A DNA stretch of 64,000 bases, from contig NC_082600.1 of NCBI RefSeq assembly GCF_030936135.1, positions 1,488,001 through 1,552,000 on the forward strand. Direction: 5' to 3'. The stretch is from Gavia stellata. Its lineage: Eukaryota; Chordata; Aves; Gaviiformes; Gaviidae. The notes beneath the pieces were generated by a model. The model had not been told where the DNA came from. It worked only from the letters and a program-made list of their open reading frames with translations, and searched no databases. Of the stretch, positions 1 to 64,000 are shown one piece after another (within the stretch, counting starts at the first letter, position 1; every line of letters begins with the position of its first letter). A program made the position numbers and the translations under genes.

Positions 1-1384
1 CCTGCCCCATCTGCATTAACCTCAGCCTCTGCACTAACCTCAGCAAACTGAGACTTTCAGTTCGCAGGACAAAGGGCTGTTCCTGGCTCTGATCCTAATA
101 CCCAAAGACATTGTCCCATTAGGTTTTGTTGCAGAGTCACGCAGGGAGTGTACGCATCCATCCAGCACACACCCCACCTTATTCCTAAAGACCTCACAGG
201 GCAGAGGCTCCTCCAAAACACGCTGCTAGCAGAGGACTGTGCTACAAGCCCATCTGGGCGTGAAGCTGAGCGTGGTGCTTTTGCATCAACAGGAAAGGAA
301 TGCAAGATTTTTTTGTGATCCTTCTCTCATTAAACCTATTGAAAAGCCACACGTACTTGAGACAACTTTGGGCATATGATCAAGGCCACGCAAATCTGTG
401 CTAGGAGGCAACAGGGACATTAGCAACCCCAGGGTGGATGCAAGGAAGGCAGGATTAACCATGTTAATTCCTCATGTACGCGCCCTCAGGGAAGCTGGTA
501 ACACAGGGAGAACATGGACACAACAGCGTGCATGGGTAACGCTGCTGATAAAACATTGATTATGTCATTTTAATAGCTCTGCAGAGATTTAGGCTGTAAA
601 TTCAGCTGCCCTGCCTGAGCAGAGGTATTGCACCGGGAGACCAATTAGGCACCAGCCACCGGTAATTGCCAGCCCCAGCACGCCTGCGGATGCCTGCGCC
701 TGCCTGGGGAGATGCCAGAAGACAGCTCTAGGGTAAGCAAGGGGCACCCGCGGCCCCGCTCCGGGCACTGGCCCCACGGCTTGTGCAGCTCTGCGTTGCG
801 TTGGGGCTGTGGGGCGAGTGGCACGGGCTCCTCCATTATGCCCCTCGCAGCACCCTCGGCACCGGAGGCTGGGCACCCACCCCAACCAGCAGTGACTTAC
901 CCTCCCCACTCGCAGGAACGAGCTGAGAGCTTTCCTCTCCACAAAAACAGATCGTGCTGGGGATGGCAAAAACCAGCAAAGCAGAAAAAAAAATATTTTC
1001 TGGTTGTTTTTCTAAGTGGTTACACACAGACCTGAAGAGAGGATTGATTCAAAAGGGTTCAGCCAAGAGACTGAAGATAAAATGTGAACACTTCCAAAAG
1101 TCACTCTAAGGGAATAACAGCCTTAATAATAACACTTAAGAATAACACTCTCGGGCAGCTGCGAAGATTTTGTACATCTGGCTAATTCATTTGGCGGCGA
1201 GGGCAGCGTGTTCCCCTCAACCCCGCAACTTCTCTTTAAATTAAAATGGGCAACATTGAATACATTGCATAAGTTGTACGCAGGCCCATTTTGTGTAGGT
1301 AAGATAAGCATATGCCTATGTTATTGGGTGCATACTTTTATATATAATAGGTTGAAAACAACAGAAAACTATCTCTTTTTTTTT
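1..1384. other. Intergenic DNA, no gene seen
   Basis: Mixed composition. Positions 630-960 are GC-rich with only chance open frames. Positions 540-610 and 1080-1370 are AT-rich and include a TA-rich stretch near 1340. The second AT-rich block could be a conserved non-coding element, but this cannot be tested without alignment. A T-run at about 1375-1390 marks the edge of the following CR1 fragment. Confidence 0.5.
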
Positions 1385-1390
1385 TTTTTT

Positions 1391-1590
1391 AATAGAATAT
1401 TTTAGTTGGAAGGGACCTGTAACAATCATCTAGTCCAACTGCCTAACCACTTCAGGGCTGTCCAAAAGTTAAAGCATGTTATTAAGGGCATTGTCCAAAT
1501 GCATTTTAAACACTGGCAGGCTTAGGGCATTGACCACCTCTCTAGGAACCCTGTTCCAGTGTCTGACCACCCTCTCTGAGCCCCAAAACT
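1391..1590 (-). mobile_element. CR1: CR1 LINE fragment, reverse orientation
   Basis: The text 'agttggaagggacctgtaac' followed by 'tctagtccaact' is the reverse complement of the CR1 3' region. It continues through the 'cctgttccagtgtctgacca' motif. Only the 3' UTR and the end of the reverse transcriptase-side sequence remain. The element is old, judging by its mismatches from the CR1 pattern. Confidence 0.85.
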
Positions 1591-1658
1591 GAGCTATCAT
1601 GGAGAAAAGTGACTTTCTAAGTGATTTCTTACCTATATAATATTCTCATTACACATGG

Positions 1659-1806
1659 TGGAGTCATCATCATTGGAGGTGTTCAAGGAACGTGTAGACT
1701 TGGCACTGCAGGACATGGTTTAGTGGGCATGGTGGGGTTGGGTTGATGGTTGGACTTGATGATCTTAAAGGTCTTTACCAACCTTAGTGATTCTGTGATT
1801 CTGTGA
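1659..1806 (+). mobile_element. CR1: CR1 LINE 3' end, forward orientation
   Basis: Contains the 'ggacatggtttagtgggcat' and 'ttggacttgatgatcttaaa' motifs of a CR1 3' UTR and ends in the diagnostic ATTCTGTG repeat. Its 3' end points away from the neighbouring reverse CR1 fragment, so the two are 5' to 5', about 70 bp apart. Confidence 0.92.
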
Positions 1807-3404
1807 AAAATAGTAGCTGTCACTAGGGTAGGAGCTGTAGGCTTTTTGGGTAGTCTGACAGTAAATCTATTAAAGTGAACAGAAGTGATTCAGCAGGTAC
1901 ACACCTACCGTATCAATATTTAGAGTTTACAACATGAGTCATGTGGCCATAAATCACACAGGAAAATAACAAAACTTGAAGAGTGTGTCATGGCAAAATC
2001 AGGACAGAAGTACATTAAGACTTTCAAGAGTGGGCAGAACGTACATTAATTATAGGCCCAAAAGATTGCTGCAAGTTGCTAAGATGACAGCACAGAGTAT
2101 TAGTAATTCCTTAGATATTATTTTGCTCAGTTTACTTGTTTCCACAGCATGTAAATGTTCTGATTTAACACTTAATGATCGGCTCACAGAAATACATGTA
2201 CAGCACTTTTCTCCCAATAATGATACTTTTCACGTTTCTTATGGCCATAAGCATGCAGCTGAAGAAAGGCTGGAATAATCACATCATATATTACAGCCAT
2301 TTAGTTGTAGAAATGGAGCATGAAATAAACACTTTAGTTCATTAGCCCTAGTAAAGTAGCACAGTGTGAGTCTGCTATCCGTAATCACCAGTAATCCATG
2401 CTTAACCTGGTGACACCCTTTATTACCAAACCCATGAAGCAGCTCAGGATCTCATCCTGGAAATGCAATGGGTGCCCCTAGGAAATGTCTTTTTGGGAGG
2501 AAAGAGGCTGGTTTTATTAATGCTGTGCCTGCACCACCTTGTTTCCCCTCTGCTGCCTGCTGCTCCCCCCCGGGCAGGGGTCCTGCGGCCGCACTGCAGG
2601 CAGGCGATGCCAGCACCGCTGCCTCCACTCGCCCCGGGCAGGCAGAATTTGTACCTCAAGGTCTGGCTGATTCACCACCTCAAACATTTGGCTTGACAGC
2701 GCAGGGGAAGGCATGGCTCTCCTTTGTCCGGGGTCTGTTCAATCTGTTAATTAATAGACGCAACATCCCTGCTATTTAATGCAAATGCAGCAAACACATC
2801 ATTGCTTGCGAGCATGCCTGGGCAGCCTGCGGCACTGGAGCATCAGCCTGGAGCGGCTGGATATCCCCGACGGGGCCTTGCGGGGATGGGGACGGGGATG
2901 GGGATGGGGGGAGAGGAAAGTCCTTCTGGCTTTGTGTTCCATACAGCTTGTACCCTTGATGAGATGTGGTTTCCTGGGCTGGGTCCAACTTGAGGACCAC
3001 AATACAGGAACTGGCACTTCCCCAAGAGAGAATGTAATGCTTTTCTGGGATTCAGGATATACCCTGGGTTGTTGGGAAAAACACAGCTCCATGTTTTTTC
3101 CATGACTAAGGCCAAGCTATATCTCTGTTCTGAGGTGTTCCATTTGGAAAACTGAGCTATGATTCATCTTTACAGAGTCTGATCCTCAAGGCTTCCAGTG
3201 CACGAGAGCAGGTTCAGCTGCCCTGAGACCTGTGGGGAGAAAGGCCACAAACACTGCTCACCTTCGGAAGAAATCGACCCCGTCAGAGCTTTGTATTGGA
3301 TGCGAGTTCCTCCTCCCTAAGTTTCTGGGGTCTAAAAATGCAGGCTCGGGTATAAACCCAGTTAGCAAAGAGCCACAGTGGCTGCTGATCCCTGTGGGCA
3401 CATG
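1807..3404. other. Intergenic DNA
   Basis: Positions 1810-2430 are AT-rich and unique-looking, with no plausible exon. Positions 2440-2720 are GC-rich. A homeodomain-like ttaattaat core lies at 2747-2755 and a G-rich GGGGAT tract at 2883-2914. Open frames here lack recognisable domains and overlap on both strands, as expected by chance. Confidence 0.45.
2883..2914 (+). repeat. G-rich (GGGGAT)n tract, possible G-quadruplex
   Basis: Several runs of four or more G separated by one to three bases form a short imperfect hexamer repeat. The pattern is compatible with an intramolecular G-quadruplex on the plus strand. No nearby gene start gives it an obvious role. Confidence 0.6.
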
Positions 3405-3921
3405 CAGCTCGAATGCTGTGTTCAGTTTTGGGCCCCTCACTACAAGAAGGACATTGAGGTGCTGGAGCGTGTCCAGAGAAGGGCGACGGAGCTGGTGAGG
3501 GGTCTGGAGCACAAGTCTGATGAGGAGCGGCTGAGGGAGCTGGGGTTGTTCAGTCTGGAGAAGAGGAGGCTGAGGGGAGACCTCATCGCTCTCTACAACT
3601 GCCTGAAAGGGGGTTGTGGTGAGGTGGGTGTTGGTCTCTTCTCCCAAGTGACAAGTGACAGGACAAGACGAAATGGCCTCAAGTTGTATCAGGGGAGGTT
3701 TAGGCTGGATATTAGGAAAAACTTCTCCACTGATGAGAGTGGTGAAGCACTGGAAGAGGCTGCCCAGGGAGGTGGTGGAGTCACCATCCCTGGAGGTGTT
3801 CAAGGAATGTGTGGATGTGGCACTGCGGGACATGGTTTAGTGGGCATGGTGGGGTTGGTTGATGTTGGACTTGATGATCTTACAGGTCTTTTTCAACCTT
3901 AAAGATTCTGTGATTCTGTGA
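3405..3921 (+). mobile_element. CR1: CR1 LINE fragment with 3' tail
   Basis: A 5'-truncated CR1 of about 0.5 kb. It runs from the 'gtgttcagttttgggcccct' motif through 'ctggagaagaggaggctgag' and 'actggaagaggctgcccagg' to the two-copy ATTCTGTG tail. Open frames across it (about 174 residues on plus, 191 on minus) are relics or shadows of the LINE and not host genes. It shares its last 150 bp with the copies at 1659, 28348 and 60291, so these probably belong to one CR1 subfamily. Confidence 0.95.
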
Positions 3922-4639
3922 TCTCTCCAGCATCACTGGGAGGCACATGGACATGTGCTGTGGGGCTTCTCCTCCCACCATGGCCTGCTGCAAAACAGCC
4001 CAGGCTATTTGTGGCCAATGCATGCCTGGGGCATCAGCCCTTGCTGCACCCTCCTCTTCCCCCAGCACCCCTGGGCAGGGCTGCAGAGGAGGGACGGTGC
4101 ACAGAGCCAGAGCAACCAGCAACCCACTCAGTCGGCGCCGGGCAGCAGCAACTGCCGCATCTTCCTTCCCAGCCTTCACCTGCTGAGTTTCCCTGCAGAG
4201 AATTTCATCCAGGGAAGGGCAGAGGCAAATCACCATCGGCCAGGGGATCAGGATGGAGCACAGCACTGCCATGTCCCCAGAGCAGAGCCCTTCTTTTCCC
4301 TCCATTAAAAGGCGTATTCCTGCTGCTAGCAGCGTGGTCCTTCCCTGGGAGAAGGTGAGCCAGCGCTCTCAGGGAAGTCAAACTTAATGACAAAGTGGGC
4401 ATGAAACAGTCTCACTTCATTAAAAGCAAATGGAGTAAAACTGGCGTATAACAAAGCAACTAATTTGCCGCAGCCGTCTGACCTGCCTTCCTCCAGAAGC
4501 TATTCCTCCCCGACCTCCTCCTCTCTTCTGCCCCTAAAGGCTCCCGGATGCTCACAAGGGTGGCTTTAAATTTTGGGAGGAGGAGGCTGAAGTTTTGGTG
4601 TTAGCACAGGACCTTAGTCGTTGACAGCCCTCGTGGCTC

Positions 4640-4800
4640 CCTCCAGCGCGCCCGGTGCCCGTGGCAGAGAGCAGTCCCACCCGCGCCGGCACTGCCGCGG
4701 CCGCAGGAGGGATGGCACCCGTCGCTCGGCACTCGCATCGCCCAGCTCGGCAGCTCCGGCTCTGCACCGGCACCGGCACCACTGCAGCGGTGGGCCCAGC
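4640..4800. promoter_or_regulatory. Orphan CpG-rich patch
   Basis: Dense CG dinucleotides, including a NotI-like gcggccgc, occur in about 160 bp with AT-richer flanks. It could be an unmethylated regulatory island or the promoter of an unannotated non-coding RNA. No start codon with a following conserved frame was recognised. Confidence 0.25.
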
Positions 4801-6139
4801 AAGCCAGCAGCGCCGCTTTATTTTCTTTCCGCAGACCAAAGCGTTTTGTTTCTATCCATCTTTATTTCTTTTTTTTGCCATCTCCACCCACGTCCCTGCA
4901 TAGCCGTGGGGGCTGGCAGAGGACCCCATGCTCCCCGCAGCCCCCATGGGAGGGAAGGTGGCAAAATACTCACAACAGACTTGACCACAGAGGTAGTCTA
5001 ACATGAAAGCCTTGTCTTTTCTTTTTATCATCTCTTTTTAAAAATAACCTGTCAATAATGAGAAAATGATATTTTCCAAAGAGGAACAGAAGGCTGTTGC
5101 AGGCACCCCAGGACAAGAGACTATTTCAAAACATATTCAGTAAAATATACGCATATTTGCTACAGCTTTACCCTGTGGTTCAAATTGCTCTGTCTTCTTG
5201 GTGGAAAAAAATGAGACGGTTTCCATCGGAGGTCAGGGACTACATCTCCTTTAATAATTTCATGCCAAACCATGTAAAATGTAACCCCTGCTCCTGTGTT
5301 CTTTCAAAACCTGCACCTGGTAGAGTAGCATATGACCCAAAAAAAAGTGTTTAGAAGAACTCATTTTCATGCTCTGCAGGCTCTAACCTTGTCTCCAAAA
5401 GCCAAGGTTGATGCGTCCCATGCCAAATTAAATCGAAGATGTATGCAGTAATGAAAAGGGTAGCATTCCATGAAAGTCCCCACTTTTCACTTAAAGAGGC
5501 AATGGTTTATTAACTATGCAAAAATTACAATGTCAGGGTAACTTTGCAAGTTAGGCTTTTTTCCTAAATGCTCAAGTATCTCACTGGAAGGAAGAGGCTA
5601 GCTCAAGATTTTCATAAATTGTTACCTGGATACTCTACTTCAAAAAAAATTGCTCTAGCAAAACTAAACCATTTGCCTCTTAAAATGTGAGGGAAGCATC
5701 CCCTGACAGGGGGACCGAGCATCCCTCAACATGGGGGGGACCGAGCAGAGCAGGATCCCCACCGCAGCAACCCCAGAGCAAAAAACTCATGATTACGTGG
5801 TGAGGCATCAGCAAAAATTTCCATAACCTTGAAAGATTTTGCTTCCCGACACAGAATAAAGGCCCCAACTTCCAGATCTGCATGTGATATTTGACCTATT
5901 TACATGAATTCCCTCGCTGTTGAAAGCTACAAATGGGAACAAGCGCTCGTTACCAATCTGCGTAGCCAGATGAGTACCCAAGGGAAGGCAGAGAAAAGCC
6001 GATCCCTGGCTCAGGGGGGAGCAGGAATTAACTGCACTGAGTTATTAGGGGTGACCCCACCGGGCTCGGCGCGGTCCCACGCCCTGGTCCCTCCCCGCGC
6101 CGCCCCGGTCCCTCCCCCTTCGGACCAGAGGGCGGAAGA

Positions 6140-6480
6140 AAGGAAAAGGCAAATGGTATTTTACTGCATTTGTAAAGTGAAACTGTGCATGAAGAAATTG
6201 AAAAAAGGAGCAGATTCAAACTCATTGCGATCAACAATAAGCTGCAGAGGACATTTAATCATGATTTCCCTTCTGAAGGGAAAACAATATTAGAAATCTG
6301 CAAGGCCTGAGATTTGCATCTGAGTCCAATATGCTTTCCCTTTCTCATCTCCATTCCCCTTAAATCTTTTATAGGAGTCATTAAAAAATGTTGCGCACTA
6401 CCACAGTCATAACAAATAAACTTATGCCCATTAACAACTGCCTGGAGCACAGCAGGAAATCAGACAGATATATCAGTACC
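6140..6480. other. AT-rich island, possible conserved non-coding element
   Basis: About 340 bp of non-repetitive, AT-rich, codon-poor sequence between GC-rich spacers. It contains an octamer-like 'atttgcat' core at 6313-6320. The texture (balanced AT, low CpG, no repeats) resembles vertebrate developmental enhancers. This is a judgement from composition only. Confidence 0.25.
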
Positions 6481-8059
6481 CCCATGCAAAACAAATCTGC
6501 TTCCAGTAATAGCAGGGCTTCTTCCACAGCCTGTACCGGGGAAGGCGTGCAACCCTGACTCTCCAAAGGAAGCAATCTTCTTCCTCCACTTGCTCCACGC
6601 TACCCCACGGCCCCAGCTCCCACAGCTCAGCCCCATCAGCTCTTCCACTCCTCAATTATCGCATTAAAAAGCAAATTAGAGCAAACTGCCCAGTGTGAGG
6701 CAGGTACAGGTGAGAGGAAGGCATGCAAGAAGCCATTCCTCATGCTGTGGACATGACACAAGCCTGTAGACGGCTCCCGGGAGAAGCCTGCTCACTACCG
6801 ATGCTCCTTCGGCACAGGGTTCTCCAGACCGCGGGCTGCACTTGGAGCATGGGATACTTCCAAGAAGAGTTTCAAGAACGGTTTTTGAGCCGTGACAGGT
6901 TGGTATAAATCATGTTTGCTCCGTGAGAAGGCTGCCGACGCTAACCAGGGGCTTTGGGTCTTGTGCTGGTTTGATGTGTGCTACCCTGACAGAGTCAGGG
7001 GAAGCGCTGCTGTGGTTTATTCATATCTTAGCAAGCAAGTCTTCATTAACTACTAAAACTTGCATGTGGAAAAAGCATATACTGTCAAGTGCTGGGTGCT
7101 GTTTAATGAAGAAAAATGAGGCGGCCACCAAACACATGGCAGTCAGAGCTGGAGCTCTTATTGACTTTCTTCCCTGGGCAGCTGTTCCCTCCCCCCCCAT
7201 TACTGATCAATGTTTTAAGACTTCTGCAGCGTCTGCCTCCTGTGAGTCGTGGCCAGGCTCCTCTCAGGACGCTGCCCAAAAGCTGGTATAGGTGATGCCC
7301 CATCAGCCGCAGGGACTTTAAGCTATTCCCATATATGCACGGCTGCATCCTTCCCAACTCCCGGGCTGCACACTGGCACAGCGCTCGAGGCTTTTCGGAC
7401 CTCTGGCTCGGCTCCTGAGGACAGTTAAACCGTGGGCTTTTAGCTAGCTTAGTATCCATCATCCAGAATAAAGAAAAAATCCTGGCATTATCTTTTCCTT
7501 ATTTTCCGTGCAGTTGACAAGAGCTATTTCTTTGCTTCAGGCCAAGCAAATTACAGACAATACAGTATTGCATATAAAATATTGGGCTGCATTCAAAATG
7601 CACTTTCAATGTTAATGTGTTTGAGGTTTAGCTGGCTATTCATGGGGAAAGAAATAATACAGACTGGCAGCATGGTTAGACATGCTCAGTGCAAAACAGC
7701 AGCCTGAAGGGCAAAGAGCTTTGGTTGGAGGTTTCCCCTGCTACCCCCTGATTTCCCATCTAGGATCCCATACGGACAGTGGGGGTACGAGCACCCTACT
7801 CTTGGATGGATGTGTAGTAAAACCTACATTTTTAGGTTTAAAATCGGAGCCAAAACCAGTTTGGGATGTTTCTTCATGGATGAGATGACTCATTCCCTCC
7901 CTGCATGGTGGGATACCCTTGAGCATCGCCACAGCCGAGGGGACCGACCAGCGCTCAAAGCCTGTCCCACAGCAGCACCGCTGCCAGCACCGGACCCGGG
8001 TTTCTGAGCAGCCGCGCTTGGCGAAGCAGCCTCCCCTGCCTGCAGCCAGCCAGCCCCTG

Positions 8060-8450
8060 CGCATACCCATTTGATTAAGCTTTCCATTTATTTTAATTGA
8101 AATATTTCTCATGCCTGCTCAAACACCTCTTTGAGAGTACTGATATTTATCTAACATATTGAAAAATTATTTTAATTTTCAGGATATTTTTTTTTCTCCC
8201 TGGCAACCTGGCATAGATAACAAAATAATAAACAATTCTCATTCATTTCATGCATTTCTGAACATTGTGGCAACCACTGTCAGAGAATTTAATCATGTTG
8301 CTTTCATAACATTTATTTTGCATATTTCCACAGTCACTCCATGGAGCATGGCCGTGGCAAACATAACTTGCCTAAAGTCATATGCAAAAGATAGTCCAGT
8401 ACTTCATCAAAATTTGATACTGAAAAGACCTACAGAAATAAAAGCTTAGA
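8060..8450. other. AT-rich island, possible conserved non-coding element
   Basis: A sharp change from the GC-rich block ending near 8050 to about 390 bp of unique AT-rich DNA with many short TAAT and ATTT words. The 96-residue plus-strand frame inside it has no known domain and is probably chance. Function is inferred from texture only. Confidence 0.25.
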
Positions 8451-9129
8451 ATATAAAAGGGAAACGTTCATTGCACCCTTCTTGTGCTCTTCCCTGCACT
8501 CAATTTAAAGCTTGCTTGTGGTAAATAGGTCGGAGTCTGCTTTTCCTGGTTTCATAGGGAAAGGGCAAGCGAATCTGAAAAGCTGCACTTCATGTGAAAC
8601 ACTTACTTATCTTTAAACTGATTCCACTGATACCAGATGTAAAACTGCCTTCGGGTTCATATATCTCAGCTTCACTTACCTGGATTTAGCAGATAATAGT
8701 AAAGGAAATACTATACGCCTATAGCACCATCTGTGCTCTTACACTGCCCAGCACCGCTAATTAATTCCGCCTGGAATGGCCCTCTGGACCAGCCACAGGG
8801 ACGTGCAGGTACTGATCATAAGTCCCAGACCACCTTTCCTTCCAGGCAATTCATTTGCGTTTGACATTTCAGAGTTCTCCAGCTTCATAAAATTTATTTC
8901 TGACTTGTTTCATGTAAATCAAATTGCATGAGACTCCTGCCTTCAGATTATAAATGATCACATTAAACCAGAAGATGCTCTTGGCCACAGCGAGTCTAAA
9001 AAATGTGATTTTGTACAGTTGCTGTTCTTTTTCTTTTTCCTTTTTTTTTCTTTTTGGTGAACAGGCAACTTTGTATATTCCCATGTCAAGTCATTTGCAC
9101 ATTTGTCTGAATGCAGCTTGCTAGCTGGG

Positions 9130-9679
9130 CAGACACCGTATTCTGATGAGACCCCACCTGCAGTGCTGCGTCCAGTTCTGGGGTCCTCAGCACAGGAAAG
9201 AGATGGACCTGTTGGAGCGGGTCCAGATGAGGCCACAGAAATGATCGGAGGGATGGAACACCTCTGCTGTGAGCACAGGCTGGGAGAGTTGGGGTTGTTC
9301 AGCCTGGAGAAGAGAAGGCTCCAGGGAGACCTTCTAGCAGCCTTCCAGCACCTGAAGGGGCCTGCAAGAAAGCTGGAGAGGGACTTTTTACAAGGGCCTG
9401 TAGCGATAGGACAAGGGGTGATGGCTTTAAACTACAAGAGGGCAGATTCAGAATAGATATAAGGAAGAAATTTTTTACGCTGAGGGTGGTGAAACCCTGG
9501 CCCAGGTTGCCCAGAGAGGTGGGAGATGCCCCATCCCTGGAAACATTCCAGGTCAGGTTGGACAGGGCTCTGAGCAACCTGGTCTGGTTGGAGATGTCCC
9601 TGCTCATGGCAGGGGGGTTGGACTAGATGGCCTTTGAAGGTCCCTTCCAACCCAAACCATCCTGTGATTCTGTGATTCG
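9130..9679 (+). mobile_element. CR1: CR1 LINE fragment with 3' tail
   Basis: A 5'-truncated CR1 running from the 'accccacctgcagtgctgcg' motif through 'ttcagcctggagaagagaag' and 'ggttggactagatggccttt' to the ATTCTGTG tail. This 3' UTR differs from the 3405 copy (it has 'tggactagatggcctttgaa'), so it belongs to another CR1 subfamily, shared in reverse with 33173-33567. Confidence 0.95.
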
Positions 9680-12600
9680 ATTTTGGCAGGGGGTCACCGC
9701 TCCCTGCCTTGTGCCTGGCACAGGCAGGAGACTGCTGCTGCGCTGCCTGCGACGTCCCTTCTCCGAAGGGTCCGACCTTTCTGCCCTCGCCGCACCGTAC
9801 GGGTGGTCACATCGCAGGGGGTAAACTGTTTTGTTTTCTGCCCAGCCTCAAACAGGCCATGAAGAGGCTTCGCTCCTGCTAGCAACCAACATATCACTTC
9901 ATTTCCAATAGAAACATAATTCTTAGAGTAAAAATAAGTCATAGCATCTTGATGAACATTGACAACAAGGTTTTGCTTTCTCTTTCTATTCCCGCCCCCC
10001 CCCCCCCCCAAGCTGGCTGTTGCACAAAGCTAAGCACTGCAAAGCAAAGAGGAAACCAAATCTATAACTTGTCACAAACGTCCTGGGGACTCTGCCAGGG
10101 CATCCGTGTAGATGCCAATCCACTTAGTTATGCTAGAAGATCATTTTTCTAGTGATACTAAGATGTAGTATGGGACAACATTAGTGGGATTCAAAGGGCT
10201 GGTTAGTAATGTCCTCCCAGATACCCACAGTTGGGATAGAAAATGCTGAAATAAAATCCCAGCATCTGGGAAGGGCTTTGTGAGCTTAATCCATGGGTAC
10301 AAGCCAGTCTTTCGGTCACACTCGAGGAGGGAAACTCCTTTGATCAGGCATCCGAGCAAAATCTCCATCCCTTCCCATGAGCATCCTCCAGGTGGGATGA
10401 CCTGGGTGCCTGCACCCTGCAGCGAGTCCCCAGACCCCAGTGGCCACTGGTCCAGTCCCTGCAGCCCCCAGGCAGGCGGGGAAAGGCAGCGAGCCCGGAT
10501 TGCACCCACCCTGGTCACGCTGCTCCGGTCCAGGCTGCCTCAGGCTGCTTCCTTGTTGTTTCCTTTAATTAAGTGGGAAAATATCTCCATGAGCTGAAGG
10601 TAATTGGCAAAGGAGCCTGGGCACTCAGGAACTTCGTAAAAATAGATGCAGGAGGCTAAGTTAGTTTCAGCATTTTTAAGTTGCAGAATTGCAAAGGCAA
10701 AAAAACCAACAGCAGCCGCAACAAATATTCCCCCTGAGCATGGTTTGCTTGAGGCTGCGGGGAGGGAGGAGGGAAGCTGGAGCAGGACCTCAGCCCAGGT
10801 GGTCCCGAACCCGCAGCTTCCAGCCAGGTCAGCCGGAGACAACGCAGCGCCAGGTCTCAAACACCAAGACCACCTGTGCCCGCGGGCACCTACAGCCACT
10901 GCTCCAGTCCCACCTGCCCCTCGTCCACCCCCATTTTGGGAATGACCCATGTCTGGGCATAAAACTACTTGTTTGGGTGGGTCTTGGTGCCTCCTCTCTG
11001 AGTGCTCCTGGGGAGGATCCCAAGCAGGCGATGCTCCCGCTGCATCATCATGGACAACTGGGACTTCCAGGGAAATATTTGGGCATCTCCTCCAGGGTGG
11101 CAGGACCAGTGGGACAGCACTGGGGCATTTCATCCTGGGGCCATCGGATCCATCCTTGGGGGAAAAGAGAGAGAAGGTTGTGATCAGCCTCGGCTCAATG
11201 TCTGGCAAATCCCACGCCGTGCCATGAGCCCACGAGCGCGAACAGCTTGAGAAGCCAGGCTGCCTGTAAACCTGTAATGAGCTCTGCCAGTTACCCTTGA
11301 AATGTATTTCATCTCCCCGTTGACAGCCCGCAGAGACCCTCCGCTCGTAGGGCTGCTTGGCAGGACACCAGGATGCACAAGGGAAAACGGTGCCCTAAAT
11401 CATGATCCTTCAAACGAACCGGACTGAAGCTCAGAGAAGCACAGGGAAGTATGAAGCAGAAGTCTTTGGTGTATGAAATGTATGAATAAGGAAAACACTC
11501 CTGCAGCTGAGCACATGGAGGTGTCATCCAGTTCCACGTCAATTTAAGCACTCGACCCTGAAAGCCAAAGCGCTCTCCCAACCACGACTCGCTACTTGGC
11601 CACAGCCCGAAGCACTGCAGAGCCTCAGGGAGAGGAAAAGCCTCAGCCCTCTCTTCCCTGCCAGTCCTCTCCCCCTTCCCAGGAGGGCAGAGGATGCCCT
11701 CTCCCCTCCACCATCCCTACCCAGGGCACCCCTCCCTCTCCCCCAGTCCTCCAGCGCGGTTACCCCATGTACCCACAACCTTTTTTACCTTTTCTTTAAG
11801 CCAGTTCTCACATGCAACCACCCAGACATGTGAGGGATGGGAAAAAGGGAATGGCTGGCATCTTCTGCAAAGTCATAACATAAATATGTAACTAGATGTG
11901 CATATAAATACATATGTATTGATTATATAATATTATAATCATATACAAATAATTTTTTTATCATCTCCTCTTACTAATATTTTGCAAAAAAAACCGCACC
12001 AAACACTTCCCCAAATTGCTGACTGATTATTAAATCTCAGTCCCAGGGGGCTGAGACCTGTCCAGGGCAGAGCGTTGCCTCGGGCCCTGGCACTTGTAGG
12101 GGCACGGCTGAGCCCCCCTCCCTCGCACCCACAAACAGCATACAACTGTCGGCGGGCAGAGGCCAAGCCAGGGACGAGCTGCTGGGTTTTCATTTTAACC
12201 ATTTAATTCTGCTTTCAACAAGTTTGAAACAAGAGTCCATTTCGAGCCTTTTTGTCGAAGACCACAATGGTTTCTCTCTCTTCATCAGGCTCATCCAGTA
12301 ACGCTATTTAATTATTTTCTGTGGCTGGTATCCCCAGCAGGCAAATAGCCAACGTGTCGCCCATCGCCCATTTCCCAGCTCAGCCCCATGGGACTCGTCC
12401 ACTGCTGCTTTCAGCTTGCCTTCCTACAGAAACCAACCAAGCGATGTAAAACCCCTCAACAACCTGTAATTGGCTTCAAAGCTTGCTTGTGCCAATCAGA
12501 ACAGTTATCTGGGAAGCCTCTGGAGAGACAGAGGCTGGCGTTGCAAACAAACATTACATAAATGTTTTCGAAAGAGGAATAGAATAGGAAATAGGTGGGA

Positions 12601-14136
12601 ATTTGCTTTGGTTTTTTGCTATTTTGCTACCCTACCTTGCTACAGCCCACCCAAGCCATCCTGCGGAGGCGGCGCGGTTGCCAGAGCCCTCCATGGCCGT
12701 GGGGCAGTGAGCCCCACGGAGGGCTGGGGGCCGTGGGGATGCTTGGCATCACCGTCAGCAGTAAATACAAGGAAAAAAATACCTGCTCTTGTGTTTCAGG
12801 GTTGGTCAGTCCCTGTGTAGGGACCGGCAGGGACTTTTTAGCCCCCCGAGGCAGCAAAACACAGAAGCTCCACCTACACTCTTATTATTTCTAGCTAAAA
12901 CTCTCATTATTTCTTTCTTGAGGGCAACATTTAGGTGCCCACTTGGAGGGGGCCAAAATGTCAACGAGGTCCCATGGCGGGGAGGAGTCCCCATCGGCAA
13001 GGATGGGACACGCTCGGGTCAACCCTAAATCTCCCAGGTCCTGCACAGCCTCCTATTAGCCCAAATATCCTGCCTATTTTAAAGCATTTATTTAAAATCA
13101 AGTTTTGTGTGCAAGTTTATTAAAAAAGTGTGGTTTATGGATTTAATTAAAGTACTGCATATGAGACCTTGCTAATCCTGTTTGTGCTGCAACTGTATTA
13201 AAGTGCTAAAAATCAATATATTTGAGTTTAAATATTTTATTATGGCAAGCTGTTAAATATTAATGATGTAGCAAGTAATCAGTGTCACCGCTTCTGTCTG
13301 TTCTGTAGGAAATCTGCAGGAAATTAGGAAAAAAATTAAGTGTCTCTGCTCAGCTTGACGGCCAGGCAACTATTTGTTTCTCAGTTCAGGACACTCAGAA
13401 ATAAAGGAGCCGGGCAGGTGGCTGCAGCCTCTCTGGCTTATTGACACACAAATATAATCGTGAACCTTGTCGGGGCAGATAAAAGGCTATTTTTAGCACT
13501 CCGAATGTGGCGATGGCAGCAATCTGTGGCCCGATGGAAAAGCGTCTCTCCGCTACTCCAAAGCTCGCAGCCAGCTGCCAAAAGACTTCGGAAGTTTTTC
13601 ACCCAAACCTTGTCCCTGAAATATGCAATTCCTAACGATGCTTCTGCTCAGAGAATGTCAAATTATACTGCACAGAATGAATTGCAAACACAGGTTTTGT
13701 AATCACATTTTAGAGAGATCTGAGTTTATTAATATACATGATCTTGTAAACCTGGCTCCTACGAAAAGGCAATGAAGGAGCCAATTTGTTTGCGATCAAA
13801 TCCTAATTCTAGAGCAAGTCAATCTTCTTTTCTGTCCTGCCACCTCATATACAGCACACGGCGGGGTGATTTCTGCCCAGGACGGCCCCTCAGCTGTGCC
13901 GTGCTCCCGGGGGAGAGCAGCGGGTGCAGATGTTCCCAGGGAAGGATGCAGAGTGTCGGGAGAAGGAACACCCCAGCTCACGGGCTGTGTGGACCGGCTG
14001 CTTTTGGAGTGCTTTCCATGGCTCATCATCGTTAACCCTCTTTTTAAGTGGGGTAGGAACTATCTGACCATCTGCAGACATTTGCCATGCAGGTATCCAC
14101 ATCTGAGACAGCCTGGTCACGCTTCCCGCACCCCTT
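9680..14136. other. Intergenic DNA
   Basis: No gene is recognised. Holds a C homopolymer at about 9993-10009, homeodomain-like TTAATTAA at 10565-10572, TAATTA at 12309-12314, and a TA-rich stretch at 11880-11950. A 222-residue minus frame at 10540-11208 crosses GC-rich DNA, overlaps other open frames and shows no domain, so it is not called as a gene. Confidence 0.45.
13050..13320. other. AT-rich island, possible conserved non-coding element
   Basis: About 270 bp of strongly AT-rich unique sequence with TTAATTAA at 13143-13150 and several TTTAAAT/ATTTA words. It is flanked by GC-rich spacers. It is among the best enhancer-like candidates in the left half by texture, but conservation cannot be measured here. 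Confidence 0.3.
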
Positions 14137-14276
14137 CACCCCCCAGGGATCCCGCACCCCAGGGATTCTGCACCCCAGGGATCCCGCACCCCAGGGATCC
14201 CGCACCCCAGGGATTCTGCACCCCAGGGATCCCGCACCCCAGGGATCCCGCACCCCAGGGATTCTGCACCCCAGGG
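14137..14276. repeat. 16-bp minisatellite with 48-bp higher-order unit
   Basis: About 8.5 tandem copies of a 16-bp unit, CACCCCAGGGATCCCG or CACCCCAGGGATTCTG. The last six bases alternate in the order C,T,C,C,T,C,C,T (C = ATCCCG, T = ATTCTG), giving a 48-bp higher-order period of three units. Neighbouring copies are otherwise nearly identical, so expansion is recent. The open frames running through it are by-products. Confidence 0.95.
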
Positions 14277-16464
14277 TGCTGGTCTGCAGGTGGCCGATGC
14301 ACGCCCCCCCAAGTGTCTGTCAGCGCTCGGTCACAGCATGGGATGCAGCTGGACACTGGGAGCATCTCCGGGTGTCCACCCAAAAGCAGGGCACAGGGAG
14401 GATGCAGGGACCATGAAACTCTGTGTGCGGCATGAGGATGCTGAGAGCAATGCGAGCCTTAGTGGCTTAGTGGCTTTATCCGGAAATATGGGTTCTCTCC
14501 CATTTTAAATGCCAGATCCTGAAACGTGTGACTACATTAGACTCCCATTCCCTCTGTGGTATGAAGACACACGTCTCCAGCACCATGCCTGGGAGCCAGG
14601 GACCCACGGGTGTCCCTTGCCCCCCCTCACAGGTCCTTGCGTTCGGCATCTCTTTGCCCATTTCCTCTGTGTGATGTTGTTTACACCCTTCCAGGGAAAT
14701 TTACGCACCGAGTCTCTGACACAGACTTGTTCAGCAGCTCCGTGCATCTAATTTTTAATCTGACTAATAGAGTTGAAATGTCACACTAATAGCAACTCCC
14801 GTGCCTCATGGTTTTCTCCTATCAATTGATCCTTTATTATCAGGTAATTGGAAATATTTATCTCATCCCGCACTGCGTTCTTTTTCCCCAAACAAAATCT
14901 AAGTTGATATTTCCAGGAGGTAAAAAGGCACCAGGGATGGGGCAGAGGATCAGCCCAGCACAGGGATGGGGTCCGGAGCCTCCCCCGGGCTGGGCGCTGC
15001 CGGAGGTCAGGATGGAGGAGGTCTTGTCTTGGGCTTCAGATCCCCATCTCTCCTCCAGACGCACGTCGTGCAGCCACTCATGGTCTCAAGGTGGGATTAA
15101 ATCTCAAGGTGGAATCAAATCTCTTACCTTACTGGAGGGCAGCACACCCACAGCCAACTCCAGCCCGGTCCAGAGACAGTGGGGAGTCCCGTCCCCCATG
15201 CCTACCTCCCCCAGACGGGACACGGCAGCGGCTCCCCCGAGCAGAGCCGTGGTCCGTCCTGCTGCCACGCGTGCCACAGGGAGCCAAGGAAGCCCCAGAA
15301 ACACCCGTCTTTGCTGGGGTGGGAGTGGCAAACCCCCACCATGGGTCCTGAACAGGAACAACCGATTGTCACCAAACCCCTGGCAACTACAGGAAACGTC
15401 ACGGGCTCCCACGTGCAGCACCGGAGGGGTCCCTGCCCCGGCACCACAGCTCTTTGCTCCGGGAAAATGCACATGCCCCATCCTGGGCACACGCAGTTGG
15501 GACCCCCCAGTGGGATGGGGATGGGGACATGGGCTCAGCTGGTGCTGGTCCCCCCACCCAGGTGGCAGGGGGAGGCAGTGCAACCCTCAAATCATGGAAT
15601 TCTGCTGTTGCTTCTTGCTAGTGCTTTTCCAGAAATGTTATTTCTACATTTCAGTTTGTGTTTTCCAGGTTTTTTTCCTAAGAAAACAAAAGACTGGGGA
15701 AAAAGACCTTTTCAGGTTTCAGATGTTCTGGAAAGAAAAAAGAAAACTGATTTTGCTTTAAAAGTAATTAAAATGTTCAAATGGAGAAAAATTACCACTG
15801 GAAGCGATTATTTTTCCTATTCTTGTTAGAACCTTCTTTGAAACGAATAGCATCCTTCCTGCCAAACGAGATCCTCTTCCTTTACCTTAATTTTTTTGCT
15901 ATAAGGAAAAATTACACCTTTGCAATTCAAACCCAAATGGGTACCCTCATTCATGACACACCGGCACGCCCCGGCAGCACTGAGCCCCCCCAGCTCTGGA
16001 CCAGCCCAGCTCCCGCGGGTACCCCAGCGAGGACGAAGGAGGGACACAGCTGATGGGACCCCCTGCCCGCACTGAGGGGCTGCCCCCTCTCCCATCACCA
16101 GCCCAGCCGGAGGCTTCACGGACATGCCCGAGCTCCCAGCTCGGCTCTTCATTTTCACCTGGGGCAGCAGGTTTCTGCTTGGACGTCGCGTGACCCTGGG
16201 CCCCGCAGCAATGCTCCATGTGGGAGCGTTACTGATAAAAATATGACTAGCTGAGCGCCAGTGATTTTTGCCTGTACATACTGTTGCATATCCTAATCCC
16301 CGCTGCGGTTAGCCCTGTTCTTTGTACCTTCCTGCAAGCGCCATGATATCAAATCACAAATAACCTCTTACCTAACGCTATTTAAAAAAGACAGGGAGAG
16401 TCACGTGCTACTGAAAATGCCTTTCCATCTTGCAGTGCTGCTTGCTGTGGAAAATACTTCACAC
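14277..16464. other. Intergenic DNA, GC-rich then AT-rich
   Basis: Holds a short direct repeat of 'aaatctcaaggtgg(g/a)at' near 15088-15120. A 317-residue open frame at 14808-15761 has no domain, overlaps other open frames on both strands and runs from AT-rich into GC-rich DNA with no codon-bias change, so it is taken as chance. Confidence 0.45.
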
Positions 16465-16560
16465 ACAGAATCACTAGGGTTGGAAAAGACCTGTAAGATC
16501 ATCAAGTCCAACCACCAACCCAACACCACCATGCCCATTAAACCATGCCCCACAACGCCT
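16465..16560 (-). mobile_element. CR1: CR1 LINE 3' fragment, reverse orientation
   Basis: Begins 'cacagaatcactagggttgg' and continues with 'aagatcatcaagtccaacca', the reverse complement of the CR1 3' end seen at 1659 and 3405. Only about 95 bp remain. Confidence 0.92.
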
Positions 16561-19500
16561 CATTGGCAAGCTGTTGAGTTATCAATCTGCTTTGTCTGGT
16601 GTTAAGGGAGATCAGGAGTTGCCGTTTAAACCCCCCGAGTGACCCCTCCAGGTACATCCCGGCTGCCCATCAGCGGTGGATGCCATCAACCGGGGGTCCA
16701 CGCCATGGGCCTCATTCCTTAGCCCCGCTCCGGCATGCAGCGACACGGGGAAGACGCTTCTGGGTGAGCCCGAGCAAAGGCACCTTTTCCCTTTGCAGAA
16801 AGACGTGCAAGAAGTGCGTTTCGGAGCGGTTTCACTCAAGGCGCAGAGCGCTGCCTGCCCAGCCCCGGGTGCCGGCGCAGCGATGGGCTGCAGTAGAGCT
16901 TTGCTACCATCTGCCGGGCACCCTCCAGTCTGCTCAGCACCTTTAAGGCCTGGAAGGCTAAGGCCAGGTGAAGGGAAGCTTTACCCGTCCCTTGGATCAT
17001 TTCCCAAGTGCAAACCCCAGCCTCACGCCCGTGGCTGTCCCAGCGGAGGGTCACACGCACCGTCACGGGTAGCTTCCCGCACCCCTTTTGACCTGTTTTT
17101 AGAAAGACATGAGCGCCGGGGATCAAAGGAACAGTTTTATTGATGCCCCACCAAGCAAACGCCAATGCCAATACACAACGTGCAATAAGCACTTCGGCTC
17201 TGGCCCTTGCAAGCGACACCCTCCAGCTCCAGGACCCTCCAGCTCCAGGACCGCTGCGCCCTGCGGTCCCGGTGCCGGCACCCAGCCCCTGGCACAGGGT
17301 GAAGGACCATCTCCCAGGAGATGAATGATGTCATGTCTGTGTTCCCATATTTTGTTTAGAAAAGACGGAGAGCGATGGAAGGTGGCACTGGCTGCAGGGC
17401 TGGCGTGAAGCCGGGGAGACGATGCTCGAGTGAGGCTGGGGGTCCCAGTAAGCCCACCCAGCACTCCTCCCTGTGCACCCCGGCTCTGTCTCTCCTTGGC
17501 AGAGAGCGCCTTGCTCCCACTGCTGTGGGGACCAGACCCATCTGATGGCAAGCAGGTTTCTGACAGCGAGGTGGGAATGCGTTCCCGCCCATCCCTGCCC
17601 TGTTTTCCAGCTCCTTGAGCGCGCAGTGCCACGTAGGTGCCTGTGCTTTCTGCATAATGTGATTTCCTGCAAGAGCATCAGCATTTCTCAGCCAGGATGT
17701 CACTGTCACAGCTCCACTGACACCCCTCTATGAGACAGACTCTCCTGGCCATGTGCATTTTGCTCCACATCTCCGAGCGACTGACAGCCAGCAAGAGCGA
17801 GTGCAGAGGAACAGCCGCCGGCAGCAGCCGTCCCCTGGTAGGAAGGTTTCTGGGAGCCATGGGCAGCATTTACGAGGAGCTTCCCTGCCAAAAGCTCATC
17901 CCCTGCTTCCCATTGCTGTCCTCCATGGCACAGGACAGACTTCATCCTCCTGTGTACATGGAGTCACCCAACCCCACACCAGCGCTGCGATGGACCGGGG
18001 CAGCGGGGTGGTGCCACGCTGGCAGACCCATCCATCTCCAGATCAATTGGGGGATTTGGGGTACAGGGTGATGTCAAGGGTGGATGGCAAACACCCCAGG
18101 ACAAGGCTTGCAAGAGGGTGTTTTCCCAGCGCAGAGTCAGAGGACAGCACCACAAGGCGCTGGGTCCCGGCAAGCACCCACTGGAGGGTCCCGGGCTGCC
18201 CCCGGGTCCCCGCTGTCCCCAGCACAGCGGTGGCCCCTCACGTGCTCGCTGCCTGCCTCCTGCCTGCACATGGCGATTCCCATGGCAACACGCTGCCGAG
18301 GCGCAAACACCGGGTAAACTGAAATGAAAATGACTAAAAGCAAATTCTGTCGTCTGCTCCGGTGACAGAGCCAATATTAGCGCCCATCTGCCTGTGTTAT
18401 TCCCCTGGAATTCGAGAGAGAAACAGAGAGGGAGAGAAAAAGCGACAAAGCAAGCTTACGCTTACTGAACATGACTGTCCTCGGCTTCCACTGACCATCA
18501 CTCCTCCCTCCTGCCCGCCTCCTGTCCCCACACCGGCATCCCGCACCCGGTCACTGCTGAGACCAGCGAGGCTGGGCGAGAGCTGGACCCCAGTCCCCGC
18601 GCCGTGGGGCTCAGCCTGCCCTCCACATCCCCGCCACGTGCTGCGAATGGGGCTCCTTGGGGCGAGCACCCCGACCCAGCCACCCTCCCCACTCCCTTCC
18701 CGGGGCGGGGTTCGGGTGCTCCTCGGGAGCCTGATCCTCCCCACGCATTGCAGCATCACGGGTGGGGAGCTGACCCCGCACACCGGCTTCCCGGAGCTGC
18801 TCCAAAATGTCTGAAGCACCGGTGGCTGGAAGAGCGGCAGCTCCCCGCTAATTCCTGCCCTGTCCTCCTCCGGTGAACGTGTAATTCGCTGCTTGATCCT
18901 TCAGAGAAATCCTGTGGCTTGCATTATTATTCAGTACAATCTCATCAGCTTTTATCCTTTAGCAATGACCTTATGATAGTAAGTTAAGCCTACAGAAATA
19001 GCATTTGTAATTAATCTATTTCCATAAGATTAGCATGTCAAATGTCACAGGGATACATGTAAGATCCCTTCAGAGTTTAAAATCCTTTTGTCCGAATTGC
19101 TTTAAAACCGTGACAGTCTCATCAGTAAGCAAACAGCCCGGCCGGGGGGCAGGGAGGGCTCTCCATGGACCTCTCCTGCCTGGCGCCCAGCCCGCCACAG
19201 AAACCACCGCCTTGGGTCAGTGCTGCCCAAACCCACCTTCTGCCCTGTCCACCCAGCACGGCCGATGCCAAAGAGCTGTTGGGCTCACCCCGAGCAAGGG
19301 GACAGCCCCCCGCAATGCTGCTGCCATCGCACGGGCTGAGGCCGGAGGTTTGTCACCCTCACCCCCTCTTCCGTCCCATCATCCCAACCCCAGCTCCGGC
19401 ACACTGCTGCGGGACGAGTCGGTGCCATCACCGACCCCTTCCACTTCAACATGATGCATCGTTTAAAAAACAGCAGAAAAATAATGCCAGAAGATATCGA

Positions 19501-19824
19501 GGGATTTATTTTATCATTCTCTCACATGAAAACATTGTGTACAAAGTCCTACTTACCTGTAAGGAAAATCCCCATTTGATTCCAGCACAAGACAGTTTTT
19601 GAGTTTAATGCTGTGTATTCTCCCGGGCGTTGTTAGAAAACGCCCCAAATCCCTTCAGGTCTCTGCTGTTGCCCCTCGCTCAGCTCGGGTCACCTCCGCT
19701 CCCGCCAGCATTTACGTTTCAGCTTAGCCACGTTGCTGGCTGACAGACCCGGCTGGCTTTGGGGGTACGCAGCAGCCCGCAGAGGGGGGTGAGCCCTGCG
19801 CTGCCTGAGCAGGCTGGTACCCAC
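16561..19824. other. Intergenic DNA, GC-rich
   Basis: Mostly GC-rich spacer with overlapping chance frames on both strands. A small duplicated 'cctccagctccaggac' occurs near 17219-17250. An AT-rich island at 18880-19110 is listed separately. No exon, RNA gene or domain was recognised. Confidence 0.45.
18880..19110. other. AT-rich island, possible conserved non-coding element
   Basis: A 230-bp unique AT-rich block between GC-rich spacers, with a taattaat homeodomain-like core at 19008-19015 and balanced composition without repeats. Enhancer-like by texture only. Confidence 0.3.
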
Positions 19825-20094
19825 GGTGTGCCCGGCACCCTGCCATGGGGTTTTGCACCCCACGGTGTGCTTAGCACCATGTCATAGGGATTTGCACCCC
19901 GTGGTGTGCCCAGCACCCCGCTATGGGAATTTGCACCCCACAGTGTGCCTGGCATCCTGCCATAGGGGTTTGCACCCCATGGCATGCTTGGCACCCTGCC
20001 ATGGGTTTTTGCACCCCATGGTGTGCCCAGCACCCCGCTATGTGGGTTTGCACCCCACGGTGTGCCCAGCACCCTGCCACAGGGCCTTGCTCAC
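19825..20094. repeat. 39-bp minisatellite, about 7 units
   Basis: Tandem units start at 19825, 19864, 19903, 19942, 19981, 20020 and 20059. Each begins ggtgtgc or a variant and ends in a TTTGCACCCC(A/G) block. The period is 39 bp, a multiple of three, so stop-free frames read through on both strands as 13-residue Cys/His/Pro repeats. Units differ by several substitutions, so the array is older than the one at 14137. No sign that it is translated. Confidence 0.95.
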
Positions 20095-23000
20095 CCCACC
20101 AAGGAGCCTCCCTGCCCACCCCAGCCCCTCCCTTGCTGCCACTGGTAGGGGGTCGATGCACCAGAACCCTTCGGTTACGCCCCGGTGACTTCGCAGTCCT
20201 GGAGACCTCATGTCCCAAGGGGGCCATGGTCACGGCTGACCAGAAGCCCCGCAGCATGCAGAGGGGCTTTCAGCGTTTCTACACCCTCCACAAAGCTGCC
20301 ATCAAACACGTCGGTACCAAAGCAAAGCAAACACCCACCGAAGGTGAGGAGGGGCCTTCAGCAATTCCATTGCACGGACTCAAATATCACAGCCCCACAC
20401 CACGCACCGGCCCCATCCCGCTGCCCCCCCTGCACCCCCAGGGCCCCCCCCTGCCCTGCCGCTGGCTGCAAGGACTCCTGAGGTGCTTTTGTGGCAAGAG
20501 GAAAAATCTCCTGTTTCCTAAGCACAATCTTCTTCCCTCTCAAAAATTTTCACCATTACTCAAGTTTTCTGCTGAGTGAGGCTTTCTTTTTAGTAATTAA
20601 AAAAGGATATTCCCCAAATAAGGGTATTTTTTTCTTTTCCTTCTGCAGAAGATAATAAGTTTGCTATCATCAGATCCACACCGAAGGTAAGCACAGGTGC
20701 AATTCACTGGAGGAAACGCTCCACCGCAATGCCAGAATGGGGCTTATCAGTAACCCTGTTTCTGACACCTCGGTTCTTTGCAGTTGCTGTCCCTCGGCAC
20801 CCACCCCAGGAACAGGCAGGGCTGCTGAAGGGCGCTGCAACACGTTGTGTGCATCCTCTGAGCACAGAGCGACGCTCAAATCCCAAACTCTCTCACCGAG
20901 ATGACTTTGCAAAAGTCATTGAATACACTTACCTCTGAAAAAAGCACTTGAAAAATACATGCGGACAGACACGGAGGCAGACAGACAGACACACACCCAG
21001 GTCTCTGCACCTCCTCTTTGGCTGCTCCGCCTGGATCTTGCACCCGTGCCCACACTCCCCACGGCCCTGGTGCTGCTCCGTGTGCCCACCCGCACCGGGA
21101 GCCCCTCACCCAGGGGACAGGCCATGCCATAAGCAGCCAGGACAGGCACGGCCAGACAAGAGCCCCCACCAGCCACCATTTGCACAGGACCTGCCCTTTC
21201 TGTCCCCTTACCCCGCTATTTCCCCACATTTGTGTCCCCCCCCGAATCACCTGCATCCATCCCTTTCCCCACCTTTGGCTCCTCCCCGAACATCCCAGAA
21301 TAAATCCCGTGCAATCCCAAAACACACTCCCTTGCATCCCAGAACATGCCCCACCCTGGGGCAGTGACCCCATTCCCAAAGCTGCTCCGGTGTCATGCAG
21401 AGCCCCTGGCTGCTCGCCCCCCGATCAGCAGCACGGTCCCCAAAGCGCAGGGGACATCAGCCTCGTCCCCCATCTGCTCCCAACACGGGTTTTTCTCAGT
21501 GACCCCACACACCCCATAACTCCTGGCACTGCCGCTGGTCCCGGTGCTGCCCTGGGAGCAGCACAGCGTAGGAGGTCTCACTCCCCCCCCACCCCAGTCC
21601 TACTGGATCCCTCCTGGGCTTTCCAAGCTTAAATTCCTACAAAGCTTTGCCACCCCACCCCGAAGCCGGCTGCTCAGAGGTGTGCTGACACCGAGCAGAG
21701 CCCGGCACTGCCTCCACGTCCCCCAGATTACCCCCGTGTCACAGCTCATCTTACAGCGTCTCCAGGGAGTATTAAAATGATGGTTTTTCCATTTTCTTAC
21801 TCTATTTCTCTTTTTCCTCTTGGAAATACAGGATGACACTGTGTGATAAGGTCTGTCACTTTAAATTAAACCAGCTAGACTGGTTTTTATCCTGCAATAA
21901 TCTTAATGCAGATAAAATGTGATACCTCTGAGAAGAAGGAAGCCATCAGAAGGAAGAAAGGGACCAAAAGCCAAATACCCGGCTATCTCCCGGGATTAAC
22001 CGTGGGCTCTTCGACTCTATAGCCTCCCGACAGCTTTCAGTAACACAAGACAAGTCAGAATTTGTTGTCTTCAAATACTTATAGCATGCCCTCCGTGGGG
22101 TCAGTATTTGGGGGTCCCTGTGCAAAAGAGATGCCGGCAGCAGCGGTGAGGCCGGGGGGGCTGTGGGACAGCGGGCGCAGAGGTCCTGCCAGCCCGAAGC
22201 CCGCCTGCCAGAGCCAGAGCAGGCGACAAACGCTTCTCCATCACCACCAGCATGTTTTGCTCTTTAGAGAGCCGTTGCCAGCCTTCGTAATGACTTGGGA
22301 CAGGCAGATGACCACGTTAATAGGAACGGAGCATCTAAACCTTTCCCACTCACCTAATTAGCGGCTCATCCAAAAATTTTGGATGGTTTTGGAAAACACA
22401 GCTTTGAGTCATAAAAGAAATCGGTAGCAGCAATTCAGAGCAAAAACCGAAACCTACGCTGCGCTGACATTACCCCTTCAGCGCTACGCCCGACTGAAGA
22501 GGGGTTTAAGGAACTTCGGGAAAAGCCGTAATGAGTCAAGGCCATCAGTGAAGACAAACATCAGTGAAGACAAACATATTTATCCCAGGAACCACAGGCA
22601 CTGGAGATGGCGTAAGGCAGAGTTCGAGATCCCTCATCTATCCGCTGTGCAAATCACATTACCGGAGCTGAGGATGCTTCAGCAGGGAAAGCGCAGCAGG
22701 CAGACGTCATCTCCCGCAGGCGCTGCCAGGAAGGCAAGAGGCTCAAAGGGATGAAATGTCACCAGCCTGATTCAGCTTGTCCCTGGAATTATCTCCCATT
22801 AATCCCAGTCTCCGCCTCCAAACTTACCACCTCTGTCAGCACTCCAGCCTCTCTGACCCAGGAGCGGCTGTGGCTCTGTGGGCTGCAGCACCATTGCCGA
22901 CACACAGCCAGGCGGGACAGGGCTGAAAACAACAGCAAACAACCTAAACGTGTCTGAAACCTGCTGGGGCGCAGTCCTCCCCACTTCAGACACTGCTGTA

Positions 23001-24521
23001 ACCAGGGGTGGTGGCCGCGCAGTCTTGCCGATGGCTGCAGACCCGGCCGGCCGCTCCCCGGGGTGCCTTACAGCGGATCTGCGGGATGACGGTGCCATGT
23101 GCCATCCCGCGGTGCTTCCCAGGCTGGCCGGCCACGCTTTGGGGCAGGAGGGACTCCCCAGTGCCCCCGGTGCCCTCCTGGGGGGCTCTCCCCACTCCCC
23201 CACTGCCGCCCCGGCTGGTTTCTGGTGCCTGTGAAAAGACGGAGGCGGTGAAGCTTTGCAGCGAATGCAAAGGAGGGGACATGGCGCTGGGGAGGGCACA
23301 CCTGGGAATCGCCATTCTCCCGGCCTCTCCAACTGCCACGGTTAATATTTGCTGCGTTCCCCGCAGCTGTCAGCACGTGCTGTCTGCTGCTTTATTCCCA
23401 CTGCCGAAGCCCTTCCGCCCCGCTATCCAGCTCGAATGCTAATACCTGACCACGGCATATTATTCATCCTATCAAAGGCAGGACAAGTATTTTTAATGCT
23501 GCAGTGATTCATGGTAATTAAAGAAACTCTTGCAAATATTCATTCTCTTCTCTTTCTCCATCCTCCCCGCGCTGATGTGGAAATACAAAGCATTCGTTGT
23601 TTAAGATGATGGGAGCAGGACCGCCAGCAAGCTGGCACCCACACAGATGTGCCTTAAAATACTTTGTGAGCAGGACACTCACCCTAAAAGCACAGCTTGC
23701 TCCCCTGCGCCGGCGCAGCGTGAGGCGGCACCGGGCACCGCGTGTTGGGTCCCTTCTGGGGGACCTGGGGGACCTGGGGGTCTGGAGAGAAGGGGGAGCT
23801 GCCAAAGTTTGTTCCGATGCGTATGTGACCTCAATACAAATCGGGCAAAATCCGAATCTCCGCATCTGCCACGTGCTCAACCGCACAGCCGAGGCGGGCA
23901 GGGGGCTGGGCACGGCTGGCAGTGTGCCCGGGGGCTGGCGGTGTCGGGGGGCAGTGGGGGCTGCAGGGAGGCACTGGGGAGGACGGCGGGGTTAATGGCA
24001 GGAGGGCAGTGGAGGCCTCCAAGGTCTCGTGCCAGAGCACCCTGCAGAGCCTTCGCACTCCTTCCCTGGCACACGGAGGGACGTTGGGTCACCCCTACAC
24101 TGGCACAACCAAACTGGTGCCCTCCCAGACCCCACACTGGGGACAGGGCTCTCTGCCCCGAGCTGGCATTTGCTCCTTGCCTGCACTGCACTGGGGCTGT
24201 CGGTGCACCGTCCCAGCACCCCGTCCCTGTGACGCTGGCACCACCTCACTGTCGCAAGCTAGCACTGCCTGGAGATCACCAGTGGCAGGGACACGGTGAA
24301 GGATGGCTCGTCCCTCTGCGTCGCTGCAGAGACCCCCGGCCGGTCACCGCTGCCCTCCTGCCTCTGCCCGCTGAGACACAGAGGACGGCTGCAAGAATCA
24401 GGTCCAACCAAAGCTCTCCCCAACGCTGAGCTGCTAACGTGGCTTTGGTGATCCCCCCCTCCAAGGCACGCTGCCAGGCACCTTGTCCTGCTGCTTTAAA
24501 CTGATGGGCTACCTGTGCCTT
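20095..24521. other. Intergenic DNA
   Basis: GC-rich spacers with AT-rich islands near 20520-20660, 21770-21960, 22370-22560 and 23440-23600. TAATTA cores lie at 22355-22360 and 23515-23520. A direct duplication of 'catcagtgaagacaaa' occurs at about 22543-22576. A G-rich (GGGGGACCT)n stretch lies at about 23757-23786. No gene recognised. Confidence 0.45.
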
Positions 24522-24649
24522 CACAGAATCACAGAATCACTAAGGTTGGAAAAGACCTGTAAGATCATCAAGTCCAACCATCAACCCAACCCCACCATGC
24601 CCACTAAACCATGTCCCGCAGTGCCTCGTCCACACGTTCCTAGAAGACA
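24522..24649 (-). mobile_element. CR1: CR1 LINE 3' fragment, reverse orientation
   Basis: Starts with two copies of 'acagaatc' (the reversed tail) and continues 'actaaggttggaaaagacct', then 'caagtccaaccatcaaccca'. It is the same subfamily as 16465 and 50489. Confidence 0.95.
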
Positions 24650-27600
24650 TCATCTAGGCTTAAGCTTAACAGATCAAACATCCAATTTAGGGCAAGTTTA
24701 CTTGGGCAAGCTCTATTTTATAGAATCATTTCAAAAAGTAAGTTCAGCTTCTGCATAAAGCTTTCCTATATCCACATGCAAGTATGGGCTCTTGACCTTT
24801 CCATGTTAGACTACATTTTACTCATAGATAAAGGAAAACAAGTTTCTGGATGATTCTGCATCTTATACATCTCCACTTCTTGCAAATACAGGTCTGAAAT
24901 CCAAGTAGCTGGAAGAAGTCTACAAAGCCACGTGTTAAAATCTTCATTTCACACTCACGTTCAAGAAGAAATCTCATCATCTCTTCATTGCAGCCTACCT
25001 GCTGGCGGGGCACATGCCTGCTGCCCCGCTCCCCGCACAGCTTGCTGGTGGCAGGGAAAGCCCCGGCATGCAGGGCCGTACCATGGACGTGCCCTTCCCA
25101 TCCCAGCCAAGCCGCGCCGTGGTCCAGAGCAAGGCTGGCCAGGCTGGGGAAGGGGGTCCCCGCACCCTCCCTGAAGCTGTCCCTCCAAACGTCCCTTTTC
25201 CGGAGGTGCCTTCAGTCCCTCCTGTCCCTGCAGTGTTTGCCCTTTGCGGCAGCCGCAGGCACCGGGATGGTCATGGGAAGGTTTTTGGGGCAAGGGGACA
25301 CCTTCTCCCCTCTGCCCAGCAGCGGAGACGAGGCGCCACAGGGACCAAGCCACCGCAGGGACCAGCCTGCTCCCCTGCCACCCCACCCTGCCAACGCGGA
25401 GGACCCAAACCCGGTCCCCTGGGGCTGGGCACATTCCTCCTGCAGACCCTCCCCTCTCCTGGGACTGCACCACCCCTTCATTTCATTTATTGTTTCCACA
25501 GCTTTCTCGCTGAGCTTGGTGAGGATTTAAAAAAAAAAATGACCGTGTTTGTTTCCTAGTTGGGTACCAGCCTGAACTGAATTAGTTTAATCTGCATAAC
25601 CACAAACCTTTTGGGAAATTCGTGCTAAATCTATAAAATATTATTATCTCTAGCTCTCCAGATTAATCTGCACAAGTATAGTACTTTTTCATTTAGGACA
25701 ATTCCAGATTTAAAATAAACAGTAAGGCAGAGAAAACTCAACACATACTTTGTGTATGCGCCGGCATACCTCCAAATATCAACTTTGATTTCCAGTACCA
25801 CATGGCATTGAGTAGAAGCTAGAATGCTGTATTTAGGAGAAACTTATTCATAGCCTTCGGTTTTTGGCCCAGCGGGAGATGAAAGGAAGCTGGATGCCGC
25901 GCTGATGGCTGTGTGAGCATGGCTGGAGTCAAACAGAGGCTTTTGCCGGGCGGGCAGCGTCTGCGACCTTCGCACACGGGGATGTTTTCCCGTGGGATGT
26001 GTGGGTAGGTCTAGAGAGGGGCCGGGGGGGCTGCGCAGCAGGAGCGGGGTCCTGCCGTGGGATCTTGGGCGAGGAGAGCAAATGCGCGGAAGAGGTGGGA
26101 GCTCTGCCGAGGCGGAGATGCTCGCTGGGGCGTGCGAAGCTGGACGGATCCAGCGGAGGAAAGGGGACCCCAAAGCGGTTCGGCAGGGAGAGCCGCAGGT
26201 GAGAACCAGGTAGGAGTTTGGAGTTGTCATTCCCTGCGGAGATGTCAGGGGCAGACCCCGGAGGAAGGCAGTGCCAGCAGTGCCCGGCGGCATGGAAAGC
26301 CTCTGCCTGCCCAAGGGAAGAGTCTCTTAGACACCAGAACCCCCTTCATCGACACGCTCCCTCTGTCACCCATACAGGCATAACCTGGTGGGGAGGAGGA
26401 GGACGTGAGCGAGCAAGGCGGACAACTGCTGTGAGAGTCAATGGAGCCTGTTATCAAAACGTGGGTCTGCGGAAGGGAGTCCCCGGTGCGGCCCGGGAGC
26501 TCTCCAGCGCCGTGGAGGGAGCAGCAACTCCGGCTGGGAAAAGCCCAGTTCATTAAAGTATGTTCTGTGGGTGACTAAGAGAAGGGGGGGAAAAACCTCC
26601 TTGTAATCCCTCCGCCACAGAGGAAGGCTTTGCAGCAAGACATCGGTGGTGCATTAATATCTTTAATTCCAGCTAAAACCCCTTTTTGCAACAGCCCGGC
26701 TGCAAAGCTTGACATTTCCCAGCCAGCAGATAGCATCTCCCGTTACAGCAATCCAACACAAGCCCGTACGGGGCATTTCTACACCCGCTGGGTCCCCGGC
26801 CCAGGGGTGGGCGCTGGGGAGGGAGGGCAGCCTGCGGCAGGGTGAACCCCCCCAGGGCAGGAGCACCCCCGATCTTAGCACTCCTCCTGGCAGTGGTACC
26901 GGGATGCTCGGAGGTGTCGGTACCTCCTGCAGTCGGGAAGAGCAGAGGCACTGGCCCTCCCTGCAGCTCTCCAGAGCCCTGCTCTCACGGTGGGACCCGA
27001 TTCTTCCTCCTCCTTCCTCAACCATGGGCCAAAAACAGGCGCTTTCCACATCTCCATCCCCACGGTGGGCTCTGGGGCTGGGGGCTCACGCTGATGGAGT
27101 CCTGCTCTGCCCTGGCTGTGCTATTTCAGGCTCTTTTTCAGCCTCGCAGGGCAGCCTCAGCAGCTGAGACCTGCAGAGAGAGACTCGCTGCCAGCCCAGA
27201 GCTGCCCTGTGCAGGGCTTGGTTTGCGGGGCAGCCCCTGCGGCGTCCCGGGGCGAGGGGTCCCAGCAGCGCCCAGCTCCCGCACGCACATTTCCACAGGT
27301 CGTATCCCCTCCCCGAGACCCAGGAGCACTCGCCGTTTGGGGCTGCTGGGGAAGGGGCGCAGACCATGTCCCGCAGCCCACTCCCCAAATCGCTGCCGGT
27401 GGTCCTGCCGCGGAGGACCGGCTGCTGAGGACCCGCTTGCCCACCTTCCCCGGGGCACGCGTGGCCTTGCAGCAGCAGGGACGGCCGCTCCCGCCTGGGG
27501 ACGGTGGCAGGGAAGGAGAGGAGCCCAGCAGCCCTGGCTGGGGGTCCCGGGGTGACCAGCGTCCTCGCGATGAGGCCAGAGCTGCTGGGGGAGGCACTGG

Positions 27601-28347
27601 CCAAAGGTGGAGGTGGCTGGGGGAGCCCCGCAGCGTGGCAGCTGGGGTGGCTGCTATTAGGGGACAAAATGCATGCGGGGACCACCCCGGGACCCCAGAG
27701 GAAGCCCCCGGCAAGCCCTGGCAGCATCGCGCCGGAGATAGAGGTGATGCACCCCGACCTCTGTGCCCATGGCCTCAAGAGAGAACGGCGTGGCGAGCGC
27801 GGCGTTGCTCGGTGTTATTGAACACTCGGGCAGCCCACCCTGGGCAGGGGGGTCTCAGCTGGTGCAGCGGAGGGGGGATCCAGGGCTGCCTGGGGGGGCC
27901 GAGCCCCCCACTCGTGCCTGTCCCTGCGTGAATCAACACTGACATCCAGTGACCGCCCAGCTCCAGTGCAGGTTTCTGTTCCCCGCCACCACTCAGAGAA
28001 AGAGCTCGCAATTAAAAAAAAAGAAGAGGCTTTTCATTTTCCTGAAAAGAGCCTTTGAAAGCTGTTCCTCGGGGAAACACGCGCGTTTTCTCCGGTCTTC
28101 CTAAGCACAATGAATTAAAGCCAACGAGGAAGGGACGCACATCACTGGGGGAGCTGCACCCAGACGCTGCCCGAGCAGCCTCTGACACCCTGTCTCAGCA
28201 CCAAGGTGGCTGTGCCACCACATAAATCCCCCCCACACTCAATATAGTCTCCCATTCCTGGGCTCAGGTACCAGCCCTGGGCAGGGTCAAGGGAGCTCTC
28301 GGGTCCCTGAAGCCGAGGTGGTCCTCGAGCAGCATAAGCCAGTTGTG
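24650..28347. other. Intergenic DNA
   Basis: An AT-rich part at 24650-24990 is followed by GC-rich spacer, an AT-rich island at 25540-25860, and a strongly GC-rich block at 26000-27900. In that block open frames of up to 240 residues occur on both strands at once, which is typical of chance frames in GC-rich DNA. No domain, splice-site-bounded exon or RNA gene is recognised. Confidence 0.45.
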
Positions 28348-28522
28348 GAACTGGTGAGACACTGGAAGAGGCTGCCCAGGGAAGTGGTGGAGTCACCATC
28401 CCTGGAACGTGTAGACATGGCACTGCGGGACATGGTTTAGTGGGCATGGTGGGGTTGGGTTGATGGTTGGACTTGATGATCTTACAGGTCTTTTCCAACC
28501 TTAGTGATTCTGTGATTCTGTG
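28348..28522 (+). mobile_element. CR1: CR1 LINE 3' end
   Basis: Runs from 'gagacactggaagaggctgc' to the ATTCTGTG tail, with 'gggacatggtttagtgggca' in between. A short internal deletion relative to the 3405 copy removes part of the 'ggaggtgttcaaggaa' motif. Confidence 0.95.
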
Positions 28523-31500
28523 GAGGCAGGGGGGCAGCACTAGGCTCTGCCCAACTTCCTTCTCCTGGGGACGGAGGAGTTGAACTCCCCTCCTTGCCCC
28601 AAAAACGCATCCCTGAGCCTGCTGGGCTGCCACCCTGAACCCGGCGACACTTGGGCCACTGCCTTTTGCAGCCCCTCTAACACAGCCTCAGCCCTGGCAG
28701 CCTCGCAGCATCCTCCGTGCAGCAAAGCGGCATCCTTCACAGCATCCCTCGTGCAGCCAAGCAGAGCTTGAAGGTGGTTTGGGTGCCTGTCTGAGAATAT
28801 AAGAGTGTAAAAAGTATAAAAAGGGGTATAAAATAGTCTCCCTCCACCTCTCCTCTCACCGTGCTGTGGGCAGGCAGCGCCGCGTGCCAGAGCCACCCTC
28901 CCTGGGCTGAAACACAGGGTATTTGCACCCCCCCCATGTCCCCGCTTTCACGTGATGGGCAGTTTGGAGCTGACAGATCACGGCTTTCAGCATCCCCTGG
29001 TGACTCAGACATTTCTCCGTGCTGGGAGCCCAGGAAAGCAAACACTCTATCTCATTATCTTTTTCCTGGCAATATACATATTAGTAATTTGAAGACATTA
29101 ACTTTTTATTTAGGGTATTGAGGGAAATACATCCATCTGTTCGTCCCTGAGACAGGCAGGGAGGGATGCCCGAAGCTTCAGGTGCATTTTTTTAACCATA
29201 CAACTGGGCTCAGCACCCCCCAGACTCCCACCGGTTAACCCAGCCTGACCGTGCTCAGCACAGCCTGAGTGTCCGCGGGCTCCAAAATAAATGCCCCCCC
29301 CCCGGGGCTGCACTGTGCTGGGAGCACCCGGTGCCGGCGCACCCTGGGAGCAGCCACCGGCTCCCTGCCGTGCCAAACCTCACAAAGCAGCGCTTGGCGT
29401 TGATTTTAATCCATGCAAAATTTGGAAAGGAATTAGTCTCAAAATAAATCCAGCCATCCGGGTCCCAGAAAGCAAGAATCGGTCAGAAAACCCTGTGGCT
29501 TGTGAGGAAGGAGTATTTCCAGTGCCGGTAACCAGTGAGCGAGCAGCAGTCACTGACGGGGGAACCACTGGCACAGATTTCTGCTGCTCCTCTCCCTGCT
29601 CCTCCCTGGCGTCGTTGGGCATTGCTTTGCACGCGGGCACGCACGCCCAGCCCAGCTCCCACCCGGCCCTGTGCATCCCGCCTGGGCTGGCATGCAAAGG
29701 CATTTTGATTTATAGAAAAGACTTAAACTGGCCCGAAGGCCAGCATTCCGCACTCACTACTGGCTGTCTCTGTGTTTCATTTGTAATCGTAACAAGTGTC
29801 ACTGTCCTTTTAGGTTTGTTGTGGGTGACTGTAAAATAATGCAGTCCCTGTAGCTGCTGTAGTTGTGCCATGAAGCGGTAGCAGGTTTGCAGCTCTCCGG
29901 GAAATTGAACCCCGGCGAACGGGGTCTCCCCAAAAAGCCTGGCTCTGCCCGGGCAACCTCTGCCACCAGCATCCCTCCCGGGGACCCGCAATCCCACACG
30001 GCACGGGCAGCACACGCGTCCCCACGCAGAGGGGCAGGCAGAGCTGTCTGCAACCAGCCCTTATTTCTGGTTTGGTTTACCTCCTCGTTTTGCCCTTTCT
30101 CTGCTTTAAAAAACATGCCAGCTTGTCTTCTGGGCAACCCCGACCTTTGCTGTTCGACGCGTGAAAACCTCCCTCTGTGCGAACGCTGTCGGACGCGGGA
30201 GGAGGACCTGGCAGCCCGGCAGCGGCACAAGCCACCGGGCATCGCACCGTGAGCAGGACGGGGTGCCGTCCCGGCAGGAGCGGAGCAGCCCGGCAGCAGG
30301 GCGGATAATCTCATCGGCGATACGGCGGCTTTCTGCAGGGGGGCACAGAGCGACTGTGGGGAGCCTGATTTTAAAATTCAGCGTATGATAACGCTCTGCA
30401 AGGCGTAAAACATGAATCGCATAACATCAAATTCATTTTCCACTGCTCCTGCTACTTTTAGGCAGCATCAATATGAAAAAGCCTGCCGGAGGAAAGGCTG
30501 AGAGCAGCAGGGCGGGCGAGGAAGACCAAGGCTGGGGAGCGAGGACAAGCAGGATGGAGAAACCCGGGCTCCCAGCTGTACCTTGCTGGGTGATACCCAG
30601 CCGGGCTGCCTTCGCGGCACTGGTGGGTAAGGCAAAAAAGCGACCTGACGGAGGAGGCGCAGCCTTCTTCAACCTTTAAAGACAAACTGGGGAAAAAACC
30701 AAGGTGTGGCTCAGCTGCTTCCATGCTTTAAGCCCCCTCCGCGCAGCCCCTGGGTGGCACGCGGGGCACGGCGAGGCGGCGGGGGGGTTTGCAGCCCCGG
30801 CCACGCACCCCGTCCCTCTGGGGATGCCTGCGGGGTCCCTGCAGCCCCGCACCGAGCTGTCCCCCCACTCGGACCAGGGCTCTCCTCTCTCGCTTCACAG
30901 TCCCTGAGCAGAGCGGGAGGCACTCGGCTCCAGCGGGGAAAGCCGCAGGGATTTCTCTCCTCCCAGGCTCCTGCTGCGAGACAGAGCACCCCGACAGCCG
31001 GGAGGACATGGGTGTAGGCACCAACCCAGGCATTACAAGACGTAACGCTCCCTACCAGCAGAAGCAGCAAGGGGTACATCTTGCTTTGGTCTTTTAACGT
31101 ACTAAGAGGTCTCCACGCAGTTCCCCAGGGCAGGACGTGTGTGCGTGCGCTACCCCCCGGGCAGGGCAGGCTGCGGTGGGGAGCCAAGTCCTTCGCAGCC
31201 AAGACCCAGCTGGAACCAGCTGCTGCGAGGAGCCTTTTATTACCTTTCCCCGGAGATGCAGCATCTGCTTTGCAGGCAGAACCGCGCACGGACGGTTGCA
31301 GGCAATCGGTGTATTACTACTGCTACTGCTACTACTACTGCTCTGAGGCTTCGCTCCCGCCCGCAGCCTGGCTCGTACCTTCAAATCACGCCGGTGGCCC
31401 CGGCTCATTGCTGCGGCTGGAAAACAGGCAGCGGCTGCCTGGAGAAGGCAGCAGATCCGCACTTGTGCTCAGGAGGCTGCGTTCGCCTCTGCTCGGCATC

Positions 31501-33172
31501 CACTGCTTGCAGGAGGGCTCGTGCCTGGCGCTGCGTTATTTCCACGCTGTTTCTTTCAGCGCTGTCTTCCCAGCAGCATTTGCCGGCGTGATTTGTGCGC
31601 CAGCCGGGCGATTCCCCCGCTTTGGCTCAGGCCTGGTGTCTGCAACGGAGAAGAGGCAGCGGCAAGCTTCGTTTCAAAAATCGCTTGGAGAGCTGCTTCA
31701 TCGCAAAGTGATCTGAAAGGATGCTGCCTGCATGGGTGTGCAAGGAGATCGTGCTGCGTACAGCTTCCCTGCTTTAAAATGCCGTTCGGATTAAGGCTCT
31801 GGGGGAGTTTTTGTGTTTTATAACCTCTGTGCCGAAGAGGTGACCCTTAGAGCAGGAGGTCAGACACACGCGGTGCCTGACCCCGTTAGTAAAACAAAAG
31901 CAGTCCCTGCAGAGGTTTGTTCACTGGTGCGTTTGGGGCCGGGGCATTTGGAGAAAGGTTTTCAAGCCCTTTTATTCGCATCCTCAAATACTTTCCCTGA
32001 AGGGGACAAAACACGTCGTGCCTTTGGGGTGCTGGTGCCAGCAGAGGTGACAGGATGGATCCATGGGGTCCACAAGCACCCCCAAAGGCTGGACCCTCGG
32101 GGTCCTGAGCACCTTCCATGGCGCTGACTGCGATTTGGGGTGCCAGCACCCAGCACCCAGCACGAGGGGAGCAGGTACAGCCAAGGTCTTTGCTCTTGGA
32201 AGCACGTGCCGAGAGACCACATTTCCCCGTGCAGCCCGGGCACGGGGGGGCTTGGGGGGCTGTGCTGTGCCTCCTCCTTCCTTTCTCCGCAACAAACCCC
32301 CACAGGCATATCCAAAACAGTGAATCCAAATGGGGCTCCATGTTACTGAAAGATTTTTTATTGGAAGCTGAAAAAATGTGGTTTACCATGGTTGTACAAG
32401 GAAATAGGCTGGGCTGGCTTTCTGTTCAGGGCTGTGCAGTGCCTGAGGGAGGGCAGCCAAGCAGCTCTCCGTGCCCCTTTCCCCTTCTCCGCAGTCCTGC
32501 CCGTCCCGCGGTGCTGGCGATGCCGGCAGCAGGCAGCAGCGTCCTGCAGCTCCCCGCTCCCTCCTGGCTCCGGTGACCCGCAGCTGGGATGGACCGGGGC
32601 TGTCGCAGGAAAGGTCACCATTATGCAGCTTTTCTCGAAGGGCAGCCGAGCACATGTCTCCCATCTGCGGGAAACTCAATCATCCAGTTGTGTTTTGCTT
32701 GAGGCCAACCCCCCCCGCAGTGCTGGTGCTCTCCCAGATCAGGCAGGAGTGGTCCCAGCACCCCTTACCCTCCTCCCTGGGGATGCTCTGGGCACCAGTG
32801 GGCTTATCCAGTCCAACAGCAGCGACCTGGACAGAGAATTTTCTTTTCCACTTTTTTTTTTCCTTTTTTCCCTTTTCCTACTGGAGGGAGCTGCTCAGGG
32901 ACACTCGTGTCCCCCCGCACGCTCTGCTCACCCACGCTAAAGAGCTGCAATTGCTGCCGTGGGCAGAGGAGCGGATCAGGCTGGTACCCAGGCTTTTTCC
33001 TGAACTGTAAATTGGTTTTGGCTTCAGCAGGGATTTTCTTCTTCTGCGTTTGACTGTTACGCTTTTCCGCAGAGAGCAGCCCCTCTGTTTCCAGGCTGTA
33101 AGGCTGCATTTTCTTCTCCCCAGCTGGTGGGAGTCTCTTCCCTCAGCTCGTGCATTGGCAGCAGTTGTAGGA
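28523..33172. other. Intergenic DNA with CpG-rich patches
   Basis: GC-rich spacer. CpG is dense at about 30150-30350, with an AT-rich island at 30360-30480. A TAC/CTG triplet tract lies at about 31312-31342. A 211-residue plus frame at 31081-31716 includes a Tyr-rich run encoded by that triplet tract and has no domain. No gene is called. Confidence 0.45.
31312..31342. repeat. Trinucleotide tract (ACT/GCT)n
   Basis: About ten consecutive triplets alternate between tac/act and tgc/gct forms in imperfect order. It is a short microsatellite of the CTG/CAG-like class. It lies in non-coding DNA as far as can be seen. Confidence 0.75.
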
Positions 33173-33567
33173 TTATAGAATCACGGAATGGTTTGGGTTG
33201 GAAGGGACCTTTAAAGGCCATCTAGTCCAACCCCCCTGCCATGAGCAGGGACATCTCCAACCAGACCAGGTTGCTCAGAGCCCCGTCCAACCCGACCTGG
33301 AATGGTTCCAGGGATGGGGCATCTCCCACCTCTCTGGGCAACCTGGGCCAGGGTTTCACCACCCTCAGCATAAAAAATTTTTTCCTTATATCTAGGCTGA
33401 ATCTGCCCTCTTTCAGTTTAAAACCATCACCCCTTGTCCTATCGCTACAGGCCCTACTAAAAAGTCTTTCCTATAAGCCCCCTTTAAGTAAGTATTGAAA
33501 GGCCACCATAAGGTCTCCCTGGAGCCTCCTCTTCTCCAGGCTGAACAACCCCAACTCTCTCAACCTT
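33173..33567 (-). mobile_element. CR1: CR1 LINE fragment, reverse orientation
   Basis: Starts 'attatagaatcacggaatgg' and 'tttgggttggaagggacctt', then 'tgagcagggacatctccaac' and 'cctcttctccaggctgaaca'. It is the reverse complement of the subfamily at 9130-9679, about 395 bp. The open frames on it are LINE shadows. Confidence 0.95.
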
Positions 33568-35352
33568 AAATGAGATGTTTCTGCTCTGCCCTGCTCTGCT
33601 CACGCCCTCAGTAGCCCTGGGAATCAACCCGATCCATGGAGTCCCACTGGGATACCGGCTCACGGGCAGCTTCTTTCCCACCGCTGGCGCGTTCCTTGGC
33701 AATCTTCTGCTGATGGCAAGGAGAGCGCGGTGCGGCCCTTTGGGAACGGGAGAGGGACTTAACAGGACTTCCAATTCTTTCTTCATGGTCCCCTTGCTGC
33801 CTGCAGTAGTAGTGCAGTTGATAGGTACAGACTATTGCATCTAGTTTTGTATACACAAAATACACCTATTAATAATGCAGAATGTGATCTCTTCGCTCTG
33901 CATTGTTCAACAAGCGTGGAGGGATTCTGCAAGGCAAAGCCGGGTCCACATCAGAATGAAATACCTGCTGCATCCTAACATTTATAATGGGCTGAACACT
34001 GCTCCAGAGCCTGGAGGTGTAAGGACTAAAATATGTATCCAAATTTGCAGCTCAAAGCTATTGGTATTTGAATTTCATCTCCAATTAAATAAAGCACTCA
34101 AGCATGCACTTCACTCTAACTCTCAAGTAACAGCACCGAAAGCAATATCATTTTTCTACTTCAGAATGCACAGGACTTGAATTTCTAATAGCACCACCTA
34201 AGAAGGCGACCTGCTGTATGCCTCTGCGAGAGGGCGGAAAGGGGTCTGTCTTCTCTCCTCTAGAGAACCGAAGGGCAAAGGCTATTTCCCTTCTAGATAA
34301 ACACTGTTCTACCTACTCTGAAAAACTAAGTTTTGAAACTGAAGCACCTTCCTTTTCCCCTCCACCTTCCCCAGCCCTTGCTGTCCCTTCGGTGACTGGC
34401 TGTAACGCATCTTCACCCCAGAGCATATCAGCTCCGGAGAGGAGGCAGCAAGAGAGCCGGCGTGATAGCCGGCGGGGTCACCTCCACCAGACCAAGGAGC
34501 TAAATTGCCGGGGTTTCCCCGTCAGCTCGCACAGCGTGCCTTATGACGGGCTACCCGTGTTTGTACAGGTCATCAGCACGAGCTAGGGAATCACAGGGGA
34601 AACACGGCGAGTTAGTTGAAACGGTAATTTACAATAAAGTAAGAAAATACCAAGAACACTGTGGTGTGAGAGCACCTTACCAGAACAATCTATGCAAATA
34701 AAAACGGAGTCTGGGTACTTTGCCCACCGCTGCTGGAGCAGCCCGGGTGGAGGACGGGCGGTGCGAGGGACGCGGTGCCCCAAGCCTGCCGGGCAGAGGG
34801 GCGGGGGAGCGGGCACCGCACCGGGCTCCTGCTCGGCCGTCATGAGCCTTCCCAAGGACACCGCCACGAGAGCAGGTATGTACGTGACTCCTCTAGCTAA
34901 GAAAAAGCGTTTTTCTTTGGGAGGAAGAATAACAGAAGTTGCGCTACATGGTTAACGGTCTGGGCATAATCCATACATTGCATTAGTCCCGTTCCTGCTC
35001 CGGCACTGTCCCTGCGGAGCTGCCCAGAGGGGCAGAGAGGACAGACCTGGCGAGAAGCTGGGGCCAAGAAGGGCCCAAATCTGAGGCTCTGGGCGGGTGG
35101 GAGCTGCCATCCCCGGGCAGCAGCCTGACAGAGCTTGTTGCCCACCAAGGGCCGTCCTTCGGACAGCACAGGACCTTCTCGCCTTGCGCGGGCTCTGCGA
35201 GTGGGTCACCTCAGGGAAGAAGTCAGGTCTCTGTGAGAGCTGGGTTCAGGGAAGACCCGTCTGTGTGAGGGCAGTTGCCTGCCAGACACTTTCTCCATCA
35301 GCAGACACCCGCATGGGATGTTTGTGTTATCCATATGACTTTTTATTTTCAG
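33568..35352. other. Intergenic DNA upstream of the DORIP1 remnant
   Basis: Unique mixed-composition sequence. I looked for the upstream DORIP1 exons here and further left and did not recognise any. A CpG-rich patch at 34725-34875 is listed separately. The 122-residue frame at 34218-34586 is not recognised. Confidence 0.4.
34725..34875 (+). promoter_or_regulatory. CpG-rich patch with ATG and splice donor
   Basis: About 150 bp dense in CG. It ends with an ATG at 34842 followed by an open frame of 11 codons into a consensus donor AGCAG|GTATGT (exon edge at 34875). It lies about 480 bp upstream of the DORIP1-like last exon, so it could be a relic of that gene's promoter and first exon, or a promoter of a non-coding RNA. 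The encoded residues do not match the DORIP1 start as I know it. Confidence 0.25.
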
Positions 35353-35530
35353 GCATTTGTTGGAAGGTGCCATGCTCTTCGATAAAGGAAAGTACTATAC
35401 TGCAGCTGCGCCGATCGATGTTTACTGGATGCACCTATGGTGGGCTTACAAATGTCGTTTTTTTAAAAAAAACAAGCACCAGATTCTTCTATTTTTTTGC
35501 CATCTTTAGTTAATACTAGACAGCTAAACA
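35353..35530 (+). pseudogene. DORIP1: Decayed last exon of DORIP1 (C14orf28)
   Basis: A strong polypyrimidine acceptor (ttttattttcag, AG at 35351-35352) is followed by a frame reading LLEGAMLFDKGKYYTAA and then IDVYWMH. This resembles the LLEGA-LF-K...AA-ID--WMH stretch near the C terminus of vertebrate C14orf28/DORIP1 as I recall it. One extra base at about 35435 shifts the frame. The next frame continues YGGLTNV, matching Y-GL-NV of the family. A second shift in the T/A runs at 35458-35470 restores NK and LL matches, and a stop follows. The earlier exons were not found. In other vertebrates this gene lies tail to tail with KLHL28, exactly as here. The retained acceptor argues against a processed retrocopy. 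It could instead be a sequencing-error-damaged real exon, but two shifts plus low similarity favour decay. The normal protein's role is poorly known (named as a dopamine-receptor interactor). Confidence 0.7.
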
Positions 35531-36640
35531 CCCCTAAGTTATGTTCCTTCTACCTTTATGTTCCTGGCCCTCCCTGAAATTAAGGTCTGTGTCTTAAGTA
35601 TACTTGGGACCCAAAGAAAGAGGAGGACTACAGTAGTTGTGTATTGTACTGCCTAGTGCTGTTTTAAGCCAAACGCTATGCAAAGTGTTTGTATTTTTCT
35701 GACACAATCTCATTTTTTAAAAAAATGGGTAACTTTACGCTAAAATAAACCGGAGAAAATCCTCACCAGCCCTTGTCCATCTGTCAAATGCATTTTGAAG
35801 TACCTGCTACATCTGTGTGTAATAGCAACCTTTGAACTTAGGGAAAGCTAAAACTAAGTCCTTGATGTGTATCACCTGAAAGTCTTTTACTAATGCAGGA
35901 AATCTTCCCCCCAAGAAAATCACTTGAGTATTTTCCTTGTGTGCCAGCTTCAACATGACTAAGAGTATAAAAGGCAGTGTTTTCTAGCTGGAGTTCACAG
36001 ATTACATGATTACACATGGTTTATGGACAGTATTGTTGAGTACGTGTGAGCGTCAGCGGTAAATGACGTCTCCTACAGCAGCGACCAGAAGCTGATTCAG
36101 GCCTCGGGCAAGAAAGAGAGTTGAGAATGCTAATCCCTGCTCTCAACTATGTAAAAAAATTAGCCACTTCAGCCTGTGTTTAGATTAAGACAGCAAAAAA
36201 ATAATTTCACCGCACAACTGCCAAACCTTAAATTTCCATTTCACTAATGGAGAGAGAGGGGTGCCTGTTGTTACTTCATGCAAACCATCACCTGAAGCGA
36301 AACCACCACCTAAAACACAACCGTGAAGAGTTGCCTAACCATAAACTAAAATTACTTAGCTGCAAACCCCTTCGGCCCTGAACAGATCACATTTCTACAG
36401 ACCCACTCAGTGATGCTGGGTCTTCACCAGGAGAGAACAGTTTGTACGTGAGCTTTCTTGAGCGTGCTCTTCTGCCAAGGAAAGCGGGAACAAGCGGGTT
36501 AGTGTGTTCCTTCGACGGTTACTGATTCACCAGGGAGACGACAGTTACGGCTACAGGGACAGTTGGGAAATAGCAAGCCACACACTAAAACCCTCATCCA
36601 CAGGAGTTTCTAATACCAACGGGGTAAAGAGCCTGTAAGG
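35531..36640. other. Intergenic DNA between DORIP1 remnant and KLHL28 3' end
   Basis: AT-rich unique sequence of about 1.1 kb with no CR1 and no exon-like frame. GC content falls sharply at about 35.4 kb relative to the left half. Nothing further is recognised. Confidence 0.45.
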
Positions 36641-36642
36641 TG

Positions 36643-36648
36643 TTTATT
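36643..36648 (-). terminator. KLHL28: Candidate KLHL28 distal poly(A) signal
   Basis: tttatt on the plus strand reads AATAAA on the minus strand. It is the last such hexamer I note before the composition changes. A second, equally plausible AATAAA lies at 36861-36866, and others occur higher in the UTR. Which one is used cannot be decided from sequence. Confidence 0.3.
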
Positions 36649-36649
36649 G

Positions 36650-39600
36650 GGGTGAGGGTCTTCCAGCCAGCTCAACCCTCCCCAAGAAGGGTGAGCATCC
36701 TCCGGCTCCACCGGCCCTTAATTCTAGCCGTTACGTTGCAGGGTTGAGGTATCGCCGCTTTTGAACAACTCACAAAGCTGTTACTGCATGAGAAGACTAA
36801 AGCTACAGTGTATTTATATCCACCATCCAACGGAAGTGTAAAAATAAGTTTTTCCCCAGGTTTATTTACTAAATTGTTTCACATTCGATGAAATAGTTAC
36901 AACAATACTTACAGAGCGTTATCACAAGAGCAAACACATTGAGAACACTAGTAAAGACTGAGAATGCAGGTTACAGTTATTTTCCTGTCGAACTCAAATG
37001 CCACTTTTGTAAACAATAACAAAACCAGAACATTGCTGCTAAAAAAGATGTACACATAAAAACACTCTACGTACACAAAACTACATATATCGTTTTATAC
37101 TCCCAACCAAAGCACACTGGTCAAGTCCGAGTACAGTTTGGTATTCTCTGTACAATTATTAAATCCTGCTAAAAATTATAGTTATCCTTCGGTTTAAAAT
37201 ACAGCACAGCGCATAAGGCCAAAAAATAGGAATTATCATCCAGTTCTTTGCTTTTCAGTTAAATATCAAGAATTTAAGGCAAGTTTGGACATTTTGCATT
37301 GTTTCATATGGTGAATGGGGACTTACAGATGGCAAATTCACAAAAGTAACACACTGTCTCCCAGAAAATGTTAACTGTTTGTAATGCGTACTGGACACAT
37401 TTGCCCCTCTAGAAATACCAACTAGACTTTCTGAAAGAAAAGCATTCCTAGCAGGAGACGCTGTCAAGAAGCTTACAGATTAATATCTTAAAAAAAAAAA
37501 AAGGCAGAAATTCAGGAACTGTATGTACACGTATCAACTCATACCCATTTTAAAGTGCTTTACAGATAATTTTGAGTGATTAAGAAATAGAACTGGATGA
37601 TAATTTATAGTTGTATGACATCTTATTTGAAGGTCCTTAATTTTTAAACTGCAAGACAGATGTTACAATGAAAGTATTGTTTTTTAAATGCAGATTTAAA
37701 CTGATTGTTGTGTCTGATCTTCCTATAACCAAGCACTTCAGTGAACAGGACAAGCAGCACCCGGAACAGAAAATGAAGATGGTATGATTTGAAGTGACAC
37801 GATCCCTAGGTTGATACACTGTTCGATCCATTTCTAGCTAAACAGTTCACCTACTAAGAGCAGTATATTTCCTTAGGAATTTTTCCCATTCTTCATACCA
37901 AGCCTGCATACTAAGAAGTTTTTTACGCTGCTATCTTAGATTTTGCAACACCACATACACAATACAGGGTCAACCTCTATGACCTAATTTAACATTGCCC
38001 CTGCCTAGCTAAAGGGAATAAAACATTTTGCGATTTTAAGCGCTTTGACTTCCATAAATGAAAGATGTTTATATAAACATTGAATAACCACCAACACCAT
38101 CGTTACCTACGGATTGTTTGTTCTGATGAAGTCAAAACGATTTCTGTACCTTGCACCACTTTCTACTAACTGAAAACAGTGTTTACTAATACTTCCAATC
38201 AGAACATGTGTATGAGCGCCTTCATTCACGGAATCCTACTGTAGTTAAGCTCTAAAAGGTACGGCATATACCAAACTGTGGGGAAAGCCTCCTATCAATA
38301 AAAGGCATAAACTTCTCTTGTAGGTAAGGAATTTTTCTTATTTTGATATTAGTTTGTGAAGTGTCTTTATCTCCGGTGTATATCAGAAAATACGATAATC
38401 AATGGCATCTCTGTAAAACAGACCGAAAAGTAAAACAGAACATGTAAGTGTTCAGCTTGTGCATTTACCTGAAGAGAATGAGAAGGCAATCTACACAACA
38501 GGCTGAAACATCTCCCTTAACCCCCAGCCCCAAACCTGCTCCCCTTACTTCTCCTCCCCACACACAAACATGCAACATAACACCCACGTAGCTACTTGTG
38601 TCCTATCAATAGATTCACTGGAATAATTAAGTTACGCTATTATTGCTATATAACTAGAATCATTAGTGGGTCAAACAAACTGCATTGAAAACGCTGAAAT
38701 TGTTAATTTTGGTTGCTTTTAAAGTCCTGCTTAATTCTACCAAATTGGAAGAATACATGCAGGATTTTATAATCTGTGCAAAGACCTGTCGCCTATGAAT
38801 AATGTTTTACAGTGAAAACACCCTCATCTCCTTGACTGTTTAAAATCTGAATGCTAGCGCATGGAAGAACAAGGAACACCACTGTTTGCCTGGCTGCAAT
38901 TAGCTTTGCAGGAACTTAGAATAAATCAAGTACACTCAAAACCCTCCACTTAGCATACTTCTAAAGAAATGGCTTTTAAAGCAACTATTTCAAATATTAT
39001 TGCACCTTCAATAATAATACTATATGGGCTTGAAAACCAAGAGAAAACAAACATTAATTTAACATGTTAAAACAAGGGGAAAATAACTCAGGAGGCAGAA
39101 AAATTCTTCAGTACCAGGCCTGGCAATACACATACAGACATCAAAACAGAAATTCAGGATAACCATGATTCCTAGTTAAAATCAGAAGACAAACCAGAAC
39201 ATTCTAAATTAGCTAAAATTCGTATTTATTCAGTCATCTATTTTAAATAATGGTTATAACCCACAGCATCGCTTTCTATTTATCTGCCCAAATTTTCACT
39301 AAGTTTAGGGCTATCACAAAGTTTTATCTGTTGAGAATCACAGGAACCGACCTTCAGTACTCCGCTACACAGAACACACACGGGATGAGCAACTATGCCC
39401 TGCGCTCTCCATTCACTGCAATTTGTGTTAAAGGCAAGACTGTCTGAAGAAGCCGAGATGGGATCTCACTATTCACTCCCTATTTATGTATTTGTGAGGG
39501 TAGGAACAATAAACGTAGATCTTCTGGGGGAAAAAAAAAGTAATAAATGTAGAGCTCATTCAGTACATTGTGTTATTCTTGACAGTTTTCATAGGCACGA

Positions 39601-40685
39601 ATGTATCAAGCAAGTAAGAAACAAAAACACTTGAACAATCAAAACAATCATGCTTTATGCATACTGCACTAAAATGAGTAACAGCCTTACTGTTAAGTCC
39701 TACATGTAGCACCATTTTTATATCCGAACACTCTGAGAAAGCAATCATACATTCTTTCAAAAAAGGGAGTTATATGGAATATGGACACAAGTGCGCTTGG
39801 GAGAAGGATGGGATGGATTCATCTTTGAGTATTTATTTCATATCGTGTTATGAATGCTGCTGTGGCGTCTTTTGATGCATTACTCTTGTAATTTTTCCTT
39901 GCATTACAATTGAAAACACACAGCAGACTAGCAAGATTAAGTCATTTAATCTAGCACTCATCCACAAAATGAAAATATAAGGGAAAGCTAGAAATGTGAT
40001 TTCTCTTCAGCAGATTCAAAAATTTCATTAAGAGGCAATAAATTTGCCTTGTAAATTTCTTTTAGTAGTTACTAATTATCATCCCAGCCCTCCTACCAGT
40101 AAGGAGGTAACAAAGGAGAGTGTACAGGCAACATACTATGGCATTTGTTATTTACAAACCTTGAGATACAGGAACAAGGCAGCCCTTTAGTTACTGTTCA
40201 TAAAAAAAATTATGAAGCACTGGCATTTTCTTAATATGAAGACGCAACCAGACAACTATCAGCAAACTGTCCAGTCATACACCACATTCACTCACCTTTC
40301 ACCCCAAGCACAGTAAACTTCATATTTCATAGTAGGCAGGAGGAAGAGAGAAAAGCTCTAGAAAGTGAAAGGGTTAGATATACAGTAAGTTTTCTAACCA
40401 TATCCCAGGCATGTACAGTACTCCCAAAATTCACTGCCATTGACAGGACGCTATCTAAACCCAGCTGGTAAACAAGCTTTCCACTCCTTCTGCCCATTGT
40501 CACTAAACTAACAAAGGCCAATTACCGGAAGAAAACAAATCCTTCCTCATTTCAGTCCCAACTTCACCACATTCCTCCAACTTTCCAGCTTCAGAAAATG
40601 CAGCTTATGGTCTCCACTAGCAGGGTTTATTTTCAAGCAGATTAAGCTCCATCTTTGCATCAGGTCCGTAAAGTCCTGCTTTTCA
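36650..40685 (-). other. KLHL28: KLHL28 3' UTR (extent inferred)
   Basis: About 4 kb of AT-rich, repeat-free, unique sequence follows the KLHL28 stop codon with no recognised gene. Several ATTTA words and multiple AATAAA hexamers on the minus strand are present, so alternative 3' ends are likely. No open frame of note occurs. The distal boundary is a guess based on AATAAA positions. The proximal end is set by the stop codon. Confidence 0.5.
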
Positions 40686-40849
40686 TCAAAGCGCAGTCAA
40701 ACCAAAATTGCATCGACAGTACATCATGCCAGCAGAGTCCAGCCAGGTATCCGAGATGGGATCGTATTTCTGTACAGTGTTCAGATAGGATGACCCCGAA
40801 TGACCTCCAACTACGTAAAGGTAGTTATCAATTACAGCTGCACCAACTC
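40686..40849 (-). CDS. KLHL28: KLHL28 coding exon 4 (last Kelch blade and stop)
   Basis: 164 bp from acceptor CCAATAG|GAGTTGGTG, encoding VGAAVIDNYLYVVGGHSGSS to the C-terminal CRCNFGLTAL, then TGA at 40688-40686. Too short to be listed as a long open frame, but the blade motif and splice site are clear. Confidence 0.95.
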
Positions 40850-43800
40850 CTATTGGAAAGAAAAAACCAAGATTGCGTGATCACCAAGTGTGGAAATAAG
40901 TAGCATTTTTGTTCCTAACTGGAACCCCCCCCCCCCGGAACCTGAAGGCTGAACAGACAAGTGTAAAGATGGGTGTAAATGAAGAGTCATTCTCTGTTCA
41001 CGTCTTACACTCCTTTTTGACTCTTCTTGCACCCTCTCCTATGACAAAGCTATGCTCTTCTATCCCAATACTCCTTGTCAGGGAGACAGAAGAGAGGATG
41101 CATTACTGAGTCTCAACGTAAAATAAAATACAATAGAACAGTAACCACAGAATTGCTGAAACTCACTGAAAATCAATGAAAAAATAGAAGGTAGAGTAGA
41201 AATATTACTTCATATTATTAATACTGAGCTGTAAAAAAAATAAACTGGACTGTAATTAAAAATAGAGAAATAAATACTCATTCTTTCACAGAGCTGATCA
41301 AGTGATCTTCATTCATAGATGAAGTGCAACGCTCTGTAGACAAGTCACTGCAACTTTATTGCAGCTGCTGTCAGGTCAAACAGCAGTTTATTTCTGAAAG
41401 GGTATTCGATTAACTGCTGAGAGTTTTGTATGTCCCTACCTGTTCTGGGTTCCTTCATAGGTCGACACACAGTCCACTGATTTTGATGAGGATCGTATCT
41501 CTCAATGCTCGATAAGTGAGACACACCATTGTGTCCACCTACTACAAAAATGAAGCCCAGCATGACACCGACACCAAAGTTTATTCGTTTATCAGCCATT
41601 GAAGCGACTGTCTCCCACGAGTTTTTACTTGGATCGTAACGCTCCATGCTGCAAATACAAACAAACAACTTGTGAGGCTTGGATTTTAGTGACATTTGAA
41701 TTTCACTCCACAAGAAGTCTGCATTTGTCAGAGGTACATCTAGTTCTGCCAACCAATACTACTACACACAGGAGTAACGCTACAGAGTGCTTGAGCTGAC
41801 GGAAAATTCTGCGGCGTGGTTGCTTTGCACAATGCAATGGTAGCACTCAAGAAACTAAAGCCAGTGTTATCACCTCAGAAGCATCAATCCCATCCTAGGG
41901 TCCTTCGACAACACAAAGCAGCTGGAGGTTCTCAACAGAGGGTTGCCAAAAAGCAGTTTTAGCATATTTCATCCTGACACAGCGACTGCAGTTCAGGCAC
42001 TTTTCTGATGTCCTCGTGCCACTACCCTGGATCTTTAGGTGACATATTGAAACAAAGCAAGGCTTTTCAAAGCTGGCCTCAGAACCGAAAGCTCTTTCAA
42101 GTATGACTGCTGCTATTCATTAAAAAAGCAACTCATGCAAAACTGAACACAATGCAGACCTGAAGTGTATCTATTTGGGTAACACATCAAATCAAAAACT
42201 TCCTGGAGGCTTGCCTGAAAACGACAGAGAGGAAAAAATATGGAGAGCATATCCTTCAGGAAAAGCAGCAAAGAGGTGGCTGATCAAAACACTAAGGAAA
42301 GAAGAGGCCTTCAGGGTAAAATGGAAATGAATTATCATCATCATTATTATTTTTTTTAATCACTGGAGCTGTACAGATGGTCAGTCATTAACACACTCAC
42401 GGCACGTAGCCATTCCCTGCCCAAAGTGTAGCTTCAGTAGCACGAGGGAGCAGAAAAGAGGGGAAGAAAAAAAATCAGAAGAACTACAGAGTTGGAGAAA
42501 AGGTGCTTAATTACAGAGCAGTCAGCTTTCTTTTAATTCTAGAGCTTGTATGAGTGTAATGACTGTATGGCATGGCGTATTACTCACACTCTTAAAAAAA
42601 ATTAAAAAAAATAATTCAATAAACCCAAAATTATTCAGTAAAAAGTAAATTAAATTTAAAAAGGCAAATAATGAAATACCAGATTCTTATAACTCTACAG
42701 GAGCTGCTAGAGATTCCTTTCTGACTGAGTAAGAGAGATGTGGCACAAGGAGTGAGGCTACTACAGAATTTTAATGTTGTTAAGAGCCTTCCCTTTAAAG
42801 GTACCAGCTTGATAAAGACATTTCCTATTGCTCCAGTGATAAGTCTTACATTTCCTGAAAGGAGGTTATCGAGTTTACGTTTCAAAGGCCTGTGTGCAGA
42901 CTGAGCATTCAACTTTAGGGAACCACTGCTGGCAAGAGCAAGGGCTTGATTATCTTCCTTTTTTTATGGTCTGTGCAACAAGGCTGCAGTGGAGTGAGCA
43001 CCCAGAGGTCCCGCAGTAACTCCTGGTACTCCCAATCTACTACTAAAGCTGATAGTTCTGTATGGTACAAAGATGGTATGGAACTAAGAGCGACCACACA
43101 GGACAATAGCGCAGCTTAATTATTCCAAGTCAAATTCCCATGTGAGGAAATCCTAGAGTCAACAGAAAACTTATAGAGATGGCTTGCTCGTCTATTAAGT
43201 ATTTCAATTGCTATTACAGTTCATAATTTAAAATACAAGAAATTCAAATAATGTCACATTAAGTTTCATAAAATCCTGTCACAACCATACCAAACAGTTT
43301 AACTTATTGCTGTTTTGTATTTCAGTAATTTAAGAAATTGTTTTCATTTTCCAAGTGAAAACTACTTAGCTATACTTTTCTATTTGGAAACCAATCCTTT
43401 GCTTCACAAACTGTTTTATATAAAAACGTAATAAGTATAAAAAGTAAGTACAATTAATGACTAGTGCAATGTTGTTATACTACTCTGTTAAACAATTATT
43501 CTATCCCTTCCTGTAAGCGAGATTTTAATTTGCATTCTTTATTCAGCTATTTAGACTTGTAGTTTATTAATTTGCTTCCTGGAGGGACATACGGCTGATT
43601 TGTTCCCATTTTAATGAAGAGAAGAGAATACAAACGATTTCTTTGCGTAACTAAATGTCTCTGTCCATCCATAGAGAGCAATATGGAACAGAATAATTAA
43701 AGAGCATGCTGGTACCAGGAAACCTCTTTGCGAACGTAAGCTCTGCAGCAAGCCCACTTCTGCTCAGGAGCCAGACCGGTAACCACCATCCTGAACTTTA

Positions 43801-46800
43801 CTAGTATCATTAAGTCTACTTTAAGATTCCACCTGAGGTATATATTTATTTTGCATATACTAAGCGTGTGAAAAATCCTATTCATTTCAGATCAGCGTTT
43901 TAAACGTTAAAGCTAACCACGCATCCTAATATTTTGCAGGCTTGAGGTACAAGGATTCACATAGCGCTGGCACGGTGCTGAGCAAGCCTCTCCGGAGAGC
44001 TCAGTGACTGAGGTGCAGCACCAGGACGCAGATACAAGCACACTACCTTGGGGCCTGAGCAAATAAGCCCACACTACACTGATCTGCTGAGTTAATCAGT
44101 TTGGGTGGCTACAAGGTCAGGTGTCTGCACCACCTTGCTTAGTAATATGTATATACATCTTTGTCTTTACCCCTTCTTAAGGACTAAAAAAAAAAAACCA
44201 CCCCAAACAAACCAGCTCTGAGCTGCAACACGTGAAGGTAAGTTAAAATAAAGATTTCCCAGCTGAATTATCAGACTGATACTGCAGAACAAGGATTAAT
44301 GAGGCCCACTGTGGATTACCAATCTATCTCAGAATAATTTTTAATTGGCTGCCGAACACAAGCTTAACAATGAGTTTTGCCGATTTCCAGCTTATGACAT
44401 CGAGCTACACACATCAAAAGCACATACCTGTTCATATGGGCAGGACCATAACCACCAATGGCATATATCATTCCGTCCAAGACAGCTGCAGCAAAACAAC
44501 TTCTTGTTTTGTTCATTGGGGCCACTAGCTGCCATTCCTTCACTTTAGGAATGTATTTCTCTACAGTTCGTAAATAAGACTGCCCATCATAGCCACCTAA
44601 GGCGTAGAGCTCTCCTGCCAGAACTACCACTCCCAGAGTACTCCGGCTCTCAAACATCCTTTCAAGAGATGTCCAAGTGTTCGTATCGGGGTCCCAGCAC
44701 TCCACTGAATTCTCATGCTTTCGGTAACTGATGCCTTGACACACGTGGGTTGCAATCCCTCCTACAACATATATTTTCTGGTCTAGGACACATATTCCAA
44801 ATTCATAGCGGGGAATGCTAAGAGGTGCCAGGCCTATCCAGGAGTCATTCTGGGGAAAATACATTTCAACACTGAAATAGAAAAACAAAGATTATGTGAG
44901 CAAACCTAACTGTGAAGTGCAAATGAGCATCAAGGAACACAGTCTTAAGAGAATTTCATATATCCCATCCGATGTTTGCTGTTTCTTCCAATAGCCCAAA
45001 CGTAAGCTAAAATCAAATGCTGTTCACTGTTCTAAAGAGTTAAAAACCCAGGGTCTCACAGCCTAAAGTGCGATGCAGCAACACAGCAAGTAGCCACAGC
45101 GCCAAGTCTGAGACCTGAAATGATGAATTTTGAAAGTACAAACCAAGCAGACCGCAGAGAAGGCAGGACAGCATCGTGGATAACGCGAGGGAAGACAATA
45201 CAGTGCTGATGCTACAGCAGCTTTTGGAGGTAGGCTGTGACTGGGGTCAGCTAAAAATACAAACCAAAGGGATAAGAAGGGTAAACTGAAAAAAATACAT
45301 CAGAAGAGCCACAGAGATGGGAGGGAGAATGAAAGGGAGAATTAGAGAGGGGGAAGCACATGTCTATATATACACGTACAAACGTACGTTTAGAAAGTAC
45401 AGTTTGTAGTTTTGTAAATACATATTTTACATGCACTGTATAATTTAAACGAAATGTCAAAGTAGAACAAACTAATTTGAGCAACCTGGTTTCGTGGAAG
45501 GTGTCCCTGCCCATGGCAGGGGGGCTGGAACTAGATGAGCTTTAAGGTCCCTTCCAACCCAAACTATTCTATGACTCTATGATAAATCTGTTTTCAAAAT
45601 ACTGTTTATTTGCATTTTCTTTCAATTATACTCAGTGTTAAGATATGGTGTCTCTAGCCTGTCACGTATAAAGACTAGTCAATCTACCTGAATAGTTTCG
45701 TTAATAAATTACTTAAATTATTTAAAAGAGTATCTGGTACACAGGAAATAAGATCTGTTCAAAAAATATGCAGGAAAATGAAGGCACTGGAGAGCTGATA
45801 GCCACTAAGAACCCAGAAGCAGGGATTGCTGAAAGACCAGACTGGCTCTTGACAGCAGCAGCCCAGTTAGAAAAGAGCAGTACTAAATATATTCTAAGTA
45901 ATTTTGTTATGATGAAGCAGGGGTTAACTGTAAGTGAAAAACCAGCCTTCCTGCAAGTAGAAATGACAAGTAGAATGAGAATAGTGGAATTAAGGTTTCC
46001 TACTTCACAATTTTAATTGTATTAGGTATTATTTGTTTAATCGATCTGTGACTTTTTTTTTTGGTATGTCAAGAGCAATTGTTTAAACTTCAGTATTAAC
46101 TGAAACAACAGTTTAGGAAAAACTAATATGAATAATAAGTTAAAGGAAGAGCAAATTTTTGTATGCATTAAAACATGGTTAATAGTAGTAAAGAGCATTT
46201 TTGTTTAAAAAAAATTAAAATAACCCCAACTACATTGGTATGTAATATTGTTACAATCATTGAAGCAGGTGTGAAAGAAACAGAGCTGAAGAATATCAGA
46301 GGATGACTTCATTCTCTCAAACAAACAGAGCTTTTATTAAGCACAAACCCCCCTTTATTTTTTAAATCTATAAGCCCAACAATTCCCAGTCCCAACATCT
46401 AGTTTACTATCGATACTTATTATCGGGAAAGTTAACTTTAAATAACTTTGACAACATCTCTAAACACAGGGAAAAAGATCATACAGATCTTCCCAGGTTT
46501 TTAAGTGCATGTATATATATGCATGGAACTGTCACAGAAAAGACTATCTCAGAGTAAAACGTTATCCCAGAGTTCAGCTGTAGAACTGGTTCGGGCAGTC
46601 TGCCTTAACACAAAACATTTACTGCATTAATAAGGGTACATTCAACATCAAAGCTCTATATGTGTATGAGTACGTATGCATATATATGCAGACCCACACA
46701 TAGTTTAACTACCATTTCTGGAAATGTTAATACAAAGTTAAAAGTAAACCCAACCATACCAGTATGGGGAGGAAAGCTATTTTTCTCTCTATTAAGTTCC

Positions 46801-48390
46801 TTTTGCTCACATGATTAGCCTCAGGGATGTAACCAACTACTCTAGTAACTAAAGAGGAGGTTCTCTTTGAAAACCAGCTAAAGAACGATGGGCCCTTACC
46901 TGTTTCTGCCACCATGGATATGGATACCTACTCAGCAGCAGAGGCTAAAGTCACGATTACATTATGATCAAGAACGTGACATTGCTAAAAATTACCTCTT
47001 CGCTCTTCCCTGATTAAGTCTATTTTAACTCAGAAGTCCTTGGAATTATCAGGAAGCGTATTTTTCATATATTAGGTTAAATTTTATGATTTGATTGTCT
47101 GGAATAATAATAGATCAGGGAAACATTACGTAAGATGAAAAGACCTGAAAGGATAAAGTAGCAGCATACAAACTCTAATTAACCACTTTTATTAACCAAA
47201 TTCTCAATCAACAGAATTAAAATGGTAAGATTTTATAGCTATTTGTGTTGGCACAAACAAAACCCCGTAACACTGAAGATTGCTCATGAAATCAAAAAGC
47301 ATTTTGAATTCAGTGCTCGTCCTTGCTCAAAAAAAAAAAATCTACTTAAGGGTTCTTATGAAGGAAAGCAGTAACTACAGTCCTGCAAACCACAGCTCTT
47401 CAATGACTGTCTTAATCCTGACCCAGGGCGATAACAAACGTGCATGAACATCACACCACTCAAGTGCTGCAACAACTTTCCTCTTACTTACCTTTCCAAA
47501 CAGGCGAACAGTCCAGCTTTTCCTCCTACGGCACAAAGAACTTTAGGAGCACAGCGAGGTCGTGTCATCAACATGGTCTGGTGGGATAGTCTGTGTTCAG
47601 GCATAAAGTGGTATTTTAGGGCCTCATTTAGCAGATGCTTACAAGTATGGTCATCACGAATGAGATGGTTTGCTTCGTATAACCTCGTAAGAAACTTAAC
47701 GCTCAGCAGTGGCAACCGAACGCAATGCAGCAGCTGCGCTAAGTACTTCTGTCGCTCCTGTACATCATATTTGATCCAGGACTCTAGTGCATAAAAAACA
47801 GTTTCCTCTGTCACAACATTCAAGCAGTCATTGGAAACAATTTCATCCAATTCAGAATGCGTAAGCTCAAAAAATTCTTCCGTCTGACAAACATCTTCAA
47901 AGTTTTGACAAATGTACTTGTTAGCAGCCAGGTAGAGGTCATGGCAGCCATAGGTCTCTGCAAAACGAGAAATCCCGATGCAATTGCCAGGATCAAGCTG
48001 GCTTTCAAGAAATGCACAACACTCCTTCACTACCAGTTTGATCTGGAGAAGATTCGCAGCTGGAAGAAGCGACTCTACAGTGTCTTGCGAGATAAACACA
48101 GTTCCTGTGTAGGCATACTCCACGATGGCCTGCAGGGCTGCCTCATCGATGCACTGGAACTCCACCTCTGAGTTCTCCTTCTCGGAAAGGTTCCCAGTGA
48201 ACATGGCTTTGAAGTATGGACTGATGCTGGCAAGCACCACTTTGTGGGCATGGATCTTGACATCTCCAACTCTAAGGATAATGTCACAGAGCTCGTGATG
48301 CTGTCGAAGGAGGTTCAAGCCTTGCAGAAGCTGTTCAGAATGCAAGTGGGTTAAGTTGGCAAGCATGTAGGTTGGAGACGACTGGTCCAT
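40686..48390 (-). CDS. KLHL28: KLHL28, Kelch-like protein 28, complete spliced CDS (4 exons)
   Basis: Joining 48390-47492, 44871-44428, 41648-41440 and 40849-40686 gives 1716 bp, or 571 residues plus TGA, the length I recall for human KLHL28. Order: short N terminus (MDQSSPTYMLANL), BTB about residues 35-131 (CDIILRVGDVKIHAHKVVLA), BACK about 136-240, and six Kelch blades from about residue 284 to the end, with GG...Y...W spacing and the terminal CRCNFGLTAL. BTB-BACK-Kelch proteins typically bridge substrates to Cullin-3 ubiquitin ligase. A substrate for KLHL28 is not established to my knowledge. All introns have GT-AG ends, with phases 2, 2 and 1. The start is the ATG at 48390; an in-frame TTG nine bases upstream lies in intron sequence and is not used. 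Head to head with TOGARAM1 on the right. No disabling change is seen. Confidence 0.97.
40850..41439 (-). other. KLHL28: KLHL28 intron 3 (coding)
   Basis: 590 bp, GT-AG, phase 1. AT-rich. A C/G homopolymer lies at about 40926-40939. Nothing else seen. Confidence 0.9.
41440..41648 (-). CDS. KLHL28: KLHL28 coding exon 3 (Kelch repeats)
   Basis: 209 bp from acceptor TTTGCAG|C to donor AACAG|GTAGGG. It encodes SMERYDPSKNSWETVASMAD and then FIFVVGGHNGVSHL and WTVCRPMKEPRTG. It enters in phase 2 and leaves in phase 1. Confidence 0.96.
41649..44427 (-). other. KLHL28: KLHL28 intron 2 (coding)
   Basis: 2779 bp, GT-AG, phase 2. AT-rich unique DNA. Contains a short (ATC)n(ATT)n(T)n microsatellite near 42336-42360 and an A-run with C-rich tail near 44187-44210. 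No nested exon is recognised. Confidence 0.9.
44428..44871 (-). CDS. KLHL28: KLHL28 coding exon 2 (Kelch repeats)
   Basis: 444 bp, from acceptor CTATTTCAG|T to donor AACAG|GTATGT. It begins within codon 300 (Ser) and continues VEMYFPQNDSWIG. It includes GGIATHV, GELYALGGYDGQSYL and MIYAIGGYGPAHMN, covering about three Kelch blades. Both ends are phase 2, so skipping would keep frame and remove these blades. Confidence 0.97.
44872..47491 (-). other. KLHL28: KLHL28 intron 1 (coding)
   Basis: 2620 bp, GT-AG, phase 2. Holds one CR1 fragment at 45477-45583 inserted antisense to the gene. The remainder is AT-rich with no recognised element. Confidence 0.9.
45477..45583 (+). mobile_element. CR1: CR1 LINE 3' fragment
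   Basis: 'ttgagcaacctggtttcgtg' continues through 'ccatggcaggggggctggaa' to 'attctatgactctatgat', the CR1 3' end with an ATTCTATG-type tail. Same subfamily as 9130. It lies in a KLHL28 intron, antisense to the gene. Confidence 0.95.
47492..48390 (-). CDS. KLHL28: KLHL28 coding exon 1 (BTB and BACK)
   Basis: Encodes residues 1-299 plus two bases of codon 300. It contains the whole BTB domain, with the conserved H-A-H-K-V-L-A-S...Y-F-A-M-F core, and the BACK domain with the ALESWIKYDVQER segment. It ends at a consensus donor, GGAAAG|GTAAGT. The ATG directly follows a TTTGTCACAG acceptor, so the 5' UTR exon appears to be joined right at the start codon. Confidence 0.97.
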
Positions 48391-51300
48391 CTGTGACAAA
48401 CAGAATTTTTAACACATTACTCAGGGCTTCGTTTCAACAGCTTCATTACTCATGTTACTTAGACATGCCATACATAACATTTAAAAAATATTTTTCCATT
48501 TTTGCTTTTATCTTAATTAGGTTTATTACTTTCCAATTTACTTTTTCAATCCTTATGTACTATGCTTTTTCATGCAAGTTAAATCCAGGACAATCAGATG
48601 TTTATTAATAGTGTATGCTATATTAATCTTTGACTTAAAAAAAACCAACCAACCACCACCTGTTGTTTTTTTTTTGTTCTGGAGTAAAATGCATATTATC
48701 TGAAGCATTGAATACATGATAGGATCCTACATCAGATATTTGAGAGAACTGAACAGTGACTGAAATAAAAATAAATAGCGATAAATAAAGAATAGAACTG
48801 GCTTATTTGAGACAAAGTTTTCAAAGTTCTTAAACAACTTTCTGCTATTCGCCTTGCAGCCTACTCACTGCTACTGTGGGCAGCCAAGCCCTGCCGCACT
48901 TCCCCTCCGACCAATGCTGCGGGCTGGGCCCCACCAGTCAGCAGGGACGGGCTCCCTGTTCCTCCTTCCTTGCCCAGAACAGCAGAGCCCCTCCCTCTGC
49001 ACAAAGAGGCAAAAAAGACCTACCAAGCCAGTGGGGCCCTGGGTTGCAAGAAAAGGGGTGCTGGAGCCAAGGTTACTGTACGCTGAACAGGCAGAGGAGC
49101 ACAGCAGAAGGGGAAGATTCTTGCCTCACCTCACTGAGCGGCTTCCACCGTAAGAGAAAATACCCAGCGGACATGCCCTGGCCCTCTGGAGAGACCAGAC
49201 CTGGGGAAGACTGGGAGCTGAGCCTGCCTCCATCACCAAGAGGCGAGGGGCAGGAGCTGGTGAGGTGCTTCCCAGGGTGAGCAAGGGAGCGGGTCCCAGG
49301 TGGACAGGCTGAGCATCCTGTCCATCACCATTTCCACACCTCATGGCACCGGCAGCTCCCCATGCTTCCCAACATCACTAGTAAGGGCAAAGAGAAGGAT
49401 CCTCCTTTCTACCTACGGCTCCACAAAACCCCCAAACACTTCCAAAAAGTTTTAGTTTGCATCGTGACACTTGAAGGCACTGTGATACCTGCTCTAATTT
49501 CAGTACCATTAAAATTCAAATGGTGCTGCCCACCACTACCTGTTGGAGAAGCAGTTCTGCAGTTCTTTATTCAGACTGAATTATTATCCTGGTGAGAGGG
49601 TGGAGGGTATGAATGCGTCAGGATCCTGGACCAGGAGGAAACATAACTATTGTTCTACAGAGAACACTGCAACCATCCAATTTCTGAACTGAAAAGCTCA
49701 TTTAATTCTGATTTGCTAAATGACTACACAAAATTCAAGATCCCACTTCTTTTATCTTATTATTAAGAAGTTCATCATTTTTACAGCTCCTTAACTGACA
49801 TCTAATTTGCAGTGAGCCTACTTATAAAGTGCTTAATCTGAAAGAATAAAATTAGTTGCCACCATTTAAATACAGAACATAATAGCACTGATAAAAGAAG
49901 CGAAGGCTTACATCTAGGGATAGAAAACCTCTTACCCATTAAAAGATAAGTAAGCTCATCCCTCTCCTATTACAACCCTATACTGGAAAAAAACCCCCAC
50001 CATATCTAAAAGAAAGTATTTTAAGCATATTTGCAAAAGGCAAGATTCCATACAACAACATTTTCCATACAATATTTTTGCAGCACAAATTATATGGGGG
50101 TTAAAAAAAAAAAAAAGGGCTGTTCAACAGCTTAAAACACTTTCTTTTCCTTTTGTGTTTGCGCTCAGTTCATAACTTGATTGTACATACATGCAGAAAT
50201 CATGACACAGGGTAACACCACACGGAAGGAAAAAGGAATGGTTACAGTTCAGACGCAAAACCTGTAAAAACAGTTATAAAAAACCACATTTATGTTATTC
50301 CGCAGAAATAAAACTTTCTGTACCAACTTGGTAGATATGCCTACTCTTGTATCTCACATACCTCCTGCATGGCAATGCTCGCCCACACCACATATTTGCA
50401 TGTATTTATTTTATTGTTGAGCAGGAAATCAGAAGCTGGAACATTAACCAGCCCTGAAGAACGTATGCTAGTCCATCAAATTGTGCTCACAGAATCACTA
50501 AAGTTGGAAAAGACCTTTAAGATCATCAAGTCCAACCATCAACCCAACACCACCATGCCCACAAATGGTTGCCCCTAGGCTCTGGACTATCAGGTCCTTT
50601 TCACAGTCTGTAGCTGAACCTTATCGTGAATAGCAGGGAAAGAGTTATCGGAAATAAAAAGGTTAACCAGAAACATAAATACCGAAGCTCGCTTACTGAA
50701 GAACTACTCTTCTAAAACCTGTGCTATGTGACGATGCTCAGTAAGCGATGCAGAACAGAGCGTTTTCTGTATGTGAAAAGAGCAGGAAGAGCTCCAGGCA
50801 CTTTTCTCTTTCAAGGTAGTATTTAAGCGCTCGCCAGTTCCTTATTTAGACCACAAAATGGCTGGAGCCGGTAAGCGACTTGTCTAGTTTTGGTACTCAC
50901 TAGAGAGCATAAAACCTCAAAAGTGCTCGCCCTAAGTGCCGAGCTAGCTTTGCTTCTAACCACCCGACACATCACAAAACACACCTTCTGCATGCCAAAA
51001 AAAGTGCAAGAAATAATTTGCAAGCGTAAACTGCCTTGCATATGAAATTTTATGCCCTCCACGCCGTTGCGCTCAACCCTTGTGTTTCAGCTCCAGTCCC
51101 AGCCTGTTTCCCGGGGCAGAGGGGCGCAGGGCAGAGGCGAAGCACCCTGCACCCGAGCGCAGGGCTTAAAAAAACCGCAGCGCCTTTCCCTCCCTGCCAC
51201 TTCCTCCGCAGCCGCTCTCTGGGAAGTCCGTGGGACGGGGATCCTCAGCGCCTCTGCACCGGCCACCCCGCCGACAGCTCCGGGACGGAGCTGACACCCT

Positions 51301-51558
51301 TCCGCCGCCGCTCCGTTTTTACCAATATCTTTCCAGGAAGGGCGGCAGCCCCCGCCCGAGCATTTGAGGCCGCTCCCACCCCACGGCACGGCGCCGCTCC
51401 ATCCCGCCCGCACTCCACAGACCGAGCCGGGGAACAGCAGTCCCCGCCGCGCTGCAAACGGGCGCGGCAACGCTACCGACACCGAGGCGGCCGCGGCCGG
51501 ACCGGACACAGCCGCTCGGCCGCGGGGCCCCGCTCCGGTGGGGCGGGGCCGGGCTCAC
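48391..51558 (-). other. KLHL28: KLHL28 5' UTR intron
   Basis: Bounded by donor CCTCAG|GTGAGC at 51558-51557 and acceptor TTTGTCACAG just before the ATG. About 3.2 kb. Contains a CR1 fragment at 50489-50570 and an unexplained GC-rich block at about 48856-49350 in otherwise AT-rich DNA. The acceptor's pyrimidine tract is modest, so a more distal acceptor remains possible. Confidence 0.65.
50489..50570 (-). mobile_element. CR1: CR1 LINE 3' fragment, reverse orientation
   Basis: 'cacagaatcactaaagttgg' then 'aagatcatcaagtccaacca', the same 3' end as at 16465 and 24522. It lies inside the KLHL28 5' intron, in the same orientation as the gene. Confidence 0.93.
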
Positions 51559-52600
51559 CTGAGGGCGGGGATGGCGCAGGCCGCGGCGAGGCCCGGCCCG
51601 CGGTAGCCGCCACCTCGCTCGCCTCCACTGGTACGGCAGCGCCCGGCAGCAGCACGCGTCACTTCCGGCCACCACCGCCCCGCGCCCTCTCCCAATCAGC
51701 GGCGGGGAAGTGCCGCGCACCCACAACCCCCCGGGCCCGGGCGGTGCCACTCTCCACGCCGTAGGGGTGGGGCGGCGGGTCCGCTTCACCGGCGCCCGGC
51801 GGCACAGCCCCGGCACCGCCGCTCCCGCCCCGCGGCTCTCGGCGTCTGCAGCGGCGCACCCACGCTCCGCAGCACCGGCGGCGGCGTGGGGAGGGGGGGG
51901 CGGCGAGGCGCGTTCCGGCCTCCCCCCCCGCCCGCCGCGCCGTGGGAGGCGCCGCGCAGGCGCAGTCCTGGCCGGCCCCTGGCGACGGCGGTGTTGTGCC
52001 GCGCGGCGTTGCCGGGGCGGGGGCGGCTCCGTCCCGCACCGCCCATGGCCGCGGCCCTTGCGCTGCCGCCGCCCGCCCGCGCTATGGAGGAGCCGGCGGG
52101 CCCCGAGCGCGGGGCGCGGGGCGGCGGCGGCGCGGGGGGCCGGCTCCCGCCGTGCCTCAGCCCTGAGCGCGGCGGGCGGGCGGTGGGTGAGGGTGACGCC
52201 GCCGCTGCGGTGCTGCCGTGGGGGCCGCGGCCGGCGCTGCGCGGAGAGGCTCTGCGCGGGCGGCGCCGTGGGCCCGGCCGCCCTCCCCGCCCGCCCGCCG
52301 CCGCCGCCTCTCTGCGCGCCCTCACGCCGCCGCCCGCCGCTCGCCGTGGCCTAGGTGAGCTCTCCCGCAGCCTGGCCTGGCAGCTGGGCGGCCCCGGGCC
52401 AGCCGGGCAACGGGAGGAGGAGCCCGGCACCGAGCCCTTCCCGCCCGCCGGCCGGCAGTGCCTGCTGGAGGGCCGGCTGGTCGGCGAGGGCACGGCACCG
52501 TCGCCCCCCGCCCAGCCCGGCAGCACCGGCCTGAAGTTCGGGCTGTTGCCGCCGGAGCTGCACGCTCGCCTGCTGGACCAGGAGGACTACAAGAACCGCA
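51200..52600. promoter_or_regulatory. CpG island, bidirectional KLHL28/TOGARAM1 promoter
   Basis: About 1.4 kb very dense in CG. KLHL28 starts leftward and TOGARAM1 rightward from it. Visible sites between the two genes: ETS/GABPA-type ACTTCCGG at 51661-51668, a CCAAT box (CCAATCAGC) at 51692-51700, and an NRF1-like GCGCAGGCGCAG at about 51954-51965. There is no TATA box. This is the usual make-up of housekeeping bidirectional promoters. Confidence 0.85.
51559..51650 (-). other. KLHL28: KLHL28 non-coding exon 1
   Basis: The 3' edge is set by a consensus donor (CCTCAG|GTGAGC, exon end 51559). The 5' end is approximate, placed just inside the ETS and CCAAT sites. No coding potential is expected, because the ATG lies after the intron. 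Confidence 0.6.
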
Positions 52601-53580
52601 CACAAGCCGTGGAGGAGCTGAAGAGGGTGGTTGGAGGTGCCAGCCAGGTTGCGGTGGCCTCCACACCTGCCCCCAGCCTCCTGGGGCTCATCAGCTTCCT
52701 CTACACCCTCCTCGATGACTCCAACTTCAAGGTGGTGCTCGGAACATTGGAGGTGATACATCTGCTGGCCCTGCGCCTGGGCGACCAGGTCCAGGCCTTC
52801 CTGGCGCCTCTGGTCTCAGCTGCTGCTAAAGTCCTGGGGGACAACAAGCTGGCCATCCGGCAGGAGTACAACCGCCTGTTCCTGCGGCTGATGAAGGCAG
52901 CGGGTCCTCAGCAGGTGCTGGACCTGCTGCTGCAGCAGGAGCACCTGCAGCACAAGAACTCCAAAGTCCGTGAGGAGGTGGTCAACATCTGCATCGTGGC
53001 CCTCCTCACTTACCCTAGCGAGGGGCTGGACCTGGCTAAGCTGGCGTTTGGGCTGGCTCCAGCACTGGTGGACAGCAAGCGCAGGGTCCGGCATGCTGCC
53101 ATGGAGGCGTTTGCTGTGTTGGCATCTTCCATGGGCCCAGGCAAAACCACCCTTCTCTTCAAGGCGGTGGATGCCGTGGAACTTGAGGACAACGGGGACG
53201 GGGTGATGCATGCAGTGCAGGCCAGGCTGGCCAGGAAGACCTTGCCGAAGCTCGTAGACCAAGGGTTTGTAGAGTACGCTGTGCCCTTGCCGTCATCTGG
53301 TCATAACAGGGGATCCTGTTTACCCCCTGGAGCAGATACAGACTGGTTGCTGATGGGCAACAGAACTCAGAGCGCACACAGTTACTGTGGGTATCACGCA
53401 AGGGATGATGCTCTGCAAAACTCCACCTCACCCGGTGCATATGCCGATCAAGGAGTAAGTCCAAGACGAGTCTTGAGTGCGGGTAAAGGAAAAAACAAAC
53501 TGCCTTGGGAAAATGAGCATGCCGGAGACAGGGAAGGTGGTTCAGGAGTCAAGATGCCTTTCACAAAGAGTGCGGAGCAG
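52045..53580 (+). CDS. TOGARAM1: TOGARAM1 (FAM179B), first coding exon, partial gene
   Basis: TOGARAM1 binds tubulin through TOG domains and promotes microtubule assembly in the ciliary axoneme. This exon gives 512 codons and ends in phase 0 at donor GAGCAG|GTATGT. Residues 1-162 are low-complexity Arg/Pro/Ala/Gly. From residue 163, LKFGLLPPELHARLLDQEDY begins the TOG2 HEAT array, continuing through LLDDSNFKVVLGTLEV, VREEVVNICI and VDSKRRVRHAAMEAFAVLAS. The conserved SAGKGKNKLPWENE lies at 478-491. The start is the ATG at 52045; another in-frame ATG lies at 52084. In human about 345 residues, including TOG1, precede LKFG. Here only 162 do and none looks like TOG1. This may be loss, an assembly deletion in GC-rich DNA, or unknown upstream exons. 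The rest of the gene lies mostly beyond the window. Confidence 0.93.
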
Positions 53581-54056
53581 GTATGTACTCGTAGCTCACT
53601 GGGCTCGTTTGTTCTAAGGCATGTCCCAAAGGGAGATTTAAAAGTTGTCAAAGGCTTACTAAAGGACAGGTATTTGCGAGGTATGGCTAATACTGCTAAT
53701 ATTTTATGTGCAAGGATCTCTATAAGTACACTGATCTGGGAAGGCAAATTTGAGAACTCCTTATGTCAGATGTAACACTAGTAGGAACCAGACAATGTAT
53801 CACTTACAAAAAACCCCATCTTTTAAGTTAGCTGGACTCCATGAGGCACTTCTTACGTCTAACCCTAGTGACCTTTCTCTGACAATGGCTAGCTAAAACC
53901 CAGGGAATGAGTGCAAGAGTGAGGAAACTGTTTCAGAACTGACTGCAGAGTTTCCTAAATACAGAAGCTGTTTGGAGGAAAACTGACAAATTGCGTCAAC
54001 TCGGGCTTTGAAGGCAGAGCTCTGGAGTGTGGCTGAGCCAGTGCTTTTTGGCAATG

Positions 54057-54078
54057 AATAAATAAAACCTTTAATAAA
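54057..54078 (+). terminator. TOGARAM1: Candidate intronic poly(A) signals
   Basis: AATAAA occurs at 54057, 54061 and 54073, followed at 54083-54105 by a GT-rich element containing tgtctgtgtgg. Read-through of the exon 1 donor keeps an open frame for 65 codons to a stop at 53773-53775, so use of these signals would give a short TOG2-containing isoform. Usage is not shown by the sequence. Confidence 0.35.
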
Positions 54079-56537
54079 ACCTGGGGGTTGCCAAATGTCT
54101 GTGTGGCCCTTGTTCCTCAGTCTGGTTCAACTCGGAAAAATGTAGGTCCTGGTGAAGTAGCAATTCTGATTGACCTGAGTTTTGATTTTATCACTTACTG
54201 ACCATGTCGGCAGCTGCAAAAGGACCTGTGAAAAATTGTTCAGGTCCCTTTTACTTTGGCAGTGGTTCTGTTCTGTGACATCTGTTTCGGATACCATCCA
54301 TGTGTTTAACACCTGGGGGGTGTGTCTGTGTGTGGTGAGTTTTCTGTTGTGTGTTTTTTGTTGGGTTTTTTTATACTGGACAAGTTTAATTTATCATAAC
54401 TTGATCTCCAGTGAGTGAGTTTAAGCAAGTAGATCTTTTTAGAAAATTGAAAGCAGTGTAGAATAGACTCCTCACTACCACATTTCCCTATTCAGAATTT
54501 AATTCTTAGTTCCTTAGTAACTTGTTCCTGTATTGGACGAGGTCATGAACAGTGCTGCTTTGTGAAGGCTAACTTTTAATAAAGTCTCCTAATAAAAAGA
54601 AACGTGAGTTGACAATATTGTAGTGTAAAAAATTTGACGTTCACATAATATACTTGTACGCAGACATGCTCATGTCCTTCATTGGTGTATGTATTGCCTT
54701 TATAGCTCTCTTTAGGAGTCTGAATATCTTTTTGAGTTGATGAATCAGGCAACTAAGTTCCCTTGGGTTATCTACAAAGCAAATAGGGTCTGGACAACAA
54801 GTTATGTAGGAAACACATCTAGAGCAGGAAGGTTTTTCTTTTCCAAACAGCTTTTCAGTATTAACTAATACAACTTGTAGAAATAATAGTTAATTGCCAG
54901 CATTCTCTAGGCAAATTGGGCTGAGTTCTGTACTGCTCTTGTTTGCTGCTGGCTGGGTTTGTGTTTTTCTGTAGACTGTGAACAAAAAGCACGCCAATAC
55001 ACGCACCAAAAGCTGGCTGTTGCTTGGAATGCTGGAAGGTCCTCTGCCTGAGACAGGCCTCTCTCTGGGTCACAGTTAGCTGCTGTGGAAATGTTTTTTT
55101 TTTTTTTTTTAACCTTTTTGTACATGTGGTTTTATTTATCCCTGTAAATTGGGAGGAGTGCCCAAAGTTTTCAACCCGGGAGAGAAAGCAATTAATTTAT
55201 GGTTTCTGTTTTGTAGCATATGTAAAGTGCATTTAGAAATGGTGTGAACTTGAAGTTAAATTTGACCTATGGAAATAGCTACATACTCATGGTTTCAAGT
55301 CAGCGATAATGAGGTACTCTGTTTACTAGGGAACAGCCTTGATATTAGTATGATAAAAGTTTTCTAGACTGTGTATTTTTATATGTGTAGTATGAACTTC
55401 ATGGGTGTAAATCCCATCTCATAGTATCGGGATGAAAACCAACCTAACTGCCGGGGATCTGGAGTGCTAAGTGTGCATGTGTGGGGTTTTTGGTTTTGTT
55501 TAAAGTATTACTCTCAAAGGTGGGCAGATCATAAGCGGGAAGCTGTCTGTAAGAGAGCTAGTTACCTCCCGTATGTAAAGCCTAACAGGGAAAAATAGAA
55601 AGATCTTCAGCTCAACTTCCTACGTCTGACAACCCCTTGGCTCATCTCGTCATCGTCCCGACATTCGTCTGTGTGACTGAATCGTTGTGGGATGGCAGGT
55701 TTTCTTCTTTTCTCCTTGGAATACTTTTCCAATTGTATAACATCATGCAAATACTGCAAGTTTAAATGAACATTTTCCTTTTGTGATCATATTTATTCTT
55801 ACATCCTTGTGTATTATGCCAAATATTCCACTTTGTTCCTGCTTAGGAACAGATGTAGAACTTATGTTTGTGCCATCTATTTTTGCAGAATTAGCACAGA
55901 ATCAGTTTCAGCCTTTATTCAGTAAATGTGTTGTTCTGAACAGGAACTATTTGTGACTATCAGTGCAGGTTACTTTCTTGAAACTCTTTTCCTTCGCTGC
56001 TATGTGGGGACTCAAGCTGTGAAGTTAACCGGTCTTGCTTTGCTTTCACTGCTGCCACGTAGTATATACAGTAGATGACAATGTAAATACTTCTACAGGG
56101 AGAAAATCCTGTTTCTCGTGTACTGTATTTATTCCTTCGTAATAAGAACTATTTTTTTTGCATCTAGTGACTGTTTTTCTAAGACATCCTGTGCCTCCTA
56201 GAGATTCTGTTTGTTCCTGTCTCTTCCATCTGCTTTTTGACTTGTTCTCTTTGCCTCTTACTTCCATTTTATGTTGTTTTCTTGCATATTTAAGTTGGTA
56301 GAAAGCAGATTGTTAACTCTGAGGTGTCAGAATTTGAAGACTTCATCAGTTGCACTCTCCAAAACGAAACATGTTAATGCTCCTTTTGCACTCTTACTTG
56401 AAAGACGTTTGAATAACCAGAAACCTCCAGTGAACCAGAATTCATTTTACGCTGAAGTTTAATTCCTCTCCATATAGCTTTTTGCTTACATGCAGGTAAG
56501 TACTGACAAGAATAACATTTGTTGTCATGTTTGATAG

Positions 56538-56726
56538 AATTTGAAAGTTGCCAATTTTGACTTGGGCGTAGGTGAACATGGTACCGAAATTACGCCTGTG
56601 TTACCAGCTTGCTTTAGTGGTGTTGTTTCACCTGATGTGAACGATGTCAAAAGCATTGTTCCCATTGTTACAAAGAGACAGCTGAAGTCTGATACAAATC
56701 AGCAGCTAATATTTTGCATTCAGCAG
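56538..56726 (+). CDS. Exon-like block, possible TOGARAM1 internal exon
   Basis: 189 bp open in one frame (63 codons), bounded by a T-rich acceptor ending gatag and a weak donor CAGCAG|GTTTGA. It would enter and leave in phase 0, compatible with the phase-0 end of TOGARAM1 exon 1. The encoded residues (with FSGVVSPDVNDVKSIVPIV) do not match any TOGARAM1 segment I recognise, although the protein is disordered and fast-changing after TOG2. It may be an alternative exon, a relic or chance. A second consensus donor, ATGCAG|GTAAGT, lies just upstream at about 56495. Confidence 0.2.
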
Positions 56727-59700
56727 GTTTGAAAAATTTGGTTCAGCCCACGTGAAAATGCAAGCTGTTTCTTTGCCAGTGGGCAGTTAAGAAGAGTGTG
56801 GTACTGGCAGACATGAGGTTTTACAATTACTCTTCAACTGGCTTTTGGGCGCTGTGGTTTTAAAAATTGCTGTGGATTAACAGCTGCCCACCTGCCAAGC
56901 TCTTTCAAGACATACTAAGTCGAACGTAAGTTGAACTCGGCTCAAGGAGTACCTTTGTGTCTCTGTACAGTCTTGTACCAATTTAGTCCGCTTACACTGT
57001 TGTAACCATCGTTCATCTCTCTCTCCAACAGCAGTTGCTTAACTGGTGCTGGTGGCACTTGTTTGTCACTCAGAAGTAGTGGTGGCACTCGGTTTTTCAA
57101 ATTCCAACAATTCCTTTTTACTTCGATGTCTGTAAAGATAAGGTCTGGCTGTAACAGTGCTCCTGTGAAAGACAAAAAAAATGATTTAATGTAACTACCG
57201 CACCTTTGCCCTCTGTGAGGGAAAGGAACAGCCTTGTTTAAAAAAGAAGGACATCAGGGAGGCTTTTTGTTAGAAGGTAAGGCAAATGCTACTCGTCATC
57301 ATGTATAAGGGAGAAAAAGAGTAGGGATTCATTTTATTACCTACACGGTGATGGCTTAAGCAGCCCCATCGTCAATGGAGAGCTGGTCTGTGCAGTCAGT
57401 AGAGTCTAGAGAGCTGTCTTCGTGACCACGGACCTAATTTAGCGTGAGATTAAATGTTTTCGAGACTTTGAGTCCTGTTGGCTAGGCCCACATTTACTGT
57501 AATGGAAATTTAAACAGCACAGTGGTTTAAGTATTGAAATATTTATCTGATTGCTGTAGGTTGACAGGTTTGTTACCCTGTCTTTGCATCCTGATCACTT
57601 GTCATATCTTACTGTTACATCTGTCTGAATAGATTGTAAAGCTTTCCAGGGCAGGGGACATCTTTTTATCTGGCTTTGTGATTTTTTTGGTACAGTATTT
57701 GCTGGCTTCTTGGTGGTGCTTGTTCTGTTACATCCGTACCAGGAAACTGCTTTTATCCCGTGGTGTGTATGTATCTGCGATGCGAGTAGGTGAACTGTGT
57801 TTTCACTTAAGGCACACTGGGAAGAGTCAACATGGACAGTGTTTCCTGTACTTGAAGATGTTCCTTAACTGAAAGAGATTGCCATAAGCTGTATAAATAA
57901 AGCTCTTTTCCTTGGGGCATTTAGCAATTGAAGGGAGGGGCGAGAAAGAAAGTTAGCCCTGTATCTCGTCTTAACTATTTTCGGTAAGGTGTGTCATGCG
58001 TAAAATTTGGGTAGTCAACTTGTTAATGTAAAAAATTAATTATTAATTCAGACATTCCTTTGGAATGAATTTGCTTAAAAATTAACTTTTGGAGTCCTTC
58101 TGTGACTGAAGGATGCCTGAAATTAGCTTAATGTTTAAAGTTGTTTTTCTGCTAGTATTTTTAGGGTCATGTTACACAGTGATTGTCCAAGGCCATGTCT
58201 AGACTTTCCTGATCAGATAAGATATGAAGTAAAACATGTGTAAGTTAATGTGTACTAAAAATATAATATAGGTAAAGCACATTGCCTTCAAGGGTTTGTC
58301 TAAACGCAGCTTCTGTCAGCGATGTTAAATTGGGTTATTGATGAAACGCTTCTCTGTAATCCCTGAAGTCCTTTGAAGCTGATTTTGTTTCATACCCATC
58401 TGTAAACTTACAGTTGCCAACTATGCCGCGGGTCTGACTACAGTGACAACATAACGAAGCGTGTCCATCCTGCGCAGTGTGTTTCTGTATGGCGCAAAGT
58501 CCGGGGGTGACTGCGGTAACACGTGTGGCTGCCATCTCGAGCAGCGGGGCTATCGCCAGCTACCGATGGTTAGCTTGACACCAGAGATGCAAGCACAGGG
58601 TTTCTCTTTATTTGTTAGGTTTGCATGAGACCGTAGTTATGTTCAACCTTACAAACCCCTTGGTGAGAAGCTCTAGAGTCAGAGATGCTTGAACTGCCAC
58701 CACCTCGACTTCCAGGGGATGCCCTTGCTCTGTGCTTGGAAAAGAGTCTTCTCCCCAGTCGTAACGGCAGAAGAAAATGTGACCGATAGGTAACCGCTGC
58801 AGGGCTTTTCTCAGGAAACCGGTGCCTCCAGCTGTCTCTTTCAGAGCCAGAGTGTGCCACCAAAGATCCAGAGAGAAGCGGTGAGTGTGGCAGGGCTGTT
58901 TGGTCACCCGAGGAGCCACCTTGCCCCGATGCTGTGGCTGACTTGGAGAAAGTCACGCAGGCACGGAATTTCGCTGGAAAGGGAGCCAGCATGGGTGACA
59001 CAGCTCAGGAGTGTTCCACCTTGAGGTGCGCTTACAAAATATGGCACTCCTGGGCTATACAGCACACACTCCTTAAATGTTTTATTTAACGACCTTTTTA
59101 TACCAGTCTTCATTTAATCTATGGGTCTTATTTCTGACAACGGGTGTCCTTTGGTTAAAGTGCAGGATTTCACGCTTCAGTGCTTTATATACTGAAATTG
59201 AAGGCTTACGGTTTAATAGCTGTCCATAGCACCTCCGCCTTCCATTTTTCTTGCTTTCTGAAAGCCAAACCTGAGTTTATCAAATAAAGCATAATTATCT
59301 GTGCTTCTACGCTTCTTGTTCTTGGCACCTGCACACATCTGTAAAACCTACAGGACAGACTCTGCCTTTGACTCTACCGTCTTCTAAAGCCAAATTTGAG
59401 TAGCCTGACCTCCTCCTCCTTACACGGGGCAACGCAGGGTGGTGATAAAGCATAGAACCCCGTGAATATTTTCCTTTGTACTTCAGTAAGGTCCTGTTCA
59501 TTTGGAATCCCAAGCTGGCAGCACCAGGCTTGTGATGTTCAATTCGTTACCTGTAAATCCAATGGATAAAGTTGTCTGAAGTCGCTGAAGTGAGTGTTCT
59601 CTTTCTGGAGACACTGATGTACTGTGTCTGCTCCCATTCCTTGGGCTTAGCCTCGGAAAGTGTAAACAATTCCAATTGAACCAGACCAGATCCTATTCTG

Positions 59701-60290
59701 AAATAAACGTTTATGTTGTTTTCTTTAGGACTTGACATGATCTGCTGGTCTTTTGGGTCCTGACATTAAGTAATTGAAATTAGCCTGCTGTGACCTTGCA
59801 TTCTCCGGTGGTTTCCCAGATTGTGCCACTCGTGAGAGGTCACACAAATGAGTGTGTACTAGCAAGTCCCTGTTCCCTTTTTAACTCTCATCTTCTATAA
59901 TGCCTGTTTAAGCAAACTAGCAGAACAAACCCACTATCTGCAGTTAGGGGTACAAAAGCACTTTCAAAAAAGCTAAATGCTACTTCTTCGGTAGACCTTA
60001 CTAGCTCCAGTGCTCTGCTGAAAGCATGAAGAAACAAACTGGGTGCCACAAAACCAGCTGACAGTGTGCTGGGCGTTCCTCGCTGATCTTTTGGTAGCTA
60101 AGACTTCCTATGTTTACCTTGAAAATTTAGTGTGCTGTATGTAAAACGTAACACGCCTAGTAATTATTGCAGGACAAGAGTTACCTCTGGTTTTTCCCCG
60201 GTGATGCGTATACATTGTGGGTCCCTGTACCTGCAGTGCCCTTTGGGGGGAAGCAAGAGCATTTGAACGTTTTACTGAAGTTTTTTTCTT

Positions 60291-60349
60291 ATGGTTGGAC
60301 TTGATGATCTTAAAGGTCTTTTCCAACCTAAACGATTCTGTGATTTTAA
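60291..60349 (+). mobile_element. CR1: CR1 LINE 3' terminal fragment
   Basis: 'ggttggacttgatgatctta' and 'aggtcttttccaacctaaac' then 'gattctgtgatt', the last 60 bp of the CR1 subfamily seen at 1659 and 3405. It lies in TOGARAM1 intron 1, sense to the gene. Confidence 0.9.
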
Positions 60350-63300
60350 GCCATGTTATAAAGTACACATGAACCACATGCAGTTTCACATCACTTCACT
60401 GTTTGCAATACCTGTGGAATTCTCCACTTACGTGCTGATCTGATAACCAGAGAACTTAATAGCTGGACTTTATGAAGACCTTAGTGAGTGTTCAAATGAT
60501 CTGTGAAATTAGTTTTATGAAACAATGACTCTCTGTTTTCCACAGCGATAACGAGGATTAAAGGGACGCGGAGGCTGACCTGTCTGTGTGATAAAAGCTG
60601 TCCTTTCGTTGTGAGTTGAGGTGTCAGTCTCTGGCACGTGAGCCGTGGTTTTTCTGGAGGCTGGGAGAGTATTTTGGAGAGATAGCATTATATATTTCTG
60701 CTGTCCTTGATCTCTTCCCTGGGAGCACGCTGTTGATGGCTGCAGGGTATTTGAATAGGAGGACCTTTCACCTTGCCCAGCGCGGCTGCTCAGCTGGGAA
60801 GGGAATGGAGGACCGGAGCGTTTGTCAGCGATGGGTCACTCACAAGGGCTGTGCTTTGGTAACCCAGTTAATATTTCTTTTGGTGGATGGATCCAAATAG
60901 TTTCTGACATTGGTGGTACTAGTAGAATTTAAATGAAGCTGAAACCTTTTGAGAAATGCCTTCACCAGGATCTGTCATCTACTTCAGTGAAAAATCTGCC
61001 AGCTTTAGGTTGGCATTTGTTTGCCACCACCATGCATGCCTATGTTTAGCAAATCTATAATCACTGTAATTATAATTTGTATACAAGAAATCAGACAGTT
61101 TTTATTCCGGTAGCTGGGATTGGAACCACTGAGCAAAGTTGTGCAATCATGTCAGCGTTGCGTAATTTGCTCCTTCTGCATATATTGTTCTGTCTGTATG
61201 GAAAAATAGGGTGTAACTGCTTTGGAGAAGTAACGCATTTATTTATGGACTGAGAGGTACGTAGATTGAAAGTGATGTGTTCATCAGGAGGATCGCAGAA
61301 GCAAGAATGCCGAGTTCTCATCTCCTCCTTTATCACAGCTTGTAATAGCCTGGAACAAACCACTTCACCCATTTGGCCACTGTTCTTTTCCTCATTTGTA
61401 AAGTAAAATTAGTGTCCCTCAGGGTGCCCGGGTGATGAAAAGCCGGCATAGCACTGAGTGTTATCAGTGCTACTGCTGGAATTTAATTCATTGTTCCTGA
61501 TGTATATCCAGCAATCGGAACTTGTTTCTTATTCTTTCCAAAGCTTCATAGTTCCTGCTCTGATCTTACTAAATCATTTCTCACCTGGTGGATTCCTTCT
61601 GCCATCTTCCATTAAAAACGGGATTCAGATGATCCATTTTGTATTTAGGCTCCTTAAGTTTTTCCTCGCTGTCGTATGCTTTGAGCAGTTGTCCGCAAAT
61701 ATTTTAAGTGAGAGTCTAATCCCTGAAGGCCAATTAAAAAGTATGGTCCTGCATTAGCACTGGCTTTTAGGGAGAAAGATTTTATGTAATGTTTTAAGCT
61801 TTTGAGCATTTCAGTGGATTTGCTTAAAATGCTGCACACTCGAAACTTTGACTTGTTATGCAGATGACTTTAATCATACCTGATGATGACGACTTTAATC
61901 ATACATGATGAACTTGGAGCTCTTGAAATGCAGTGCAGAACAGTAAATTGGAATATGCATTTTTTTTTTTTTTTAATTAAAGGCAAAATTTTTGCTGCTT
62001 TTGTTAACCACAACAACCCTCCCAGGAACAGTGAGGCTGTTCCGTTCAGGAGCCTGCGTCCCCGTGGCAGTGTGCCTCGGTGCGGGGATGAACAGCAATC
62101 CCTTTGGGAGCTGGTTGTTGTTTTAAAGCATTAAATGGCAATACGGGCAAATCGCCGCTTTGCTTGTTTGTATACTGCCAACAGGTACCATGTGTGAGTT
62201 ACTTTTTTCAGTGTTAAGGGGGGCAGTCTTAGAGGGAGCAGAATTAAAAATACTTAATTTAAAAGTTTGAATTGTGAACTTTATTTTTTCAGAGGATTCT
62301 CATTGGTAGGGTATGGAGATTTAATGTCTCTTGGCGCGCGTGTGTATCTTGCCAACGTGTGTTGTGAATCCTCTTTACCTGGAAGGGACCTGAAGGTTTT
62401 GTTGAAACTTTTAAAGTTTTTGGTCTATATTCCATAACCACAAAAATTTCTATTTTTAAGATATGATGTGACAAAGGAAATATTATAATCATTTAAAAAC
62501 AATTGGAGTGTGCTCATAGCCATGCTACTCATCTCATGACTGTGCTGCTTCAGGTTCTGGCTGTGCTTTGTTCTGTGATGCTTTTGTGAAAGTCCATTAC
62601 GATATTAAATGAAATACTGAATTAAACTCCATCAAGATACTACATCAGAGCATTTACCTGCTGTTTTTTTGACCCAGTCATTTAACTTTCAAGACATCGT
62701 AATCTGTTAAATTACCGCGAGATTTATCCCGGTGCATGGAACATTTCGCAGACCTCAGAGCGGGGTGTTTTGCAGGGTCTGCGGTCGCCCAGGCGCAGCA
62801 CGGCCATACCGTGCACGTGCGGAGTCTGCCGTAGATCCGTTTCTCCCTGTCGAACACAACTTGCATTGTGTGGCCCAGGCTGTGAGTTGAGGAGATAATT
62901 GAGTTACGGAGTAGTGAAGAACTGCAGTTTCCCAGGGCGAGAGTTTTTGTGAAGGTCCCAGTTTGAGGATCTGTGTTTATGGTGAACTGAGATCTTCAGT
63001 GAAATTAAAAAATACATATATTTATAAATGAATGTAGTGTGTGTTAGACTACAAATTCTCCATTCACACAATCAGTATATTGAGTAAAGGAGGTTTTTAG
63101 GCTCAACATGATGCTGTTCTTTCCCGTACTCCAGAAATATTTCCATTTCTGTTCAGACTTCTCTTTTTGACCTCTGTGTGGAGCCTTGTCTTTGAGAGGG
63201 GAGAACAGAGTTAATATAGCCTGCAAATAATTTAAATCACTGATTTTACTAATTAAATCAGAAAGCAAGAAACTTTTATTTAAAGCATGATCTTTTCTTT

Positions 63301-64000
63301 GCTAAGTATTTATATTATTCAGATTTTTCCTTTAACTATAACTGATTCTCATTGCACGGTGCTGATGTTGCCAAATACAGCTTTTAGGCTAAATCCAAAG
63401 GATGCTTTTTTCACACCTCCAGTAGCTGCCATCTGCATAAACACTTACATAACTTAATGCACGTAATTCAAAACGTTCATGTTTAATTTTTAAAATTGAT
63501 GACTGGTGCAACTCTCTACCAGTTTGTTTTGTTGCATTTTTTCCGTTCAGCGTGAATCGTCTCGACCTGTATTAGAGTGAGAACTGGAAACCAGCTAAAA
63601 CGCTTTCTAATGCTTAAAATACTTAAAGTATCGGATAGCTGGGAAAAGTGTCATCAAAATGTTTTGCATTTAAAGATCAACTGCCATCCTTGGTGTCTGC
63701 TTTTTTTTTTTTTGTGGAACCCTTTTCTGGTTTTTGCTGTCTTTGGTCATAAAGCTTTATCTGTGGATACGGCGTGATGAATTCTATTTGCTTCTGTGCC
63801 TGAAAGGTATGGCTCATGTACACACTCTCTTGCCTTTCACTTTCTAAGGGATAGGGAAGAAAAGCCTTCATTTTCCATCAGTCCTGTTTCTTTAACCATA
63901 TTGACAGTGGTTTGTGTAGCCTTATTGTAAAGAAGGACAGGTCTGGGCTGTGGTGGGGTTTAGATGACAAAGTTACGTTGGTAATTCCGCTGTTTGTACA

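What the first reader, a model, noticed from the sequence alone, without database searches (positions are those of the whole stretch)
35353..35530. Frameshifted remnant of DORIP1 (C14orf28) in its ancestral place beside KLHL28
The sequence shows a good splice acceptor followed by a frame with LLEGAMLFDKGK and IDVYWMH, a one-base shift at about 35435, then YGGLTNV in the next frame and a second shift in the T/A runs. From knowledge of vertebrate synteny, C14orf28/DORIP1 sits tail to tail with KLHL28. I infer a lineage-specific loss of this gene in this bird, with only the last exon still readable and the other exons deleted or unrecognisable.
Basis: partly seen in the sequence, partly recalled or inferred. 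Interest (0 to 1): 0.7.

Follow-up and report, generated by a model that had tools for sequence, protein, structure and literature searches.

The report
Decayed last exon of DORIP1 gene
A bird-like genome carries only a broken, decayed last exon of the vertebrate gene DORIP1 (C14orf28) in its ancestral place next to KLHL28, so the gene appears to have been lost in this lineage, an ordinary kind of gene loss that probably happened long ago.

Summary
Window 35353-35520 (+) aligns to the C-terminus of human C14orf28/DORIP1 (a query recalled from memory, unverified) with 26 of 57 columns identical, two frameshifts and a one-codon gap. Its frameshift-aware score is 92, against at most 55 for 100 shuffled queries. 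It lies about 5.2 kb past the end of KLHL28, tail to tail; LRFN5 lies on the same contig on the expected far side and FKBP3 beyond KLHL28. Residues 1-250 give only background scores in 224 kb, including 135 kb upstream. A whole-genome search listed two weak, chance-like hits and no intact copy; the same tool found five FKBP3 stretches of 35-47 residues as control. Best explanation: a unitary pseudogene. 'Lineage-specific loss in this bird' is not shown: simulated neutral decay needs about 0.2-0.5 substitutions per site, which suggests an old loss that other birds may share. No other bird genome was available. No histidine remains at the position that I recall as the USP-type catalytic one.

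The parts
35353..35436 (+). 5' part of the DORIP1 last-exon remnant: acceptor-side G, then HLLEGAMLFDKGKYYTAAAPIDVYWMH, one frame without stops
   Evidence: (tblastn word size 2: 51.7% identity to recalled human residues 250-278)
35437..35520 (+). 3' part of the remnant, in the other frame(s): YGGLTNV..., then a second shift in T/A runs, ending SLVNTR opposite recalled human SLVYIR
35331..35352 (+). relic splice acceptor: pyrimidine-rich tract and AG
   Evidence: read from sequence; no transcript evidence
40689..48408 (-). KLHL28 coding exons: open frames 47491-48408, 44364-44891 and 41439-41648 (edges of these read by eye or stop to stop), last exon 40689-40847
   Evidence: ORFs, sequence; last exon 98.1% identical to the recalled human exon; the gene name of the first exons is recalled, not searched
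51607..53772 (+). long open frame that I recognise as the first coding exon of TOGARAM1
   Evidence: the name is recalled, not searched

Best explanation
A unitary pseudogene. DORIP1 (C14orf28), a USP/papain-like-fold protein that binds the dopamine D1 receptor in mammals, lost its function in an ancestor of this animal. Its first exons were deleted or decayed beyond recognition, and the last exon stayed in place downstream of KLHL28, collecting substitutions, two frameshifts and a one-codon gap. Shown here: similarity of the remnant to the recalled query, its position and orientation, the disablements, no other exon above background in 224 kb, and no intact copy found in the assembly. Inferred: that the loss is old, and that its cause was ordinary relaxed constraint with local deletion or decay.
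For: Alignment score 92 versus at most 55 in 100 shuffles. Single match in the genome. Order LRFN5 (C7:571156-572367, 96% identity), remnant (C7:1523353), KLHL28 (last exon 98.1%), FKBP3 (C7:1604704-1608470) on one contig. For four overlapping pieces of residues 1-250 the best score per piece and strand in the 224 kb is 43-53, like the background. The whole-genome protein search gave two hits, E 0.77 and 4.5. The control FKBP3 was found at its locus as five stretches of 35-47 residues, 53-91% identical.
Against: The human DORIP1 query is recalled and could not be checked against a database; it may have been primed by the peptides in the finding (YTAA/YSAA and SLVNTR/SLVYIR were not quoted there). 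If the recall of residues 1-250 is poor, absence of the other exons and of an intact copy is less certain. The whole-genome search did not list the remnant itself, so decayed exons elsewhere cannot be excluded; in the control it also missed two FKBP3 stretches that local tblastn found (residues 70-106 at 43%, 207-224 at 83%). The C2 hit is 41% identical over 56 columns with two stops and reaches E 5e-6 when only its own 3.2 kb is searched. No reads or RNA were available to test assembly error.
Confidence: 0.86

Rival explanations
1. DORIP1 is intact in the animal and the site is misassembled, with frameshifts and missing exons being assembly errors.
For: Two shifts, one in homopolymer T/A runs where indel errors are common. 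Reads not available. Low identity alone is no proof of decay: FKBP3 stretches at the locus range from 43 to 94% identity to human.
Against: 31 of 57 columns differ or are gapped, which base-calling slips do not explain, while a paper states that mouse and human C14orf28 share 96% (PMC10580352, passages). No intact exon found in the assembly. No N in the 135 kb left of the site nor in the 64 kb right of it up to window coordinate 100000 (bins).
Confidence: 0.05
2. The exon was re-used: a GC-rich segment upstream with an ATG and a splice-donor-like site (34842-34875) could join this acceptor to give a short new transcript or long non-coding RNA.
For: ATG...GAGCAG|GTATGT about 0.5 kb upstream, CpG observed/expected 0.77 in 34701-34900; the relic acceptor looks usable.
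Against: No expression data and no homology evidence; by phase the joined frame would not be the frame of HLLEGAM; such motifs are common by chance.
Confidence: 0.06
3. A chromosome break inside DORIP1 separated its last exon from the rest.
For: G+C per kb is 0.505-0.680 in 15001-35000 and 0.340-0.463 in 37001-51000.
Against: The high G+C is a local rise: 5-kb bins further left, outside the window, are 0.41-0.51. LRFN5, a recalled human neighbour on the DORIP1 side, is still on the same contig on that side, and no other half was found.
Confidence: 0.05
4. Chance resemblance, not DORIP1.
Against: Score far beyond shuffles, in the expected syntenic place and strand.
Confidence: 0.02

Closest known systems
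DORIP1 / C14orf28 (UniProt Q4W4Y0 in PMC10318531; mouse Gm527)
   Same: C-terminal exon similarity; position tail to tail with KLHL28 (human order recalled)
   Different: Only the last exon remains, frameshifted; no histidine is left before the Y-T-A-A that matches the recalled human H-Y-S-A-A
Unitary pseudogenes (gene loss without duplication)
   Same: Single copy, in place, disabled, no working copy found
   Different: Nothing distinctive; only the last exon is recognisable
USP-type deubiquitinases, such as USP18
   Same: C14orf28 is described as having a papain-like deubiquitinase domain (PMC10318531, passages) and is aligned with USP18 in a figure legend (PMC9992864)
   Different: The remnant cannot encode a working enzyme

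Membership tests
DORIP1 orthologue (homology) | Significant similarity of the last exon | tested here: met
   with a recalled query; default tblastn did not list it
DORIP1 orthologue (homology) | Position beside KLHL28, tail to tail, with LRFN5 on the far side | tested here: met
   the human order is recalled
Functional DORIP1 gene | Open reading frame with all coding exons | tested here: not met
   frameshifts, and no other exon above background in 224 kb
Functional DORIP1 gene | USP-type catalytic His (H-Y-S-A in the recalled human protein) | tested here: not met
   remnant reads GKYYTAA; the role of this His is recalled; PMC10318531 does not count C14orf28 among the three proteins lacking potential catalytic sites
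Unitary pseudogene | No working copy elsewhere in the genome | tested here: met
   with control; depends on a recalled query and on assembly completeness
Unitary pseudogene | Disabling changes are real and not sequencing errors | not testable with these tools
   no reads held; heavy substitution argues they are real
Lineage-specific loss | Intact gene in close relatives | not testable with these tools
   states that G000 has no relatives here; one search suggests an old loss

The most novel reading that the evidence does not exclude
DORIP1, a USP-fold protein proposed to restrain the dopamine D1 receptor at the membrane in mouse, was lost early in bird evolution, so a large group of birds lacks it and this exon is a fossil shared by many species.
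Probability: 0.4. Interest if true: 0.5.

Novelty: new member of a known kind. Interest (0 to 1): 0.3.

Why it matters
Loss of a gene that is highly conserved between mouse and human (96%, PMC10580352, passages) and is proposed to act on dopamine D1 receptor signalling would offer a natural knock-out with which to ask what DORIP1 is needed for. The direct gain is modest: one more gene loss, with a readable fossil exon that lets other birds be checked for shared frameshifts.

Tried and rejected
Pfam had no family up to E=1 for the recalled DORIP1 or for the two remnant frames. PDB sequence search up to E=10 gave one chance-like match, E=0.34. Genome hit C2:40095389-40095559 (E 0.77, residues 55-107, two stops) looks better locally (E 5e-6 in 3.2 kb), but in 80 kb around it no second hit is below E 3; I take it as chance. 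C1:1818756-1819058 (E 4.5, 24-26% identity, one stop) was examined in its own 3.3 kb only, where it reaches E 2.5e-5; also taken as chance. Breakpoint suggested by the G+C step: weakened by LRFN5 on the same contig and by lower G+C further left. let-7 seed sites (a C14orf28 3'UTR site was used in PMC5775260, passage): 0 CTACCTC in 35520-40690; uninformative. Codon-usage ranking of ORFs was inconclusive: the best frames in the left 135 kb score up to 20.4, against 26.9 for a KLHL28 exon and 18.7 for a right-hand frame, so genes on the left are neither shown nor excluded. Literature: 'C14orf28' 28 papers, 20 listings seen; with 'avian' 0; with 'chicken' 1, a goat paper, listing only; 'DORIP1' or 'C5H14orf28' 1, listing only, not on birds by its title; 'C5H14orf' 3 papers in all, so absence of the chicken-style name means little.

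Full report
Observation. I used human C14orf28/DORIP1 recalled from memory as query. tblastn with word size 2 puts 35351-35434 first in the window (E=0.001, 51.7% identity); default settings did not list it. A frameshift-aware alignment covers 35351-35520 with 26 of 57 columns identical, score 92, shifts at 35438 and about 35481 and a one-codon gap. Outside the site the best score in 224 kb of this contig and 80 kb of another, both strands, is 50; 100 shuffled queries on the window reach at most 55. The stretch 35300-35560 matches only itself in the genome.

Locus. The window is C7:1488001-1552000 of a 1.32 Gb assembly of 1185 contigs. KLHL28 runs on the minus strand and ends with a last exon at 40847-40689, 98.1% identical to the recalled human exon. 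The remnant lies on the plus strand about 5.2 kb beyond it, tail to tail. FKBP3 stretches lie at C7:1604704-1608470 and LRFN5 at C7:571156-572367, 96% identical over residues 1-404. From the recalled human order (LRFN5, C14orf28, KLHL28, TOGARAM1, PRPF39, FKBP3) this is the ancestral place; PRPF39 was not looked for.

What is missing. Residues 1-250, in four overlapping pieces, have best scores of 43-53 per strand in the 224 kb, which is background. The whole-genome protein search gave two weak hits (E 0.77 on C2, 4.5 on C1). The C2 hit is 41% identical over 56 columns with two stops; nothing else of DORIP1 stands out in 80 kb around it. As control, FKBP3 was found at its locus as five stretches of 35-47 residues at 53-91% identity, while two stretches that local tblastn saw (43% and a short 18-residue one) were missed. 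The search did not list the DORIP1 remnant itself, so it speaks against an intact copy, not against other decayed pieces.

Decay. In the aligned frame the recalled human E-E-H-H-Y-S-A-A reads G-K-gap-Y-Y-T-A-A, so no histidine is left at the position that I recall as the USP catalytic one. PMC10318531 (passages) classes C14orf28 as papain-like and does not count it among the proteins that lack potential catalytic sites; a figure legend of PMC9992864 aligns it with USP18. Simulated neutral decay from an ancestor 80, 90 or 100% identical to human has 92 within its 5-95% score range at 0.2 to 0.5 substitutions per site, with medians nearest to 92 at 0.3-0.4 (60 runs per setting, assumed transition bias and indel rate). 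With recalled avian neutral rates of about 2-3.3 substitutions per site per billion years this is of the order of 60-250 million years; the upper part exceeds the recalled age of living birds, which shows how rough the estimate is. It rests on 57 columns and on the assumed starting identity, but it does not fit a recent loss in one species.

Mechanism. I take it as relaxed constraint followed by deletion or decay of the first exons. G+C is 0.505-0.680 per kb in 15001-35000 and 0.340-0.463 in 37001-51000, so a local break or replacement upstream is possible, but bins further left return to 0.41-0.51 and LRFN5 on the same contig argues against a large rearrangement.

Verdict. Ordinary in kind (a unitary pseudogene), well supported as an observation, with the timing as the open and more interesting question.

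Noticed in passing
window 35000-37000: G+C step: 0.505-0.680 per kb in 15001-35000, 0.340-0.463 in 37001-51000, coinciding with the DORIP1 remnant; further left outside the window 0.41-0.51 per 5 kb.
   Followed up: partly
window 34842-34880: A short ATG-initiated GC-rich stretch ending in a splice-donor-like GCAG|GTATGT, about 0.5 kb upstream of the relic acceptor; perhaps chance.
   Followed up: no
window 3366-3902, 9061-9626, 33225-33831: Frames that I recognise as avian CR1 retroelement 3' ends (recalled label), one about 1.5 kb upstream of the remnant.
   Followed up: no
window 14141-14276 and 19820-20084: Minisatellite arrays: 16/48-base and 39/117-base units.
   Followed up: no
G000:C42:96587-97798 and 341766-342977: Two places with identical score for an LRFN-like frame 62% identical to LRFN5; a recent duplication or an assembly duplicate.
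   Followed up: no
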